Assembly: GCF_019263595.1 (NCBI RefSeq)
Contig: NZ_JADQDD010000001.1
Coordinates: 1 to 64,000, forward strand
Source: Pseudonocardia sp. KRD291
Lineage (GTDB): Bacteria > Actinomycetota > Actinomycetes > Mycobacteriales > Pseudonocardiaceae
DNA: 64,000 bases
Direction of reading: 5' to 3'
Below the pieces are notes generated by a model. That model searched no databases. It saw nothing but the letters and a program-made list of their open reading frames with translations, and was not told where the DNA came from. Position numbers and translations under genes: made by a program. This document shows, in pieces, positions 1 to 64,000 of the stretch (the first letter of the stretch is position 1; each line of letters starts with the position of its first letter).

Positions 1-996
1 ACCCACACCCTCGGTACCGAGACGGTGCCCCAGCGCTGGCGCGGTCTGGTATCCGGACTGGTCGGCGGCGGCGGGGCCGGACTCGGCGCGGTGATCGCGT
101 CGCTGGTGTTCCTGGCCGTGTCCTCGGCCTTCCCCGGACCCGCGTTCGACGAGTGGGGTTGGCGGGTCATGTTCTTCACCGGGCTGCTGGCCTCGCTGGC
201 CAGCCTCGCCTTCTTCCGGCTGCTCGAAGAGTCCCCGGTGTGGGCGGCGGCCGCGCGGGCCCGGGCCACCGCGGCCGTACCGGAGCAGCCGGTCCGGGCG
301 CGGGACCTGGTGAGCGCGGTGACCCCGCGGACGCTGGTCGCGAGCACCGCGCTCGTGATCGGCGCAGGCGCGCAGTACTACCTCACCTCCGGCTACCTGC
401 CCACGTTCCTGGACAAGATCAACCAGCTGCCGACCGGCCCGCGGGGGCTGCTGCTGGTGTGGACGAGCCTGGCGATCCTGCCGATGGCGTTGCTGGCCGG
501 GCACGCCTCCGAACGCTTCGGCCGCCGCCCGGTGTTCCTGGCCATCGGCGCGGTGAACCTGGTGGCACTGCCACTGCTCGCGTTGGCGATGGGCGGGCTG
601 GGTCCGGACGACACCGGAGCGCTGCTCGGCTACGGCCTGCTGATCACCGTGCTGGCCAACGCCTCCTACGCCGCGGTGCCGATCTTCCTCAACGAGCTGT
701 TCCCGACCCGGTTGCGCGCCACCGCGACCGCCCTGATCTGGAACGGCGGGTTCGCCCTCGGCGGCCTGACCACCACGTTCGTCAGCCTGGCCAGCCCTAC
801 TGTTGCCGACATTCCCGGCCGGCTGGCGCTGTTCCTGGTCGCGGTCGTCGCGGTGTTCCTGCTCGGCGCCGCGTTCGTCCCGGAGACCCGCGGCGCGCTC
901 GACCGCGACGACCCCCATGACGACCCGCACGACGACCTCAGGGCACCAGCCGCCCCGGCCGACCGGCCGGGAACCCTCCCGGGAGGACCACGTTGA
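1..996 (+). CDS. MFS transporter, C-terminal part (5' end outside window)
   Basis: This is the downstream part of a major facilitator superfamily transporter. The frame is open from base 1, so the true start lies upstream. The first visible residues include P-Q-R-W-R-G, which resembles the conserved segment after TM4 of sugar/aromatic-acid MFS proteins. About eight hydrophobic segments follow, with a loop motif G-H-A-S-E-R-F-G-R-R-P (DRxGRR type) near base 500. The C-terminus is a polar tail rich in Asp/His. It overlaps the next SDR gene by four bases (TTGA), so the two are co-translated with the UbiD/UbiX pair. Inference: it carries the substrate or product of the decarboxylase operon. The substrate cannot be named from sequence. 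Confidence 0.85.
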   Translation, partial: THTLGTETVPQRWRGLVSGLVGGGGAGLGAVIASLVFLAVSSAFPGPAFDEWGWRVMFFTGLLASLASLAFFRLLEESPVWAAAARARATAAVPEQPVRARDLVSAVTPRTLVASTALVIGAGAQYYLTSGYLPTFLDKINQLPTGPRGLLLVWTSLAILPMALLAGHASERFGRRPVFLAIGAVNLVALPLLALAMGGLGPDDTGALLGYGLLITVLANASYAAVPIFLNELFPTRLRATATALIWNGGFALGGLTTTFVSLASPTVADIPGRLALFLVAVVAVFLLGAAFVPETRGALDRDDPHDDPHDDLRAPAAPADRPGTLPGGPR

Positions 997-1784
997 GCAC
1001 GAACCAGCACAGCAAGAGTGAGCACGCAGGTCGCACCGTCGTCGTCACCGGCGCCGGCGGCGGGATCGGCGGCGACTACGTCGCGGCGTTCGCCGGGGCC
1101 GGTGCGAACGTCGTGGCCACCGACGTCGCCGCGGCCGAGGACGCGGGCACCGCCCTGGCCGACAGGGTGAGCGCTGCCGGGCCGGGGCGGGCCGTGTTCG
1201 TGGCGGCCGACGTCACCTCCGACACCGACTGGGAGGCCGTCGTCGCGACCGCCACCGCCGAGTTCGGCGGGATCGACGCGCTGGTCAACAACGCCGCGAT
1301 CTACCAGGGCCTGGGCACCAAGGCGCACCTGACCGAGCTCACCAACGAGTCCTGGGACCGGGTACTGACGGTCAACGTGCGCGGCACCTGGCAGGCGATC
1401 AAGGCCGTTACCCCGACGATGCGCGCCCGCGGCGGCGGGCGGATCGTCAACATCTCCTCCACCGTGGCGCGGATGGGCGCGCCCGGGTTCGCGCACTACG
1501 TGGCCTCCAAGGCGGCCGTGGACGGGCTCACCCGGGCCGCGGCCCGCGAGCTAGGACCGGACGCGATCACGGTCAACGGCGTCGCGCCCGGTCTGGTCAG
1601 CGACGACGCCAGCCGCACGCTGAACACCGGCGACTACATCGCCGCGGCGGCGAAGGGGCGGGCGCTGGGCCGGGAGATGGCCCCGGACGACCTGGTCGGC
1701 GCCGTGATGTGGCTGGCCGCGCCGTCGTCCGGGTTCGTCACCGGACAGACCGTCGTGGTCGACGGCGGTGGGGTGTTCACGTGA
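993..1784 (+). CDS. SDR family oxidoreductase
   Basis: Classical short-chain dehydrogenase of 263 aa. The NAD(P)-binding motif TGAGGGIG is at residues 19-26, NNAA at 99-102, and the catalytic Ser155/156, Tyr169 and Lys173 are intact. It ends with the usual TGQTVVVDGG segment. The start is TTG at 993, overlapping the transporter stop, and the stop overlaps the GTG of the UbiD gene. It probably oxidises or reduces an alcohol/ketone intermediate in the same pathway as the decarboxylase. The family is certain; the substrate is unknown. Confidence 0.9.
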   Translation: MSTNQHSKSEHAGRTVVVTGAGGGIGGDYVAAFAGAGANVVATDVAAAEDAGTALADRVSAAGPGRAVFVAADVTSDTDWEAVVATATAEFGGIDALVNNAAIYQGLGTKAHLTELTNESWDRVLTVNVRGTWQAIKAVTPTMRARGGGRIVNISSTVARMGAPGFAHYVASKAAVDGLTRAAARELGPDAITVNGVAPGLVSDDASRTLNTGDYIAAAAKGRALGREMAPDDLVGAVMWLAAPSSGFVTGQTVVVDGGGVFT

Positions 1785-3133
1785 GCCCGGACCTGCGCTC
1801 CTGGCTCGAGGTGCTCGAGGGCCGTGACGAGCTGTCCCGGCTGAGGTCCCCGATCGACCCGGACCAGGACGTCGCCGCCGTCCTGACCCGGGCCGACGGG
1901 CGCCGCGCCGTGCGCTTCGACGATGTCGTCGGCGCGCGGTTCCCGCTGGTCGGCAACACCGTGCCGGACCGGGCCCATCTCGGACTGGCGATGGGTTGCG
2001 ACCCGACCGGGGTCGCCGACCGGTTCGCCACCGCTCTGGACCACCCGGTCCGCTGCCCCGAGGTGGGGGCGTCCGGGGCCCCGGTGCTGGCGAACCGGAT
2101 GAGCGGCGACCGGTTGCTCTCGGCGCTGCCGCTGACCCGTCAGCACTCCGAGGACGGCGGCATGTACCTGACCTCGGCGCTGCTGGCGGTGCGCGACCCG
2201 GCGAGCGGCCGGATGAACCTCTCCATCAACCGGCTGCTGGCCGCGGGCGAGCGGGAGCTGCGCGCACTGCTGCTGCCCGGACGGCTGCGGCGGATCTTCA
2301 CCGAGGCCGAGACGGCCGGGCGCGACCTGGACGTCGCGCTGGTCGTCGGGGTACACCCGGCGCTCGTCCTGGCCAGCCAGTCCCCAGCCGACCGCGAGCT
2401 CGACGACTACGCCGTGGCCAACGCGCTGGTCGCGCCCGTCGAGCTGGTCGCCGCCCCGACGGTGGACGCTCTGGTGCCGGCCCGGGCGGAGTTCGTCCTG
2501 GAAGGTCGCTTCCGGGCCGGGCGCCGCGAGGCCGAAGGACCGTTCGGCGAGTATCCGCGCACCTACGGGCCCGGCGGCCCCGCCCCGGTGATCGAGCTAC
2601 TGCAGGGCTGGCACCGCGACGACGCGGTGTTCCAGACGATCCTCTCCGGCGGCCGCGAGCACTTCTACGCCGGCGGTGTCCCACGCGAGGCGGCCTGCGT
2701 GCGGGCGCTGCGCCGGGCCGGGCTGGACGTGGCGGCGCTGCGGCTACCCGAGTCCGGCTCCTGCCGGCTCTCCGCCGTCGTCGCGCTGCGCGACCCCGCG
2801 CCGGGAGCGCCGACCACCGCGATGATGACGCTGTTCCTCACCGCGTCCACGATCAAGCAGGTCACCGTCGTCGACGACGACGTGGACATCGCCGACGACG
2901 AGCAGGTCGCCTGGGCGGTGGCCACCCGGGTGCAGCCCGACCGCGACCTGCTGGTGGTGCCGAACGCGAAGGGCAGCAGCCTGGACCCCTCCGCCGAGCA
3001 CGGGCTCACCGCCAAGCTGGGGCTGGATGCGACCGTCCCGGCCGCCGACCGGGGCCGCTACCGGCAGATGGCGGTGGTCCCGGCCGACCCGTCGGCGTTG
3101 GTCCGCCATCTCGCGGAACTGGGCGGCCTGTAG
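1781..3133 (+). CDS. UbiD family (prenyl-FMN) decarboxylase
   Basis: UbiD-type reversible decarboxylase of about 450 aa, the normal family length. The family acts on aromatic or alpha,beta-unsaturated carboxylic acids with prenylated FMN. Conserved stretches include GPFGEYPRTYG and the C-terminal SSLDPSAEHG region. A longer frame reaches back to 1709. I choose GTG at 1781 because it overlaps the SDR stop (GTGA) and the protein then starts like other UbiDs (SPDLRSWLEVLEGRDEL). The matching cofactor-making UbiX gene follows with a one-base overlap, which strongly supports the call. The substrate, perhaps a hydroxybenzoate-like acid, is inference. Confidence 0.92.
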   Translation: MSPDLRSWLEVLEGRDELSRLRSPIDPDQDVAAVLTRADGRRAVRFDDVVGARFPLVGNTVPDRAHLGLAMGCDPTGVADRFATALDHPVRCPEVGASGAPVLANRMSGDRLLSALPLTRQHSEDGGMYLTSALLAVRDPASGRMNLSINRLLAAGERELRALLLPGRLRRIFTEAETAGRDLDVALVVGVHPALVLASQSPADRELDDYAVANALVAPVELVAAPTVDALVPARAEFVLEGRFRAGRREAEGPFGEYPRTYGPGGPAPVIELLQGWHRDDAVFQTILSGGREHFYAGGVPREAACVRALRRAGLDVAALRLPESGSCRLSAVVALRDPAPGAPTTAMMTLFLTASTIKQVTVVDDDVDIADDEQVAWAVATRVQPDRDLLVVPNAKGSSLDPSAEHGLTAKLGLDATVPAADRGRYRQMAVVPADPSALVRHLAELGGL

Positions 3134-3738
3134 TGCGGCGCATCGTCGTCGCGCTCACCGGGGCGTCCGGGGCAGCGTACGGGATCCGCGCGCTGGAGCT
3201 GTTGCGCGCGGTACCCGACGTCGAGACGCACCTGGTACTGACGAAGGCGGCGCGGGCGACCATCGGCTACGAGACCGACCACGGTGTCGCCGACGTGCGT
3301 GCGCTCGCCGACGTCGTGCACTCCGACAACGACCTGGGCGCACCGATCTCATCCGGCTCGTTCCGGACGGCCGGGATGTTGGTGGCGCCGTGCAGCGTGA
3401 AGACGCTGTCCGGGATCGCCTCCAGCTACGACGAGTCGCTCGTGGTGCGGGCCGCAGATGTGGTGCTCAAGGAACGGCGGCGCCTGGTGCTCCTGCTGCG
3501 GGAGACTCCGCTGCACGCCGGACACCTGCGTCTGATGTCCGAGGTCACCGCCTCCGGCGCGGTCGTGATGCCTCCGGTGCCGGCCTTCTACACGCGCCCG
3601 CGTACCGTTGCCGACATCGTCGAGCACACCGCGGGTCGGGCGCTGGACCTGCTGGACGTGGACACCGACGCGGTCGCCCGATGGACCGGTGAGCGTGACG
3701 CCGGAGGCGACGACGACGCCATCGTGCGCCGGTTGTGA
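3133..3738 (+). CDS. ubiX: UbiX family flavin prenyltransferase
   Basis: Flavoprotein of 201 aa that prenylates FMN to make the cofactor of the adjacent UbiD. The N-terminal ALTGASGAAYG motif binds FMN and phosphate. The family block PCSVKTLSGIA, followed by RAADVVLKERR and RETPL, is intact. The start GTG at 3133 shares a base with the UbiD stop (TAGTG), so the two are translationally coupled. The gene ends shortly before the convergent LysR gene. Confidence 0.93.
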   Translation: MRRIVVALTGASGAAYGIRALELLRAVPDVETHLVLTKAARATIGYETDHGVADVRALADVVHSDNDLGAPISSGSFRTAGMLVAPCSVKTLSGIASSYDESLVVRAADVVLKERRRLVLLLRETPLHAGHLRLMSEVTASGAVVMPPVPAFYTRPRTVADIVEHTAGRALDLLDVDTDAVARWTGERDAGGDDDAIVRRL

Positions 3739-3774
3739 GGCCCGGTCGCCCCTGTGCGTGACACCCGCTGCGGC

Positions 3775-4647
3775 TCAACCGCGCGCCGCGCACAGCAGCG
3801 ACCGGCGGAACGCCTGGACCGGCGGTGACACGTGCGCGCTGGCCCGCGAGACCACGCCCAGCTCGCGGACCGCGGAGGGCTCGGCGAGCCCGACCGTGGG
3901 CCCGTCGCCCGCGGCCAGCCTCGGCAGCAGCGCGACCCCCATACCGGCGGCCACCATGCCGTGCACGATCGCAAGCTGCCCGGTCTCCAACACCACCCGC
4001 GGTCGGACGCCGGCCTCGGCCAGCAGCTGATCGGCCAGGTCGCGCAACCCGTAGCCGCTGCGCATCCCGACGAGCTCCTCGCCGGCCAGCTCGACGAGAG
4101 TGGTCTCCCCGCGCCCGGCCAGGCGGTGCTCGGCGGGAACCAGCAAGAGCATGGGCTCGCGGACCAGCACGTCGGCGCACAGCCCGCTCAGGGTCAGCGG
4201 CATCCGCGTTATCGCCAGGTCCAGCTCCCCGGAACGCACGAGCTGCTCGAACTCCCGGGAGACGTCGTGCTCGACGATCCGCACACCGACCCGTGGATGC
4301 GCGCGCCGGAAACCGGCCAGCACCTCGGGCAGCAGCCGGGCACCGATACTGGGCAGCACCCCGACCCGCACCTCACCCTCGCGAAGACCACTGACCTCGC
4401 CCACCCGTTCCCGGCCGCGTTCGAGCTGATCGAGCGCGACCTCGGCGTGCTCGAGCAGCGCGGCCCCGGCGGCGGTGAGCACGACCTGCCGCCCGGTGCG
4501 CTCGAACAGCCGAGCCCCGACGTCCTGCTCCAGCTTGCGAATCTGCACCGACAGCGACGGCTGGGCCAGGTACAGCCGGGCGGCCGCGGCGGTGAAGCTG
4601 CCCTCGTGCGCGACCGCCACGAAGTAGCGCAGTTGATGCAGCTCCAC
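3775..4647 (-). CDS. LysR family transcriptional regulator
   Basis: LysR-type regulator of 290 aa. The N-terminal winged HTH (MELHQLRYFVAVAHEGSFTAAAARL) is followed by the family's Q-P-S-L-S-x-Q-I-x-x-L-E recognition helix and a substrate-binding domain to the end. It is convergent with ubiX and lies downstream of the long leftward catabolic operon, about 90 bases past the SDR stop. It may control either flanking unit. Its inducer would be an aromatic or sugar metabolite; which one is not visible. Confidence 0.92.
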   Translation of the reverse strand: MELHQLRYFVAVAHEGSFTAAAARLYLAQPSLSVQIRKLEQDVGARLFERTGRQVVLTAAGAALLEHAEVALDQLERGRERVGEVSGLREGEVRVGVLPSIGARLLPEVLAGFRRAHPRVGVRIVEHDVSREFEQLVRSGELDLAITRMPLTLSGLCADVLVREPMLLLVPAEHRLAGRGETTLVELAGEELVGMRSGYGLRDLADQLLAEAGVRPRVVLETGQLAIVHGMVAAGMGVALLPRLAAGDGPTVGLAEPSAVRELGVVSRASAHVSPPVQAFRRSLLCAARG

Positions 4648-4740
4648 AGAGCACCTCAGACCATCCGTTTCAGACTATTGAACAGAGAGTACTGCGATGC
4701 GCTCGAATCGAACACTTACCGCCGCTCGGTCGAGGCGGAG

Positions 4741-5553
4741 CTACTTGAGCATGAAGCCCGCGTCGATCGGGACGGTCGTCCCGGTGATCCACTTGCCGGC
4801 GTCGGAGCACAGGAACGCGACCACTTCGGACACGTCGGCCTCGGGCAGTGCGTCCACCGGCATCGGGTTGAACCGCATGGCGTTGCCCAGCTCCTCGTGC
4901 TCCGTGAGCCACTGTGGGAAGAAGTCGTTGTTCGACATCGGCGACGCGACGCCGGTGGGGTGGATGGTGTTCACCCGGATCGACTCCGGCGCGAGCTCCT
5001 TGGCGAGCGTGCGCATCAGCCCGACGATGCCGGTCTTGGCCGCCGTGTAATGCGTGCAGCCGGCCACCCCGCGCAGGCCCGCGATCGACGACGTGATCAC
5101 GATCGAGCCGCCGTCGCCGCCCGCCCGGATGTGCGGGACCACCGCCCGACAGGCCTTGAAGACACCGGTCAAGTTAATGTCGATCATGTCATCCCAGGCC
5201 TCGTCGGTGAGCTCCCAGGTGTTCTCGGACAGGCTCAGGATCCCGGCGTTGGCCAGCAGGATGTCGATCCGGCCGAACTCGCCCATCGCGGTGTCGGCCA
5301 GGCGCGCCATGTCCGCGGTGCGCCGCACGTCGCCCTCGAGGGCGATGCACCGGCGGTCCAGCTTCTCCACCTGTGCGACGGTCTCCTCCAGGTCACCGGG
5401 GCGACCCGTGTCGAACGGGACCGAGCCCACCTGCTCGGTGATGTCGCAGGTCACGATGTCGGCGCCCTCGCGGGCGAGGCGGATCGCGTGCGAGCGTCCC
5501 TGTCCGCGGCCGCCGCCGGTGATCACCGCGACCTTGCCGTCCAGCTGTCCCAT
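4741..5553 (-). CDS. Mycofactocin-type SDR family oxidoreductase (1)
   Basis: SDR of 270 aa. The Gly-rich motif TGGGRGQG is at residues 12-19 and is followed by RSHAIRLAREGADIV, the pattern typical of mycofactocin-coupled SDRs, which hold their NAD tightly. There is an insertion after the second strand, NAG at about 94, and Ser/Tyr/Lys catalytic residues in SSIAGLRG...HYTAAK. It ends DAGFMLK. It is closely similar to the SDR at 7548-8360. It is last in an operon and separated by one base from the glycosidase-like gene. Dependence on mycofactocin is inferred from family; no mft genes are in the window. Confidence 0.88.
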   Translation of the reverse strand: MGQLDGKVAVITGGGRGQGRSHAIRLAREGADIVTCDITEQVGSVPFDTGRPGDLEETVAQVEKLDRRCIALEGDVRRTADMARLADTAMGEFGRIDILLANAGILSLSENTWELTDEAWDDMIDINLTGVFKACRAVVPHIRAGGDGGSIVITSSIAGLRGVAGCTHYTAAKTGIVGLMRTLAKELAPESIRVNTIHPTGVASPMSNNDFFPQWLTEHEELGNAMRFNPMPVDALPEADVSEVVAFLCSDAGKWITGTTVPIDAGFMLK

Positions 5554-5554
5554 G

Positions 5555-6646
5555 TCAGTTCCCCTTCCGGTACGCCGCCGCGCGGCGGTTGTGTTCGGTG
5601 ATCGCGTCGGTGAGCGGCCGGTAGGGCTCGTCCCACGGGTCCTTGAGCCCCCAGCCGCGGCCGCCGGTGTTCTCCACGTAGCCGCACCAGTGCCAGCCGG
5701 CGAACCACGGCTCGTCGAGCAGCGCGTCCATCGCCGCGCCGTAGTCCGCGCCGCGGGCGGCGTGGTCGGGCAGGCCCTCGCGGTGCGGGTTGAGCTGGGT
5801 CGGGGTCCAGTTCCCGACGTCGGCGACGACCACCGGCTTGTCCCCGCACTGCTCGCGCCAGCGGGCCAGGTCGTCGTGCATCCGCCGGCGCGACTCGGCG
5901 GTCGGCTCGGTGAAATACTGCACCGACAGCGTGTCGATGTGCGGGACCATCGCGCGCAGCACCGGCTCCGGGATGCCCTTGTTACCGTTGAACCGGTCGC
6001 CGAGGATCAGGTGGTGTGGGTCGTAGCGCCGGATCGCCGTCGCGATCGTCTCGTAGTAGCGACTGGCGACGTCGTAGAGCTTGCGCTCGCGTGCGGCCGT
6101 GTCGAGGCCGGCGAGTTCGGCGAAGTCCCGCCCGGACGCGTGCGGCAGCCAGGCCGGGATATCGACCAGGAAGTAGCCGAGCAGGTCGGGCGAGTCGGCG
6201 TGCTCGGCGGCGATCGCGCGGCCGAGGTGGTCGCACCAGTCGGCGAAGTCGTCGTCGAGCGGGCGGAACGCGGGGTGGCCGTTCCAGTCCTCGATCTCCT
6301 GGACCCGCACCTGGGCGACGTAGGGCATCCCGGCGCCGCGCAGCTCCGCGGCCGACCAGGGCTCGGAGTGCTTGAGGTCGATCGGGTCGCCGAACCAGTC
6401 CAGCGCCTCGCCCCAGCCGCCCGCGACGTACTCGCTCGTCCAGCCCAACGTGTTGAAGCCCCACCCGCTCAGGTCGGCGACGACACCGTCCCGGATCCAG
6501 CTCTGCCGCGAGCCGTAGCGCTCGCGCCACACGTCGACGGTGCGCGGGAACTTCAGCGCCGTCTCGTCGGTGTGGTTGAGGCCAAGGGACAGGAACGGGT
6601 TCCCGTCCGGGTCGACGAGCCGGCCGTCGCGGACCGCGTAGGTCAT
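5555..6646 (-). CDS. Agarase/cellulase-like TIM-barrel glycoside hydrolase
   Basis: Cytoplasmic protein of 363 aa without a signal peptide. It begins with the pattern DGNPFLSLGLNHTDE seen at the start of agarase-like TIM-barrel glycosidases, and contains a barrel segment HHLILGDRFNGNKG and Trp-rich C-terminal strands (FAGWHWCGY). Its start overlaps the hydrolase stop by four bases (ATGA). It may cleave a glycoside taken up by the cell. The assignment to a particular GH family is uncertain, and I could not place both catalytic acids with confidence. Confidence 0.6.
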   Translation of the reverse strand: MTYAVRDGRLVDPDGNPFLSLGLNHTDETALKFPRTVDVWRERYGSRQSWIRDGVVADLSGWGFNTLGWTSEYVAGGWGEALDWFGDPIDLKHSEPWSAAELRGAGMPYVAQVRVQEIEDWNGHPAFRPLDDDFADWCDHLGRAIAAEHADSPDLLGYFLVDIPAWLPHASGRDFAELAGLDTAARERKLYDVASRYYETIATAIRRYDPHHLILGDRFNGNKGIPEPVLRAMVPHIDTLSVQYFTEPTAESRRRMHDDLARWREQCGDKPVVVADVGNWTPTQLNPHREGLPDHAARGADYGAAMDALLDEPWFAGWHWCGYVENTGGRGWGLKDPWDEPYRPLTDAITEHNRRAAAYRKGN

Positions 6647-7530
6647 GCCGTCTCCCCGGCGAAGAAGCGCACGTAGTGCCCGGCCAGCTCGTCCGGGGAC
6701 TCCTCGGCGAGCTGGTGGCCCCAGGGCAGGATCACCGCGCGCACGTCGTCGGCGACCTCGCGCATCTGCCGCTCGTTATCGGCGCCGATGAAGTGCTCGC
6801 TGCCCACGGCCAGCACCGGCATCGGGAGCCGGGTTCTCGCGGACTCCTTGTTCTGGTCGCCGTCGGTGAGCGTCGCCCGGTAGATCTCGCACATGCATTT
6901 CACGCCGCCGGGCGAGGAGTAGCAGCGCACGTACTCGTCGAGCGCGTCCGGCGTGATCGCCGACGGGTCGTGCGTCTCGTGCTTCATGAAGTAGGAGAAG
7001 TACTCCCGCTCGTGCCCGCTGATGAGCATCTCCGGGAACTCGGGCACCGAGTAGAAGTTGATGTGCCAGAGCCAGACGTAGCTGCGCACGTTGTCCGGGG
7101 TCAGGAACGAGTAGTCCTCAAGCCCGAAACCGGGCAGGATCATCTCCTGGTAGACGAGCTGCTGCACGCGGTCGGAGTGGCGTGCGGCGAGCTGGTAGGC
7201 GGCCGCGGCGCCCCAGTCCTCGCCGACCACCCGGAAGCGTTCGTGGCCGAGCTCGGTCATCAGCGCTGCGAAGTCCTCGGCCACGTTCGCCATGTCGTAG
7301 CCGCCGTCGGCGTGCTCGGAGTCGCCGAGCCCGCGCATGTCCGGCACCACGACCCGGTAGTGCGGTGTGAGCAGCGGGATCACGTGCCGCCAGTGGTAGG
7401 AGGTCTTGGGCACCCCGTGCAGCAGCAGGACGGGCTCGCCCTCGCCTGCGGTCAGGTAGTGCAACCGGACGCCGTTGACGGTGGCCCGGCCGTGCCGGAC
7501 GCGGTCACCGTGGTGGTCGACGATCTGCAT
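6643..7530 (-). CDS. Alpha/beta hydrolase (epoxide hydrolase/dehalogenase-like) (1)
   Basis: Protein of 295 aa with an alpha/beta-hydrolase fold. The oxyanion segment is HGVPKTSYHW, the nucleophile elbow is G-E-D-W-G-A with an Asp nucleophile, and a late GHQLAEESP carries the catalytic His. Asp nucleophile and cap residues resemble epoxide hydrolases and fluoroacetate dehalogenases. An in-frame reading runs far upstream through the SDR gene, but the true start is ATG at 7530, preceded by GAGGAG. It is strongly similar to the hydrolase at 9310-10200, so the operon carries two copies. The substrate is unknown. Confidence 0.85.
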   Translation of the reverse strand: MQIVDHHGDRVRHGRATVNGVRLHYLTAGEGEPVLLLHGVPKTSYHWRHVIPLLTPHYRVVVPDMRGLGDSEHADGGYDMANVAEDFAALMTELGHERFRVVGEDWGAAAAYQLAARHSDRVQQLVYQEMILPGFGLEDYSFLTPDNVRSYVWLWHINFYSVPEFPEMLISGHEREYFSYFMKHETHDPSAITPDALDEYVRCYSSPGGVKCMCEIYRATLTDGDQNKESARTRLPMPVLAVGSEHFIGADNERQMREVADDVRAVILPWGHQLAEESPDELAGHYVRFFAGETA

Positions 7531-7547
7531 GGGGTTCCGCTCCTCAC

Positions 7548-8360
7548 TCACTTGATCATGAATCCGGCGTCGACCCGGTGCTCGACGCCGGTGACGTAGC
7601 GGGCGTCGTCGGAGACCAGGAACGCGATCATCTTCGAGACGTCCTCGGGCTGGACGACCTCGGCGGGCATCCGGTTGCCGCGCATCGGCTCGGCCAGGTC
7701 CTCGTGCTCGCCCAGCCAGCGCACGAACCAGTCGTTGTTGCTCATGTCGGTGTTCACCCCGGTCGGGTGCACGACGTTGACCCGGATGTTCTCCGGGGCC
7801 AGCTCCCAGGCCAGGGTCTTCATCAGCGCGATGCAGCCGTACTTGGCCGCGTTGTAGTGCGTGCACCCGGCCACCGCGCGCAGCCCGCCGGTGGAGCCGG
7901 TGATCGTGATCGCGCCGCCGTTCCCGGCCGCGATCATGTGCGGCACGACGGCCCGGGTGGTCTTCCAGACCGACGTCAGGTTCACGTCGAGCATGTCGGC
8001 CCACTGGTCGTCGGTCAGCGACCAGGTGTTCTCCGCGGCGCTCATGAACCCGGCGTTGCACACCAGCGCGTCGATCCGGCCGAACTCGGCCATCGCCTGC
8101 TGCGCCATCTGCTCCACCGCGGCGGTGTCGCGCAGGTCGGCGCGCACCGCCAGCGCCCGCCGGTCGTGCGCCTCGACCAGGCGGACGGTCTCGGCCAGGT
8201 CGTCCGCGGAACCCATCGGGTACTGCGCGGTGCCGATCTCGCCCGGCACGTCGACGGCGACGACGTCGGCTCCCTCGGCGGCGAGCGTGACCGCGTGCGC
8301 GCGGCCCTGTCCACGGGCGGCACCGGTCACCAGGGCGACCTTGCCGGTCATGCGGTCCAT
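7548..8360 (-). CDS. Mycofactocin-type SDR family oxidoreductase (2)
   Basis: SDR of 270 aa, the same length as its paralogue at 4741-5553, with TGAARGQG at residues 12-19, RAHAVTLAAEGADVV, and a catalytic Ser...HYNAAK block. It ends DAGFMIK. The two copies share most of their length, suggesting duplication with divergence to two alcohols or two steps. The 17-base gap to the downstream hydrolase holds its RBS, so they are one transcription unit. Confidence 0.88.
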   Translation of the reverse strand: MDRMTGKVALVTGAARGQGRAHAVTLAAEGADVVAVDVPGEIGTAQYPMGSADDLAETVRLVEAHDRRALAVRADLRDTAAVEQMAQQAMAEFGRIDALVCNAGFMSAAENTWSLTDDQWADMLDVNLTSVWKTTRAVVPHMIAAGNGGAITITGSTGGLRAVAGCTHYNAAKYGCIALMKTLAWELAPENIRVNVVHPTGVNTDMSNNDWFVRWLGEHEDLAEPMRGNRMPAEVVQPEDVSKMIAFLVSDDARYVTGVEHRVDAGFMIK

Positions 8361-8412
8361 CGGTTGTATCTCCTCGATCTCGGTGGTGCACGGATACCGC
8401 GGTCCGCGCGCG

Positions 8413-9270
8413 TTATCCGCCCGCGCGCCGGAGGCATTCGCGGACGTAGGCGTCGGCGCCGCGCAGCTCGCGGGTGATTCGCTCGAGCGGCCAGCCCGCG
8501 GTGCCGTGGCACTTGAGGCTGGCGACGCCGGTGTACCCGGCCCGTGCCAGCGCGGCGAAGGGCACGGCGTGGTCGAGCACGCCGTCGGGGCGGGGCAGCT
8601 GGCGTTCGCCGGGGCCGAAGTTGAGCCCGTCCACCCCGCGCCGGTAGGCGTGGTCGATGTCCCAGACGTAGTAGTAGAAGAGCTTGCCCCGCTCGCTGAG
8701 GTAGCCGATCGCCTCGGTGATCGACTCGTTCATCACCCACAGGTGTGGCGGCGCCAGGCAGATGCCCAGGTTCGGGTGGTGCAGGTCGGCGAGCAGCCGC
8801 TTGATCTGGGCGAGGCTGTCCACGCCCTCGTCCCAGCGCTGCCCCTCGCCGACGCCGGACTCGAAGTCGGCGCTGAAGGGCACGGTGAGGTGGTTCTCCA
8901 CCGCGATCCGCACCCCGAGCCGCTGCGCCTCGTCGAGCAGCGGCGGCAGGAACTGCGACACGAACACCGGGTAGTGCGCCTCGCAGTCGAACACCACGGT
9001 GTCGATCTCCAGGTCGTGCGCCAGCCGCAGCCGGTCGCGGATCTCGTCCTGGTCCTTGCCGTAGCAGGTCAGGCCGCACGCGGTGAGCCCGTGCCGGCGC
9101 AGCGCCGCGCTGATCGCGGGCAGGTCGTCGCCCGGGTTGACGTGCGCGGCCAGCGGCGGGGCCGAGGACCACAGGTTGACCTCGGTGAACCCCAGCCCGG
9201 AGAGCTCGCCGAGCGCGGTGTCCAGGGCGACGTCGTGGTAGGGCAGGACTTCGGCGGTGTAGCGGAACAC
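8413..9270 (-). CDS. Sugar phosphate isomerase/epimerase family TIM barrel (1)
   Basis: AP-endonuclease-2-type TIM barrel of 285 aa. The metal-site segments are visible: a VAVENH-type strand (IAVENHLTVPF), GICLAPPH, and a late SLKCHG strand. Family members isomerise or epimerise keto-sugars, cleave 3-keto-glycosides or dehydrate inosose using a divalent metal. The start ATG at 9270 follows a GGAAGGAG-like RBS. It is one of three such proteins in this operon, which points to a sugar or cyclitol substrate. Confidence 0.8.
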   Translation of the reverse strand: MFRYTAEVLPYHDVALDTALGELSGLGFTEVNLWSSAPPLAAHVNPGDDLPAISAALRRHGLTACGLTCYGKDQDEIRDRLRLAHDLEIDTVVFDCEAHYPVFVSQFLPPLLDEAQRLGVRIAVENHLTVPFSADFESGVGEGQRWDEGVDSLAQIKRLLADLHHPNLGICLAPPHLWVMNESITEAIGYLSERGKLFYYYVWDIDHAYRRGVDGLNFGPGERQLPRPDGVLDHAVPFAALARAGYTGVASLKCHGTAGWPLERITRELRGADAYVRECLRRAGG

Positions 9271-9309
9271 GGGGGCTCCTTCCTCGGTCGGTGTCGTCGC
9301 GGCTGGGGG

Positions 9310-10200
9310 TTACAGCTCGGCGGCGAAGAAGTCGCCGAGTACCCGGGCCAGCTCGGCCGGACGCTCCAGGGCCAGGCTGTGTCCGCAGTCGGCGATCTCG
9401 ACGTAGCGCACGTCGGTGGCCGTGCGCTCCATCTGCCGGCGGGACTCCTCGCCGATGAAGTGGCTGCTGCCGATCGTGAGCACCGGCATCGGCAGCGGCG
9501 TGCGGGCCCACCCGGTGTCCAGCTCGATGTTGGTGAACGTGGCCCGGTAGACCTCGAAGATCGCGCGCAGCCCGCCCGGCGCGGCCGAGCAGCGGGCCCA
9601 CTCGCGCACGCAGTCCTCGGTGATGGCGGCCGGGTTGTAGGTCTCGTTCTTCATCCAGGTGGACCAGAACTGCTCCTCCCGCCCGGAGATCAGCATCTCC
9701 GGGAAGTCCCGGACGTGGAAGAAGCCGACGTGCCAGAGGAAGTGGTCGGAGGACACGTTGTCGGCGGTCAGCGCCGACCAGTCCTCCAGGCCGAACCCGG
9801 GCAGCAGCATCTCGGCGAACGAGAGCTTCGTGACCCGCTCCGGGTAGGTGGCGGCCACGGCGTAGGCGAACGCGGCGCCCCAGTCCTCGCCGGCGACCGC
9901 GAACCTCTCGTGGCCGAGCTCGGTCATCAGCGCGCCGATGTCACGGGCGATCGTGCCCATGTCGTACCCGTCGTCGGGACGGGCGGAGTCGCCGAAACCG
10001 CGCACGTCCGGGGCGATGACGGTGAACCTCTCGGACAGCAGCGGGATCACCCGGTGCCAGTAGTACCAGCTCTTCGGGACGCCGTGCAGCAGCACCAGCG
10101 GGCCGCCCGAGCCGGCCGTGACGTAGTGCAGGCGAACCCCGTTGACGGTCGCGCGGCCGTGCGTGACCGGGTGGCCGGCGTGGTCGGTGATCTCGCGCAT
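9310..10200 (-). CDS. Alpha/beta hydrolase (epoxide hydrolase/dehalogenase-like) (2)
   Basis: Alpha/beta hydrolase of 296 aa, paralogous to the one at 6643-7530 and starting with the same HGRATVNGVRLHY block. It has HGVPKSWYYW, the elbow GEDWGA with nucleophilic Asp, and a late DCGHSLALERP with the catalytic His. The ATG at 10200 overlaps the stop of the small membrane protein (ATGA). A longer in-frame reading covers the symporter genes antisense and out of phase, and is spurious. Confidence 0.85.
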   Translation of the reverse strand: MREITDHAGHPVTHGRATVNGVRLHYVTAGSGGPLVLLHGVPKSWYYWHRVIPLLSERFTVIAPDVRGFGDSARPDDGYDMGTIARDIGALMTELGHERFAVAGEDWGAAFAYAVAATYPERVTKLSFAEMLLPGFGLEDWSALTADNVSSDHFLWHVGFFHVRDFPEMLISGREEQFWSTWMKNETYNPAAITEDCVREWARCSAAPGGLRAIFEVYRATFTNIELDTGWARTPLPMPVLTIGSSHFIGEESRRQMERTATDVRYVEIADCGHSLALERPAELARVLGDFFAAEL

Positions 10201-10502
10201 CAGCCGTTCCTCCTGTCGTCGTCGCCCCGGGCCGCGGCCCGCCGTCGTGGGGAGAACCAGGCCAGCGCCAGGGTCACCACGCCGACGAGGGTCATCACCG
10301 CGCCCCAGAGCAGGTCCTTGTTGAGGGTCGAGCCGTCCTGGTTGAGCTGCGGTCCACCGAACAGGCCGTAGCCGGCCAGCAGCAGGCCGATGATCAGGAC
10401 GATCGCGCCGATGTAGAGCCCGATCGCGAAGGCCTGCTGGTCGCGGCCGAGGTCCGGGTCGGCCGCGGGTACCCGCGGTTCGTGCTGGATGTCGCTGGGC
10501 AT
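10200..10502 (-). CDS. Small two-helix membrane protein next to the symporter
   Basis: 100 aa with a polar N-terminus and two clear hydrophobic helices (about 27-50 and 68-86) separated by a Gly/Asn-rich loop. The C-terminus is Arg-rich and so probably cytoplasmic. It sits 12 bases after the sodium:solute symporter stop and overlaps the hydrolase start. I do not recognise a named family. The tight pairing suggests an accessory subunit of the symporter; that is inference from context. Confidence 0.7.
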   Translation of the reverse strand: MPSDIQHEPRVPAADPDLGRDQQAFAIGLYIGAIVLIIGLLLAGYGLFGGPQLNQDGSTLNKDLLWGAVMTLVGVVTLALAWFSPRRRAAARGDDDRRNG

Positions 10503-10514
10503 GACGGTCTCCGA

Positions 10515-12182
10515 TCAGAAGAAGTAGACGTTGAGGCCGACGACGATCGCCAGCACGCCGGTGCTGAGCACCCACGGACGTTTGAACCAGGTGGGTTCGT
10601 GGCCCGGGCGGCGGTCGAGCAGGCTCCAGACCAGGCCCTGCAGCCGCTGGTCGGGCAGCCGGTCGCGCCGGGTCAGCAGCGACACCGCGACCGTGAGCGC
10701 CACCGAGATCACGAAGCCCCACCACGCCAGCCAGAGGTCTGCGCCGAGCTCGCTGCCCAGGTCGAGCAGGTCGGCCCGGTAGAGGCCGTAGAGGACCAGG
10801 TAGCCGACCAGCCCGCCGACGAGCCCGGCGAAGCCGCCCCACGGGGTGCTGCCCTTCCAGAACACGCCGAGCAGGAAGATCGCGAACGGTGGCACCAGGA
10901 ACAGCCCGTTCAGCAGCTGCAGGTAGCTGATGATGTTGGTGAAGTTCAGGACGATGTAGGCCGCGCCGATCGACACCATGACCCCGGCCACGGTGGCGAC
11001 CCGCCCGACGAGCAGGTAGTGCCGGTCCGAGGCGTCGCGCTTGAAGTAGGTCCGGTAGATGTCGTAGGTGAAGATCGTGTTGAACGCGGTGACGCCGCCG
11101 GCCATGCCGCTCATGAACGAGGCCATCAGCGCCACCAGCCCGAGTCCGAGCAGCCCGGTGGGCAGGTAGTAGGCCATCGTGTAGGGCACGGCCATGTTGA
11201 AGGAGTTCTCGATCCCGCCGCCCTGGCCGAGCCCGGGCACGATCATCAGCGCGAGCAGCCCGGGGAACAGGGCCAGCGCGCCGAGCAGGATCTTCGGGTA
11301 GGCGCCGATGATCGGGGTCCGCTTGGACGCGGCCTCGTTCTCCGCGGCCAGCGCGCGCTGCACCACCAGGAAGTCGGTGCAGTAGTAGCTGAAGCTGATC
11401 GCGAACCCGATGCCGAGACCGATCACGAACCACTGCACCCCGTAGGGGTTGTCGGTGGACCCGGTGTAGGCCCAGATGTGGAAGAAGCTGTCCGGCCGGT
11501 CCAGCTTGGCCTGCAGGCCCTGCCAGCCGCCGACGTGCACCAGGCCGAAGATCAGCAGCGGGACCAGGCCGAGGGTCATCAGGAAGAACTGCAGGGTCTC
11601 GTTGTAGATCGAGGAGGACAGCCCGCCCAGCGCGGTGTAGATCAGCACGATGACGCCAGCCAGCACGATCGACTGGGTGAAGCCCCAGCCGAGCAGCAGG
11701 TTGAACACCAGCGCCATCGCGTACATGTTGATCCCGCTGTTGAGCAGGACGAACAGGGCGAAGGTGATCGCGTTGAAGCCGCGGGTGGACTCGTTGTAGC
11801 GCGCCCGGAAGTAGCCGGGCACCGAGTGGATCCGGTTGCGGTAGTAGAAGGGCATCATGAACAGGCCCATGAACAGCATGCCGCCGACGCCGCCGAACCA
11901 CAGGAACACGGCCTGCATGAAGCCGTACTGGGCGGTGCCCGCCGCCTGCCCGAGCACCTCCAGCGCGCCCACGTTCGCGCCCACGTAGGCCAGGCCGGTG
12001 ACCCAGCTGGGCATGTTGCGGGCGGAGAGCAGGTAGTCCTCGGAGGTGTTCACCCGCTTGCGCAGCACCGCGCCGATGCCGAGCACGAAGACGAAGTAGA
12101 TCGTGATGATGCTGTAGTCGAGCCAGGTCACGTCCACGAACACCGGTAGGGCCTGTGCCGCGGCGGGTACGGGATGGGTCAT
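10515..12182 (-). CDS. Sodium:solute symporter family (SSS) transporter
   Basis: 555 aa with about 13-14 hydrophobic segments covering the whole length. Family features include TSEDYLLSARNMPSW after TM1, the ALGGLSSSIYNE segment of TM5, and YYCTDFLVVQRALAA, which resembles the SGLT-type substrate site of sugar/inositol symporters. It is embedded between an OYE/FAD oxidoreductase (16-base gap) and the small membrane protein. Context suggests uptake of a sugar, cyclitol or glycoside. The substrate is not proven. Confidence 0.9.
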   Translation of the reverse strand: MTHPVPAAAQALPVFVDVTWLDYSIITIYFVFVLGIGAVLRKRVNTSEDYLLSARNMPSWVTGLAYVGANVGALEVLGQAAGTAQYGFMQAVFLWFGGVGGMLFMGLFMMPFYYRNRIHSVPGYFRARYNESTRGFNAITFALFVLLNSGINMYAMALVFNLLLGWGFTQSIVLAGVIVLIYTALGGLSSSIYNETLQFFLMTLGLVPLLIFGLVHVGGWQGLQAKLDRPDSFFHIWAYTGSTDNPYGVQWFVIGLGIGFAISFSYYCTDFLVVQRALAAENEAASKRTPIIGAYPKILLGALALFPGLLALMIVPGLGQGGGIENSFNMAVPYTMAYYLPTGLLGLGLVALMASFMSGMAGGVTAFNTIFTYDIYRTYFKRDASDRHYLLVGRVATVAGVMVSIGAAYIVLNFTNIISYLQLLNGLFLVPPFAIFLLGVFWKGSTPWGGFAGLVGGLVGYLVLYGLYRADLLDLGSELGADLWLAWWGFVISVALTVAVSLLTRRDRLPDQRLQGLVWSLLDRRPGHEPTWFKRPWVLSTGVLAIVVGLNVYFF

Positions 12183-12198
12183 CGTCGTCTCTCCTGAG

Positions 12199-14274
12199 TC
12201 AGATGCTCGTGGCGAGCTCGTAGGCCTCGGCGACCACGGCGCGCAGCAGCCGGGGTGCGACGCAGTCGCCGACCCGGTGCACCCGGCCGCCGGCCCGGCC
12301 GTCCCGCCGGGCCGCGAGGTAGCCGTCCTCCACCGAGCGCCGTCCCAGGACCGGGACCACCAGGGCGACCCCGTCGATCCCGGTGCGTCGCCCGGTGTCC
12401 AGGTCCTCCAGGACCACGTCCCGCCGGCCGACCGCGACCAGCCGGGTCCGGGTGCGCAGCTCGATCCCGCGCGAGCGGGCGCGCTGGTGGAACAGCTCGC
12501 GGCCGGTGCCCTCCAGGTCGGCGCCGACCACGCCGGACGTGGTGACGACGGTGACCTCGGCCCCCAGCTCGGCCAGGTACTCCGCGGTTCCCGCGGCCTC
12601 CCAGTGACCGTTGCCGTCGATGACCACGACGTGCCCGGACGCCTCGTCGAGTCGCAGTGCCCGGTCGACCGGGCAGACCAGCTCGCCGTCCAGCCCGTCC
12701 GGGCGCCGCCCGGCGTGCACGCCCAACCCGGACGCCCACTCCTGACCGGCCGCGACGTTGATCACTGCGGCGCCTGCCGGCACCGACGCCGGGTCCCGGT
12801 GGGTCCAGTCGAGGGCGGGCACCGACCCGGTCGCGAACACGATCACGTCGGCATCCGCCGGCACTGTGTCGGCGCCGATCGGCGAGCGCAGCAGCACCTC
12901 GACGCCGAGCCGTTCGACCTCGCGGATCAGGTGACCTGCGACGTCGAAGACCTCGGAGTGCAGCGGCTGGCGTGCGGCCAGGCGCAGCTGACCGCCCAGC
13001 TCGGGCCCGGCCTCGTGCAGGGTGACCCGGTGACCGCGCCGGGCGGCGGTCTCGGCGACCTTGAGTCCGGCCGGCCCGCCGCCCACGACGACGACGTGCT
13101 CGGCCGCGTCCGGTGTGCGCAGCAGGTGCGTGCTCCACCGTCGCTCGCGCCCGGCCGCCGGGTTCGTGTCGCAGCGGATCGGCCGCTGCTGGCCCACCTG
13201 GTGGATGCACGAGTCGTTGCTGCCGATGCAGTACCGCAGCTCCCGTTCGCGCCCGTCGAGGATCTTGTTCGGGGTCTCCGGGTCGGCGACGAGCTGGCGG
13301 GCCATCCCGATCAGGTCGGCCGAGCCGTCGGCGAGCAGCGCCTCGGCCATCTCCGGGCGCTTGATCCGCCCGAACGCGATGACCGGGAGCGACACCGCCC
13401 GGCGCAGGTCGCGGACCAGCTCGTTGAACCGGCCCTCCGGCACCGCGGCCGGCGGGATCTCCATCCAGTAGCTGGAGAACGACCCGGCGTCGGCGTTGAG
13501 GTAGTCGACGAGCCCGCCCCGCTCCAGGTGCAGGGCCATCCGCCTGCCGTACTCCGGCCCGTAGCCCCACGGCGTGAACTCGTCCAGGCACAGCCGCACA
13601 CCCAGCACGAACCCGTCACCGGTGTGCTCGGCGACCGCGGCGCAGACCTCGTCGATGATCCGCATCCGGTTGGCGAACGTGCCGCCGTAGGCGTCGGTGC
13701 GCCGGTTGAAGTACGGGGAGGCGAAGCTGCGCAGCAGCCCGTCGTGGCCGACCTTGAGCTCGACGCCGTCGAACCCGGCCTCGCGGGCCAGCCGCGCGCA
13801 GTGCCCGAACGCGGCCACCACCTCGTCGATGTCGGCGCGCTCCATCGCCTTGGTGCTGAACGAGCTGGAGGGCTCGGGCATCTGGCTGGGTGCCCACATC
13901 AGCGGCGGCGGGTACTCCAGCGACGTGTGCCCACCGTGGGTGAGCTGACTGAAGATCTTGGTGCCGTGCCGGTGCACGGCGTCGGTCACCGCCCGCAGCC
14001 GGGGGACGTTGTCCTCGCGCCAGGCCTGCACGAACCGCCGCGACATCATGCCGCTCGGGTGCACGGCCTGGCTCTCGAAGATGATCAGCCCGGCGCCGCC
14101 GCGGGCCCGCTCCTCGTGGTAGGCGACGTGGTCCTCGGTGGGTTCGCCCTCGTCGCTGCCCAGCGCGGTGAAGTGCGGCTGGAACACGAACCGGTTGCGC
14201 ACGCTCACCGAGCCGATCGCGAACGGGGTGCCGAGCAGCCCCGCCGGCCCGCGCCTCTGGACGGTCTCGCTCAC
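12199..14274 (-). CDS. OYE-type flavin oxidoreductase with FAD domain (2,4-dienoyl-CoA reductase/TMADH family)
   Basis: 691 aa: an FMN-binding old-yellow-enzyme barrel (1-360), a short Fe-S segment, then an FAD/NAD(P) domain starting VVVVGGGPAGLKVAE at about 393. The GTG start at 14274 follows AAAGGAG; a longer open frame upstream is not supported. The [4Fe-4S] motif normally reads C-x2-C-x3-C-x11-C. Here it is C349, Ser352, C356 and C368, so one ligand is a serine. The barrel's usual H-A-A-H is K-V-G-H. It probably reduces or oxidises an unsaturated or alpha-substituted substrate in this pathway. The atypical cluster site may leave a 3Fe or absent cluster. Confidence 0.88.
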   Translation of the reverse strand: MSETVQRRGPAGLLGTPFAIGSVSVRNRFVFQPHFTALGSDEGEPTEDHVAYHEERARGGAGLIIFESQAVHPSGMMSRRFVQAWREDNVPRLRAVTDAVHRHGTKIFSQLTHGGHTSLEYPPPLMWAPSQMPEPSSSFSTKAMERADIDEVVAAFGHCARLAREAGFDGVELKVGHDGLLRSFASPYFNRRTDAYGGTFANRMRIIDEVCAAVAEHTGDGFVLGVRLCLDEFTPWGYGPEYGRRMALHLERGGLVDYLNADAGSFSSYWMEIPPAAVPEGRFNELVRDLRRAVSLPVIAFGRIKRPEMAEALLADGSADLIGMARQLVADPETPNKILDGRERELRYCIGSNDSCIHQVGQQRPIRCDTNPAAGRERRWSTHLLRTPDAAEHVVVVGGGPAGLKVAETAARRGHRVTLHEAGPELGGQLRLAARQPLHSEVFDVAGHLIREVERLGVEVLLRSPIGADTVPADADVIVFATGSVPALDWTHRDPASVPAGAAVINVAAGQEWASGLGVHAGRRPDGLDGELVCPVDRALRLDEASGHVVVIDGNGHWEAAGTAEYLAELGAEVTVVTTSGVVGADLEGTGRELFHQRARSRGIELRTRTRLVAVGRRDVVLEDLDTGRRTGIDGVALVVPVLGRRSVEDGYLAARRDGRAGGRVHRVGDCVAPRLLRAVVAEAYELATSI

Positions 14275-14414
14275 GTCGATGCTCCTTTGCTCCAGCACGT
14301 CCGGCGCGGCGAGCGCACGAGCGCAGCACGGGGTAGGCCGTCGTCGGCGCGTCGTCCACGCCGGCTCGGCTCGGGTCGGTACCGCGGGCCCGCTGGCCCG
14401 CGCACGGGTCGTCC

Positions 14415-15335
14415 CTAGGCGACGATCAGCGGCCGCAGGGTGCGGTGGGCGACCTGCAGGCCGGTGTGGATCCGGTCCTCGGTGCCGCCCCAGACCGGGT
14501 CCTCGTGCTCGACCGAGAGCACGCCGTCGAAGCCGCCCTCGTAGAGCGTGTCCACGACCCGGCGCCAGTCCACGTCGCCGAGGCCGGGTACGCGGTAGCG
14601 CCACCAGCCGACGTCGAACGGGTCCTCGCGCCCGACCGCCTTGCCGGGCCAGCCGTAGCGGTGGCGCCTGTCCGGGAAGAGCTGGATGTCCTTGGCCTGC
14701 GCGTGCGGGATCCGGTCCACGTAGGGCTTGAGCGCCTCGACCGGGTCGATGCCCATCCACATCAGGTGGCTCGGGTCGTAGTTCAGGTAGAGCCCGAGCG
14801 AGAACATCCACTCCCACAGCTCCGGGGAGTAGGCGAGGTTGCCCGGGTAGCCGTCCGGGTGCCAGCCCTCCATCACGCAGTTCTCGACGATCAACTTGAC
14901 ACCGCGCTCGCCGGCCCGCTCCACCAGCGGCGGGAAGATCTCCTCGGCATCGCGCAGGTTCTCCGCGACCGTCCTCCCCGGGTGACGCCCGACGAACGTG
15001 CCGACCGTCGGGCAGCCGAGCAGCGCGGCGGCGTCGATGCAGGCGGCGACGTGGTCGTTGACGGCCTTCCGTTCGCCCGGGTCGGGGTGCAGGTTGTTGT
15101 CGTAGAACGCCAGCGAGCTCAGGGTCAGGCCGTGATCATCGAACAGCGCGCGTGTGGCGTCGGCCTCGCGCTCGCCGAACGAGGCGACGTCGAGGTGGCT
15201 GGCGGTGAACGGGCGGTCGCCGATCGCCGGCCAGGCCGCCACCTCCAGGGCCTCGTAGCCGGCTCCGGCGGCCCAGCTCGCGATCTTTGCCAGCGGCTGG
15301 TCGGGCAGGCAGGCGGTCAGCATTCCGAGTTTCAC
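14415..15335 (-). CDS. Sugar phosphate isomerase/epimerase family TIM barrel (2)
   Basis: 306 aa AP-endonuclease-2-type barrel. Metal-site features: LIVENC strand with Glu, LYLNYDPSHLMW with Asp/His, IPHAQAKD, and LSVEHEDP near the end. The GTG at 15335 overlaps the stop of the Gfo/Idh/MocA gene (GTGA), so the pair is translationally coupled. This pairing is common in inositol and rare-sugar catabolism and in C-/O-glycoside cleavage via 3-keto sugars. Confidence 0.85.
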   Translation of the reverse strand: MKLGMLTACLPDQPLAKIASWAAGAGYEALEVAAWPAIGDRPFTASHLDVASFGEREADATRALFDDHGLTLSSLAFYDNNLHPDPGERKAVNDHVAACIDAAALLGCPTVGTFVGRHPGRTVAENLRDAEEIFPPLVERAGERGVKLIVENCVMEGWHPDGYPGNLAYSPELWEWMFSLGLYLNYDPSHLMWMGIDPVEALKPYVDRIPHAQAKDIQLFPDRRHRYGWPGKAVGREDPFDVGWWRYRVPGLGDVDWRRVVDTLYEGGFDGVLSVEHEDPVWGGTEDRIHTGLQVAHRTLRPLIVA

Positions 15336-16375
15336 GAGGGCACCTCCACCCAGGTCGAGGACTGCGACGAGCGGATCACCGCGTCGGTCAGTGCCGCGGC
15401 GCGCAGGCCGTCGGCGAACGTGGGCAGCCCGGCCGGTGCGTCGCCGTGGACCGCGGCGTAGGTGTCGGCCACGAACGCGTTGAAGCAGTCCTGGTAGCCC
15501 TGCGGGTGCCCGGGCGGGAGCAGCGAGTAGCGCGCGGCGGCCGCGGAGGACGCGGGCGAGCCGCGGTGCAGCATCCGGTCGCCGTCGGTGTCGCCGATCC
15601 GCACCGCCTCCGGGTCCTCCTGGTCGAAGCGGTACGCCGCCCGCTCGCCGTCCAGCGAGATCCGCAGGGCGTTGCGCCGGCCGAGCGCGGTCTGGCTGAC
15701 CACGACCGAGCCGGTGGCGCCGCCGTCGGTCTCGAACTGCACGGTGCTGGCGGTGCCCCCGCCCGCGGTCGCGGCCAGCAGGCGGGTGATCCGGTGCCCG
15801 CTGGTGAACTCGACCAGGTCGCACCAGTGCACGCCGACGTCGGCGAACGCGCGGTGCGCGCCGCCCTCGGACGCGTCGCCGCGCCAGCCGGCCGGTGCTC
15901 CGCCGGCCTGCCAGTCCTGCAGGTAGGCGCCGTGCAGCAGGTGCAACGGCCCCGCCTCGCCGGCCGCCACCCGGGCCCGGATCTCCCGGGCCGCGGGGTA
16001 GAAGCGGTAGACGAACGGCACCGTCGCGACCAGCCCGCCGGCCGCGGCGGCCAGCTCCCGCGCGCCGTCCAGCGTCGTCGCCAGCGGCTTCTCGCAGACC
16101 ACCGGCTTGCCCGCGGCCAGCGCGCGGCGGGCCAGCGCGACGTGTGTCGAGTTCGGGGTGCACACGTGCACCACGTCGACGTCGTCGGCGTCGATCAGCG
16201 CCTCGCCGCTCGGCGCCCCGGCGTAGGCGCCGAGCCGGGCCGCTGCGGCGGCCGAGCGGTCCGGAGTGGACGCGACGACACGAGTCACCTCGCCGCCGGC
16301 CGCGCGGACGGCGTGCGCGTGCACGCCGCCGATGAACCCGGCGCCGATGATCCCGGCGCGGAGCCTGTCCGCCAT
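15332..16375 (-). CDS. Gfo/Idh/MocA family oxidoreductase
   Basis: 347 aa. The N-terminal Rossmann motif GAGFIGGVHAHA (about 11-22) and the family EKP motif (VVCEKPLATT, about 92-101) identify it as an NAD(P)-dependent sugar or cyclitol dehydrogenase. The C-terminal alpha/beta domain holds the likely catalytic His in DVGVHWCDL. It is coupled to the TIM barrel downstream and 17 bases after the one upstream. Together they could oxidise a sugar to a keto form and rearrange or cleave it. Confidence 0.88.
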   Translation of the reverse strand: MADRLRAGIIGAGFIGGVHAHAVRAAGGEVTRVVASTPDRSAAAAARLGAYAGAPSGEALIDADDVDVVHVCTPNSTHVALARRALAAGKPVVCEKPLATTLDGARELAAAAGGLVATVPFVYRFYPAAREIRARVAAGEAGPLHLLHGAYLQDWQAGGAPAGWRGDASEGGAHRAFADVGVHWCDLVEFTSGHRITRLLAATAGGGTASTVQFETDGGATGSVVVSQTALGRRNALRISLDGERAAYRFDQEDPEAVRIGDTDGDRMLHRGSPASSAAAARYSLLPPGHPQGYQDCFNAFVADTYAAVHGDAPAGLPTFADGLRAAALTDAVIRSSQSSTWVEVPS

Positions 16376-16392
16376 GTCTTCCCGCTCCCTTC

Positions 16393-17247
16393 TCAGTTCG
16401 TCACGGTCAGCCCGGCCCGGTCCAGCGCGCCGTCGAGCCAGGCGCGGCTGATCCGGGCGGCCTCGGCCGGGTCGCCGTCGTAGGAGTCCAACTCGACGAC
16501 CAGCCAGTCGTCGTAGCCGGACTCGGCGACGGCGGCGAGCACGCCGTCCAGGTCGAGCTCGCCGCGGCCGAGCGGGAGGAACGTGGCACCGTCGGCCCCG
16601 AGGTCCTTGAGGTGCACGTGCCGGATCCGGTCGCAGTACCGGCGGATCATCGCCGCCGGGTCACCACCGCCGGCGGCCAGATGCGCGGTGTCCGGGCAGA
16701 ACCCGATCGAGGATCGGGAGAACACGGCCTCGACCTGCTCCGGGGACTGGCCGATCGTGCCCAGATGCGGGTGGTAGCAGGCGGACAGGCCGTGCTCGGC
16801 CGCGATCCCGGCCACCATGTCGAGGGCCTCGGCGAGCCGGTCGTGATCGCCCTCGGCGATGCCGTCGGCACGGGGTGCACCGCCGCCGACCACCAGCTGT
16901 CCGGCCCCGAACCGGTCCGCGACCTCGGCGACCCGGCGCACCCGGTGCAGCTCGTCGGCCAGGATGTCCGGGTAGACGAAGTTCGCGCCGGTGTAGACCC
17001 CGACCAGCGACAGACCGGTCTCGTCGAGCAGCCGGGGCAGCGAGGCCGGGTCGTCGTCGGCGAGCTCGGCGAACTCGCGCACGTTCCCGTCGAACATCTC
17101 GACGCCCCGGTAGCCGGCGTCGGAGATCTCGCGCAGCGCCCGGTGCATGTCCCCCGGTACCCGGTAGACGAGATCCTTCACGCTGGTCACCCCGCCAGCG
17201 GCGCCGGTGACCCCGCCCCAGGTGATCGAGTGATAGCCCAGACGCAC
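16393..17247 (-). CDS. Sugar phosphate isomerase/epimerase family TIM barrel (3), IolE/IolI-like
   Basis: 284 aa from GTG 17247, chosen because GGGAGGAGGT lies just upstream and the protein then begins RLGYHSITWGG like inosose-processing barrels. A longer reading to 17304 lacks an RBS. Metal-site segments include YRGVEMFDGN, LSACYHPHLGT, IGFCPDTAHLAAGG, IRHVHLKDLG and WLVVELDSYDGD. It is first in the leftward catabolic operon and divergent from the ROK repressor. IolE-like dehydratase activity is possible but not certain. Confidence 0.85.
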   Translation of the reverse strand: MRLGYHSITWGGVTGAAGGVTSVKDLVYRVPGDMHRALREISDAGYRGVEMFDGNVREFAELADDDPASLPRLLDETGLSLVGVYTGANFVYPDILADELHRVRRVAEVADRFGAGQLVVGGGAPRADGIAEGDHDRLAEALDMVAGIAAEHGLSACYHPHLGTIGQSPEQVEAVFSRSSIGFCPDTAHLAAGGGDPAAMIRRYCDRIRHVHLKDLGADGATFLPLGRGELDLDGVLAAVAESGYDDWLVVELDSYDGDPAEAARISRAWLDGALDRAGLTVTN

Positions 17248-17380
17248 GGCCCACCTCCTCCCGATGCGGCAGCAGCGCCGCACTTCCGATCGATACGAAG
17301 ACACTAAAGTTTGATCTGCACAGAAGTCAATGGGCTAATCTCGGAAGTCCGAGCCGGGGCGGAACGAGGAGGGCCACCGA
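17248..17380. promoter_or_regulatory. Divergent promoter region between the catabolic operon and the ROK gene
   Basis: 133-base region with an AT-rich core, ACTAAAGTTTGATC at about 17303-17316, unusual in this GC-rich DNA. It is framed by an inverted repeat, ACTTCCGA at 17282-17289 and TCGGAAGT at 17341-17348. Both flanking genes have strong GGAGG-type RBSs. The arrangement fits an autoregulated ROK operator controlling both sides. The exact operator is inferred. Confidence 0.5.
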
Positions 17381-18673
17381 GTGGGACTGTCCGTGCAGGG
17401 GGTCGCGCCGGACCAGCTGGACACGCTGGTCACCGTGCTCGACCTGATTCGATCCGGTGGCGCGCGCACCCGCCCGGAGCTGGCCCGCCGCTCCGGACTC
17501 GGGCGCACGGTCGTCTCGCAGCGGCTCGGTCAGCTGGAGGCTGCCGGTCTGGTGACCGAAGGTGACCTCGGCGTGTCGACCGGCGGTCGGGCGCCGCGCG
17601 AGCTGCGTTTCAAGGCCGATGCGGGGGTCCTGCTGGTGGCCTCGCTCGGGGCGACCGGGTTCGACGCCGGCGTGGCCGACCTGAGCGGGCGCCTGATCGC
17701 CCACCGGGGCTGCACCTGGGACATCGCCACCGGGCCGGAGGCCAGCCTGAGCCGGGTCGAGGAGTTGTTCGACGAACTGCTCGCCGAGGGGGACGCTGCC
17801 CCGGTCTGGGGCGTAGGTCTCGGGGTGCCCGGGCCGGTCGAGTTCGCGTCCGGCCGCCCGGTCGCGCCACCGATAATGCCGGGCTGGGACGGTTACCCGG
17901 TCCGCGACCGGCTGGCCGCACGCTACGACGCACCCGCCTTCGTGGACAACGAGGTCAACGTGATGGCGCTGGGCGAGTACCGGGCGGGCCGGGGGGCCGG
18001 CTCGCCCGACCTGGTGCTCATCAAGATCGGGACCGGGATCGGTGCCGGACTGATCTCCGGCGGGCGGCTGCACCGCGGCGCACAGGGCTCGGCAGGCGAC
18101 ATCGGACACGTCGGGTTGACCGGATCGGTAGCCGGTGCCGAGCAGGTGGTGTGCCGTTGCGGCAACGTCGGCTGCCTGGAAGCGCTGGTCGGCGGGGCCG
18201 CCCTGGCCCGGGACGCGACAGCGGCCGCCCGGGAGAGCCGGGGCGAGCATCTGGTCGCGCGGCTGGCGCAGGCCGGCGAGCTCGTTCCGGACGACGTCGT
18301 GCTCGCGGCCGAGTTCGGCGACCCGGTCGCGGTGGAGCTGCTGTCCCGCGCCGGCCGGCTCGTCGGTGACACGGTCGCCGCAGTGGTCAACTTCTTCAAC
18401 CCCTCGACGATCCTGCTCGGCGGGCGGGTCGGGGCCTCCGGCGACCTGCTGCTGGCCAGCGTGCGCCAGTCCGTCTACCGGCGGTCGCTGCCGCTGGCCA
18501 CACGCGAGCTGCAAATCGTGCGGACGTCGCTGGGTGAGCGGTCGGGACCGACCGGCGCGGGATTCATGGTCGTCGACGAGCTGTTCGGCCGGGACCTTCT
18601 GGCCCGGTGGATCCCGCACGGCAGCCCCGTCGGGATGTCGGGCCTGCACGCGCAGACGATGGCGGGCGTCTGA
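17381..18673 (+). CDS. ROK family transcriptional regulator
   Basis: 430 aa from GTG 17381. The N-terminal winged helix is at about 14-70 (TRPELARRSGLGRTVVSQRLGQLEAAGLV), followed by a ROK sugar-kinase-like domain. The zinc signature C258-x-C260-G-x2-G-C265 is present, as are GTGIGAG at 217-223 and FVDNEVN at 187-193. The GEIGH motif of active kinases reads GDIGH. It stands alone, divergent from the leftward sugar/cyclitol operon, and is the obvious candidate for its repressor. The ligand would be a sugar or sugar derivative. Confidence 0.9.
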   Translation: MGLSVQGVAPDQLDTLVTVLDLIRSGGARTRPELARRSGLGRTVVSQRLGQLEAAGLVTEGDLGVSTGGRAPRELRFKADAGVLLVASLGATGFDAGVADLSGRLIAHRGCTWDIATGPEASLSRVEELFDELLAEGDAAPVWGVGLGVPGPVEFASGRPVAPPIMPGWDGYPVRDRLAARYDAPAFVDNEVNVMALGEYRAGRGAGSPDLVLIKIGTGIGAGLISGGRLHRGAQGSAGDIGHVGLTGSVAGAEQVVCRCGNVGCLEALVGGAALARDATAAARESRGEHLVARLAQAGELVPDDVVLAAEFGDPVAVELLSRAGRLVGDTVAAVVNFFNPSTILLGGRVGASGDLLLASVRQSVYRRSLPLATRELQIVRTSLGERSGPTGAGFMVVDELFGRDLLARWIPHGSPVGMSGLHAQTMAGV

Positions 18674-19213
18674 CCGTCGCCGAACTTGACGCACCCCGCA
18701 CCGCCCGCATCCCCGGCCTCGCTGCCTGGCGCTCGGTCGAGGTCCAGGAGTGGCGAGCGAGCCTGACGCTCGCCTCCCCCGGCACGACCAGCGAGCTCAC
18801 CACCGCCGCGCACTAACCCGGCTCTTCCCAGATGAGGGTGTAGGTCGGCCGGGCGCGTCGGTCCGCAGATAGACGTCGAGGTCTCCCGACGATGGAGGTT
18901 CCTACGCCATCCATCCGAAAGACCTCGACGTGACCGACGCTACCCCGCCGGCCGGCCTCGGCCGCCCTGACCTGACCGCCTTCGCGTCTCATCCCAATCG
19001 ACCCTGATCGGGTCTGCTGACCCCCTCGACGAGAACGCAGCGACATCACAGCCACCCAACCCCGACCGGCCGGGAAGCCGGGGCACGTCACATGGCCTGT
19101 GCTGCGGGCGTGTCGAGTGGGTCGTCCAGGGGCGACGCAGGAGCGTCGACGCGACGTGCTGAGAGGTGGTTCCAACCGGGCGCTAGGACACCGGCTACAG
19201 GCATGGCGATAGG
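18674..19213. other. 540-base intergenic stretch with an IS relic
   Basis: There is no convincing gene. The left half holds the ISL3-like relic described separately. The right half (about 18990-19213) has no recognisable motif, and reading frames through it are GC-driven shadows. Confidence 0.6.
18820..18990 (+). mobile_element. Left-end relic of an ISL3-like insertion sequence
   Basis: GGCTCTTCCCAGATGAGGGT at 18820 resembles the terminal repeat of actinobacterial ISL3-family elements. After about 110 bases a GTG at 18930 opens a short frame beginning T-D-A-T-P-P-A-G-L-G-R-P-D-L, similar from memory to the N-terminus of those transposases. It breaks off within about 25 codons. No right terminal repeat is visible nearby. 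An inverted pair of 12-base arms (18873-18884 and 18920-18931) lies just before the start. The family assignment rests on recollection of the end sequence and is tentative. Confidence 0.45.
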
Positions 19214-20155
19214 TCAGGAACGGCGTCGCTCCCTGCGCAGGAGGGAGCGCAGAGTCTCGGCGTTCGCGTAGCCGACCCGTAGCGCGATCTCGGCGGAGGT
19301 GAGGTCCGTGGTTGCTGAGAGGTGCCGAGCTCGTTCGATGCGAAGCCGTTGGACGAAGCCGAGCGGAGTGAGGTTGAGCGCCGCACGGACTCGTCGTTCG
19401 AGGGTGCGCCGGCTGGTGCCGAGCGACTGCGCGACGAAGGCGACGTTGAACGGTTCGTCCAGGCGGGCGCGCACGAAGCGTTCGAACTCGACGACGATCG
19501 GGTCCTCGTGCCGGAGATGTTCGTAGGCGACGAAGGCCGCCTGCGACGGACGCTCGTCGATGATGAGGAGCTTGGCGACATGTTGGGCCAGGTCGGGGCT
19601 GATCGATCGCACGAGTGAGAGCGCGAGGTCGATGTGGGCGAACGCGGCGCCGGCGGTGACGAGGTTCCCGTCGACCACGACCATGGTGTCGAGATCGAGG
19701 GCGACGGTCGGATAGCGCTTCAGGAACTCCGGCCCCAGGAACCAGCTGGTCGTCGCCCGCCGATGATGCATCCGTCCGGTCTCGGCGACGGCGAACACGC
19801 CGGTGCACGCCGCGGCGATCCGGGTGGTCGCGTCGTCGAGGCGCCCGAGTGAGGCGATGACCGAACGTGCATCTCGGCTCTGGAGGGCGTCGTTGGTAGC
19901 GGCGGCCGTGAGGGTTCCAAGCGCAGGGACGACGACCACGTCGAACTCTCCGGACTCCGACAGCGGGTGGTCTACCGACAGGGTCATCGATGCCGTCGTG
20001 GTCACTCGCCGTTTCGGTCCGAGGATGGCGAGTTCGATCGGGTCGATCCGCGGGTCGACATCGCCGCGGGCTCCGTCGGCCACCCGCACGATGTCGATGA
20101 CCGACGCGACAGCCGAACCGAAGCAGCCGTCGATCGCGATCAGTCCGATACGCAT
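19214..20155 (-). CDS. GlxA-type AraC family regulator with DJ-1/PfpI domain
   Basis: About 313 aa from ATG 20155 (M-R-I-G-L-I-A-I-D-G). The DJ-1/PfpI-like N-terminal half includes an AAACTGVFAVAETG elbow. The C-terminal AraC HTH pair spans about 215-313 (LGTSRRTLERRVRAALNLTPLGFVQRLRIERARHLS). A longer reading to 20197 adds a weak N-terminus. It is divergent from a small quinol-monooxygenase-like gene, its likely target. Codon use is a little less GC-extreme than its neighbours. Confidence 0.85.
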   Translation of the reverse strand: MRIGLIAIDGCFGSAVASVIDIVRVADGARGDVDPRIDPIELAILGPKRRVTTTASMTLSVDHPLSESGEFDVVVVPALGTLTAAATNDALQSRDARSVIASLGRLDDATTRIAAACTGVFAVAETGRMHHRRATTSWFLGPEFLKRYPTVALDLDTMVVVDGNLVTAGAAFAHIDLALSLVRSISPDLAQHVAKLLIIDERPSQAAFVAYEHLRHEDPIVVEFERFVRARLDEPFNVAFVAQSLGTSRRTLERRVRAALNLTPLGFVQRLRIERARHLSATTDLTSAEIALRVGYANAETLRSLLRRERRRS

Positions 20156-20262
20156 GGCGCGAACAATAGCAATACTGTCGTATACGCCACTCCCCATCGG
20201 CCCTCGCTCGTCATACGCTGAACTCGCCCCACGAAGAACCCCGACTTCAAGGAGAACCCCTC

Positions 20263-20574
20263 ATGTCCACACCCGCATCACTTCCGTATGCCTTCGTCGC
20301 CAAGATCGTCGCGGCCGATGGACAGCACGACGCGCTCGCCGATCTGCTCGCCGGCGCTGTCGCACTCGCCAACGAAGAAGTGGGAACGATTGTCTGGTTC
20401 GCGGCTAGAACCCACGCCGACACCTTTTGGATCTTCGATGCATTCCCCGACGAGGCCGCTCGCGACGCCCACGCCAACGGCGCCATCGTCGCAGCCCTGA
20501 TGGCCAACCAGCACCTCCTCGGCGCAGCACCCGAGATCCTGGCGGCCGACGTCCTCGCGTCCAAGCTCCCGTAG
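20263..20574 (+). CDS. ABM-domain protein, putative quinol monooxygenase
   Basis: 103 aa dimeric alpha+beta barrel protein: KIVAADGQHDALADLLAG at the start, then a central F/W-rich strand (TFWIFDAFPDEAARDAH) and HANGAIVAALM. AAGGAG lies about nine bases before the ATG at 20263. The YgiN/ABM family oxidises quinols or acts on reactive aromatics. It is divergent from the GlxA-type regulator with a 107-base shared promoter region. Confidence 0.8.
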   Translation: MSTPASLPYAFVAKIVAADGQHDALADLLAGAVALANEEVGTIVWFAARTHADTFWIFDAFPDEAARDAHANGAIVAALMANQHLLGAAPEILAADVLASKLP

Positions 20575-21151
20575 TCCGCCAACGCACGAGACGATCGCGC
20601 CCCGCCGAGCCGTCGGACCCGACCGCCTCGACACCCGCACCACGTTGACGATCCCCGACGGGCCGATCACGGGGGGCCAGGCAACACCAGGCGCAAGCCT
20701 GGAGCGGCACTGGTTCACCGGTGGTCATCGAGAGAGCCAGCGCGGTTCCATGGCAGCGCAACTGTGTCAACTTGCCCTCCGTCCCGCTAGGCGCCGTGGG
20801 CGGGGTCGTGGTTGCGATCCGTTGCCGTGACGGGAGACGCGTTGCGCGTCGCAGCGATGACGGGTCGTTGGCGTTCCGGGGCGTTGCGTTCGTGCGCGCC
20901 GCGCGTGCGGCATGGAACATCTCGCTGCGCACACAACGATCGCTGCGCCGACGCACCGTTGACACCTCGCACGTCCAGGTCGCGACACAACGCCACGCCG
21001 CGTTGCCGAGCGGAGCGAGGCCTATCGGCACACGGACAGGATGCCGGCCGCGAGCGCTCAGCCGGCGAGGGGTCCGTCGCAGAGGAGAGCGACGTCGGTG
21101 TCGGGCAGAGCCGTGAGGCCAGCGCATCGCGCGACCACCAGAACCGAACCG

Positions 21152-21181
21152 CCCCTGCCCTGCGTTTCCGCAGGTCAGGGG
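21152..21181 (-). terminator. Hairpin just 3' of the tRNA fragment
   Basis: Two 13-base arms, 21152-21164 (CCCCTGCCCTGCG) and 21169-21181 (CGCAGGTCAGGGG), pair with one mismatch around a four-base TTTC loop. It lies about 10 bases beyond the 3' end of the tRNA fragment on the minus strand, the place of a tRNA transcript terminator. No T-tract is obvious. Confidence 0.65.
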
Positions 21182-21191
21182 CTGTTCGCCA

Positions 21192-21224
21192 GAGCCGCCT
21201 GTCGGAATCGAACCGACGACCTAA
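21192..21224 (-). repeat. 3' fragment of a tRNA gene (Thr-like), probable attachment-site scar
   Basis: On the minus strand the bases read as a tRNA T-arm and acceptor end: AGGTC, then GTCGG-TTCGATT-CCGAC (five-base-pair stem, seven-base loop), then AGGCGGCTC. This matches the 3' third of actinobacterial tRNA-Thr as I recall it. No D-arm, anticodon arm or 5' acceptor strand can be folded upstream, so it is not a working tRNA. A 3' tRNA fragment followed by a terminator is the usual scar left by tRNA-targeting integrative elements. Confidence 0.6.
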
Positions 21225-21543
21225 TCACGTCGGCTTTGCGTCTATCGCTTGATGCGCCCACTGGGCGAACGAGCCGCTGACCTGCGCAAACGCCGAGAGT
21301 GGGGGGCGCCGCCATCCGGTGGTGACCGACGACGACCGACCAGTACCGACCGTTTCACCGGAGCTTGCGGCGGCGTCGAAGCCGAGCAAGCTCCATTCTT
21401 TTAGCTCACCGCGCCCTCCTCCTAGCCGGTCCCGTCGTCGTCGAAGACGTTTCACCGCCGACGATGCGCGCCCGAGCCCGACCACGATCCACGTCGGCGC
21501 CACGCTCGTGTGGCTACCCGAACCGCTCATCGCCCTCACCCGC

Positions 21544-23898
21544 TCATTCCCGGATCCCTCGTTGCGGGCTCAGCACCAGTCTGCTCTCGGCGGCGGCGAG
21601 GACCGCGTCGCGCGTGTAGGCGAGCGGGAACGCGTCGCCGTCCGCCCAGGACTCCAGCTGATCCGCGTAGTGCGGCGACCGAGGGTCGCCGGACTGGCCG
21701 GGCGAGTTCAGGACCAGGGTCGAGTCCCACTCCCCCACATCGACGGCGATCCGGAAGCTGCTGCCCATCACCGCGTTGAACGTCGCATCGTGGCCGGACA
21801 GGCCGATCGTGTCGCCGCTGCCGGCGCGGGACACGGGCGGCAGCGACCGCCACTGCGGCGGCGCGTCCGGCACGTGCGTGAACACCGCGTGCCGCAGCTC
21901 GGTGCGGTGCAGCGCCCCCCACGTCCACGACGACGGGTCTTCCTCACCGAGCAGGACGGCGATCTCGGCGAGCGCCGCCCCGAGCGTCTCGTCCACACCG
22001 GCCCGCAGGAGCTCCGCGTCCGCCGGGTCGTGCCGCTCGAACAGGTCGATCATCCGCAGGTCCGGGCGGAGATCGGAGAACAGCGTGTCGGCCCGCAGGA
22101 GCCGGTGCCGGGCCGCCTTCGCCCGCTCGCCGTGCGCCCCGAGCCGCTCCAGGCACCGGTCGACCAGCCAGGGCCGCAGGTGCCGGCGCACCCAGACCTG
22201 GAAGACCAGCGCCGGACGGGAGTCGACCGCCTCCACGCCGTCCCAGGCCTGCAGCTCGGCCCACTCGTCCGCGTGCCGCACGGAGCCGCCCAGCTCGGCC
22301 AGCCCGTCGAGCAGGCGGCGGCCGTGCAGGTTGGTCGCGTCGGACTGCATGCGGACGCTGCCGGCGACGTCGATCGGATAGTCGCCGTCGAGCCAGCCGC
22401 GGAGGCGCTCGTGCCGCGCGCCGGAGTACCAGTCGGTGGTGATGGTCAGCTCGTCGTTGTCGAAGCCGTCGGGCAGGTTCTCCTGGTTCGACGTCGAGAA
22501 CCAGCCGGAGTCCGGGTTGAGTACGCCGGGAAGCTCTTCGAGCCGGGCGAACCCGTCCCACTCGAACCGGCCATCGCCGGGTACCGGCAGCGCGCCGTCC
22601 CACCCGGGCCGGCGCGGCACCAGGGCGCATCCCTGCCATCCGATGTCACCGGCGGCCGTCGCGAACACCTGGTTGGCCCCGGGAGCTCCCCAGCGGCGCA
22701 GCGCCTGCCGGAACTGCTCGGCGTCGTCCGCGTCCTGGTACTCCAGGCTCGCCAGATACGGCGCCATCCCCGGTTCGAGCCAGACGGCACGGACAGCCAC
22801 CGCCATCCGCGCGCCAGAGTCGACGTGGATGACCGGTCCATGCCGGGAGTACGTGAGCCGCAGCGTCTCCTCGCGACCGCCCGCGACGGCGGTCCGCTCC
22901 TCGAGGACGGTGAATGCCTCCCACTCGCCGCGGTAGCGGTAGCGGTGGTCGTCATCGGGGTGGAGCTCGTAGACGTAAAGGTCCTCGTGGTCGACCGGCC
23001 AGATCGTCAGACCGAACGCAACCCTCCCGTTGTGCCCGATGGACACGCCTGGCAGGTTCGGCTCCCCGGCGCCGATCACGCTCATCCCCGGCGCCTCGAG
23101 GTGCGTGAGGTAGCGCAGCGACGGCACGGTGACGGCACGGTGCGGGTCGTTCGCCAGCACGGGGCGGCCGGTGGCCGACCGTTCGGGCGAGACGACCCAG
23201 TTGTTGCTGCCCGACGGCGCCGCCGTCGTCGCCCTGGTCCCGGGAAGACCGGTGAAGTCGGCCGGGGCGAAGGCCAGGCGGTAGACGTCGAGCACCTCGT
23301 CGGTCAGGTGCGTCAGCGCGTCGGCATCCGGTACGACGAGGTCGGAGTGCGGGTCCCGCACCGACCGGAGCTCCTCGGCCGCGACGCCGAGGTCGCGGAC
23401 GGTGAGCGCCCGGCCGAGCTCGTGCTCGGCGTTGTAGAGCAGACCGTGCGTGCGGATCCGGACGACGTCCTCGGGCTCCCAGCGCGCCGGCTCGTGGCCG
23501 AGGGCACCGAACTCCGGGGGCAGGCGCTCGTCCGGGGCCTGCAGTGCCCAGTCGACGTAGGCGTTGACGCCGGCCACGAACGCGGAAACGACGTCCCTGG
23601 TCGCGGTGCCGTAGGCCAGCCACTCGGCCCGCATGTCACCGCGGTAGAGGAATAGCCGCGTGGCCCGGTCCTGGGCCAGGAAGCGGCTGCCGAACACCTC
23701 CGACAGCCGCCCCAGCCCGCGGCGACGCCACAGGTCGATCTGGAACAGCCGGTCGCGGGCGGCCTGGAACCCCTGGGCGACGTAGGCGTCGTGCCGGGTC
23801 GTCGCGTAGATGTGCGGGACGCCCCAGCGGTCGACGATCACCTCGACGTCGCCGTCCAGCCCGGGTAGCCGGCGGGACTCCGTCGGGATCGCGGTCAT
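21544..23898 (-). CDS. Penicillin acylase family hydrolase (Ntn-hydrolase)
   Basis: 784 aa precursor without an obvious signal peptide. The autoproteolytic junction is Gly230-Ser231 in S-G-S-N-N-W-V; Ser231 would become the N-terminal nucleophile of the beta subunit. The C-terminal block G-S-G-D-T...NSPGQSGDPRSPHYADQ is diagnostic. Family members cleave amides such as beta-lactam side chains, acyl-homoserine lactones or other N-acyl compounds. It stands apart from other intact genes, downstream of a frameshifted deacetylase on the same strand. The substrate is unknown; quorum-signal degradation is one possibility. Confidence 0.9.
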   Translation of the reverse strand: MTAIPTESRRLPGLDGDVEVIVDRWGVPHIYATTRHDAYVAQGFQAARDRLFQIDLWRRRGLGRLSEVFGSRFLAQDRATRLFLYRGDMRAEWLAYGTATRDVVSAFVAGVNAYVDWALQAPDERLPPEFGALGHEPARWEPEDVVRIRTHGLLYNAEHELGRALTVRDLGVAAEELRSVRDPHSDLVVPDADALTHLTDEVLDVYRLAFAPADFTGLPGTRATTAAPSGSNNWVVSPERSATGRPVLANDPHRAVTVPSLRYLTHLEAPGMSVIGAGEPNLPGVSIGHNGRVAFGLTIWPVDHEDLYVYELHPDDDHRYRYRGEWEAFTVLEERTAVAGGREETLRLTYSRHGPVIHVDSGARMAVAVRAVWLEPGMAPYLASLEYQDADDAEQFRQALRRWGAPGANQVFATAAGDIGWQGCALVPRRPGWDGALPVPGDGRFEWDGFARLEELPGVLNPDSGWFSTSNQENLPDGFDNDELTITTDWYSGARHERLRGWLDGDYPIDVAGSVRMQSDATNLHGRRLLDGLAELGGSVRHADEWAELQAWDGVEAVDSRPALVFQVWVRRHLRPWLVDRCLERLGAHGERAKAARHRLLRADTLFSDLRPDLRMIDLFERHDPADAELLRAGVDETLGAALAEIAVLLGEEDPSSWTWGALHRTELRHAVFTHVPDAPPQWRSLPPVSRAGSGDTIGLSGHDATFNAVMGSSFRIAVDVGEWDSTLVLNSPGQSGDPRSPHYADQLESWADGDAFPLAYTRDAVLAAAESRLVLSPQRGIRE

Positions 23899-23901
23899 CG
23901 C

Positions 23902-24785
23902 TCAGGCCCAGCCGGAGTCGGCGGGCGCCGGCTCGACGCCGCGCACGTCAGGGAGCGCGAACTTCGCCTCGTCGGTCTCGTCGTCGACCCAGGCCCTGGC
24001 GATCTCCTCGATCGTGGCGAACCAGACTCCGTCGTGGCCGCTGATGTACTCCACGAGCCGTTCGTACCAGAGCATGTGGTGCGCCTGGGCGATGACCTGC
24101 GGGTGCACGCAGGTCGCGAACACCGGGTTCGTCTCGTTCGCGTAGCCGTAGTCGAAGATGTCGCGCCATCGGTTGTAGATCGTGTTCGAGTCCTGCATGC
24201 CGGCCTGGGCGCCGGTGTAGGCCAGCGGCGGGAAGTCGTCGAGGTACCAGTTGACCGGGACCTCGAGGACCCGGCTCGCCCGGCCCGCGACGTTGCCCTG
24301 CTCCCAGCGCACCTGCCAGCGCTGCGGGTGGTACGGGTGGAAGTCGCGGCCCATCAGGGACGTGTCGTAGATCAGTCCCGAGCCCTCGATGATGTCCAGC
24401 GTGGAGTCGCTGTAGTCCCAGTACGGCGACCGGTACCCGACCGGCCGGACCCCAGGACCGTCTTGAACGTCGCGAAGGCCAGGTCGACCAGGCGCCGCTC
24501 GGTGTCGCCGGAGATCATCGTCGGGTTCTCGTGGTAGTAGCCGTGGTGGCCGAACTCGTGGCCGTCGTCGAGCACCTTCTTGCACTGCTCGGGGAACGTG
24601 TCGATCGAGTGGCCCGGGGTGAACCAGGTCGTGCGGACGCCGTAGCGCTTGTACAGCGACAGCAGGCGCGGCACGCCCACCTCGGCGCCGAACTCGCCGA
24701 CCGGATCTTCGTCCCGAGCGAGGCGACCCAGCACGCCAGGTCGTCGAGGCTGGCATCGGCAGTGCGGATGCCAGCCCGGCACCGC
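23902..24785 (-). pseudogene. Polysaccharide deacetylase (PuuE/HpPgdA-like), frameshifted
   Basis: Homologous protein sequence continues through three reading frames. The start (SLDDLACWVASLG) is in one frame. The core EFGAEVGVPRLL to HDFG-type metal segment (GHEFGHHGYYHENP) and KTVLG are in a second. GYRSPYWDYSDSTL to the stop at 23902 are in a third. Shifts lie near 24716 and 24455. The intact enzyme would remove N-acyl or formamide groups from polysaccharide or purine-type substrates with a metal. Sequencing error at two G-rich sites cannot be excluded. It lies three bases upstream of the acylase start, so the two were probably one operon. Confidence 0.75.
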
Positions 24786-24963
24786 GCCCGAACCGAACCG
24801 TCAACGCGGTCAACCTAGCCGCGTCGGACACCACCTCCGGCGCCAGATCCTCTATTGGCCAGCCATCCGTCGACCTCCACCGCGCTAGTTGTAGTGACCG
24901 GAAACGTTGATCGAGCAGCAGGGCCCGCAGCGTCGGACGTATCGCCGGGTGGAGGTGGAAGGG

Positions 24964-25566
24964 CTAAGTGCCGGCGCCGCCATCGAGAAGCCAGTGGTAC
25001 CGCATGCGCATCGCGCGCTCGATGGCACCGGCCGCCGCGCCGAAGCCGAGTGCGAGGTTGAGCCACAGCGGCAGACGCAGCGGCGACTCGAATGTGCCCA
25101 CGGCCGCGCCGATCGGCGGGATCTGGGAGATCGGTTCCACGAGCTGCAGCAGATTCACACCGACCCCGATCAGCAGCAGCAGAATCGAGACGGCCCCGAT
25201 GAGCCCGCTCGCGGCGGGGTGCTCACGCGCGAACCGCATGCGCCGTCCCTCGGCGGAGCGCGGGTCGGGGACGAGGCGCTGCTCCGTCCCGTCGTCGCCG
25301 ACGAAATGACAGCGGCGCATGCCTCCTTCGCTGGTGCGGACCTCGATGTGACCGCCCGCGACGGGGAATCGCGCCGGCAGCTTCGACCCCAGCCGGAGGT
25401 GGCCGTCGAGGTACAGCCCGGCCCGGACCACACCGGTCTGGGCGTCCCCGCCGTGCTTGACCTCGACCGTGTGCACGACCGGGCGCCCCTGGACCGGGAG
25501 CGTGATCGACAGCACCGAGCGGCGCATCATCTGCCACCAGCGGAAGGGCTTCAGCGCCCGTCCCGT
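24964..25566 (-). pseudogene. Two-helix membrane protein, 3' part, split by IS3 element
   Basis: About 200 codons that continue the fragment at 26849-26941 on the other side of the IS. The N-terminal part is a soluble beta-rich domain (KPFRWWQMMRRSVLSITL...GGHIEVRTSEGGMRRCHF). Two hydrophobic helices follow at about 115-135 and 155-170 of this fragment. Joining the two parts, after discounting three bases as target duplication, restores a continuous reading P-G-D-G-R-A-L-K-P-F. The family is unknown to me. The fragment could still be translated from an internal ATG at 25530. Confidence 0.7.
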
Positions 25567-25634
25567 GGGACTGCCCAGACTTCGGTTGACTCCTGACCTG
25601 TGAGGACGTCCTCCTCGCTGGAAGGATCAACACC

Positions 25635-25943
25635 GTGCCCAAGCCGTTCCCGACCGAGTTCCGCCGCGATGTGGTCGCGGTCGCCCGCCAGGGCGACCAG
25701 TCGATCGCTCAGGTCGCCCGAAGCTTCGGAGTCTCGGAGTCCTGCCTGTCGCGCTGGCTGCGCATCGCCGACCGCGAGGACGGCATCGAGCCTGGCGAGT
25801 CAGCCCCTGCTGGGCCGACGGCCGGGACGGACCTCGAAGCGGAGAACCGTGAGCTGCGCAGGCGGACGAAGCAGCTCGAGCAGGAGAACGAGATCCTGCG
25901 CCGCGCGACCGCCTACTTCGCCCGCGACGTCCTCCCAAAATGA
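25635..25943 (+). CDS. IS3 transposase OrfA
   Basis: 102 aa. An N-terminal HTH (FRRDVVAVARQGDQSIAQVARSFGVSESCLSRWL) is followed by a leucine-zipper-like coiled coil at about 65-92 (LEAENRELRRRTKQLEQEN). GTG start with GGAAGGA upstream. The last codons are CCA-AAA-TGA. The run AAAA allows a -1 slip into orfB, and the orfB ATG also overlaps this stop. Confidence 0.92.
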   Translation: MPKPFPTEFRRDVVAVARQGDQSIAQVARSFGVSESCLSRWLRIADREDGIEPGESAPAGPTAGTDLEAENRELRRRTKQLEQENEILRRATAYFARDVLPK

Positions 25944-26806
25944 TGTACCCGCTGGTCCTCGACCTCGCCGACGACAAGATCCCTGTCGCGGTGACCTGCC
26001 GGGTGCTGGGCTTCTCCAAGCAGGCCTTCTACCAGTGGCGCGCCAAGCCGGTCTCCGACCGTGACTACGACGACGCGCACCTGATCAACGCCGCGTTCGA
26101 CGTCCACCACGACGACCCCGAGTTCGGCTACCGCTTCATCGCCGACGAACTCGCCACGCAGGGCCACACCGCCTCCCGGACCCGGGTCGGCAAGTTGTGC
26201 AGCCAGCAGAAGCTCTGGTCGGTCCACGCCCGCAAGCGCGGCCGCACCCGCCGGCCCGGACCACCGGTGCACGACGACCTCGTCCGCCGCGAGTTCACCG
26301 CGGCCCGCCCGAACCAGCTCTGGCTCACCGACATCACCGAACACCCCACCGGTGAGGGCAAGCTCTATCTCTGCGCAGTCAAGGATGCCTGCTCGAAGCG
26401 GATCGTGGGCTACTCAATCGACGCCCGCATGACCTCGGTGCTGGCGGTCAACGCGCTGCGCAACGCCGTGAATCAGCGAGGCTTCCTCGCGCCGACGGTG
26501 GTCCATTCCGACCGCGGCAGTCAATTTCGATCACACGCCTACCAGCGAGAACTCCGCAGAGCCCGGCTACGGGGCTCGATGGGACGGGTCGGCACCTGCG
26601 CCGACAACGCCGCGATGGAGTCGTTCTTCAGCCTGCTGCAGAAGAACGTGCTCAACCGCCGGCGCTGGAACACCCGGACCGAACTACGACTGGCGATCGT
26701 GACCTGGATCGAGACCACCTACCACCGCCGACGCAGACAGCAGAGCCTCGGTCGGCTGACTCCGGTCGAGTTCGAGACACTGCACAACACCGCCCACGCG
26801 GCCTGA
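25940..26806 (+). CDS. IS3 transposase OrfB (DDE integrase domain)
   Basis: 288 aa. The HTH_21-like N-terminus is followed by an rve core with catalytic D131 (WLTDITEH), D191 (VVHSDRGSQF) and E227 (NAAMESFFS), giving the D-35-E spacing of the family. It is produced either by translational coupling at the ATGA overlap or as an OrfAB fusion by -1 frameshift. It is intact from end to end. Confidence 0.95.
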   Translation: MMYPLVLDLADDKIPVAVTCRVLGFSKQAFYQWRAKPVSDRDYDDAHLINAAFDVHHDDPEFGYRFIADELATQGHTASRTRVGKLCSQQKLWSVHARKRGRTRRPGPPVHDDLVRREFTAARPNQLWLTDITEHPTGEGKLYLCAVKDACSKRIVGYSIDARMTSVLAVNALRNAVNQRGFLAPTVVHSDRGSQFRSHAYQRELRRARLRGSMGRVGTCADNAAMESFFSLLQKNVLNRRRWNTRTELRLAIVTWIETTYHRRRRQQSLGRLTPVEFETLHNTAHAA

Positions 26807-26848
26807 CCCACCTACCGAGATCGGGTCAACTGAGCTCTGGGCAGTCCC

Positions 26849-26941
26849 GTCGCCCGGCTTCGCGCGCCTGCTCAGGCGGCGTTCGTTCCAGCTCGAGCTC
26901 ACCGATCCCGTCTCTCTCCCGTGTTCGTCGCGGAGTGGCAC
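26849..26941 (-). pseudogene. 5' part of the IS-split membrane protein gene
   Basis: 31 codons from GTG 26941 (preceded by GGAG nine bases upstream) reading V-P-L-R-D-E-H-G-R-E-T-G up to P-G-D at the IS edge. It starts 34 bases after the CPBP protease stop, so it was the second gene of that operon. Together with 24964-25566 it would give a protein of roughly 230 aa. Confidence 0.65.
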
Positions 26942-26975
26942 ATCGTTCTCCGACGCCGTGTCAGCGCTCGTGCGT

Positions 26976-27974
26976 TCACCGGCCGGCGAGCGTCTTCGCG
27001 TGTGGTCCGGTGCCTCGAGCACCGCTCGTCGGCCACCCGTTCTCCGGAGTGCGTGTCGGACCGTGGCTGCGGGTCGCCCACCAGATGATCGCGGTGATGA
27101 CGACAAGCACCGCGCTGGGGACGAGGTTCGCCCAAGAACCGACCGCCGCCGACCGGTTCGCGAGCTCGGCACCGACGTCGACGTGCAGGGTCGTGCCGAG
27201 CACGAGGGCGGAGACGTTGTAGACGCCGTGCAGGACGACCGCGACCTCGAGCCCACCCGTGCGCCAGGTGACGATCGCCATCGACGAGAACAGCACGAGG
27301 TAGGAGGTGAACAGGAACGGGTCGAGCGTTCCGTGGATCAGCGAGAACAGCACCGTCGTCACGACGATGCCGAGGATCGCACCGGATCGGGCTCCACGGG
27401 TCCAGCCACCGAGGACACGGAACATCAGGCCGCGGAAGCCGTACTCCTCACCGGCCGCACCGAGCGGAGTCAGCACCATCCCGATGACGAAGAACCAGAC
27501 GAGATCGGCGGTCGTCCACGGGGCCGACCCGCCATCGCCGCCCAGCGCCCCGACGGCGACCACGACCAGGACCGGCGGCCCGAACACCAGAAGGGTTCGG
27601 CCGAGAACGCCGAAACGGAAGCGGCCCGCCACCGAGTGCAGCGACCCCGCAGGCACCCCGTAAAGGACCCGCTGCAGCAGCATGCAGTACGGGATCAGCG
27701 CAGCCAGCGCCAGCGCGCCCGCGGCCTGTCGTAGCGGCGTCGACGGTCCCGACCGTCCGAACAGGGCAGCGTCGACCACCTCCGAGAGGTGCTGGAACAA
27801 GACCGCGAACCCGACGAACCCGGCCACGAGCAGCACGATCGCGAGGACACCACGCAGGATGCGCCGGCTCTGTCCCGCATACACGCGGTGGTACTCGACG
27901 CCGGCCGGCACCGCGGGACTCTGCTCTGGGCGGTCACCTCGAAGGATCCAGGGTTGGTGGTCGGGCACTGTCAT
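26976..27974 (-). CDS. CPBP family intramembrane metalloprotease (CAAX/ABI type)
   Basis: 332 aa from ATG 27974, behind GAGGAG. It has seven to eight hydrophobic segments. Catalytic motif E176-E177-x3-R181 (GEEYGFRG), then H214 (FSLIHG) and H249 (VLHGVYN) fit the Rce1/CPBP fold. Members process prenylated proteins, signal peptides or bacteriocin-related peptides; the target here is unknown. It is divergent from a TetR gene that shares a promoter with two operator-like repeats. Confidence 0.88.
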   Translation of the reverse strand: MTVPDHQPWILRGDRPEQSPAVPAGVEYHRVYAGQSRRILRGVLAIVLLVAGFVGFAVLFQHLSEVVDAALFGRSGPSTPLRQAAGALALAALIPYCMLLQRVLYGVPAGSLHSVAGRFRFGVLGRTLLVFGPPVLVVVAVGALGGDGGSAPWTTADLVWFFVIGMVLTPLGAAGEEYGFRGLMFRVLGGWTRGARSGAILGIVVTTVLFSLIHGTLDPFLFTSYLVLFSSMAIVTWRTGGLEVAVVLHGVYNVSALVLGTTLHVDVGAELANRSAAVGSWANLVPSAVLVVITAIIWWATRSHGPTRTPENGWPTSGARGTGPHAKTLAGR

Positions 27975-28000
27975 TGCCTGCTCCTCGTGGTCGCTGCGAC

Positions 28001-28038
28001 TAGCACGGTGTGATGGCTGAAAAGTAGCACACTGTGAT
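28001..28038. promoter_or_regulatory. Two direct repeats, likely TetR operators
   Basis: TAGCACGGTGTGAT at 28001-28014 and TAGCACACTGTGAT at 28025-28038 match at 12 of 14 bases, 24 bases apart. Each has a CAC...GTG dyad core. They sit between the divergent CPBP and TetR starts, so binding could control both genes. Confidence 0.6.
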
Positions 28039-28078
28039 AGACAGGGAGGACACACTGCCCGGAGGGGTGAGCGGACGT

Positions 28079-28696
28079 ATGGGGCGAAGCACGCGAGACA
28101 AAATCTTGATCGCTGCGGCGACGATGCTCGGCGAGGATCCGACGGCCAAGCTCAGCGTGCGCGCGGTCTCCGCACGCGCCGGCGTCAGTACGGGGTCGCT
28201 GCGCCACTTCTTCCCGACGCAGCGAGCACTGATCGACACCGTGGTCGCCGGCATCTACACCGTCGACCTGCCCGACGATCCGATGCAGGACCCCGAACGT
28301 CCGCCGGCCGAACGACTCGTGGCGTGCCTACAGCTACTGTTGGCGCAGGTGGGGACGGGTGAGACGGCGCGCGAACACTGGCGCGCACAACACGCCGCCT
28401 ACGTCGCCTCGCCCCCGTCCGACGACGCCGTCCACGCCTTCCTGGCACTCGAACGACTCGCCGTGCACTACGTCGAGAAATGGTTGGTGCGCCTGCGCGA
28501 CGAGGGAGCGCTCGCACCCGGCGAGCTCGAACACCACGCTCGGTTCCTCCTGACCGTCGTCAACGGCCTCCTGACCGAACGTGCCTTGCCCGGCGACCTG
28601 ACACGGCTCGAGTTCGAGTCCCGCACGCTCGTGACTGCCGCCTCGGCCGTCCTGCAGCCGGCATCGTCCAACCAGACCAACAGCGTGATCAGCTGA
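28079..28696 (+). CDS. TetR family transcriptional regulator
   Basis: 205 aa from ATG 28079, with GGAGG 13 bases upstream. An in-frame GTG at 28067 and a longer GTG start at 28034 inside the operator are alternatives. The N-terminal HTH is about 5-50 (TRDKILIAAATMLGEDPTAKLSVRAVSARAGVSTGSLRHFF). The remainder is a ligand-binding helical domain. It is divergent from the CPBP protease gene and probably represses it and itself. Confidence 0.88.
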   Translation: MGRSTRDKILIAAATMLGEDPTAKLSVRAVSARAGVSTGSLRHFFPTQRALIDTVVAGIYTVDLPDDPMQDPERPPAERLVACLQLLLAQVGTGETAREHWRAQHAAYVASPPSDDAVHAFLALERLAVHYVEKWLVRLRDEGALAPGELEHHARFLLTVVNGLLTERALPGDLTRLEFESRTLVTAASAVLQPASSNQTNSVIS

Positions 28697-28783
28697 AGTC
28701 CATACAACAAAAGTACGATCAGGCCGTGGCCGTCTCACGTCCGCGACCGCCACTGCGCAAGATTGCGACTTGCGACTGAAGTA

Positions 28784-29287
28784 CTAGTTCAGCGTCCAGA
28801 TCGCGATGTTCAAGGCGCCGGCGAAGGTCACCCAGCCCAGGTAGGGCAGCAACAGAACCGCTCCGAGGCGGGTATGGCGGGCGAACAGGACGATGGTGGT
28901 CACCACCGACAACCACAGCACGACGATCTCGATGGCAGCGAGTCCGATAGAGCCGAGCCCGAAGAACATCGGCGTCCACAGCAGGTTCAGCACCAGCTGC
29001 AGTGCGTAGACCGCCAGAGCTAAGCGGGCAGCCGGCCAACCGGAGCTTCGCCACACCAGCCACCCGGCTACGGCGATCATGAAGTAGAGCACTGACCACA
29101 CCGGGCCGAACAACCACGCCGGCGGCGCCCACGTCGGTCGTTGCAGAGCCAGATAGTCGGCGCCGGCATTGGACGCGGCCAACCCACCCACTGCAGCCAC
29201 GACAACGACTGCGACAACGAACCCGGCCAGGCCAGCGCGGCCGCGCCCCTGGAAGGCGGCCGCGTGGTCATCTCGCTCATCGAGCAA
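28784..29287 (-). CDS. tspO: TspO/MBR family tryptophan-rich sensory protein
   Basis: 167 aa with five hydrophobic helices. Family landmarks: RPTWAPPAWLFGPVWSVLYF (the W-x-P-P...F-x-P-V-W block), an R-S-S-G-W loop, LNLLWTPMFFG, and the final LNIAIWTLN. TTG 29287 is the only start, as a stop codon precedes it in frame. TspO proteins bind porphyrins and affect stress or light-dependent gene expression. The neighbour upstream is a LitR/CarH-like regulator on the same strand. Two 15-base near-direct repeats lie at the start. Confidence 0.9.
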   Translation of the reverse strand: MLDERDDHAAAFQGRGRAGLAGFVVAVVVVAAVGGLAASNAGADYLALQRPTWAPPAWLFGPVWSVLYFMIAVAGWLVWRSSGWPAARLALAVYALQLVLNLLWTPMFFGLGSIGLAAIEIVVLWLSVVTTIVLFARHTRLGAVLLLPYLGWVTFAGALNIAIWTLN

Positions 29288-29304
29288 CTATCTCACTCAT
29301 CAAG
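29270..29304. repeat. Tandem 15-base imperfect direct repeat at the tspO start
   Basis: ATCTCGCTCATCGAG at 29270-29284 and ATCTCACTCATCAAG at 29290-29304 differ at two bases and are spaced exactly 20 bases, two helical turns. They flank the tspO TTG start, so they could be an operator. Confidence 0.45.
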
Positions 29305-29476
29305 GGAGTTTGCACGAGAGCGACTTCCCCGGATTGGCCGGTACGGGCGGTCTGTCCCAAACCTCGCCGCCACCATCCGCGCGGCGCACAGCACCGAGCG
29401 GGCTGGCCAGGCACGACGGACGGGTCACGAATGTGTCTCGTGCCGTGCAGCGCCCGCCATCGCGGCGCGGCCCGGA

Positions 29477-30478
29477 TCATCTCCCCCGCTGGGACGCCGG
29501 TCGGGGTGTCGCGGCGCGACGGGCGTGGTCGATGGCCTCGTCGAGGCTGTGGGCGGTGCGCACACCGGCCGGCAGGTCATCGCGGGTCCACCCGGGGCCG
29601 GCCGCGATGACCGTGCTCGAGTGCGGCAACAACACCCGGAGCGTGTCGAGGTGTGCGGTCGCGGGGGCCTGCGACCAGAGCAGCACCGCGGCGGGGCGAA
29701 CGGTTTCCGCGGCATGCACGAGGGCGGGGGTGGGTACGGATGGACCGAGTGTGCGGGCCGAAAGGTGTTCTTCACCCAGGCCCGCGAGGACAGCGTCGAG
29801 GGCCAGCGTGTGCAGCTCGCCGGCCGTGCAGGCCAACAGGATGTGTCCGATGTCCGGTGGCGCGGGTGGCGGCGCGGGGAGACGGTGCAGGCTGGTGGTG
29901 ATCGCCCAGACCAGAACACACTCGGCGTCCACGGACGCCGTCGGATGCAGACTTGCACCCGAGGTCCCGCCTGGGACGTCGGGAACCTCGGCGTTGAGCG
30001 CGGTGTATGTAAGGGCCGGCCGACACAACTGATTCCAGGTGCTCACGACTCCGCGGCGGGTGAAACCGGCCTGTAGTGCCCGTACAGCGGAGTCGGCGTC
30101 GAGACGGCGGACGGCGCGGATCAGCGCGCTGAGCTCGTCGGGCGAGACGTCGTCGAGGTTTTCGGGTCCTTTCGACGTCACGGAGACGGTTTCGGCACGG
30201 TAGTGCTCGGTATCGCGGTGTCGGTCGCGGGCGATCGAGGCCGCGGTCGCCATCGGCACTCCCTCGCGGTGCAGGCGGCGCATCATGTCCAGCTCGGCGA
30301 CGTCGAGGCTGGAGTAGCGGCGGTACCGACCGGCCTGGTGCCCGGGCGGGCCTACCCCGTAGCGGGCCCCCCAGCTGCGCAGCGTCGCCGGCGACACTCC
30401 GAGCCGGCGCGCCACCGCGGCCGCGGTCCACACCGGCGGGGACGGGTCGTCCGCCTCGGCGCCGGCTGGTCTGGTCAC
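29477..30478 (-). CDS. MerR family regulator with B12-binding-like domain (LitR/CarH-like)
   Basis: 333 aa from GTG 30478. The MerR HTH is at about 15-80 (VWTAAAVARRLGVSPATLRSWGARYGVG). A helical bundle at about 110-200 and a Rossmann-like domain at about 210-333 follow, arranged as in LitR/CarH adenosyl-B12 photoreceptors. The lower-ligand motif E-x-H-x2-G appears as E221-L-H223-T-L-A. The upper Trp...Glu-His motif is not seen: it reads D-A-E-C near 186. Cobalamin binding is therefore possible but unproven. It is divergent from whiB and upstream of tspO. A decayed paralogue is at 52044. Confidence 0.8.
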   Translation of the reverse strand: MTRPAGAEADDPSPPVWTAAAVARRLGVSPATLRSWGARYGVGPPGHQAGRYRRYSSLDVAELDMMRRLHREGVPMATAASIARDRHRDTEHYRAETVSVTSKGPENLDDVSPDELSALIRAVRRLDADSAVRALQAGFTRRGVVSTWNQLCRPALTYTALNAEVPDVPGGTSGASLHPTASVDAECVLVWAITTSLHRLPAPPPAPPDIGHILLACTAGELHTLALDAVLAGLGEEHLSARTLGPSVPTPALVHAAETVRPAAVLLWSQAPATAHLDTLRVLLPHSSTVIAAGPGWTRDDLPAGVRTAHSLDEAIDHARRAATPRPASQRGR

Positions 30479-30587
30479 GACCCCATGCTGACCCACCGAC
30501 GACCGAACTGCCCATCTCGCCGCTCGAGTGGCAGGTTCGCAACGGTTGTGCCACGGTTTCGGTAAGTGCATAACGGAGGTGTTCGCG

Positions 30588-30956
30588 ATGGCCTACACGG
30601 TTCGGTTACCGGATCCGGTAACCGGCGAGTGGGACTGGCAGCTTCAAGCCGCATGTCGCGGGATGGACCTCGCCGCGTTCTTTCACCCGCCCGGCGAGCG
30701 TGGACCGGCGTGGCGGCGCCGCGAGGAGCAGGCCAAGCAGGTCTGCGCCGGTTGCCCGGTTGCGCAGGAGTGTCTGGAGTACTCGTTGCGGATCGAGGAG
30801 CCCTTCGGGACCTGGGGCGGTGTGGGCGAGCGCGAACGCTGGAACATGGTGCAGCAGCGACGCGCACGGCGCCCCCGCCTGCGAAGCACGACATCGTCGC
30901 AGGTACGCGCCATGACGTGTGATGATCGGAAGGACCGAGATGAGTCGAGAAGCTGA
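30588..30956 (+). CDS. WhiB family iron-sulfur transcriptional regulator (1)
   Basis: 122 aa from ATG 30588, behind CGGAGGT. The four cluster cysteines are C23, C53, C56 and C62 (A-A-C-R-G; V-C-A-G-C; E-C-L-E), followed by the G-x-W-G-G turn and a basic C-terminus. WhiB proteins bind [4Fe-4S] and partner sigma factors in redox or developmental control. The first 40 codons contain a 22-base perfect palindrome. Its stop lies downstream of the start of the DUF4383 gene, so they overlap by 17 bases. Confidence 0.93.
   Translation: MAYTVRLPDPVTGEWDWQLQAACRGMDLAAFFHPPGERGPAWRRREEQAKQVCAGCPVAQECLEYSLRIEEPFGTWGGVGERERWNMVQQRRARRPRLRSTTSSQVRAMTCDDRKDRDESRS
30603..30624. promoter_or_regulatory. 22-base perfect palindrome inside the whiB 5' coding region
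   Basis: Arm CGGTTACCGGA (30603-30613) is followed without spacer by its exact reverse complement TCCGGTAACCG (30614-30624), starting 15 bases after the whiB ATG. A dyad this long is unlikely by chance. It could be a roadblock-type operator, or an mRNA hairpin over the early codons. Confidence 0.6.
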
Positions 30957-31638
30957 GGGTGACCGGCAACAGACGCCGCCGAGGCACGATGTGGCCGGCG
31001 GCGGCACCCTTGGATGGCTGCACCGCATAGCTGGGTTCGTGCTCGGGCTGGGGTTGTGGGTGTTCGGGCTGTTGGGGTTCGTCAACAGGCTGGAGTTCTT
31101 CGCCACCAGCGGGCCGCCGGTACTCGGACTGTCTTCCAATGGGCTGCTCTCGGCGATCTCGGTGGTGTTCGGCACGATCCTGATCGTCGCCGCCGTCCGT
31201 GGCGGTCGCCTGGCCTCGACGACCAGCGTCGTGGTCGGCGCGCTGTTCATGGCTTCCGGAGTCCTCAACGTCCTCGTGTTGGCGACCCCGTTCAACGTGT
31301 TGTCGTTCCGGATGTCCAACGTCGTGTTCAGCCTCGTGGCCGGCGCGTTGCTACTGGTACTGGGCGCCTACGGCCGATTCACCGGCCGCCTGCCCGACAG
31401 CAGCCCCTATCACCGCGTCGCCCACGGCGGCCCGGTCGACGCACAACACAGCAGCGACAACGACCAGCAGACCCCCACAGATCGCGCCGACGCGACCGCC
31501 GCCCGTGAACTGGCTGAGGCTGAGCGGGCCAGCGCCGGCGGAGGAGGCACTGCAGAACAGAGAGATATTCTCTCCCAGGTCGGAGGCAGCCGCGACGCCG
31601 CGGGCCGGCGAGCGATCTGGCGGCGCCTGACCGAATGA
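30940..31638 (+). CDS. DUF4383 domain membrane protein (1)
   Basis: 232 aa from ATG 30940, behind GGAAGGA. It has four hydrophobic helices between about residues 28 and 155, the DUF4383 arrangement (LHRIAGFVLGLGLWVFGLLGF; FSLVAGALLLVLGAYGRFTG). A hydrophilic C-terminal tail contains A-E-L-A-E-A-E-R-A. Function unknown; the family is common in stress-type actinobacterial loci. It is clearly paralogous to 49269-50075, including the tail motif, and overlaps the whiB 3' end. Confidence 0.85.
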   Translation: MSREAEGDRQQTPPRHDVAGGGTLGWLHRIAGFVLGLGLWVFGLLGFVNRLEFFATSGPPVLGLSSNGLLSAISVVFGTILIVAAVRGGRLASTTSVVVGALFMASGVLNVLVLATPFNVLSFRMSNVVFSLVAGALLLVLGAYGRFTGRLPDSSPYHRVAHGGPVDAQHSSDNDQQTPTDRADATAARELAEAERASAGGGGTAEQRDILSQVGGSRDAAGRRAIWRRLTE

Positions 31639-31932
31639 GAGAATCCGGCTGCGCCTCTCGCGGACGGACCGGCCACCGACGATGGCGAGCCGGTGCCCCC
31701 TCGTCGGCCGGTCGTGATGGGTGTCGTGCGGGCCGGCCTGACCTACCTGGCCCGGGCCACTTTCGCTCGCTCCGGCCCGGTCCAGCTGACGGTTCCGGTC
31801 AGCATTCCGGATATCTCCGCTACGCGCGGACGAACTCGGTTCGAATTGACCCGCTCGTGGTGCCGTCGGTGCGTGCCGCCCTCTCCCCCAGAGCGCGAGA
31901 CTCACGGCTGACGCCTCAGCCCTGCCCCGTTG

Positions 31933-33021
31933 TCACTGCATCGACGTTGCGGAGTCGACACATGATCGGAACAGGTCGGGCAAAGTGATGTCGGCGGCTT
32001 CGGCCATCATGGTGATGACGCTGGTGGGTGCGAACGAGCAGTAGAGGCCTGCTTCGAGGAACCAGGGACGTCCGTCCGGGTCGATCCGGAAGTCGAACAG
32101 GCCGTACTGGCGGCAGCCCAATGCCGTGTAACAGGCTCGGGCTGCTTCCCAGACGGGCGCGGTCACCGGGTCGGTGGGGTCGACGATCCATGCCCGTTCG
32201 CCATCCTTGGCCATCAGGCGCAGGTCGCCGTCGCTGCTACGGGCGAGCTTGTCGTCGTAGCCGCGGATCGGCTTCGACGCGGCGTCCATCGCGTACTCCT
32301 CGAGCGGTAGGCACACCAGATCTCCGCCGTATTCGATCAGGCCGCACCGCACTTCGCGGCCCAGCTCGACGTAGCGTTCGACGAGTGCGGTGCGCGAGTG
32401 CCGGAACGCTTCGGACAGGGCAGGCTCGTAGTCCTCAGGTGAGCGCACCAGGGTCACGCCGGAGGAGTTGTCGGCGTCCGCAGGCTTCACGACGACGGGA
32501 CCTGCGATCGTCGGTGTCTGTCCCGGCCGCAGCAGCTCCGCGTGGGGGACGTGGACACCGGCTGCCGCGACGAGAGTTCTGGCCCGGTGCTTGTCCACCG
32601 ACAGTGCGGTCGCGTCCGGGGTGTTGCCGAGATAGGGGACACCGAGCACGTCGAACAGGGCCCGGTAGTTGGTCATCCCGGGTCGACAGAACATCTGCGG
32701 GACCATGACGTCCGGTTCCAGCTCCGTGATCCTGCGGATCGCGTCGCCGGCGGTCACCGGGGCCGCTGTGTCGAGTACCTGCGGGTCGAGGGAGGCGGGG
32801 AACCTCCAGCGGCCGTCGGGACTCACGTGGGCGATGTGGGTCTCGTAGTGGTCCGGGTCGGCGGTGGCGGTCAGGCAGCCCCGGGCGTAGAGCAGTGACA
32901 GGTCGGCGAGCTCGTCGGAGACTGCCGAGCCGGTGAGATGCAAAACCCGTCGGCTCGAGGTTGCTTGTCCGGCCGGAGCCTGGAGCGTGTCGACGGGTCC
33001 TCCGGGTCGGTACGTCCGCAT
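31933..33021 (-). CDS. mysD: MysD, D-Ala-D-Ala ligase-like mycosporine ligase
   Basis: 362 aa ATP-grasp enzyme with D-Ala-D-Ala-ligase features: GNTPDATALSVDKHRAR, VVKPADADNSSGVTLV and the C-terminal Mg-binding FLEAGLYCSF. In known mycosporine pathways MysD condenses mycosporine-glycine with a second amino acid (Ser, Thr or Ala) to an imino-mycosporine such as shinorine. Identification rests on this family plus its place as last gene of a complete mysA-mysB-mysC-mysD order. It abuts mysC with no gap. Which amino acid it uses cannot be read from sequence. Confidence 0.88.
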   Translation of the reverse strand: MRTYRPGGPVDTLQAPAGQATSSRRVLHLTGSAVSDELADLSLLYARGCLTATADPDHYETHIAHVSPDGRWRFPASLDPQVLDTAAPVTAGDAIRRITELEPDVMVPQMFCRPGMTNYRALFDVLGVPYLGNTPDATALSVDKHRARTLVAAAGVHVPHAELLRPGQTPTIAGPVVVKPADADNSSGVTLVRSPEDYEPALSEAFRHSRTALVERYVELGREVRCGLIEYGGDLVCLPLEEYAMDAASKPIRGYDDKLARSSDGDLRLMAKDGERAWIVDPTDPVTAPVWEAARACYTALGCRQYGLFDFRIDPDGRPWFLEAGLYCSFAPTSVITMMAEAADITLPDLFRSCVDSATSMQ

Positions 33022-34317
33022 CTAGTCCCCCGCCGGTTCGACGATCTTGCCGATGTTGAAGTCGATCCGTACCCAGTCCGAGCCGCGGCGCAGGGCCCGC
33101 AGCAGCAGCCACGGGATCTGCAGGTGGTGCACGAGCAGGAACGGCAGCGGGTCGGCGGCCGAGAGGATGGCGTCGGTCCCGTTGATGATGGTGCGCAGCC
33201 GCGCGGCGCGGTCCGGCCCGGTGAGCAGCCGCCATAGTTCGTGGTAGATCCAGTAGGTCGGGCGGCTGGACGCCGAAGGAGTCACGGTCGGTGAGCTGCC
33301 GTGCAGGTAGGCGTCGGCGACGCCCGGGTGGTCGTGGAACATCGTGATCGCCGAGTGGGTGCGCGGGTTGCACTCGATCGCGTAGACCCGCCCGTCGTCG
33401 GCTTCGATGAAGTCGAACGAGAGCTGTCCGGTGACGCCGAGCTCGCCGACGAAGTGCCGTACCCACTTCTCGATGTCCGGCCGGTCCAGGTGCGCGTAGT
33501 TCACCTGGAACGACGACGACACACAGCACCCGTGCAGCGTCACTTCACCGTCGCGCACGGTGCTGTGCGTGCAGAACTCCTGACCGCGCACGAACTCCTG
33601 CAGGATCCAGGGGTTCTGCGCCGAGATCGGCAGCGACCGCGCGAACGCCTCGGTCTGGGCGGGCGTCGGGCGTGGGAGCGGGGTGAGGTCGAGGCGGCGT
33701 ACCGGGTCGTAGGCGATGCTCTTGAGGACGAACGTCCGGCCCGGGCGCGCGGCGAAGTCGAAGGTCGTGACCTGGGCGGGGTCGGTGATCCGGTGCGTCT
33801 CGGGCACGTCGAGCCCGAACGAGGCGGCGGTCGCGGCGAAGGCGTCCTTGTCGTCGAGCAGGCCGATCACATCGGGCCCGGGGTGCAGCACCTCGCAGTG
33901 TGGCTCCAGCAGCGGCTTCGCGTGGGCGTCAGCGACGCTGGAGGCCGGGCTGCACACGGGGACGTAGACGTCGACGCCCTCAGACTGCACGATCGTCAGC
34001 AGCGCCTCGACGTAGCGGGGGTCGGAAGGCTCCGGCACGGTGTGGAACCGGTCCACCGCACGGGAGAACCGGTGCCCGGTGATCCGGTAGCGCGACGACT
34101 CGACCAGCACGACGCGGTGACCAGCCTGGTGGAACGCGCGGGCCAGCGCCAGTGCCTTGGTCATCTTCCCGCCGCTGAGCAGGATCGTGCGCGGTTCGGC
34201 CACCGGCGTCGGTGTCGCGACGGGGCGCCGTAGCCACGCCAGCGCGGTGACGGCGGCGTTGAGCGGGAGCGCGGCGGTCAGCAGCGCGATCGTGGCCAGT
34301 GTGCGTGCGCGTGTCAT
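33022..34317 (-). CDS. mysC: MysC, ATP-grasp ligase (mycosporine-glycine synthase)
   Basis: 431 aa. An N-terminal hydrophobic helix at about 8-28 may anchor it. Then come a pre-ATP-grasp domain (ILLSGGKMTKALALARAFHQAG), ATP-grasp core (FVLKSIAYDPVRRLDL; ILQEFVRGQEF) and the metal-binding VYAIECNPRTHSAI. In cyanobacteria and actinomycetes MysC activates 4-deoxygadusol and adds glycine to make mycosporine-glycine. It is contiguous with mysB and mysD. Confidence 0.92.
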   Translation of the reverse strand: MTRARTLATIALLTAALPLNAAVTALAWLRRPVATPTPVAEPRTILLSGGKMTKALALARAFHQAGHRVVLVESSRYRITGHRFSRAVDRFHTVPEPSDPRYVEALLTIVQSEGVDVYVPVCSPASSVADAHAKPLLEPHCEVLHPGPDVIGLLDDKDAFAATAASFGLDVPETHRITDPAQVTTFDFAARPGRTFVLKSIAYDPVRRLDLTPLPRPTPAQTEAFARSLPISAQNPWILQEFVRGQEFCTHSTVRDGEVTLHGCCVSSSFQVNYAHLDRPDIEKWVRHFVGELGVTGQLSFDFIEADDGRVYAIECNPRTHSAITMFHDHPGVADAYLHGSSPTVTPSASSRPTYWIYHELWRLLTGPDRAARLRTIINGTDAILSAADPLPFLLVHHLQIPWLLLRALRRGSDWVRIDFNIGKIVEPAGD

Positions 34318-35109
34318 CTAGACCTGCCGAATCAGGGTCAGGCCGTCGCGCAACGGCAACACCACCTGTTCCACCCGCGGGTCGTGGGCCACGGCCCGGT
34401 TGAACGCCGCGATCGCCGCGCCGTTCGAACTGGCTTCCGCGCCGCTCCACGGTTCGCCCTGCATCAGGGTGTTGTCCACGCAGATCAGCGCGTCGGATGC
34501 CAGCAGGCCGGTCGTGAGCAGCAGCTCGAGGTAGTCGGCGTAGCCGCCCTTGTCCGCGTCGATGAACACGAGGTCGAACGACTCACCGGCGTCGGCGAGC
34601 TCGTGCAGCGTCTGCGTGGCCGGCCCCAGGCGGATCGAGATCCGGGCGCCGGCCTCGGAGGGCGCGAAGCTTGATCGGGCCAGTTCAGCGACGTCCGCGT
34701 CGATCTCACACGCAGTCACGGTGCCACCGGTCGGCAGGGCCTCGGCCATCGCCAGCGCGGAGTAGCCGGTGAACATGCCGATCTCCAGAACCCGCCGGGC
34801 CCGGGTGGCGTGCACGAGAAACGCCAGGGTCCGGCCCTCGACATGCCCGGAGAGCATCTCCTGCTCGAGTGGGCCCGAGCCCCAGCTGTGGGTACGCGTG
34901 CGCTCCGCCAACGCCCGCAGCGCCGCCGATTCCGGCGTGGTGCACGCGGCCACGTAGGGGTCCAGACCGCCGATCAGTGCGGCGACTGCTCGCGCCTCGG
35001 CGCCGGCGTCGCCGTCGAGCCGCTCGGCGAGACGGTGCAGCCGCTCGGCCGCGATCGTCACCGGCGTGACCGGGCGCGCCGGCCGGACCCCCGACCGGGC
35101 GAAACTCAC
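34318..35109 (-). CDS. mysB: MysB, O-methyltransferase
   Basis: 263 aa SAM-dependent methyltransferase of the caffeoyl-CoA-OMT-like class. The SAM site is [29 protein letters not shown] follows, and [15 protein letters not shown] holds the metal/catalytic Asp and Lys. In the mys pathway it methylates demethyl-4-deoxygadusol to 4-deoxygadusol. GTG start 35109 overlaps the mysA stop by four bases. Confidence 0.92.
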
Positions 35110-36323
35110 GCCGCCTCCGCCGGGGCGTAGACGTCGATACCCTCACCGGCGCGAGGCAGCGCACCCACGAGGTCCTTGTGCGCGGCCAGTGCCTGTTCCA
35201 GCTCGGTCGCGGTGAGGTCGTTGATGAAGTGGCAGGTGCCGATCGGGCGGGGCACCGCCGCGCGCAACAGCCCGCCGCGGGTCTGCACGATCGACTCGGT
35301 AGCTCGCGCCAGGAGCCCCGAGGTCAGGTAGGAGCTGTCCAGCGATAGCCCCAGCCGGCTCATCACGCCGTGGATCCGGTCCCGGCTGCGGGCGGTGATG
35401 TAGTTGCGGCGCTCGGCGACTGTCGCCGACAGGGCCATGTCGACGCTGATCGCGTGGCCGTGGAACATCGGCACGTCCGGTGCCAGCTCGAGTGTCGGGC
35501 TCCACGTGTGCCCGTAGGCGATCTCGCGGTCGAGGTCGAGTTCGTGCAGGTTCGGCACCTCGAGTTCGAGCATGGTCTGCACCGCGTCGTAGGTGAACTT
35601 GTGCGCCAGCTCGCGCAGCTCACGGCTGCCGCCCTCACCGTGGCCGAACCCGGTGGCCATCAGCTCCTCACCGTGCTCCTCGATCAGGTCGAACGTTGCG
35701 CTGTTCGCGACGACCGAGATCTTGATCAGTTCGGCCATGCCGTTGCGGACCTGGTCGAGCGGGAGCGTGGCCAGCAGCGTCGGGTCGAGGATCACCATCT
35801 GGGAGGCGTGGTAGGCGCCGATGCGGTTCTTGCTCTTTCCGTGGTTGACCGCGACCTTGATCGCGACACTGGCGTCGACCTGCCCGATCACCGTCGTCGG
35901 AACGCGGATGTAGGGGGTGCCGCGGCGAAACGATGCGCAGGCGAAACCAGCGACATCGGTGGTCAGCCCGCCGCCTACGACGAGTACCGGCTCGGTGCGG
36001 ACGAGGCCGAACTCGCCGAACGCGTCGATGATCCGCTCCACCGTGTGCAGGCTCTTCGCGGTCTCCGCGATCTGCACTCCGAACACGGTCAGGTCGATAC
36101 CGTGGCGGGCGAAGTAGTGCCGGATCCGGTCCCCGTGCAGGCCCAGGACTTTCTCGTCGACGACCATCAGGCAACGCCCGTAGGGCCGGTAGGCGTCGGC
36201 CAGCTCGGCGTGGGCCGGGTCGAACGCTCCGTCGACGTAGACCAGGCTGAAGTCGATCTTTTCGTAGCCTTCGACGTGGAAGGCTCGCTCGGTCGCCGAG
36301 ACGCTCGCGTGGGGGTGGCTCAT
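35106..36323 (-). CDS. mysA: MysA, 2-demethyl-4-deoxygadusol synthase
   Basis: 405 aa sugar-phosphate cyclase of the dehydroquinate-synthase superfamily. It converts sedoheptulose 7-phosphate to demethyl-4-deoxygadusol using NAD and a metal. [21 protein letters not shown] is the NAD-site block. The segment [21 protein letters not shown] matches DDG synthases rather than valiolone synthases as I recall those motifs. First of the four contiguous mys genes and 22 bases after the HAD-like gene. Confidence 0.92.
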
Positions 36324-36345
36324 GTGCAGTCTCCGGTTCGGTCGA

Positions 36346-37005
36346 TCAGGCGTGGGGCAGGTGGGCGAGCAGCGCCGGATACTCGAGCCGGTCGACCCGC
36401 TCGTCTGCGGCGCCGAAGTCGTGGCCCGAGGTGTTGGCGTTGGGGAAGGCGACGCACGTGATGCCGGCTTCGCGTGCGGCGTCGACGCCGCCGACGTTGT
36501 CCTCGATCGCGACGCAGGCCTCGGCGGACTCGCCGAGCTGCTCGAGCGCGAAGATGTAGGCCGCGCCGTCCGGCTTGGGCTTGTCGACCTGAGTGGAGTC
36601 CACGACGAGGTCGAATCCCTCGTCGAGCGCCAGCGCCTCGATCACGGCCGCGACGTTCTCCGGCGACGTGGTGGTCACCAGCGCCACCCGCTGGCCGTTG
36701 CGGCGCGCGGCGGAGATCGTCTCGACGACGCCCGACCTCGGTGACAGCGGGTTCTCCCGCACCAAACGGCGGAACCACTCGGACTTCGTCCGGTGTACTG
36801 CGTCCGCGTCGACGTCGGCGCTCGCGGAGCGGGCGAACTCGGCGATCCGGTCGCGGCCCCCGTTGCTCGAGAGCATGTCCACGTACTGTTCGCGGTCCCA
36901 GCGCCAGCCGAGCCCGTGGTCGTCGAAGGCGTGGTTGAACGCCTCGCGCTGGATCTCGGAGGTGTCTGCGACCGTGCTGATGGACCCGAAGAGAATGGCA
37001 GGCAT
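36346..37005 (-). CDS. HAD-like (CbbY-type) protein lacking the catalytic aspartates
   Basis: 219 aa from ATG 37005 behind GGGAG. The overall order is that of a CbbY-type phosphatase: helical cap, motif II ([10 protein letters not shown]), motif III Lys ([16 protein letters not shown]) and motif IV ([16 protein letters not shown]). Motif I, normally F-D-x-D-G-T, reads F6-G7-S8-I9-S10-T11, so the nucleophile and the second Asp are both absent. Phosphatase activity is therefore unlikely. It opens the mys operon. It could be a structural, regulatory or substrate-binding partner. I have a faint recollection of a HAD subgroup with this variant, which could not be checked. Confidence 0.85.
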
Positions 37006-37116
37006 AGATACTCCCGGTAGTAGTGAACACTGAAGCTCGTACTGAACGTCATACCCGAAAGCCGACAGCTCGAACACTACTGAACCATATGTTCAGAAGA
37101 TTGTGGAGGTGAGTCC
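37006..37116. promoter_or_regulatory. Divergent mys/TetR promoter with palindromic operator
   Basis: CTGAAC at 37080-37085 and GTTCAG at 37091-37096 form a perfect six-base inverted repeat around CATAT. Further TGAAC copies lie at 37024 and 37043, toward the mys operon start. The AT-rich island sits between the HAD-like gene start (37005) and the TetR start (37117). It is the likely binding site by which the TetR protein controls the mys operon. Confidence 0.65.
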
Positions 37117-37683
37117 GTGTCCTCGCAGGCAGATGACCGCACGGACCCGCGCGTGGCACGCACACGGCAGGACGTCCCCCGCGCCGCCTACCGGATCCTC
37201 GTGGAGCAGGGCGCGGACGCGGTGACACATGCACACGTCGCCCGAGCCGCCGGCTACTCGAAGGCGACGCTCTACGCGCACTGGCCCACCCGGGCGGACC
37301 TTCTGCACGCCGCGCTGTCGCTGATGGCCGAGGTCGACCATGCCGCGGTCACCGGCGAGCCACGCGCCGACCTGATCGGCCAGATGTCCGGATTCCGGTC
37401 CATGATCCACGAACACGGCACCGACCGGGCACTCGGCGCTATGGCCCAGCTCGGCGCAGCCACACCGGAGCTGGCCGACCTGCGCGACCGGGTCGCGGCC
37501 GAAGGAGAGCGAGTGATGCGCGAGGTGCTCGCCGGTATCACCGCCGACGACGAGCTGGAGGCCGTCGCGTTGATGCTCAACGGCGCCGTGCTCTACGCCG
37601 CCATGCTGCACCGACAGCCACCGGACGACGACACGATCGCCACGATCGTCGACATCGTCCTACGCGGACTGAGCCCGAACTGA
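37117..37683 (+). CDS. TetR family regulator, probable mys operon regulator
   Basis: 188 aa from GTG 37117, preceded by GGAGGTGAG. The HTH is about 18-62 (AAYRILVEQGADAVTHAHVARAAGYSKATLYAHW), and the helical C-terminal domain ends LRGLSPN. Divergent from the mys operon with one shared palindromic site; control of sunscreen production is inferred from that. The stop is one base from the convergent TauD stop. Confidence 0.88.
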   Translation: MSSQADDRTDPRVARTRQDVPRAAYRILVEQGADAVTHAHVARAAGYSKATLYAHWPTRADLLHAALSLMAEVDHAAVTGEPRADLIGQMSGFRSMIHEHGTDRALGAMAQLGAATPELADLRDRVAAEGERVMREVLAGITADDELEAVALMLNGAVLYAAMLHRQPPDDDTIATIVDIVLRGLSPN

Positions 37684-37684
37684 C

Positions 37685-38470
37685 CTACGCCGCGGCCGGC
37701 ACGTCGGTACCGGCGACCATCCCCCTGTGCATGACACGGTCACCCATGACGTCGTCGTGGTCGGCACGGTGCAACACACAGGCGTTGTCCCAGATCACGA
37801 CGTCGCCCGGCGACCAGGCGTGTCGGAACACGTTGCCCTCCGCCGTCGAGTGCGCGAACAGCTCCGCGACCGTCTCCGCGGACTCCTCCGGTGTCATCCC
37901 GCTCACCGCCACGCAGCGGGTCGGCGTGGACAGGTAGAGCGCAGCGCGCCCGGAGACCGGGTGCCGGCGGAACACCGGATGCTCGGCAGCGGTCTCGGCG
38001 CTGTCGCCGGGATCGACACCGGTCACCACATGGGTGATGGTCCGCCCATCCAAGCGCTCGCGAAGCTCGGGCGGCAGCGTGTCGTAGGCCCGGTACTGGT
38101 TCGTGAACAGCGTCTCCCCGCCGCGCGCCGGGATCTCCACCGCTCGCAGCGACGTGTAGGCCGGTGGCCGGCGCACATAGCTGGTGTCCACGTGGAAGGT
38201 GCTGCGCGGGGGCACCGTGCGGCCGACGTTGCTCACGACGTTGAGATCCGGGAAGTCCTCGACGGGCGTCTCCCCAACCGTGAACGTGAGGTCGCCGAAC
38301 CCGCGCAGGAACTCGACGAACGCACCATCGTCGATGGGCTGCTCCGGCAGCACGAGCACACCGTGCTCCCCGAGGAGGCCCCGGATGCGCTCGATCATCT
38401 CGGGTGCGGGATTGCGCAGCGACACCCCGGTCACTGTCGCCCCGACCGGTTCGTGGACCACTGTCTGCAT
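37685..38470 (-). CDS. TauD/TfdA family Fe(II)/2-oxoglutarate dioxygenase
   Basis: 261 aa from ATG 38470. The iron triad is H93-x-D95 (TFHVDTSY) and H234 (CVLHRAD). R249 (MHRGM) would bind 2-oxoglutarate. An in-frame upstream extension to 38587 runs through an IS256 fragment and is unlikely to be native. Family members hydroxylate or cleave small molecules. Its closeness to the mys operon invites a tailoring role, but known mycosporine oxygenases (MysH) belong, as I recall, to a different 2OG-oxygenase group. Confidence 0.88.
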   Translation of the reverse strand: MQTVVHEPVGATVTGVSLRNPAPEMIERIRGLLGEHGVLVLPEQPIDDGAFVEFLRGFGDLTFTVGETPVEDFPDLNVVSNVGRTVPPRSTFHVDTSYVRRPPAYTSLRAVEIPARGGETLFTNQYRAYDTLPPELRERLDGRTITHVVTGVDPGDSAETAAEHPVFRRHPVSGRAALYLSTPTRCVAVSGMTPEESAETVAELFAHSTAEGNVFRHAWSPGDVVIWDNACVLHRADHDDVMGDRVMHRGMVAGTDVPAAA

Positions 38471-39192
38471 GCTTCGAAGGCTAGGGGCCGTCGTATCGAA
38501 TCGCGCGCCGTCTCGAGGAGCTCGTCGATCGCCGCACACGGCGTCGGCCCCGGCGGACATGAGCGTGCCGATGAACGTGGTCAACATCTGTCGGAGCAGG
38601 TCAGGACTCTCGCCTGGGACAGCTGCTCGTGCAGGAACTGGGTGGCTGTCGATGCTGAAGGGCCGCGGTCATCGCGTGTCGTCCTTCGAGAAGCACTGTG
38701 AGAGGTCTTCAAGAAGACACGCGATGGCCGACCTACACCTCGACGCCACGCCCGTCACCGGGCTGGTCGCCCACCACCTTGGCGGACGCCACTATGCCCT
38801 AGCCGCAGCATCGCAACTGGCCCCTCAAGTGAGCGAGCCGGCCGTGTCCGGCCCCGCGTCGCCGGAAGCGGATAGGGCAACTGGGAGCGACGTATCATGA
38901 CTCCATCTCCTCAGAAGATCAAGTCTCCGGACACGCCGGGCGGTTCATGGGGCAACTCGGCAACACGTAGTCGCAGCATCCACCGCCCCATAGGTGACGG
39001 GTACAGCAGCTGTCGCGTACTGCACGTGCGCCAGTCGAAGCTGCGCCGTGCGTCTGGCTGCGGCTTGCCGTTCTCGCGCTCGGCACGAGTGGTCGACGCT
39101 CAAGGGCAGAGGTCCGTCACAAGCTTGAGAGCTGCAGCGCGGGAATGTGCTTGCATCGACGCTTCCCGCGGGCGGGCCGTATCTTGATCGGC
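38471..39192. other. 720-base gene-poor stretch with IS256 relic
   Basis: It contains the IS256 transposase fragment (separate entry). Downstream, an open frame from ATG 38724 (M-A-D-L-H-L-D-A-T-P-V) on the plus strand lacks a recognisable RBS and family. Nothing else is supported up to the GAF-ANTAR start. Confidence 0.55.
38528..38650 (-). pseudogene. IS256 family transposase, N-terminal fragment
   Basis: Minus-strand reading E-S-P-D-L-L-R-Q-M-L-T-T-F-I-G at 38611 downward, continuing L-M-S-A-G-A-D-A-V-C-G-D, matches the conserved N-terminus of IS256/mutator transposases of actinobacteria. The expected G-Y-G-E-x-S...NG-Y-R part is missing, and the frame upstream is shifted. The fragment is in frame with the TauD gene downstream. 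Confidence 0.65.
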
Positions 39193-39915
39193 GTGTCAGT
39201 ATCCGAGCCCGAGTACCTCGCGGACGCCTTCGCCGCCGTCGCCCGCGAGATGCAGGCCGCCACTTGCCCCGAGGAGACACGACTGGTGGTGACCCGCCGC
39301 GCGGTCGAGATGGTGCCGGGTTGTACCTACGCCGGGATAACCCTGGTGCAGCGGCGTGGATCGCTCACCAGCGTCGCACCCACCAGCGAGGTCGCCGACC
39401 GAATCCACGCCATCCAGAACGAGCTCGGCGAAGGCCCGTGCCTGAGCTCGATCCACGACCACATCGTCTACACCGTCGACGACCTGCGCCAGGACGAGCG
39501 CTGGCCCCGGTTCGCCCGCCGCGTCGCCGCGGAGCTCCCCGTCGCGAGCATGCTCGCCTTCCGGTTGTTCACCTCCGAGGAGACCACCGGTGCCCTGGAC
39601 CTGTACTCGGACACCCCGGCCGCGTTCGACGCGCACTCGCGCGCGATCGGAACCGTGCTGGCCGCGCACGCCGCCATCGCCATGGTCGCCGCACGCGAGC
39701 GCGAGAACGCCGACAACCTCGAGGCCGCGCTGCACAACAGCCGACAGATCGGCATCGCCATCGGCATCCTGATGCGTAGTGAGAGCCTCACCCAAGATCA
39801 GGCGTTCGATTTCCTGGTCAACGTCTCGCAGCGGCTCAACCGCAAGCTGCGCACCGTCGCCGGTGTCATCGTGGAGGCGGGAGGAGTGTCGGGCGACCTG
39901 ACCGCCAGTTCGTGA
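39193..39915 (+). CDS. GAF and ANTAR domain regulator (1)
   Basis: 240 aa from GTG 39193. The GAF domain spans about 20-165 (PGCTYAGITLVQRRGS; LGEGPCLSSIHDH). The ANTAR RNA-binding domain spans about 175-230 (LHNSRQIGIAIGILMRSESLTQDQAFDFLVNVSQRLNRKL). ANTAR proteins act as antiterminators by binding twin RNA hairpins; here the sensor is GAF. It stands alone. It is paralogous to 44140-44979. Confidence 0.9.
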   Translation: MSVSEPEYLADAFAAVAREMQAATCPEETRLVVTRRAVEMVPGCTYAGITLVQRRGSLTSVAPTSEVADRIHAIQNELGEGPCLSSIHDHIVYTVDDLRQDERWPRFARRVAAELPVASMLAFRLFTSEETTGALDLYSDTPAAFDAHSRAIGTVLAAHAAIAMVAARERENADNLEAALHNSRQIGIAIGILMRSESLTQDQAFDFLVNVSQRLNRKLRTVAGVIVEAGGVSGDLTASS

Positions 39916-40135
39916 ACCACCCTCGGGCGTCGCTCAGAGCGGGATGGGCCCGTGACGGTAGCACCGAATTTTTTACAGGAAGACACGGGCGTGCTGGCCG
40001 CTCCTGTGGGCCGCAGAGCTACCACGGCGCTTCGAACCTCGAACCCCGAATTCCGAAGACATGCGGGCCCATTTGGCTGCGGACGCACGGGTTATGGCGC
40101 TGACCCCGTTGACCGTTCAGGTGCCGCTGATAGGG

Positions 40136-40582
40136 TCACGCTCGAGTCCAACGGCCCAACGCCTCGGTGAGGGCGATCACGGTGTTATCTCCGGTCCGTT
40201 CGAACTCCACTTTGGCCAAAGGGGTCGCGAGCTTGGCGGCGCCGCGGAAGTCGATGTGGGCCCGGTAGGTCACGGCCGCGGCGCCGGGCTCAGTACCCGG
40301 CCTCACATCGATGTCATCGGTCGCGGTGGCACTTTTGTTCTCGCCACGAAACACGACACGCTCGTCATCGAGTTGAACGAGTTCGTAGGTCAGCTCGGTC
40401 TTGTTCCCCATGAACTTGGAGACGTTCTTCCAGCGAGATCCCACCTGAATCGGGCCACTGTCAACTCGCGCGCATGACACCGTGCCGGGGTCCCACTCCT
40501 CTGCCCGACTGAAATCCTGCAGGTACTCGAGGACGACGCCTGGAGGTTGCCGTACTTGGAAAGTACGATTCACTTCAACCAT
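40136..40582 (-). CDS. SRPBCC family protein (1)
   Basis: 148 aa START-like helix-grip protein: VEVNRTFQVRQPPGVVLEYLQDFSRAEEWDPG at the start and a long C-terminal helix (KLATPLAKVEFERTGDNTVIALTEAL). It binds a small hydrophobic ligand by family; no enzyme residues are recognisable. It is close to 48226-48657 (shared DFSRAExWDPGT and SGPI...GS-W-NVS blocks), and a third decayed copy ends near 54140. Confidence 0.85.
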   Translation of the reverse strand: MVEVNRTFQVRQPPGVVLEYLQDFSRAEEWDPGTVSCARVDSGPIQVGSRWKNVSKFMGNKTELTYELVQLDDERVVFRGENKSATATDDIDVRPGTEPGAAAVTYRAHIDFRGAAKLATPLAKVEFERTGDNTVIALTEALGRWTRA

Positions 40583-40808
40583 TACATTCCAACCGTTCTG
40601 ATTGATGAGGTCCGGTATCCCGGCTCGGGCCAGAACAGCCTCTGTGCGGCTCTCCTAAGGTACTCCCCACGAGGTGGTTGCCATGACCCTAGGGTCCGCG
40701 ACTTGCAACGCAACGGCTTCCCTGCGTAGCGCCGGCGAAACATCGTCGGCTCTCGGAGCCAAGACGTCCATTGCCATGCCTGTAGCTCACAGACGCGTCA
40801 GTCGTTCA

Positions 40809-42041
40809 TCACAAGTCGCTTGTCGGTGTGAGCCGCCGGCGACCGTGATTGTTGATCGAGCGGACCGGCTGGCTGGGTGTAGCCGGCGCGAGCGGCCAGG
40901 ACGCCCGTCGGGTGCGAATCCGGATCGGGCCGTCCACGTGCCCATTCGCGAGCTCGCACGCAGAGACGCAGAACTGGGTCCACATATGCAGCTGGATCTC
41001 CTTGCCGATCTTGAGCTGATCGAACACCAGGGCGGCCGCGCGGTCACCGGGGCGGGACCACGCCTCGATGCCGAACTCCAGCCCGTGGTCGCCGTCGTGC
41101 GCGGCGAACTCGATCTGCCCGGCCTCGAGGTGGTGGGCCAGCGTGGCGAACCGGAACGAGCGCGCGTCCCGGTTTACGACCCGGACCGGGCCGTTCCAGG
41201 GTGCGGGCATCTGCACGATGTACTCGTCGCCGAGCGAGAGCCCACCGAGCCGGCCCCTGGTCTTGCGGAAGGAGGTCACCTCGGACGGCGCGGCCCGGTC
41301 CAGGTCAGCGGTGATCCGGTCGATCAGCCCGGTGGCATCAGTATCGGCGTCGCGCACCGACACCCGGAAGGTGCGGTGCAGCAGTGGCCCTGCGCCGTCC
41401 TCGATCGTCTTGAGGTGGGCGTCGACGAAACGGTCGGGTAGCGCGGGTGGCAGGTCGTCGGCGTCGCCGGCTTGTTCGGTGCGCTCGACGCGGCTTGACC
41501 ACAGGGCGTAGCGCGCCGTGCTCAGCGCCAGTCCCACCGGGTAGCGCAGCACTGCCGCGGCCCTGCGGGCCGCGCCGGGCTGCGGGGTCGGCTCCGCCCG
41601 CCGGGCCGTGTGGATGCGCTGCGCCGCAGCGTGATGTTCGACGGCCCGAGCCAGTGCTTGCGGTTCTGCGACCGTGACCGTGACGCCGGGATGGCGTAGC
41701 GCCCCTGTCGGTTCGAGACCGGGCACCGGTGTATGGAAACGGATGCACACGCCGTGTGCGGTGCTGCTACCGAACGTCGCGCCCCGGTCGGCCAGCGACA
41801 GGTGGGGGCCGAGAACTTTCGGGGCGCTGAACGGGCCGAGGACCTGCGCTCCGGCCAGGTTGCGCACCGGCGTCGAAAGCCCCCAGTGTCCGAACCGCAC
41901 CTGCAGCTGGTCGTTGTCGAGGTCGACGTAGGCATCCGACTCGTCACACACGCCGAACGGCAACAGCAGCAGGCGATAGCGGGGAGCCACGTCGAAGGGG
42001 TACCGGCGCGCGCCGCGATGTGGCTCGTCGGGGTCAGGCAT
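40809..42041 (-). CDS. DUF1990 domain protein with an N-terminal PH-like domain
   Basis: 410 aa. The N-terminal about 125 residues are beta-rich (FDVAPRYRLLLLPFGVCDESDAYVDL), resembling a lipid- or ligand-binding fold. The C-terminal about 190 residues fit DUF1990/SRPBCC (LHRTFRVSVRDADTD; VNRDARSFRFATLAHHLEAGQIEFAA). No transmembrane helix. Function unknown. It lies in the stress-gene region between an SRPBCC protein on the same strand and a divergent membrane protein. Confidence 0.7.
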   Translation of the reverse strand: MPDPDEPHRGARRYPFDVAPRYRLLLLPFGVCDESDAYVDLDNDQLQVRFGHWGLSTPVRNLAGAQVLGPFSAPKVLGPHLSLADRGATFGSSTAHGVCIRFHTPVPGLEPTGALRHPGVTVTVAEPQALARAVEHHAAAQRIHTARRAEPTPQPGAARRAAAVLRYPVGLALSTARYALWSSRVERTEQAGDADDLPPALPDRFVDAHLKTIEDGAGPLLHRTFRVSVRDADTDATGLIDRITADLDRAAPSEVTSFRKTRGRLGGLSLGDEYIVQMPAPWNGPVRVVNRDARSFRFATLAHHLEAGQIEFAAHDGDHGLEFGIEAWSRPGDRAAALVFDQLKIGKEIQLHMWTQFCVSACELANGHVDGPIRIRTRRASWPLAPATPSQPVRSINNHGRRRLTPTSDL

Positions 42042-42416
42042 TGTTTGGAGTACCCCGCGAAGACCGTCGGTATCCAGTCAGCGACCTCCCTGCCCCGCCT
42101 CGGACGCGAACGGCCCCGCCCCACCCATGGGCCAGGGACCGGCCCGGCTCGGCTCGGCTCGGTGCGATCCACGCACAGCGCTCCGGCGTAGGCCAGGCGA
42201 CAGAACCTCCAAGAGGCGATTTGCGTCCGGCCGGGTTGGACGCTCATGATCCGGCTTGCGTGTCGGGTTGTGAACGAGCTCGGCTCCCTTGCCGCGGCCA
42301 TGCGGGCGACCACGCCCGTCTGCTGGAGCTGGAGTAATCATGCCTTTTTCCTCTTCCCTCCTACGTGCCTCGCCTGCCGGGGCTCGAACGCGTTCGACCG
42401 GACCGGCGGTGCGGCG
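42042..42416. other. 375-base intergenic stretch
   Basis: Divergent upstream region of the DUF1990 gene and the membrane protein. A short GGCTC tandem (four copies around 42147-42162) is visible. No promoter can be assigned with confidence and no gene is supported. Confidence 0.5.
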
Positions 42417-43601
42417 GTGACGGGCTCCGACGCCAGGTCGACGAGGTCGCTGGGGCTGCTCGCCGATCCCGGCCTGCCGACCAAACTCGCCCATCACCTG
42501 GCCGGCGAGCTGCCCGAGATACTGGCCGACCGTCTCGGTGGGCAATGGACCGTCCAGGTCGGCGACACCAAGATCAGTCTCGACGCACAGGGCGCCCTAC
42601 CGATGGTGCAGATCGGGGCGCACGCCCGCGATCAGGGCGGTTGGGACGCGACGGTGCTGCTCTCTGACCTGCCGCGCCGGGCCGGTTCGCAGCCGGTGGT
42701 GGCCGACGCCAGCACGAGGGAACGGGTGGGCCTGGTGTCGCTGCCCGCACTCGGCGCGCTGGCCCAGTACCGGCGTACCCGCGACACGGTCATCCGGCTG
42801 GTGACCCACCATCTGCTTCCAGACTCCGAACCCCGGCAATCCACCGATGATGGGGGCGCCGCAGGCCCGCTGACCCAGATCGATCCCGAGCACACCCAGG
42901 GCAGCGCCGAGGGCGATGTCACGAATGACGCCGCTCAGGAAGCGGACACCGACGAGGCCGGAGCGGCCGGCACCGAAGACGCGGTAGACGTGCGGCTGGG
43001 GCTGGCCGGGATGCGTGGTCGGGCCCGTCTGCTGGCCGGGATGGTCCGAGCGAACCGACCGTGGCGGCTCGTGTCGAGCCTGTCTCCGGCACTGGCGGCC
43101 GCGGCTGCCGGCGCGGCTTTCGGGATCTTCTACTCCAACATCTGGACCCTGGCCGCAGCACTCGGCATCGGCCGGCATGTCGCCGTCGCGCTGCTCGCGG
43201 TCGTGGCGATGATCGTGTGGCTGATCGCGAACAACCAGCTGTGGGAGCGTCGCTCGTCTCGTTCGCTGCGCGAGGAGGCGATCTTGTCCAACACCTCGAC
43301 GGTGCTGACCGTCGGCGCCGGCGTGGTGATCATGTATGCGGTGTTGTTCGTGATCGCGCTGATCGCGTCGGCGATCGTCATTCCAGCGGACTACCTGGCC
43401 AGTCAGCTCAGCCGGGCGCCTGGTTTCGACGACTATGTCGTGATCGCGTGGCTGTCGTGCTCGATGGGCACCGTGGCCGGCGCTCTCGGGTCGGGTTTCG
43501 CCGACGAGGACGCCGTGCGCCAGGCCGCCTACAGCCGCCGCGAGCAGGAACGGCGCGCTCGCCTCGACCAACACGACGATGATCAGCGGGAGCGCGAGTA
43601 G
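42417..43601 (+). CDS. Membrane protein of an unnamed family (paralogue 1)
   Basis: 394 aa from GTG 42417. The soluble N-terminal domain of about 190 residues begins GLLADPGLPTKLAHHLAGELPEIL. A basic motif RARLLAGMVRANRPWRLV precedes four hydrophobic segments (about 220-385). NQLWERR and GALGSGFADEDAVRQAAYSRREQERR follow TM2 and TM4. There is no RBS of note; an upstream in-frame ATG at 42246 is less likely. It shares all these blocks with 52896-54065 and 60368-60973. No function is known to me. Confidence 0.75.
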   Translation: MTGSDARSTRSLGLLADPGLPTKLAHHLAGELPEILADRLGGQWTVQVGDTKISLDAQGALPMVQIGAHARDQGGWDATVLLSDLPRRAGSQPVVADASTRERVGLVSLPALGALAQYRRTRDTVIRLVTHHLLPDSEPRQSTDDGGAAGPLTQIDPEHTQGSAEGDVTNDAAQEADTDEAGAAGTEDAVDVRLGLAGMRGRARLLAGMVRANRPWRLVSSLSPALAAAAAGAAFGIFYSNIWTLAAALGIGRHVAVALLAVVAMIVWLIANNQLWERRSSRSLREEAILSNTSTVLTVGAGVVIMYAVLFVIALIASAIVIPADYLASQLSRAPGFDDYVVIAWLSCSMGTVAGALGSGFADEDAVRQAAYSRREQERRARLDQHDDDQRERE

Positions 43602-44139
43602 CCCGAGTTCGTGGCCCCCCCGACACCCGAGGACGCTCCCTGCCGCGCCTGGTGACAGCAGCGGGTGGGTCGCAGATGATCGGATGCCCCGGTTTCGCCG
43701 CTCAGTAGGCGGGTACGAGTGTCATAGGGACGGGGAGCGGGCCCGGGCCCACTTCATTCCTTAGGTCCTTGTGGTTGAGTCCAACAGCCTCAGGGGCCGT
43801 CCCCCACTGACTCTCCGGTGCTCTTCCTGCCGAACCTCGAGCTCTTCGGCTGCATAAGCTCGCGAGGCGCGTTGCTCGCAAGCGTACCGACCGTTCACGT
43901 AGTTCTTGCTGGCTACAGGGATCTTGCGCTGTCACCGTTCGGAGCCCTGATGGCACGACCGCTCATCTTGCAGTCGACCGCTCCCGCACCGCCGCGCGCG
44001 GGGTTGGTCCTCGGGTCCGCGCGCGGCTGGCTGTCGTCGGCCACGCCGGGGGTCGGGGTAGATTGTTAACCAGCGATCAAGCCGAATGCATAGCCCCCTG
44101 TTCGCAGTCGGGCGTTCATGAGAGGCAGAGCGAGAGACA
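43602..44139. other. 540-base intergenic stretch
   Basis: No gene is supported. The base composition is slightly lower in GC than the flanking genes around 43850-43930 and near 44060 (GGTAGATTGTTAACC), which may be the promoter of the GAF-ANTAR gene. No repeat or RNA fold stood out. Confidence 0.45.
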
Positions 44140-44979
44140 GTGGTGGACATGTCCAGCGAAGCTGATTGGCGCCGGGACCGGGACGACTGGATCGCCGCTG
44201 ACGCCGGACCTGAGCAGGCAGCCGCGACCGACGAGTCCGTCTTCTCCGCGGCTCGGCTCCCGGCCGACACCGGTCCGCTGGCCGAGCAGTTCGCCGAGCT
44301 TGCTCAGACACTGTTGGTCGCCGACACCGTGTCCGACGTTCTACACCAAGTGGTCCACGCCACCCGCGAGATCACCCCAGGCTGTGACCTGGCCAGCGTT
44401 ACCCTCCGTCGGCCTGAGGGCGGCTTCACGACTCCGGTCTACACCGACGCACTGGCCGAGCAGATCGACCAGGTCCAGTATGACGCCGACGAGGGCCCGT
44501 GCGTGGACGCCACCCGAGCCGAGGGACTCGGTATCGCCTGGTGCGCCGACCTCCACGGCGACACCGAGCACTGGCCGAGGTTCAGCCCCGGCGCCGCGCA
44601 GTTGGGCATGGGCGCCCTGCTCGGTGTGGGCATGTTCCCCCGGGGCGACCCGCCACGGTTGGGCGCCCTCAACATCTACTCCACCCGCCGGCACGGCCTC
44701 GACAGCACTGATCGCGACATCGCACTGATCCTGGCCTCACACGCCTCAGTGGCCTTGTCTCGCGCCATGGATGTCAGCGCCGCTCAACTCGAAGCCACCC
44801 AGCTGACGGAGGCGCTGCACAGCCGCGACGTCATCGGTCAGGCCAAGGGGATCCTGATGGAGCGACGCGGCATCGACGCAGGCGAAGCATTCGACGTTCT
44901 GCGTCGCGCCTCCCAGGACCTCAACGTCAAGGTCTCCGAGATAGCCCACACCCTTACCTCTCGTCGCGCTGAACTGTGA
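44140..44979 (+). CDS. GAF and ANTAR domain regulator (2)
   Basis: 276-279 aa; GTG 44140 or 44143, or ATG 44149, are all possible starts. The GAF domain is about 55-200 (PGCDLASVTLRRPEGG; DEGPCVDATRAEG). The ANTAR domain is about 215-275 (LHSRDVIGQAKGILMERRGIDAGEAFDVLRRASQDLNVKVSEIA). It is a probable RNA-binding antiterminator responding to a redox or small-molecule cue. Convergent with the STAS gene downstream. Confidence 0.9.
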   Translation: MVDMSSEADWRRDRDDWIAADAGPEQAAATDESVFSAARLPADTGPLAEQFAELAQTLLVADTVSDVLHQVVHATREITPGCDLASVTLRRPEGGFTTPVYTDALAEQIDQVQYDADEGPCVDATRAEGLGIAWCADLHGDTEHWPRFSPGAAQLGMGALLGVGMFPRGDPPRLGALNIYSTRRHGLDSTDRDIALILASHASVALSRAMDVSAAQLEATQLTEALHSRDVIGQAKGILMERRGIDAGEAFDVLRRASQDLNVKVSEIAHTLTSRRAEL

Positions 44980-45099
44980 CGAGTTCGTCGACGACGACCG
45001 TAGGTTCCTGCTGGCGCTGGGGGAAATCTGCCACGTGCGGGTTATTTGACCAGCCCTGTGGCGGCCCCGGTCATGGCCGGGACGCCGGCCGATTCGTTC

Positions 45100-45540
45100 T
45101 CATTCCACGTCGCTGAGCCTGCGGCTTTCGAGTGCTGCGAGTGCGGCTTGTGCCGTGGGGAAGTTCGGGAAGCCGCGGAGCCGTTCACGCAGAGACAACG
45201 AGGTCGACAGCGGACCGAGGCATCCGGCCAGCACGACGTCGATGCCGCGGCGGTCACAGGCGTAGCGGATGTGGCTGAGGGCTTCGGGTCCTCCCCGGTG
45301 GACGGCCTCGACCCCTTCCATGTCGATGATCACGGCTTGTAGCCGCCGGTGACCGGAGCTAGCCAGCATGAGTTGCGAATCGATCATGCGAAGCAGGCGA
45401 GCGGAGCCGTCGCCGCCCAGCACGCCGGACACTCGGATCAGCCGAATACCGGGCGCCGGCGTCTCGTTCATCAGTTGGACGGATCGAGCGGACGGGGAAG
45501 CGGCCACGTCACGTCGCGAGGTATTCGGTGAGGTGCTCAT
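45100..45540 (-). CDS. STAS domain protein (anti-sigma antagonist-like) (1)
   Basis: 146 aa with a polar Ser-rich N-terminus of about 25 residues and one STAS domain. The site where SpoIIAA-type proteins carry the phosphorylatable serine (D-S-S-G-L) reads H-R-G-G-P-E, so normal anti-sigma kinase switching is unlikely. The domain is otherwise complete (LRLIRVSGVLGG-like strand; VIIDMEGVEAV; GIDVVLAGCLGPL). Start ATG 45540. Confidence 0.8.
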   Translation of the reverse strand: MSTSPNTSRRDVAASPSARSVQLMNETPAPGIRLIRVSGVLGGDGSARLLRMIDSQLMLASSGHRRLQAVIIDMEGVEAVHRGGPEALSHIRYACDRRGIDVVLAGCLGPLSTSLSLRERLRGFPNFPTAQAALAALESRRLSDVE

Positions 45541-45806
45541 CGTTAAGAAACCCCCGTGTCGAGTGGGCGCCGCTGTACGAACGCGGTCTTCCCGGCTTGG
45601 CCAAAGGCGAGCTGGTCCTCAACTCGACAGGTGCTGTGAGCGTACCCCGTCCATACGGTCGATGCCCGCTTTGATGCGGGACTCGAATTAGCGTCTTCAG
45701 AGCGCGGCAGTGCTCGACGGAAAGGTCTGACGCTCGCGGGCAAGTAGCTGCGAAGAGCGCATGACCGCGCTATCAGGGGGCACGCGGCTACTGTTCTTGG
45801 ACCTGG

Positions 45807-46439
45807 TCATCGGGCTGCGGTGTCTCGCGGTCCGGGCGCGTACGGGTTCGATGGCTGGTGTCGCAGAACGGGTAGCGGTTCGACCAGCCCACGTGACTCG
45901 TGCAGCGCAGCGCGGGCACGCATCACCGGCCCCAACGGGACCCGCACCCGCTCCAGCACCTCGGCCACCACACCGGAGGCGGCGAGCCGCTCGACGGTGA
46001 CATCGGCCCGGCACGCCCCGGAGTGCACCAACAGCAGCGCACCACCCGGCAGAAGATGATCGGCGGCGGCATCACAGATCCGGTCCAGCAGAGCCCGCCC
46101 GTCCGGGCCGGCGTCCCAGCACCGCGCCATCCGGTGGCGCGGGAGCACGCTCGTCTGCGCCGGCACATACGGCGGGTTCGCCGTGACCAGACCGAACCGC
46201 CGCCCCTGCACCGGGGCGAACAGATCACCCCGGTGCACCGATACCCGGCACCGGTGCAACCGGGCGTTGAGACGTGCCACGGCCACCGAACGCCGCGACA
46301 GGTCGACGGCGGTCACCGACCGGGCACCGCAGCGGGCAGCGGCGAGCGCCACCGCCCCGGTGCCCGCGCCGAGATCGAGCACGTCGTGCCCGTGGGGGTT
46401 CGGCGCCCGTGGCGCCGGGTCATTGCCGGGTGTATCCAC
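45807..46439 (-). CDS. HemK/PrmC-like class I methyltransferase, possibly 5'-truncated
   Basis: 210 aa from GTG 46439. The SAM site VLDLGAGTGAVALAAARCGA and the NPPY motif (TANPPYVPAQ) identify an N5-glutamine or adenine-type methyltransferase. Typical members have about 35 extra residues before the SAM loop (a P-G-V-F/Y-x-P-x-S-D-T type block) that are missing here. The start overlaps the end of the SnoaL-like gene by 20 bases. Either the N-terminus was lost at this junction or this is a short subgroup. Confidence 0.7.
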   Translation of the reverse strand: MDTPGNDPAPRAPNPHGHDVLDLGAGTGAVALAAARCGARSVTAVDLSRRSVAVARLNARLHRCRVSVHRGDLFAPVQGRRFGLVTANPPYVPAQTSVLPRHRMARCWDAGPDGRALLDRICDAAADHLLPGGALLLVHSGACRADVTVERLAASGVVAEVLERVRVPLGPVMRARAALHESRGLVEPLPVLRHQPSNPYAPGPRDTAAR

Positions 46440-46815
46440 GGTGGGTGAATGCCGCGGTGTCGTAGTAGGTGCGCAGGCGGGCGATCTTGTTCCCGTCGAG
46501 GTCGAGCACGGTGACGCCTCGGTAGGAGATCGGGCCTTCGTCGGCCAGCGTCGCGTCGCTGCTCCATTCCAGAGCGATCTGGTCGGTGCCTTCGATGGCG
46601 TTGGAGAACGTCGTGGACAGCTCGCTGAACTGCTCGCGGTACTCGCGCCAGAACGCCGCCGGGTCGCCGCGTTCACCGCGGCCGTCGAGGCGCATCAGCG
46701 TCGCGTCGTCGGTGAACAGCGCCACGAGGCCGTCGGGGTCGGAGTCCTGCTCGAACGACCGCAGCGCGGCGACGAAGGCGCGTGCTCGCGGGTCTTCGAT
46801 GTGGTTGTCCTGCAT
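46420..46815 (-). CDS. SnoaL-like/NTF2 family protein
   Basis: 131 aa from ATG 46815. The cone-shaped NTF2-like fold is indicated by RAFVAALRSFEQDSDPDGLVALFTDDATLMR at the start and KIARLRTYYDTAAF at the end. Such proteins bind or isomerise small molecules. A longer reading to 46899 lacks an RBS. It lies downstream of the DJ-1 gene in the same orientation. Confidence 0.8.
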   Translation of the reverse strand: MQDNHIEDPRARAFVAALRSFEQDSDPDGLVALFTDDATLMRLDGRGERGDPAAFWREYREQFSELSTTFSNAIEGTDQIALEWSSDATLADEGPISYRGVTVLDLDGNKIARLRTYYDTAAFTHRGYTRQ

Positions 46816-46950
46816 GTGAAGTGGTCTCCATTCGAAGTCGCGGAGCTGACCAGCGTCGTGCCGATCAGGTGGGCTCCCCGGCGGGTGTGCCGAGGACACC
46901 TCGCCCGGTCCCCGGGACGCATCGGTTACGGGCGAGGTGACCTCAGCCGG

Positions 46951-47529
46951 TCATGCGCTTGTGGCCTGCTCACGTTGAGGGCCTTCGGCGAACTGGGTGA
47001 CCAGGGCGGAGCAGAACGCGGGCAGGTCCTCGGGGCGGCGGCTGGTGATCAGGCCGTGGTCGATGACAACCTCCTCGTCGACCCACACGGCGCCGGCGTT
47101 GCGCAGGTCGGTGGCCAGGCTGGGGTAGGAGGTGACCCGGCGGCCGTCGAGCACGTCGGCCTCGATGAGCAGCCACGGCGCGTGGCAGATCGCGGCCACC
47201 GGCTTGCCCAGCGCCATGAACTCCCCCACCAGGCGCACCGCGTTCGGGACGGTGCGCAGGAAGTCGGGGTTCGCGACGCCGCCGGGGAGCACCAGGGCGT
47301 CGTAGTCCTCGGGCTGGACCTCGCCGATGACCTTGTCGACGGTGAAGGTGTCGGCCCGGTCGAGATGGTGAAAGGCCTGAACGGAGCCGTGGTGCTCGGA
47401 GACCAGGACCGGGGTGGCGCCGGCGGCGGTCACTGCGGCCCAGGGCTCGGTGAGTTCGACCTGCTCGGTTCCCTCGGCCGCGGTCAGGAACACGATCGTG
47501 CGCCCGGCCAGCTCAGCGGTGGATGTCAT
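46951..47529 (-). CDS. DJ-1/PfpI family type 1 glutamine amidotransferase-like protein (1)
   Basis: 192 aa. The reactive cysteine is in the elbow AAICHAPWLL; an upstream Glu in the VELTEPW segment would pair with it. Members act as glyoxalase/deglycase, protease or chaperone under carbonyl or oxidative stress. It is close to 55987-56556 over its whole length. ATG 47529. No further neighbour coupling is seen. Confidence 0.88.
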   Translation of the reverse strand: MTSTAELAGRTIVFLTAAEGTEQVELTEPWAAVTAAGATPVLVSEHHGSVQAFHHLDRADTFTVDKVIGEVQPEDYDALVLPGGVANPDFLRTVPNAVRLVGEFMALGKPVAAICHAPWLLIEADVLDGRRVTSYPSLATDLRNAGAVWVDEEVVIDHGLITSRRPEDLPAFCSALVTQFAEGPQREQATSA

Positions 47530-47628
47530 CTGCGTGGTTCCTCGCTGTCGTGGGTTGCGTGGCGGTGTCCTCGGCGGGTCGGGTCCCGGTGCGGCGGAAA
47601 CGTGCCCCGTCGACTACGGGTCGAGCGA

Positions 47629-48195
47629 TCAGTGGGATCCGAGGCTGTCGGTGAGGCGCTGGGTGAATGCCCCGACCTGCACGGCGGGGCGCTGCTGCTC
47701 ACCCTGCTGGGCGCCGATGACGGTGAGTGCCCCGGTCAGGGCGGGAACCACCCACTGCACCACCCGCAGTCGCTTCTGCGCCGCCGCGGCAGCGGCCGGG
47801 GTCTCTGCTGCGGGTGTGACCCCGCCGCGCGCCGGGGTCCCCTCGCCGGCGGCGGCCTGGCGGCCCAGGACTCCGGCGTAGGCGGTCGCGGCCAGTGCCG
47901 CCCCGGTCAAGACGGTCTTGACCGCGCTGGCGGAGGCCACGCCCGGCTGGTGACGAACGCGGTCCTGGTTGGCGCGCAGCATGCCGACCGCGCCGACGAG
48001 GTGCAGGCCGATCGCTACCGCGTTGACCGGCGTCCACCGGTCCCACCCGGCCGTGGCGACGCGGATGCGTTCGCGCGGCTCGCGCACGTCGTCGGCGGCG
48101 CCGTTGACGCCGACCGCGCCCATCAGCGACCCGCCGAACCAGGCGGCCATGCCGACGTCGTGCAGGCTGCGGACGAGGGTGTTGGTTCGTGTCAT
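47629..48195 (-). CDS. Hypothetical four-helix membrane protein
   Basis: 188 aa with hydrophobic segments at about 15-32, 58-75, 90-110 and 145-165. A Gly/Ala/Pro-rich loop (about 112-138) lies between the last two. It begins MTRTNTLVRSLHDVGMAAWFGGSLMGA, a helix start common to a set of actinobacterial membrane proteins with no function known to me. It is 30 bases after the SRPBCC gene on the same strand. Confidence 0.7.
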   Translation of the reverse strand: MTRTNTLVRSLHDVGMAAWFGGSLMGAVGVNGAADDVREPRERIRVATAGWDRWTPVNAVAIGLHLVGAVGMLRANQDRVRHQPGVASASAVKTVLTGAALAATAYAGVLGRQAAAGEGTPARGGVTPAAETPAAAAAAQKRLRVVQWVVPALTGALTVIGAQQGEQQRPAVQVGAFTQRLTDSLGSH

Positions 48196-48225
48196 CGTGG
48201 AAGTTCCTTTCGGTTTTGGTGCGTG

Positions 48226-48657
48226 TTAGAGGTTGTTGAGGGCGCGGGTCAGCTGGTCCTCGGTGCCGTCGCCGAGGCGTTTGAGTTCTGAGCCCATGAG
48301 CGGGGCAGCCAGCTTGGCCAGGGCGGAGAACTCGATGTCGGCGTGATAGGAGATCGAGGTGTCGCTTCCTCGCGGTGACAGGGTGATGTCGTCGGTCGTG
48401 GTCGCGGTCTTGTTCTGTCCGACGAAGGTCAGCCGGTTCGGTTCGAGACGGATCAGGGTGTAGGTCAGGCGGGTCTCACGGCCCCAGAACTCCGACACGT
48501 TGTCCCAGGTCGAGCCCTCGCCGATCGGGCCGCTGTCGTTGCGGCGGCACGACTTGGTACCCGGGTCCCAGTATTCGGCCCGGGAGAAGTCCTTGAGGTA
48601 GTCCACGACCACGTCGACGGGCTTGTTGACGACGAAGGTTCTCTCCACACTCACCAT
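48226..48657 (-). CDS. SRPBCC family protein (2)
   Basis: 143 aa from ATG 48657, behind GAGGA. MVSVERTFVVNKPVDVVVDYLKDFSRAEYWDPG aligns with the paralogue at 40136, and it ends DQLTRALNNL. Probably a ligand-binding helix-grip protein. An upstream reading to 48729 overlaps the neighbouring hypothetical and is not needed. Confidence 0.87.
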   Translation of the reverse strand: MVSVERTFVVNKPVDVVVDYLKDFSRAEYWDPGTKSCRRNDSGPIGEGSTWDNVSEFWGRETRLTYTLIRLEPNRLTFVGQNKTATTTDDITLSPRGSDTSISYHADIEFSALAKLAAPLMGSELKRLGDGTEDQLTRALNNL

Positions 48658-48709
48658 GGCGGATCCTCGTTCCTGTTCGTCATTCGCTTGAGCGGGTCTC
48701 TCGCGCTGG

Positions 48710-49021
48710 TCACTGGTGGGTTGCCCCACCAGGGCCCTGTTCCGGCTCCGTGGATGAGGTGTCGCCGTCCGTCGCGCGGCGTTCGGCGCCGGTCTCGTCG
48801 GCGTAGCCCAGGTCGTCGCCGGCGATCTGGCCGACGAACTCCCCGGTGTTGCCGGTCCCGGTGACCGAGCCGCGATCGCTGTCGAGATAGGCGTGCTCGC
48901 CGCCGGTGGCGCGACTCGAAGCCAGGTTAGGGTCGATCGGCACGTCGGACTCGGGTCTGTCGACGTGCGGGTCGGACCCCGACCGGCTCCACCACTCGCG
49001 CAGGCGCGACACGGCGCTCAC
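48710..49021 (-). CDS. Hypothetical acidic protein
   Basis: About 103 aa from GTG 49021 (V-S-A-V-S-R-L-R-E-W-W). After a short basic amphipathic start it is hydrophilic and rich in Asp, Glu, Ser and Thr, probably disordered. There is no domain I recognise. A longer reading to 49159 exists. It lies upstream of the SRPBCC gene in the same orientation. Confidence 0.45.
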   Translation of the reverse strand: MSAVSRLREWWSRSGSDPHVDRPESDVPIDPNLASSRATGGEHAYLDSDRGSVTGTGNTGEFVGQIAGDDLGYADETGAERRATDGDTSSTEPEQGPGGATHQ

Positions 49022-49268
49022 GGCGTTGAGCCCTGATGAGTACCGGTACGGCGCCTGCGAGTACCGGCCGTTACTTGTTGCCTGGGGGTGCGCGGGCCGA
49101 TCAGCACGGCACCGGGCCCAGGGCACTGATGGGGTAGGTCTCGTCAGCCACGACCTCATAGGTCATGCGTTGGTCAGAGTGCATCTTATTCATCCGTCTC
49201 GTGGCGCGGCCCTTATCGGGCCGGCCGGGTCGATGGTGGTGGGTACCCGAGGCGGGTGCGCGCCCGAG

Positions 49269-50075
49269 TCAGCGCTGGGGACGCCGCAGGTGGCGGCGCC
49301 AGCCCTGCAGCCGATCCTCGCCGCGCCGCGATTGCGCGGCGTCGGTAAGGCCTTTGGCCTGTGTCGGTGTCGCGGCGCCGCGGGCGGCGGCGCGTTCGGC
49401 TTCGGCCATGTCTCGTACGTCAGCGACGTCGGCGGCGTCCGTATACGTGGTCGGGAGGCGGTTGACGGGGCTGCCCTGCCCGTCGACGGGTTGCTCTTCC
49501 AACAGGTTCCCGTCCCGGCCCTCATTCGGGTGGCGTTCGCGGCGGTAGGGGTTGTCCGGGGGCAGCCGGCCGGTGAACCGGCCCCAGGCGCCGGCGATCA
49601 GGAGTAGCGCTCCGGCGACGAGGCTGAAGATGACGTTGTTCATGGTGAAGGCCAGGATGTTGAGCGGCGTGGTCAGCACCAGCACGTTCGCCACTCCGGA
49701 GAGCATGAAGGCTGCGCCGATCACGACCAGGGCGGTCGAGGCCGTCCGCGGGCCGCGTAGCGCCGCTGCGATCAGCAGCGCGCCCACGATCACCGAGATC
49801 ATCGAGAGCAGTCCGTTCGTGGACAGGCCCGCGATGGGTTCACCCTGGGTGGAGAACCAGTCCAGCCGCTGCAGGAACCCCAGCACACCGAAGGCGCACA
49901 ACACCAATCCGAATCCGGCGGCTCCGACCCGGTGTGACCGGTGCAGACGGGTCGGCGGGGCGGCGGCGGCGTCGATGCGGGACGTCGGCTCCTGCGGGCT
50001 TCCGCCGACGTGGTCCGGTCGCGAGCTCGGGCCGCGCCGCGCTGAGTGGCGGCGTGATCGGTGGTCGGTGCTCAT
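49269..50075 (-). CDS. DUF4383 domain membrane protein (2)
   Basis: 268 aa. A basic, Ser/Arg-rich N-terminus of about 45 residues precedes four helices (GAAGFGLVLCAFGVLGFLQRLDWF to FSLVAGALLLIAGAWGRFTGRLP). A long polar tail with D-M-A-E-A-E-R-A-A-A-R-G-A-A-T follows. It is paralogous to 30940-31638; both sit close to a whiB gene, supporting a shared role. Function unknown. Confidence 0.83.
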   Translation of the reverse strand: MSTDHRSRRHSARRGPSSRPDHVGGSPQEPTSRIDAAAAPPTRLHRSHRVGAAGFGLVLCAFGVLGFLQRLDWFSTQGEPIAGLSTNGLLSMISVIVGALLIAAALRGPRTASTALVVIGAAFMLSGVANVLVLTTPLNILAFTMNNVIFSLVAGALLLIAGAWGRFTGRLPPDNPYRRERHPNEGRDGNLLEEQPVDGQGSPVNRLPTTYTDAADVADVRDMAEAERAAARGAATPTQAKGLTDAAQSRRGEDRLQGWRRHLRRPQR

Positions 50076-50121
50076 GGGTTCCCTCGCCCCCGGGTCGGTT
50101 CGGACGAATCGAGCGCGGTAC

Positions 50122-50529
50122 TCACGTGGCCGCGGGCTGGTCCTCGACGAGGCGCTTGATGGTGGCCAGGGTCGTGTCGAGGGCCTCGCGGATGTCCGCG
50201 TCGCCGTCGGCGACCCGGTTGGTGTGCAGCGTTACCTGCACCTCGCTGCCGTCTGCGGTGGCGGTGACCTCGAGGGAGCCGTGGTAGTCGTTGGGCCCCT
50301 CGGAACCCCATTCGATGCGCTGCGCATCCTCGTTGACGCGGAACCAGGCGCTGCCCTCGACCTCGGTGCCATCGGGCATCTGCGCCGTCGTGTGGACCTC
50401 GTCCCCGTCACCGGGGGTCGCCGAGGTCATCCGCGAGAAGTAGTGCGGCAGGTTCTGCACCGTCGAGAGATAGTCGAACAGCGCGCCCTCGGCGGCGTTC
50501 ACGGTGGTCTGTGCTCGGAAGTCAGCCAT
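50122..50529 (-). CDS. SRPBCC family protein (3), CoxG/polyketide-cyclase type
   Basis: 135 aa from ATG 50529. A helix-grip fold is suggested by FRAQTTVNAAEGALFDYLSTVQNLPHYFSRMTSA at the start and the amphipathic DADIREALDTTLATIKRLVED helix at the end. It is more distant from the two other SRPBCC proteins here. It is located between DUF4383 and whiB on the same strand. Confidence 0.85.
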   Translation of the reverse strand: MADFRAQTTVNAAEGALFDYLSTVQNLPHYFSRMTSATPGDGDEVHTTAQMPDGTEVEGSAWFRVNEDAQRIEWGSEGPNDYHGSLEVTATADGSEVQVTLHTNRVADGDADIREALDTTLATIKRLVEDQPAAT

Positions 50530-50611
50530 GGTGGGTGTCCGTTCCTCGGTTCGCGTGTGGTGGTGGGCGGGTTCAGCTCGGGTGATCAGGTCGGGATGCG
50601 GCGGGCGGCGG

Positions 50612-50914
50612 TCAAGCCGTGTCAGTGCGCGAGTGTCGGTGTGGCCGGTTCAGCAGGGCGTGGCGTTCCCCGGAGGTAAGCCCGCCCCATACCCCGTAGG
50701 GCTCCTGCACCGTCAGGGCGTGCCGGCGGCAGTCTTCGATCACCGGGCACGCGGCGCAGACCGTCTTGGCTTCCGCGTCACGGGCGACCGCGGCGGGGCC
50801 ACGTTCATCCGGCGGGTGGAAGAACACGGTGCTGTCCACGTCGCGGCACGCTGCACGTAGCTGCCAGTCCCAGATCCGCGTGACCGGGGTCGGGAGTCGG
50901 CGCACATCAGCCAT
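50612..50914 (-). CDS. WhiB family iron-sulfur transcriptional regulator (2)
   Basis: 100 aa from ATG 50914. Cluster cysteines C23, C53, C56 and C62 are at the same positions as in the WhiB at 30588, and the flanks match (WDWQLRAACR; FFHPPDERGP). The turn reads G-V-W-G-G-L-T-S-G-E-R. An in-frame GTG at 50923 is an alternative start. It overlaps the region where the upstream frameshifted gene ends. Confidence 0.93.
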   Translation of the reverse strand: MADVRRLPTPVTRIWDWQLRAACRDVDSTVFFHPPDERGPAAVARDAEAKTVCAACPVIEDCRRHALTVQEPYGVWGGLTSGERHALLNRPHRHSRTDTA

Positions 50915-51429
50915 GGCCACCACCTCTCGGAACGCTGTGACGACGGTGCCGGTGCAGCATCAGCGCCACGACGGCCGCGGCGCCGCCGCCACCGGCCAAC
51001 GCCATCGGAGTTGGGCGGCCCAGGGGCTCGCCACGTCGACGACATCGCCGCTGCCCGGGTGAGCACAGCCCACCCGGCGGGATCGATGTGCAGGTGGGGA
51101 TTGCCCGTAGTCAGCGCGGCGATACGGCTGTAGCGGTCGGCGTCGAGCACGGCGAGACGCCCTCGCGGTCCGTGAAACTCGGCGCGGACCCCGGAGGTCG
51201 CAGCCAGTTCGGTCAGGACGACGTTGGCTCGGCGTCCCGCCGCGGCGACAAGCACCTCCGGCCGTAGGGCCCTGAGCCGTACCTCTCGCCCGGATCCGCT
51301 CAGATGCGCCGTGGTCTGTGCCCCAGGGCCGGCGTTGACGTCGATGACCAGGTCGGCCTCGACCTCGACGCCTCCGACGCTGTGCCCGTCGAGGCCGTTC
51401 GAGCCGTCACCACGAGCGTCCGCCCTCAT
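50907..51429 (-). pseudogene. Hypothetical protein with C-terminal membrane helix, frameshifted
   Basis: ATG 51429 overlaps the preceding stop (ATGA). The first about 120 codons are open (V-E-V-E-A-D-L-V-I-D-V-N; VLDADRYSRIAALTTGNPHLHIDP). Near 51060-51010 the plausible protein path hops frames: A-V-L-T, then G-D-V-V-D-V-A-S-P, then L-G-R-P-T-P-M-A-L-A-G-G. It ends in a membrane helix and an Arg/His tail at 50907. The second shift falls in a run of C, so sequence error is possible. Family unknown. Confidence 0.5.
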
Positions 51430-51677
51430 TGCGCGCCGTTGCCCGACGGCGTCGAGACCGACCCGCGGTTGTCCTGGTCGCTGGTACGGATGCGCACCGT
51501 GCCGTGCAGCTTCCAGGTGGCGCGCGGCGAGTCCGCGCCGGTGTTCTTGGGCACTTCGATCGAGAGCTGGTCGAAGGCGTACTCGACCACCGCGCCCTTG
51601 CCGGTGAGGTAGCTCCAGAGCTCGTGGCCGAACTCGCGGATGTCGGTGGTCCCGGTGGAACTGGTTGTGCTGGTCAT
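51426..51677 (-). CDS. Hypothetical protein
   Basis: 83 aa with a Thr/Ser-rich start, a helix (DIREFGHELWSYLTGKGAVVEYAFDQL), then beta strands (SIEVPK; TWKLHGTVRIRTSDQ). Soluble, no motif recognised. It is translationally coupled to the frameshifted gene downstream through an ATGA overlap, so the two probably work together. Confidence 0.65.
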   Translation of the reverse strand: MTSTTSSTGTTDIREFGHELWSYLTGKGAVVEYAFDQLSIEVPKNTGADSPRATWKLHGTVRIRTSDQDNRGSVSTPSGNGAQ

Positions 51678-52043
51678 CGAGATCTCCCTGGTCGGTGACC
51701 GGGAACGACATGACTTCCACCCAGGTACTGGACAACAACTATGTCCGGCGTCGGTCGTGAGTCGACCACGCCGATGGTGGTAGCCAATGCCTCGTCTCCG
51801 GTGCGTCCTGTGTGCACTGCGAGCGCGTGTTGGATCCGCCGAGGGCTACAGCGGTGGCCAGGTTCACCAATAATCCGTCAGCACCCGGCCTAATCGTCGG
51901 AGCCTCAGCCAGGTGGCCGGGGTCCGATGCGATCTACCTCAGACCGTCGCACAACCGTTGCAACTCGGCAACGCGACGGTCCGCATCGACCACCTCGGTC
52001 CGCGGTTGAGCGCGTCCTGTGCCGTATCGGCGACACTGCAGAG
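51678..52043. other. 366-base divergent intergenic stretch
   Basis: It lies between the leftward hypothetical operon and the decayed MerR gene. No gene, repeat or clear promoter could be supported. Confidence 0.45.
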
Positions 52044-52815
52044 ATGACCGCGCCCACGGGACCGCGTGACGCACCGGGGCCGGTGTGGACCGCCGCCCCG
52101 GTGGCACGCCCAATCGGCGTGGCCCAGGGACGTGCGTAGCTGGAGTAAGCGCTACGAGATCGGCCCCGCAGCACCTGTCCCCGGTCGGCGTCGCCGCTAC
52201 ACCGCCACCGACGTCGCCGAACTCGACGCCATCCTTCATCTCGTCGGACACGGCATTGCGCTGCCCATCGCTGGGGCACTGTGCGGGCTCAACACCGCAT
52301 CGCCCCCGTCTCGGATCCGGAGGCGACCGACACGGTGGGAGCGCAGCGATCCGGAACTCCGGCGCCGCCTACCGCGCCCGGCCGGGGACCCCGCCTCGCG
52401 GCACGGCGCGCTGACTCGGACGGCAACAGCGGCCGCCACCGAGCTGACGGCGGCCGCGACCCGCCTGGACTCCGTTACCGCACTGGAGATCGTCACCACC
52501 GGCATCGCCGAGCAAGGGGTCCGCGCGACATGGGAGCAGTTGTGCCGGCCGGCGATGGACGCTCTCGATGAGGCGATCGCCGACGATCTGGGCTGTGTCG
52601 ATTCGCAGCTGCTGCTGAGCTGGGTACTGGCACGGGAGACGAGGGCTGGTCCGCGCTGCACGGCGGGGTGGCGCCGTCCAGTGACCAACGTGCTCACCGC
52701 GGGTACTGGCCGGTGCCTGGGCGTCGCGACCGCCGGCCCGCTGCGGACCGCTCTGGCCGCTCTGCCCTGTCGTGCGCCTCGCTGGCGGCTAAGCCCACGA
52801 GTTCAGGCACCGTGA
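52044..52815 (+). pseudogene. Decayed MerR regulator, paralogue of the LitR-like gene
   Basis: From ATG 52044 the reading V-W-T-A-A-P-V-A-R-P-I-G-V-A-Q-G-R-A matches the HTH of the MerR at 29477-30478, but stops at 52139. The match resumes in another frame with R-S-W-S-K-R-Y-E-I-G...R-R-Y-T-A-T-D-V-A-E-L-D and later GIAEQGVRATWEQLCRPAMDAL. The C-terminal B12-like domain is not recognisable beyond S-Q-L-L-L-S-W-V-L-A. At least one frameshift and C-terminal loss make it a pseudogene. Confidence 0.75.
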
Positions 52816-52895
52816 GGGCGGGGATTGCCAACAGAGGGCCGTGCGTTCATCCTTGTCGTCCACCAGAGCCGATGGCGTGCGCGCTGAGGAGACCG

Positions 52896-54065
52896 ATGGC
52901 CGACATCGATCAGCGACGGAGTTCGGGCTCGCCCATCGGAGGTGATCAGCGCACCCTGGTCGTAGGCTTGCTCACCGACCCCGACACGCCCGCGGAAATC
53001 GCCGCGAAACTAATTGACGATCTCCCCGACGTGTTGGCTGCCCGAGTAGACAGCGGGATCGTCTGGGACCTCCGCACAATGACCCACCCGGTGACCGCCT
53101 CAGTGCAGGACCCCGAGGAAATGCTCGGCGCGGTAGCCGACTACACGGCCCATACCGAGTGGGACATCGGCGTTTATCTCACCGACCTCCCGATGCAGCA
53201 CAGTGACCGCCCAATCCTGGTCGACCTCGACCTCGACCGCCGCGTCGCAGGCCTCTCGCTACCTGGATTCGGCCCATTCCTCCAGCATCAGAAGGTGCGC
53301 AACGCGGTCGTCCGCCTGGTCGCTGACCTGGCCGAGATTGCCGACGCCGGTCTCGACCGGGGGGCACACCATCCGGGCCGTACTGGGCGCGCGGCGGCGA
53401 GACATCTGCAGCCGGTCCACGTCGTCCATACCGAGCAGGGCCGGCACACGCGGCGCTATGTGACGACTCGATGGCGCGGTCGGGCTCGCTTGCTCGCCGG
53501 TATGGTGCGCACCAACCAGCCCTGGCGCCTCGTCATCGGCATGCGCACCGCGCTGGCCGCCGTCTTGGGCACCAGCGCCTACCTGACCATCACCTCGACG
53601 ATCTGGCTGCTGTCCACCCAGCTCGGAGTGGGCAAGCTCGTGCTCGTCACCGTGGTATCGGTCGCGTTGATGGTCGCCTGGATCGTCGGTGCCCACCATC
53701 TGTGGGAACGCGCCCGCGACGCGAGCGAGCGCGAGGAGACGTTCTTGTACAACGCCTCCACCGTGTTGACGTTGAGCATCGGTATCCTGGTGATGTCTGC
53801 TGCGGTCTACGTGCTCGCTCTGCTCGGGTCGCTCTTCCTCCTCGAACCCCCGTTGCTCAGCTCGAGTCTGGGCCGCCCACCCGAGCTCGCCGATCACTTG
53901 ATGCTCGCCTGGCTGGCCACCGGCCTGGCCACCGTCGCCGGCGCGTTGGGTTCCGGGCTCGACAGCGAGGACGCGGTGCGCCGGGCGGCCTACGGCTACC
54001 GCGAGCGTCAGCGCCGCGACGAGCTGGGTCAGGACAACGAGACCACCGAGAACTCCTCTTCCTGA
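52896..54065 (+). CDS. Membrane protein of an unnamed family (paralogue 2)
   Basis: 389 aa from ATG 52896, with GAGGAGA upstream. Same plan as 42417-43601: N-terminal soluble domain (GLLTDPDTPAEIAAKLIDDLPDVL), RARLLAGMVRTNQPWRLV, four hydrophobic segments with HHLWERARDASEREETFLYNAS between TM2 and TM3, and GALGSGLDSEDAVRRAAYGYRERQRR at the end. Sequence divergence in the soluble domain suggests a different partner. Function unknown. Confidence 0.78.
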   Translation: MADIDQRRSSGSPIGGDQRTLVVGLLTDPDTPAEIAAKLIDDLPDVLAARVDSGIVWDLRTMTHPVTASVQDPEEMLGAVADYTAHTEWDIGVYLTDLPMQHSDRPILVDLDLDRRVAGLSLPGFGPFLQHQKVRNAVVRLVADLAEIADAGLDRGAHHPGRTGRAAARHLQPVHVVHTEQGRHTRRYVTTRWRGRARLLAGMVRTNQPWRLVIGMRTALAAVLGTSAYLTITSTIWLLSTQLGVGKLVLVTVVSVALMVAWIVGAHHLWERARDASEREETFLYNASTVLTLSIGILVMSAAVYVLALLGSLFLLEPPLLSSSLGRPPELADHLMLAWLATGLATVAGALGSGLDSEDAVRRAAYGYRERQRRDELGQDNETTENSSS

Positions 54066-54380
54066 TGACCGCGCGCTGCACCGACAAGGTCGATCGCACG
54101 ACGATGCCGCGACTGCCCTGATTCTCTGGTGCTTGCTACAGGTTGTTGGGACGCGGGTCAGCTGAATGTCGGTCTCCGAGTCATCTGAGGCACGGCCGAA
54201 CGGACGATCGTCGTGGCCTGGCCGCGGGGTGTAGCGGTGGGATTTCCGGCGGTTCCGCACGGGGCGCTTCGGTCGTACCGTGTCTGCGACGCGCACCCGT
54301 AGGCCGGTGCAGGTCCCCGGCTCGCCCCAGCCCCTGGCGAGCGCCTTGCCGCCCGCGATCTCGGGCGTGGGAGGTGCCTG
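54066..54380. other. 315-base intergenic stretch with an SRPBCC relic
   Basis: At about 54140-54173 the sequence AGGTTGTTGGGACGCGGGTC closely matches the last codons of the SRPBCC gene at 48226 on the same strand (QLTRALNNL end). Nothing upstream of it remains readable. No other feature is supported. Confidence 0.5.
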
Positions 54381-55376
54381 ATGAGCCGAGGCATGCGCGA
54401 AGAACCGCTGGGCCGGCAGTTGGTGTGCACCAGCGATCTCGACGACCTGGTCGCGCGGGTCACCGCGATCATGTCGCCCCACACGGTGGCCCCGGCCCGC
54501 CCGGGCGGATTCACCGCACAGGTCTTCGGGGTCCACATCCCGGGCCTGTCGTTGCTGGAGATGGACTACGGGATGCCGCTGCGGCTGACCGCCGAGCCCT
54601 TCCCCGACTACGTGGCGGTGGCTCTGCCACTGACCGGATCGATGACCGCGACACACCACGGCCGCCGATTCGACGCGCGCGCCGGCCGGTCCGCGCTGGT
54701 GGGCAGTCCGTGGTCGGAGCTGGTGATGGACTGGGACGAGGCGCTGCGGATGCTGGTGCTGCGGATCGATCTCGCCGCGCTGCGGTCGCTGGCCGCCCGG
54801 TTGGTCACCGACCGGTCCGAGGAGCCCGACCTGCTTTTCGACCCGGCCATGGACGTCCCGGAGATCACCACCGCGGCACTGGGGCAGGCCCGGCTGATGC
54901 AGCACCTGCTCGCCGACGCCGGGCCGAAGGCGGTGAACCCGCTGGTCACGGCGCAGTTACGTGAGCAGGTGATGTGCACCCTGCTGCTGGGACAGCCCAA
55001 CAACTGGAGCCCGGCGCTGCGCCACCGCCCCGAGCACGCGCGCCACTCGACGGTCGCCGATGCCGCGAACCTGATGCGGACCCACCCCGAGGACGCGCTG
55101 ACCATCGAAGGTGTCGCCCGCACGGTCGGCCTGTCGGTGCGGGCGCTGCACGCGGGCTTCTGTCGCGAGCTCGACCGGTCCCCGAAGCAGTACCTCCAGC
55201 AGGTCCGCCTCGAGCGCGCCCACGCCGACCTGACCGCCGCCGAACCCGGCAGCGGGATCCGGGTGATCGACATCGCGCACCGGTGGGGCTTCAGCCATCC
55301 CGGCCGCTTCGCCTCCTCCTACCGCCACCACTACGGCGAGGCACCGGCGACCACCCTGGCCCGTCAGACGCGCTGA
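54381..55376 (+). CDS. AraC family transcriptional regulator
   Basis: 331 aa. The N-terminal about 190 residues form an AraC_binding_2-like ligand domain (FPDYVAVALPLTGSMTATHHGRRF; GRSALVGSPWSE). The C-terminal double HTH is about 225-325 (LTIEGVARTVGLSVRALHAGFCRELDRSPKQYL; VIDIAHRWGFSHPGRFASSYRHHYGEAP). An activator of the downstream ANTAR/DJ-1/alcohol dehydrogenase genes is plausible but not shown. Confidence 0.9.
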   Translation: MSRGMREEPLGRQLVCTSDLDDLVARVTAIMSPHTVAPARPGGFTAQVFGVHIPGLSLLEMDYGMPLRLTAEPFPDYVAVALPLTGSMTATHHGRRFDARAGRSALVGSPWSELVMDWDEALRMLVLRIDLAALRSLAARLVTDRSEEPDLLFDPAMDVPEITTAALGQARLMQHLLADAGPKAVNPLVTAQLREQVMCTLLLGQPNNWSPALRHRPEHARHSTVADAANLMRTHPEDALTIEGVARTVGLSVRALHAGFCRELDRSPKQYLQQVRLERAHADLTAAEPGSGIRVIDIAHRWGFSHPGRFASSYRHHYGEAPATTLARQTR

Positions 55377-55506
55377 CGGTGACGGGCTGGTGACCGCCGA
55401 TTCCGCACCGCCCCTCATCCGGAAACGTCTCTGGCACGACCGCGGAACTGCATAGCGTCGTGGCCCTCGGGAGGTATGGGCCCCGGCTCGAGGGGAGCAC
55501 CGCGCC

Positions 55507-55971
55507 ATGTCATCAACGCCATCCGCCTGTGATCAGGCCGCCCGCGACCGTGTCGGGGCCGAGCAGTACCGGATCACGCAGCTCGAACAGCAGGTCGAAG
55601 ACCTGTTGCGGGCGCTGCAGACCCGCGACGCCATCGGCCAGGCCAGAGGCATCCTTCTCAGCCGCTACCCGCTGGGCCCGGACCAGGCGTTCGCCCTGCT
55701 GGTACGGCTCTCGCAGAGCACCGATATCAAGCTCGTCGAGGTCGCCGCCGCGTTCGTGACCCGGATGCGGGACCGCGGTTCAGCCGACCCGCGCTCCTAT
55801 CAGCTGGTCACCGAGGTAGTCGATGAGTTGCTCGGCTCTTCCGGGCAAGGGGAGGGCGACGCGGGCGTCGCCGGCACCGCCCGTCGATCCGCGCTGACCG
55901 CGACCCGACAGGTGGTTTACGTCGCGTCGGATCGGGCAGGCGCCGTTTCTCCGGTTCCCGCCACATTGTGA
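55507..55971 (+). CDS. ANTAR domain protein
   Basis: 154 aa. A short coiled coil (ITQLEQQVEDLLRALQTRDAIGQ) leads into an ANTAR RNA-binding domain at about 35-95 (ARGILLSRYPLGPDQAFALLVRLSQSTDIKLVEVAAAFV). A polar tail follows; no GAF sensor. It lies 15 bases before the DJ-1 gene. An antiterminator role on this operon is possible. Confidence 0.85.
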   Translation: MSSTPSACDQAARDRVGAEQYRITQLEQQVEDLLRALQTRDAIGQARGILLSRYPLGPDQAFALLVRLSQSTDIKLVEVAAAFVTRMRDRGSADPRSYQLVTEVVDELLGSSGQGEGDAGVAGTARRSALTATRQVVYVASDRAGAVSPVPATL

Positions 55972-55986
55972 GAGAGGACGATTCCC

Positions 55987-56556
55987 ATGGCAGATGAGTT
56001 GCGCGGCCGGCGGGTCGCGATCCTGGCCACCGACGGCGTCGAACAGGTCGAGTACGAACAACCTCGCCACGCCGTGGAGCAGGCCGGGGCGCAGGTGACG
56101 CTGCTGTCGATCCACGACGGGGAGATCCAGTCGATGAACGCCGACATCGACAAGGGCGACACCTTCACCGTCGACCGGTTGGTCTCCGACGTCTCCGGCG
56201 AGGACTTCGACGCCCTGATCCTGCCCGGCGGCACGGTCAACCCCGACGGCCTGCGGGCCAACCCGGACGCGGTGGGTTTCGTGCGGGAGTTCGTGGGCTC
56301 CGGTAAGCCGGTCGGCTCGCTGTGCCACGGGCCGTGGACGTTGGTCGAGGCCGACGTGGTTCGCGGCCGCACCCTGACGTCGTTCCCCAGCATCCGCACC
56401 GACATCCGCAACGCCGGCGGAAACGTCGTCGACCAGGAAGTGGTCACCGACCAGGGCCTGGTCACCAGCCGCGACCCGAACGACCTGCCCGCATTCTGCT
56501 CCAAGATCGTCGAAGAGTTCGCCGAAGGCCGCCACCCGGCCCCCACCCAGTCCTGA
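55987..56556 (+). CDS. DJ-1/PfpI family type 1 glutamine amidotransferase-like protein (2)
   Basis: 189 aa. Reactive Cys in GSLCHGPWTLVE, with the paired Glu in the N-terminal V-E-Y-E-Q-P segment. Starts GRRVAILATDGVEQVEYEQPRHAVEQAG. Paralogous to 46951-47529. It has AGAGAGGA upstream and is followed after 31 bases by an alcohol dehydrogenase. Likely carbonyl-stress protein. Confidence 0.9.
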   Translation: MADELRGRRVAILATDGVEQVEYEQPRHAVEQAGAQVTLLSIHDGEIQSMNADIDKGDTFTVDRLVSDVSGEDFDALILPGGTVNPDGLRANPDAVGFVREFVGSGKPVGSLCHGPWTLVEADVVRGRTLTSFPSIRTDIRNAGGNVVDQEVVTDQGLVTSRDPNDLPAFCSKIVEEFAEGRHPAPTQS

Positions 56557-56587
56557 AGTCGAACCCGAACCGCCAGAGGAGAAGAGC

Positions 56588-57736
56588 ATGAAGGCACTGG
56601 TCTACAACGGCCCCCGCGACGTTTCGGTCTCCGACGTACCGGACGCGCGTATCGAGGCGCCTAACGACGTCCTGGTCAAAATCACCGCGACCAACATCTG
56701 CGGGTCGGACCTGCACATGTACGAGGGCCGCACCGACTTCGAGAAGGGCCGCATCTTCGGCCACGAGAACGTCGGCGAGGTCATCGAGGTCGGCTCAGGG
56801 ATCGACAAGATCGCGGTCGGGGACATGGTCTCGGCGCCGTTCAACGTCTCGTGCGGACACTGCACCAACTGTGAGCACGGGCTGACCAACTACTGCCTGG
56901 TCGCGAACGTGGAAGGCATGGCCGGTGGAGCCTACGGGTTCGCCGACATGGGCGGCTGGGCCGGCGGGCAGGCCGAGTACCTGCGCATCCCGTGGGGCGA
57001 CTTCCAGTGCCTGCGCCTGCCCGAGGACGCCAAGGAGAAGCAGAACGACTACGTGATGCTCTCGGACATCTTCCCCACCGGCTGGCACGCCGTCGAGATG
57101 TCCGGCCTGGTCCCCGGCGAGACGATCGTGATCTACGGCGGCGGCCCGGTCGGGCAGATGGCCGCACTGTCCGCGTCGGTGAAGGGCGCGGCGAAGGTGA
57201 TGGTCGTCGACCGCCACCCCGACCGGCTCAAACTGGCCGAGCAGATCGGCGCGATCCCGATCGACGACTCGAAGGGCTCCCCGGTCGACCAGGTCATGGA
57301 GCAGACAGGCGGCCGCGGCGCCGACCGCGGCGCCGAGTGCGTCGGCTACCAGGCCCACGACCCCCAGGGCAACGAGGACAACGCACTGACCCTCAACAAC
57401 CTGGTCGCGTCGGTGAAGTTCACCGGCGGCATCGGCACCGTCGGGGTGTTCGTCCCCCAGGACCCCGGCGGCCCGGACGAGCTGTCCCAGCAGGGCAAGG
57501 CCCGCTTCGACTTCGGCAACTTCTGGTTCAAGGGCCAACAGATGGGCTGCGGACAGGCCCCGGTCAAGCGCTACAACCGCCACCTGCGCGACCTCATCGC
57601 CGCCGACAAGGTCACCCCCTCCTGGATCGTGTCTCACAACCTGCCCCTGGACAAAGCACCGGACGCCTACAAGCACTTCGACGCCCGCGAGGACGGCTGG
57701 ACCAAGGTCGTTCTCAACCCCGCCCAGCCCAGCTGA
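56588..57736 (+). CDS. Zinc-dependent alcohol dehydrogenase, formaldehyde dehydrogenase-like
   Basis: 382 aa medium-chain dehydrogenase. Catalytic-zinc Cys in NICGSDLHMYEG with GHE (residues about 60); structural-zinc cysteines in SCGHCTNCEHGLTNYC; NAD motif GGGPVGQMAA at about 180-189. Length and the G-A-E-C-V-G-Y-Q-A-H segment fit glutathione-independent formaldehyde dehydrogenase types. First of two such enzymes in one operon. It probably detoxifies aldehydes. AGAGGAGAAG precedes the ATG. Confidence 0.9.
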   Translation: MKALVYNGPRDVSVSDVPDARIEAPNDVLVKITATNICGSDLHMYEGRTDFEKGRIFGHENVGEVIEVGSGIDKIAVGDMVSAPFNVSCGHCTNCEHGLTNYCLVANVEGMAGGAYGFADMGGWAGGQAEYLRIPWGDFQCLRLPEDAKEKQNDYVMLSDIFPTGWHAVEMSGLVPGETIVIYGGGPVGQMAALSASVKGAAKVMVVDRHPDRLKLAEQIGAIPIDDSKGSPVDQVMEQTGGRGADRGAECVGYQAHDPQGNEDNALTLNNLVASVKFTGGIGTVGVFVPQDPGGPDELSQQGKARFDFGNFWFKGQQMGCGQAPVKRYNRHLRDLIAADKVTPSWIVSHNLPLDKAPDAYKHFDAREDGWTKVVLNPAQPS

Positions 57737-57787
57737 ACCCGGCCCGGACCTCGACATGCAGAAGCAGCGACCCGAGACGGAGATCAC

Positions 57788-58234
57788 ATGAGCAGAGCGA
57801 TGGTCGACCCCACGAGTTGGGCCGACCGTGCGATCGGCGCCGTGCAGAAGCTGATCGGACCCGCCGACCAGCATCTCGACGGGGCCAATGGCCCGGGCCG
57901 GTGGCTGGTGGTCACGGTCTACCGCAAGACCGACGACGTCCAGACCCAGGTCAACGACTCGGGTCCGCTGAGCCGGATGCACGGCGAGATCGAGCTGAGC
58001 GTGCGCCCGGCTCCGGGCGACAAGGGCACCGAGCTCGCGGCCCGCCCGACCGCGCCCGACGGCGGCTCGACCCAGATGCGCCGCCGGCTGCGCGCCGCGT
58101 TGCGCGAGACCAAGTCGATCCTCGAGTGCGGGGAGGTCGTCGAACCTTCCCGCCCGGGATCGAGCCATCCCGGCCCGGCCGGGCAACTGCTGCGCGCGGT
58201 CACCGCGCGGGCGTGGGGACAGGGGCGACTGTGA
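57788..58234 (+). CDS. Hypothetical protein between two alcohol dehydrogenases
   Basis: 148 aa, soluble. The central strands (RWLVVTVYRKTDDVQ; HGEIELSVRPAPGDKGTELAARP) and the helix RRRLRAALRETKSILECGEVV suggest an SRPBCC-like or ligand-binding fold. No catalytic motif recognised. Its stop overlaps the next dehydrogenase start (GTGA), so it is coupled to that enzyme and may serve it. Confidence 0.7.
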   Translation: MSRAMVDPTSWADRAIGAVQKLIGPADQHLDGANGPGRWLVVTVYRKTDDVQTQVNDSGPLSRMHGEIELSVRPAPGDKGTELAARPTAPDGGSTQMRRRLRAALRETKSILECGEVVEPSRPGSSHPGPAGQLLRAVTARAWGQGRL

Positions 58235-59400
58235 AGGCACTGTGCTGGCAGGGCGTCAACAAGCTCGGGGTGGAGCGGGTCCCCGACCCGAGGATCCAGA
58301 ACGCCCACGACATGATCGTCAAGGTCCGCTACACCACGTCGTGCGGATCGGACCTGCACCTGCTCGGCGGCTACATCCCGGCCATGGAGGCCGGCGACGT
58401 CATCGGCCACGAGTTCATGGGCGAGGTCGTCGAGATCGGCCCCCAGGTCACCAGACACCAGGTCGGGGACCGGGTGGTGGTGGTGTCGTTCATCGGCTGC
58501 GGCACCTGCTGGTACTGCGACAACGACCTGTGGTCGCTGTGCGACAACACCAACACCAACCCCGGCATCACCCAGGCCCTGTGGGGCTACGAGCCCGGCG
58601 GCATCTTCGGCTACTCCCACGCCATGGGCGGGTTCATGGGCAGCCACGCCGAGTACGTCCGGGTCCCGTTCGCCGACCACGGTGCGTTCACCGTCCCCGA
58701 ACAGGTCGACGACCTCTCCGCCGTGTTCGCCTCCGACGGGGTCCCCACCGGCTGGATGGGCGCGCACCTCGGCGGGGTCGAGCCGGGCGACACGGTCGCG
58801 GTGTGGGGCGCCGGCGGGGTCGGGCAGATGGCCGCCCGCGCCGCAACGCTGCTCGGCGCCGAACAGGTCATCGTCATCGACCGGTTACCCGAGCGCCTGG
58901 CCATGACCGCGACCCACATCGGCGCCGAGACACTCGACTACAGCCGCACCGACGTCGGCGCCGAGCTGCGCGAGCGCACCGGCGGCCGCGGACCCGACGT
59001 GTGCATCGAGGCCGTCGGCCAGGAAGCACACACCTACGGCCCGGAGTACCTCTACGACAAGGTCAAGCAGCAGCTGCGCCTGGAGAACGACCGGCCCCCC
59101 GCAATCCGCGAGGCGATCATGGCCTGCCGCAAGGGTGGATCGGTGTTCTCACTCGGGGTGTTCGCCGGGCTGGTCGACAAGTTCCCGCTCGGCGCGCTGA
59201 TGAACAAGGGCCTGACCCTGCGCGGCGCTCAGCAGCACGGGCAACGCTACCTTCCGATGCTGCTCGACCGCATGGCCCGAGGCGAGATCACCACCAGCCA
59301 CCTCGCCACCCACATCATGTCGTTGGACGAAGGCCCTCGCGGCTACGACATCTTCAAGAACAAGCAGGACGGCTGCGTCCGCTCGGTCTTCCAGCCCTGA
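58231..59400 (+). CDS. Zinc-dependent alcohol dehydrogenase (2)
   Basis: 389 aa from GTG 58231. Catalytic-zinc TSCGSDLHLLGG and GHEFMGEV; structural cysteines in IGCGTCWYCDNDLWSLCDN; NAD motif GAGGVGQMAARAA at about 190. An insert before the end (EYLYDKVKQQLRLENDRPPAIREAIMACRKGG) is typical of the formaldehyde-dehydrogenase-like group. Second dehydrogenase of the operon; aldehyde or alcohol substrate unknown. Confidence 0.9.
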   Translation: MKALCWQGVNKLGVERVPDPRIQNAHDMIVKVRYTTSCGSDLHLLGGYIPAMEAGDVIGHEFMGEVVEIGPQVTRHQVGDRVVVVSFIGCGTCWYCDNDLWSLCDNTNTNPGITQALWGYEPGGIFGYSHAMGGFMGSHAEYVRVPFADHGAFTVPEQVDDLSAVFASDGVPTGWMGAHLGGVEPGDTVAVWGAGGVGQMAARAATLLGAEQVIVIDRLPERLAMTATHIGAETLDYSRTDVGAELRERTGGRGPDVCIEAVGQEAHTYGPEYLYDKVKQQLRLENDRPPAIREAIMACRKGGSVFSLGVFAGLVDKFPLGALMNKGLTLRGAQQHGQRYLPMLLDRMARGEITTSHLATHIMSLDEGPRGYDIFKNKQDGCVRSVFQP

Positions 59401-59458
59401 GATCTCCCGACCCCGACGGCCTCCGCCGCCGGATCCCTCCACCGGCGCGAGGAGAATT

Positions 59459-60337
59459 GTGTACACCCACACCCAGCGGCTGCAGTACCAGGCCTCCCCC
59501 GACAGGTCCGACCCGGTCTATGCGGCCAAGCTCCAGGAACTCATCGGCGGTCAGTACGGCGAGATCACGGTGATGATGCAGTACCTGTTCCAGGGGTGGA
59601 ACTGCCGACTGCCCGGCAAGTACAAGGACATGCTCCACGACATCGGCACCGAGGAGATCGGCCACGTCGAGATGCTCGCGACCATGGTCGCCAGACTGAT
59701 GGAAGGCGCACCGCTGGACAGCCCCGGCCACGACGAGGTGTCCGACCCCACGGTGGCCGCGGTCATCGGCGGGATGGACGTCCAGTCCGCGATCGTGGCC
59801 GGCGCGGGCGGGCGGGCGGTCGATTCCCGCGGCAACCTGTGGAACTCCGGGTTCATCACCTCCAGCGGCAACCTGATGGCCGACTTCCACTCGAACGCCA
59901 ACGCCGAGATGCAGGGCCGACTCCAGGCCACACGGCTGTACAACATGACCGACGACCCCGGCGTACGCGAGATGCTCGCCTTCCTGATCGCCCGCGATCA
60001 CATGCACCAGAACCAGTGGCTGGCCGCGATCGAGCAGCTCAAGACCGACGGCATCGAGGACCTGCCCGTTCCGAGCGCGTTCCCGCTCGAACGCGAGACC
60101 GCTGAGGTCGGCTACCAGTTCATCACCTTCTCCGACGGAGAAGCCTCCACCCAAGGCCGCTGGGCCGGCGGCGCCGCCCCCGACGGCACCGGCGAACTCA
60201 GCGCCGTGCCCGGGCCCCATCCGGTCGACGGTGTCCCCGGCCCACCACTCAGCGACCCTCGACTGTTCGCCACCACGACCCCCGACCTCGAGCTACCCGG
60301 CTCCCGCGTGGGCGCCGACGCGGAAACCGAACGCTAA
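59459..60337 (+). CDS. Manganese catalase family (ferritin-like) protein
   Basis: 292 aa from GTG 59459, behind GAGGAG. A four-helix ferritin-like core carries the di-metal residues: the QYGEITVMMQYLFQGW helix, TEEIGHVEML (Glu/His), NANAEMQGRLQATRLYN and IARDHMHQNQW. The C-terminal extension (about 215-292) is Pro/Gly-rich. It would decompose hydrogen peroxide without haem. Context with dehydrogenases and DJ-1 supports an oxidative/carbonyl stress operon. Confidence 0.9.
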   Translation: MYTHTQRLQYQASPDRSDPVYAAKLQELIGGQYGEITVMMQYLFQGWNCRLPGKYKDMLHDIGTEEIGHVEMLATMVARLMEGAPLDSPGHDEVSDPTVAAVIGGMDVQSAIVAGAGGRAVDSRGNLWNSGFITSSGNLMADFHSNANAEMQGRLQATRLYNMTDDPGVREMLAFLIARDHMHQNQWLAAIEQLKTDGIEDLPVPSAFPLERETAEVGYQFITFSDGEASTQGRWAGGAAPDGTGELSAVPGPHPVDGVPGPPLSDPRLFATTTPDLELPGSRVGADAETER

Positions 60338-60367
60338 CCGCAGTACGCCGGAGCGAGGTGATCGTCC

Positions 60368-60973
60368 ATGGCCGTCAGCGAGACCACCACACCCACAGTG
60401 GTGGTGGTCGGCCTGCTCGCCGACGCGGGTCTGCCCACTGAGGTCTCTGAAGACCTCGCCCGGGAGCTGCCCGACAGGCTCGGCCGGGACAACACCGGGC
60501 GGGCCCGGTGGCAGGTCGACATCAGCCAGGCCCTGATACACGACCAGCACGGCACGTCGCCCTCGGTGCAGTTCGGACAACAAGCCATGGCCGATCAGGG
60601 TTGGGACCTGGTCATCCCGGTCACCGAGCTGCCCCGACGCGCCGGCATCCAACCGATCATCTCCGACTACGGAGCCGACACCGGTGTGGGCCTGGTGTCG
60701 CTGCCCGCCCTGGGTGGCCTGGGTCTGCTCGCCGGGAGGGTCCGAGCGGACCGGCCGTGGCGGCTGGTGCCCAGCCTCTCGCCCACCATCGCCGGCGCGG
60801 CTGCCGGTGCCGCGTTCGGAATCCTTTACTCCAATATCTGGCGCGCCGGCACCCTCGGCTCCGGCCCGGCCAGCGAGGACATCGTCCGCCGCGCCGCCCA
60901 CAGCCGACGCGAACAAGAACGACGCGCCCACCTCGCGTCCGAAGACCCGGACACCGACAAGGGCGAGCGATGA
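60368..60973 (+). CDS. Shortened third copy of the unnamed membrane protein family
   Basis: 201 aa. The N-terminal domain matches paralogues 1 and 2 (GLLADAGLPTEVSEDLARELPDRL; LPALGGLG). The stretch between LPALGG and LLAGRVRADRPWRLV is missing. After the first helix (GAAAGAAFGILYSNIW) the protein jumps straight to G-S-G-P-A-S-E-D-I-V-R-R-A-A-H-S-R-R-E-Q-E-R-R. Two in-frame internal deletions removed the linker and three helices while leaving the frame open. It may be a relic or a reduced single-helix form. Confidence 0.7.
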   Translation: MAVSETTTPTVVVVGLLADAGLPTEVSEDLARELPDRLGRDNTGRARWQVDISQALIHDQHGTSPSVQFGQQAMADQGWDLVIPVTELPRRAGIQPIISDYGADTGVGLVSLPALGGLGLLAGRVRADRPWRLVPSLSPTIAGAAAGAAFGILYSNIWRAGTLGSGPASEDIVRRAAHSRREQERRAHLASEDPDTDKGER

Positions 60974-61401
60974 CAGCACCGCAGCCAGGGCTACTGCTGT
61001 GTGTACACCGAGCCCCACCGCGCTGCCGGGTCCGGCTGCGCGGTGACCTCGACATGGCGACCGCACCCGCGCTGCGCACGCTGCTCGATCAGCTACGCGC
61101 GGCCGGAGTCCGTTTCCTCGCCCTGAACCTGGCCGAGCTCGATTTCCTGGGCGCAGCGGGCGTACACGCGCTCATCCGCGCCGACCGGCAGTTCCGGTCC
61201 GCCACCGGTTGGGTCGTGCTCACCCACCCGACCGACCGTACCCGCCGTGTCCTGCAGATCACCGGCCTCGACAACGACCTCACCCTGCACCCTTACCAGA
61301 GCTGGCATGCACCCACGTCTGCACCGACACCACACGGGTCCCCGGTCCAACTCGGCCGGAGCCCGATGGTTGCACCCCAAGCCCCGGGAGAACAGCGTTG
61401 A
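60970..61401 (+). CDS. STAS domain protein (anti-sigma antagonist-like) (2)
   Basis: 143 aa from ATG 60970, overlapping the previous stop (ATGA). STAS core about 15-110: CRVRLRGDLDMATAPALRTLL, LNLAELDFLGAAGVHALI and a C-terminal tail rich in Pro/Thr. The phospho-Ser position (D-S-x-G) reads L-G-A-A-G, so it lacks the usual switch residue. Last gene of the membrane-protein/Mn-catalase stretch. Confidence 0.83.
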   Translation: MTAPQPGLLLCVHRAPPRCRVRLRGDLDMATAPALRTLLDQLRAAGVRFLALNLAELDFLGAAGVHALIRADRQFRSATGWVVLTHPTDRTRRVLQITGLDNDLTLHPYQSWHAPTSAPTPHGSPVQLGRSPMVAPQAPGEQR

Positions 61402-61865
61402 CCCCACCCGATCCGGCCGACCACCTGACAACCGAAACAACCCGGCGACATAGCCAGATGCCTTCGGCCGACAGCGGTCGTGTCGGGCGACGCCTCCGCA
61501 CCTGACCGAGCCCGCGCAGTACTCCACGGTTGCCAAGATCGAGCCGACTCTCAGCGCCGGGGTTGCGCGTCCGAATCGGCCTCGCGTTCACCACAGTCGG
61601 CGTCGGCTCCCGGCCGTCGGTCCGCCCCGACGGCCTCAACTCCAGCGCCCGCCCTGGGTTGCAGACCCGGCGACCCTGGCTTCGCGGGCGAGGGCCCGGA
61701 GCAGATGTTCAGCCAGCTGGTCGATGATACGGGCTGGATCGGCCATCATGGGTAAGCCGCGCTGCTCAGCGCGAACGTCTGGAGGTCTGCCCGTCGATCG
61801 CCGCCGTAACCCCGAGGGAACCGACCCACGAACACCACACTAACGATCAGCAGAAAGGAACACCT
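61402..61865. other. 464-base intergenic stretch
   Basis: No well-supported gene. A 37-codon minus-strand frame at 61636-61749 (M-M-A-D-P-A-R-I-I-D-Q-L-A-E-H-L-L) has a helical look but no RBS. The last 60 bases carry the promoter/RBS of the haem-binding protein (AGAAAGGAA). Confidence 0.45.
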
Positions 61866-62279
61866 GTGAGAAAGCTGGAAACCGTCTCGCTCGACGACGC
61901 CCGCAGAGTGATCGCCGCCGGCGAGGACAAGGCCCGCAAGATCGGGTCCCCGAGCAACCTCGCGGTGGTCGACGTCGGAGGAAACCTAGTCGCCCACATC
62001 CGGATGGACGACGCCTGGCTGGGCAGCGTCGATATCTCGATCAACAAAGCGTTCACCGCCCGCGCGTTCGACACCGCCACGGCCGACCTGGCCACCAACG
62101 CCCAACCCGGCGGCCAGTTCTTCGGCATCAGCGATTCCAACCACGGCCGCGTCATGATCTTCGCCGGCGGGGTACCGCTACGCAGCAGCGACGGCATCGT
62201 GGTCGGCGCGGTGGGGGTCAGCGGCGGCACCGGCGAACAGGACCAGACCATCGCCGACACCGCGGCCGCCGCGTTCTGA
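61866..62279 (+). CDS. GlcG/HbpS family haem-degrading or haem-binding protein
   Basis: 137 aa from GTG 61866, behind AAAGGAA. The family pattern is clear: LDDARRVIAAGEDKARKIG, AVVDVGGNLVAHIRMDDAW, INKAFTARAF, GGVPLRSSDGIVVGAVGVSGG. HbpS-type proteins bind haem and are redox-sensitive, and others act in corrin or diol metabolism. No signal peptide. It stands alone and is convergent with the LysR gene. Confidence 0.88.
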   Translation: MRKLETVSLDDARRVIAAGEDKARKIGSPSNLAVVDVGGNLVAHIRMDDAWLGSVDISINKAFTARAFDTATADLATNAQPGGQFFGISDSNHGRVMIFAGGVPLRSSDGIVVGAVGVSGGTGEQDQTIADTAAAAF

Positions 62280-62303
62280 GCCGGGCGGGTAACAGCGACA
62301 GCA

Positions 62304-62350
62304 CGTCAGCAGGACTGACGACATCGAGCCTCGGGCGCGCCCAAGGCTCG
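62304..62350. terminator. Two tandem hairpins between convergent genes
   Basis: CGTCAG (62304-62309) pairs with CTGACG (62315-62320) around a five-base loop. CGAGCCT (62325-62331) pairs with AGGCTCG (62344-62350), with an inner GGG/CCC pairing. They lie just after the haem-binding gene and before the convergent LysR stop. A bidirectional terminator is likely, without a T-run. Confidence 0.6.
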
Positions 62351-62537
62351 ATCGCCCGACCATCGTCAACGACGACGCAGCGGGCCAGACGGAGCCGACT
62401 GGCCGAGGACGGCGGGGCGTTAACGTGGGGCCACGAGTGCCTCGGTGTATATGTCGCAATACACACCGGACCCGAAGGCCCTGCCAAACGTCAAGATCAA
62501 CCCACCTGACCGGACGTACTCAACCTCTGTGGCCAGT

Positions 62538-63437
62538 TCAGCTAGAGAGGTTGTTCTGGTCTCGCCGATGCCGCATCCGCTCGGCACTGGCGACGAAGTC
62601 CGCGACCAGCGGATGCGCGGCCAGCCGCGGCCAGGCCAGCGTGATCGGCACCCGCGGAGAGTCTGCGACGAGCCGGTAGCGGATCTGCGGGTGAGTGTAG
62701 AGCCGTCCGGTGGAGGCCGGGGTCAGTCCGACACCCCGCCCCGCGGCGATCGCCTCCATCCACTCGTCGACGTTGCGGACCCGCACGACGGTGTCCGGTC
62801 GCCGGGTCGACGCCCACAGCTCGAGCGTGGTCGTGCCGGAGACCACGTTGATCACGATCGTTTCGCCCGCGAGGTCGGCCAGTACGACCTCCTCGCCGGA
62901 CAGCAGCGGGTGATCGGCCGGGAGGGCCACGACGCGGGGTTCGTCGGCCAGCACCAGCGTCCCGAACCGGGGGGCACCGGGGTCGCCCGGCAGGAACCCC
63001 ACGTGGGTGCGACCGTCGTCGAGCCCGGCCACCGTGTCGTCGTAGCGCCGGATCTCCACCGTCACCTCCGGATGGGCGCGCTCGAAGTCACGCACGATCG
63101 GCGCCGTGTACTCGGCCGTGGAGCCCCAGGTGAACCCGACCCGCAGGACGGGTGACCCGCCGGTCGCGGCACCGACCGCCTCGTCGAGCACGGCCAGCAC
63201 GCGATGCGCGTGCGCCAGGAACTGCTGACCGGCCGCGGTGAGCGCAACCGTGCGGCGGTTCCGCGACAGCAGCGCCGTACCGACCAGGCGCTCCAGGGAC
63301 GCGACGGTGCGGCTCATGGCGGGCTGGGTGATCTGCAGGGTCTGCGCGGCGCGGGTGAAGTTGCGCTCCCGCGCGACGGCCACGAACGCGCGCAGATGCC
63401 TTATCTCCACCCCGTGCTCGGCCGGCATCTCACTCAT
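62538..63437 (-). CDS. LysR family transcriptional regulator
   Basis: 299 aa from ATG 63437; ATG 63428 is possible. The HTH is about 10-68 (EIRHLRAFVAVARERNFTRAAQTLQITQPAMSRTVASLE), followed by a LysR substrate-binding domain (LRVGFTWGSTAEYTAPIV; LADEPRVVALPADHPL). Divergent from the DHDPS-family gene across about 120 bases, so it probably controls it. The in-frame reading past 63437 is spurious. Confidence 0.9.
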   Translation of the reverse strand: MSEMPAEHGVEIRHLRAFVAVARERNFTRAAQTLQITQPAMSRTVASLERLVGTALLSRNRRTVALTAAGQQFLAHAHRVLAVLDEAVGAATGGSPVLRVGFTWGSTAEYTAPIVRDFERAHPEVTVEIRRYDDTVAGLDDGRTHVGFLPGDPGAPRFGTLVLADEPRVVALPADHPLLSGEEVVLADLAGETIVINVVSGTTTLELWASTRRPDTVVRVRNVDEWMEAIAAGRGVGLTPASTGRLYTHPQIRYRLVADSPRVPITLAWPRLAAHPLVADFVASAERMRHRRDQNNLSS

Positions 63438-63561
63438 GCGTCGGAAGCATAAGTGGTGCTGGATCGGCATTTCCACCCGCGCCGAACGCGGGCCTAGCGT
63501 CGTCTCATCGCCGATCCCGACGAGGAGAGGCGCAACTGACGAAGAGAGGACGGGACCGACG

Positions 63562-64000
63562 ATGGTCTCCTTCCGCGGTGTGATCCCGGCGCATCTGCTC
63601 CCGTTCACCGAGGACCTACAGATCGACGAGCACAATCTGCGCCGCCACCTGCGTTCCCTGCTCGACGTCGAGGGCGTCGCGGGCATCACGACCAACGCGC
63701 ACGCGTCGGAGGTGGCCACGCTGACCGCCGACGAGCAGCGCCGCCAGCTCGACATCGTCCTCGACGAGGTCGCCGGACGGGTCCCGGTCATCTCCGGGGT
63801 CTACCAGGACGGCTCCGCCGAGGCCGGGCGGATCGCCGCGAACGCCGAGGCGGCGGGCGCCGACGGCCTGCTGGTGTTCCCCACGGTGGTGTTCGACGGC
63901 GGCGCGCAGCTGCGCCCGGAGATGGCGGTGGGGCACTACGCCGCGATCGCCGACGCCACCTCCCTGCCGATGATCGCGTTCGTCTACCCGGCGACGTCCG
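63562..64000 (+). CDS. Dihydrodipicolinate synthase/N-acetylneuraminate lyase family protein (partial)
   Basis: 146 codons visible from ATG 63562, running off the window end. The N-terminal TIM-barrel pattern is typical: FRGVIPAHLLPFTEDLQIDEHNLRRHLRSLL, then GVAGITTNAHASEVATLTADEQRR (usually G-T-T-G-E), VISGVYQDG and VFPTVVFDGG. Members are class I aldolases or dehydratases of keto acids. The catalytic Lys lies outside the window, so the reaction is not decided. Divergent from LysR. Confidence 0.88.
   Translation, partial: MVSFRGVIPAHLLPFTEDLQIDEHNLRRHLRSLLDVEGVAGITTNAHASEVATLTADEQRRQLDIVLDEVAGRVPVISGVYQDGSAEAGRIAANAEAAGADGLLVFPTVVFDGGAQLRPEMAVGHYAAIADATSLPMIAFVYPATS

Follow-up and report, generated by a model that had tools for sequence, protein, structure and literature searches.

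The question raised by this locus is what a HAD-fold protein without its catalytic aspartates does at the head of an operon for a mycosporine-like amino acid (MAA). The locus lies in the window, by which we mean the whole 64,000-nucleotide stretch of Pseudonocardia sp. KRD291 DNA that was analysed, and its features are collected in Table 1. The coordinates agree with the preliminary description, where mysA-mysB-mysC-mysD were said to be contiguous with zero gaps or four-base overlaps (mysA shares 4 bases with mysB, whereas the mysB/mysC and mysC/mysD junctions are gapless), with a HAD gene leading the operon, a TetR gene facing it and a TauD gene convergent with the TetR gene. The HAD gene starts at an ATG preceded by GGGAG, and an open reading frame at 36320-37030 was rejected as the HAD gene, being in a different frame. 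The longest TauD reading frame begins at 38587, and Met40 at 38470 is the likelier start as judged from the onset of homology.

Table 1 Features of the mys locus, in window coordinates.
Feature	Position	Strand	Basis
mysD, ATP-grasp ligase of D-Ala-D-Ala ligase type, 362 aa	31933..33021	-	Pfam Dala_Dala_lig_C, 64.1 bits
mysC, ATP-grasp enzyme, 431 aa	33022..34317	-	NCBIfam PRK06849
mysB, O-methyltransferase, 263 aa	34318..35109	-	Pfam Methyltransf_3, 158.8 bits
mysA, sugar phosphate cyclase of the DDGS clade, 405 aa	35106..36323	-	Pfam DHQ_synthase, 113.6 bits; tree
HAD-fold protein, CbbY-like, without motif I aspartates, 219 aa	36346..37005	-	Pfam Hydrolase, 84.9 bits
Codons of HAD residues 6-9 (Phe-Gly-Ser-Ile), site of the lost nucleophile	36979..36990	-	Position relative to the ATG at 37005
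Candidate TetR operator TGAACATATGGTTCA, pattern TGRAC-N5-GTYCA	37081..37095	n/a	Pattern conserved in relatives
TetR-family regulator, 188 aa, divergent from the operon	37117..37683	+	Pfam TetR_N, 46.2 bits
TauD/TfdA-type Fe(II)/2-oxoglutarate dioxygenase, HVD metal motif	37685..38470	-	Pfam TauD, 197 bits

The Pfam and NCBIfam matches of the four enzymes fit MysA, MysB, MysC and MysD; MysC has no Pfam match above the cut-off and passes the NCBIfam model PRK06849 (“hypothetical protein”) with 449 bits against a cut-off of 406. The O-methyltransferase, the MysC ATP-grasp enzyme and the MysD ligase all adjoin the cyclase gene and thus complete the mysABCD set, and since the same set recurs in dozens of further genomes it is not a product of chance. 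The locus had been proposed to be a complete actinobacterial mycosporine operon, with a grouping of MysA among valiolone or dehydroquinate (DHQ) synthases named as the result that would speak against it. In a tree of 34 proteins MysA instead falls in a clade with 5tpr and the MysA of Actinosynnema mirum (support 99/95), separate both from the DHQ synthases and from the two ValA sequences (94/90), so the objection from phylogeny fails and the proposal stands. Consistently, the window MysA scores 545 bits to 5tpr, which we take to be the structure of a cyanobacterial DDGS, against 255 bits to 4p53, presumably ValA; the database labels of these two entries are “3-dehydroquinate synthase” and “Cyclase”. 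Tree placement and scores together rule out a valiolone or shikimate reading of MysA.

Judged from its genes, the operon is a genuine MAA (UV sunscreen) operon of a type already reported, and very probably one whose HAD protein is not a phosphatase. By the established pathway, MysA in this organism would convert sedoheptulose 7-phosphate to 2-demethyl-4-deoxygadusol, MysB would methylate this to 4-deoxygadusol, MysC would add glycine to give mycosporine-glycine, and MysD would add a second amino acid to give a product of the shinorine type, whose amino-acid arm is probably oxidised by TauD to palythine-type products. According to two reports, the mysABC genes of Rhodococcus fascians yield mycosporine-glycine in Streptomyces (PMC11284840) and shinorine is listed for A. 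mirum mysABCD in yeast, while cultures of A. mirum itself yielded no MAA from the native cluster (PMC10384724). Because of the latter, the presence of the genes is no proof of the product.

The HAD protein itself reads Gly-Ser-Ile in motif I, where the DxD with the nucleophilic aspartate is absent, both aspartates being replaced, by Gly and Ile. The replacement is a property of the family: motif I is GS(I/L)(S/G) in 77/77 mys-linked HADs that reach it (four near-duplicates included), and Gly7-Ser8 is found in every one. The remainder of the pocket is retained, with Thr111 of motif II, Lys144 of motif III, Glu168 of motif IV and also Thr113 invariant (77/77) and Asp169 kept in 99% of the sequences. 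A structural model (pLDDT 95.7) has the HAD fold with a CbbY-like C1 cap, and its nearest solved fold is CbbY 4uar, with a Z score of 30.0 over 214 residues, the best chain other than CbbY reaching 24.5. Among the HADs 39 columns are invariant, in 24 of which the residue is that of CbbY, and a good part of the CbbY-like cap is preserved. Because both motif I aspartates are replaced, a phosphatase role is very unlikely. No mention of a nucleophile-less HAD in MAA clusters was noticed in the literature searched, where coverage of subscription papers was slight; relative to that literature the loss of the catalytic aspartates is new, and the occurrence of HAD and TauD in such clusters is already known.

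The gene is nevertheless well kept. Ratios of dN/dS between 0.04 and 0.16 in seven close pairs indicate that the HAD is under purifying selection, and the mys-linked HADs are monophyletic, widely conserved and retained in most related actinobacterial operons. Sampling of the host's order gave 27 genomes that carry a close HAD, and in all 27 it adjoins mysA; the gene is the immediate 5' neighbour of mysA in 67 of 73 cases. Among 37 cyanobacterial loci the HAD is present in 8 and absent from 29, and TauD is present in 6; these six TauDs form one clade (99/100) in a tree otherwise degraded by fragmentary rows. The idea that the HAD is tied only to a DDGS-type cyclase was rejected, since the genomes G937 and G801 carry it in mysBCD-TauD operons with a cyclase that is 36-38% identical to the window MysA and joins the MysA side of the tree (91/99, with a long-branch warning).

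The role that we tentatively favour is that of a non-hydrolytic binding accessory: the HAD may bind, but not hydrolyse, either a phosphorylated ketose or a pathway intermediate that carries a phosphate, and could help the core enzymes by delivery, protection or flux control. Any such help is not essential, because MysABC and MysABCD are functional without the HAD in the published hosts (PMC11284840, PMC10384724), and because A. mirum (G083) and G150 lack the gene. With somewhat more reserve we suggest that the MAA-linked HADs make up a dedicated nucleophile-less family, defined by GS[IL][SG], which may carry out an unrecognised non-phosphatase step or act in scaffolding, may have passed from actinobacteria to some cyanobacteria, and would have cousins outside mys clusters on a Roseobacter plasmid and in one cyanobacterium.

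It is doubtful, but worth weighing, whether the HAD is instead an active enzyme whose chemistry is unconventional, for instance through Ser8 or assisted by the substrate, and which modifies MAAs or precursors of them, either together with TauD or before it. The invariant Gly7-Ser8 replacement looks as if selected, and TauD of this type occurs without the HAD in 0 of 63 TauD loci; the two genes adjoin each other in several cyanobacterial clusters (L063-L067, L072). The HxD metal motif of the dioxygenase is present in 35 of 36 mys-linked rows, the remaining row being a fragment. The partnership is not reciprocal, however: 11 of 74 HAD loci are without TauD, and a search of nine of these genomes, which left out two loci cut by contig ends (L126 and L135), found no mys-type TauD elsewhere (best 35% identity), an absence that is weak for at least two loci (L076 and L130) that are MAGs. 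No recurring replacement tailoring gene was seen by eye in the open reading frames of 6 of the 11 loci. In addition, we know of no reaction established for this family of HADs without the motif I aspartate.

Alternatively, the HAD could be a regulator outside the pathway proper, sensing a sugar phosphate and modulating MysA, TetR or expression. Its retained phosphate-binding residues and its position as first gene of the operon, adjoining the TetR gene in the window, are in line with this. The TetR protein is probably a repressor of the operon acting from a palindrome just upstream of the HAD gene. That palindrome is exact in 15 of 26 TetR-HAD control regions and present with at most one mismatch in 22, against 0.03 and 0.87 expected by chance (mean of 200 shuffles), the pattern having been derived from the same 26 regions, some of them near-identical; we regard it as a probable operator. 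A TetR of the window type (at least 100 bits) is nearby in only 27 of 74 HAD loci, however, and the HAD is therefore not bound to this regulator, which makes the regulatory role unlikely. Light control through a CarH-like neighbour was dropped, the match being weak (38.5 bits against a cut-off of 400); a close relative is found near mys in a single further locus, L124, and L059 has a less similar one.

That the HAD is a non-functional remnant of a phosphatase is highly improbable. The lost nucleophile would fit this, but dN/dS is low, the pocket residues are invariant, and the family is monophyletic and widely conserved. That the operon yields a valiolone-type cyclitol or supplies the shikimate pathway, and not an MAA, can hardly be maintained either: MysA does belong to the DHQ synthase superfamily, but its clade placement, the adjoining mysB-mysC-mysD and a separate AroB encoded in the same genome all stand against it.

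Returning to the HAD as a putative binding accessory, the gene has so far been listed as a conserved yet unexplained MAA gene. The classical phosphatase mechanism is closed to its product, and the altered motif is itself conserved. Together with a TauD that never occurs without the HAD, this turns a co-occurrence into testable questions on the diversification of actinobacterial sunscreens. It also calls for caution, as family searches label a nucleophile-less protein as a HAD hydrolase.

The HAD and TetR genes had been described as lying outside the classical pathway, which holds for textbook clusters, but the HAD, with TauD, in actinobacterial MAA clusters is already in print in the GATOR-GC preprint (2025, PMC11888242). 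The Pseudonocardia alni window and Rhodococcus fascians D188 clusters described there resemble ours in combining a mysABCD-type core with HAD and TauD/TfdA, and the words nucleophile, active site, motif and pseudoenzyme are all absent from the preprint text. The same text has HAD and TauD not present in Cyanobacteriota, in contrast to our 8/37 and 6/37 cyanobacterial loci. The A. mirum cluster (amir_4256-4259, L051) shares mysABCD and the MysA clade with the window, whereas HAD and TauD are absent from its 20 kb stretch. CbbY, a xylulose-1,5-bisphosphate phosphatase, has the same fold as the window HAD at 36-37% identity and shares with it the Thr of motif II, the Lys of motif III and the Glu of motif IV, as well as many residues of the cap, but not the Gly and Ile in place of the motif I aspartates, and the mys-linked HAD genes differ in being linked to mys and not to Calvin cycle genes. 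Finally, MysI of Nostoc sp. UHCC 0926 (PMC10510106) is like the window TauD a TauD/TfdA-family protein of an MAA pathway with a proposed palythine-type reaction; in a plasmid search for the comparison no TauD exceeded 60% identity. Unlike the window TauD, MysI accompanies mysF and mysE.

The operon of the window runs HAD, mysA, mysB, mysC, mysD, with all five genes on the minus strand, and the gene positions bear out the arrangement given in the preliminary description, with the gene for the CbbY-like HAD-fold protein (HAD) in the lead, the TetR gene facing it and the TauD dioxygenase gene convergent with the latter. The HxD motif is retained in TauD. The nearest locus found, from Pseudonocardia endophytica DSM 44969 (L062), has the same architecture and a MysA 85% identical to that of the window, and the HAD of another genome of the genus (G188) pairs with that of Pseudonocardia pini in the HAD tree (100/100), which makes Pseudonocardia the very probable genus of the host. 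In Pseudonocardia sp. P1, according to the review PMC10384724, MAAs accumulate in small amounts. Relatives of the MerR and DUF4383 genes listed below lie directly upstream of HAD in Actinomycetospora endophytica (L124).

Positions of the operon's leading genes, the candidate operator and neighbouring genes in the window
Feature	Position	Strand	Remark
HAD gene	36346-37005	-	first of five-gene operon
Candidate TetR operator, TGRAC-N5-GTYCA	37081-37095		pattern match
TetR gene	37117-37683	+	opposite HAD, 111 bases between
MerR regulator gene, weak B12-binding domain (CarH-like)	29477-30571	-	downstream of mysD
DUF4383 gene	30919-31638	+	downstream of mysD
GAF-ANTAR gene	39145-39915	+	near operon; probable antiterminator-type regulator
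GAF-ANTAR gene	44140-44979	+	near operon; probable antiterminator-type regulator
Penicillin amidase family gene	21544-23898	-	
Integrase-core (rve) transposase gene	25940-26806	+	

In phmmer comparisons the window MysA scored 545 bits against 5tpr, a DDGS, and 255 bits against 4p53, the valiolone synthase ValA; none of the 14 remaining chains, most of which are DHQ synthases, exceeded 120 bits. Grouping with valiolone or DHQ synthases had been named beforehand as the outcome that would refute a mycosporine operon, and in a midpoint-rooted tree of 34 proteins the window MysA instead forms one clade (99/95) with 28 relatives and 5tpr. This clade includes the Actinosynnema mirum MysA (L051), while ValA, paired with L032 (94/90), and two DHQ synthases fall outside. 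A second DHQ synthase domain protein, encoded on another contig, is likely the AroB of the genome. Two MAA operons with HAD, mysB, mysC, mysD and TauD (L234 in G937, 4694-11327; L235 in G801, 4984-12127) carry a cyclase 36-38% identical to the window MysA with a PSPRTCCDGFG(Y/F)KN stretch, possibly another sugar phosphate cyclase class in the MAA pathway.

The closest solved relative of HAD is CbbY, described in PMC10212915 as a xylulose-1,5-bisphosphate phosphatase. CbbY heads the Foldseek ranking (TM 0.90) for the AlphaFold model of HAD (mean pLDDT 95.7), and VIA-align gave Z 30.0 and rmsd 1.9 over 214 residues against 4uar (CbbY), compared with Z 24.5 for the best non-CbbY chain. In motif I the DxD of CbbY (the sequence compared being a D10N mutant) is Gly-Ser-Ile in the window HAD. 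Among 78 mys-linked loci with HAD, counting the window and four near-duplicates, Gly7-Ser8 is present in all 77 HADs long enough to reach motif I; Thr111, Thr113, Lys144 and Glu168 are likewise invariant, and the CbbY residue is found at 24 of the 39 invariant columns.

The motif I aspartate is kept in 31 of 33 comparison proteins (three from the order sample and 30 from the cyanobacterial sample, at 30 of 57 search places) and, in the phylum sample, in each of six homologues that are 35-39% identical. Of the two exceptions among the 33, one (L184) is a second appearance of the mys-linked Drouetiella protein; the other, L194, is 32% identical and has no mys genes within its 20 kb stretch. The aspartate is also missing from a protein encoded on a Roseobacter litoralis plasmid, 41.5% identical to HAD, with no mys genes annotated within 10 kb on either side. 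These relatives outside mys clusters (L194/L214, 9354-10055, G462; L215, 9989-10660, pROLI81) read GSIGT...ETSE.QR; one adjoins a glgC-like gene, the other potassium uptake genes. In a tree of 53 HADs a single clade (100/99) holds the nucleophile-less proteins, L194 on a very long branch, and the mys-linked ones form a clade nested within it (99/99). Seven close pairs gave a HAD dN/dS of 0.04-0.16, and the window paired with P. endophytica, which is more distant, gave 0.35; MysA values were mostly lower.

The core pathway does not need HAD, since mycosporine-glycine was made by R. fascians mysABC alone in Streptomyces albidoflavus (PMC11284840) and shinorine in yeast is entered against A. mirum mysABCD in a table of PMC10384724; the R. 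fascians operon with HAD and TauD appears in PMC11888242. We tentatively consider HAD a putative non-hydrolytic binding accessory. The main rival explanation, that it is a catalyst with unconventional chemistry, strikes us as less likely.

In the order sample, a close MysA (identity at least 61%) was found in 29 of 397 genomes and a close HAD (at least 53%) in 27, all of them among the MysA carriers and with HAD adjoining mysA on a shared contig; G083 (A. mirum) and G150 carry MysA without a close HAD. The phylum sample gave a close HAD in 7 of 396 genomes (two shared with the order sample), each in an operon with mysB and mysC, and the cyanobacterial sample in 1 of 292, the centre genome G405 itself. 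The 105 distinct loci found by MysA, some cut by contig ends, comprise 63 with HAD and TauD (at least 120 bits to the window TauD), 11 with HAD alone, 31 with neither and none with TauD alone. In 67 of 73 loci HAD is the gene immediately 5' of mysA; all six exceptions are cyanobacterial. The partners that HAD always has are mysB and mysC; the cyclase may belong to another class (G937, G801), and some loci lack TauD. MysI, a different TauD-family enzyme, accompanies mysF and mysE in Nostoc (PMC10510106), and MAA-linked TauD-family enzymes at large may therefore come without this HAD.

Of the 74 HAD loci, 27 have a TetR gene of at least 100 bits beside them, which runs on the opposite strand in 26 cases. 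An exact match to the candidate operator pattern is present in 15 of 26 homologous TetR-HAD regions and one with at most one mismatch in 22, compared with means of 0.03 and 0.87 (maximum 3 within one mismatch) in 200 dinucleotide-preserving shuffles, figures that overstate independence because the pattern was derived from the counted regions, several of which are closely related.

Seven cyanobacterial HADs form a clade (100/99) amid actinobacterial rows of the 53-HAD tree, where the surrounding forks have weak to fair support. The MysA of four of these cyanobacteria clusters with cyanobacterial MysA (98/95, 34-protein tree), which suggests that HAD was acquired separately from MysA. One record titled Candidatus Melainabacteria (L084, CAJCIY010000017.1; same stretch as L033) has an identical contig in G005, from the window's own order; its genes cluster with actinobacterial ones and the title looks wrong.

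The operon type, MAA genes with HAD and TauD, is already published. In the literature searched we noticed neither the nucleophile loss and its conservation nor the candidate operator. In conflict with the preprint PMC11888242, which gives HAD as absent from Cyanobacteriota, 8 of the 37 cyanobacterial loci have HAD; for two of the eight (L064, L067) the record title does not say MAG.
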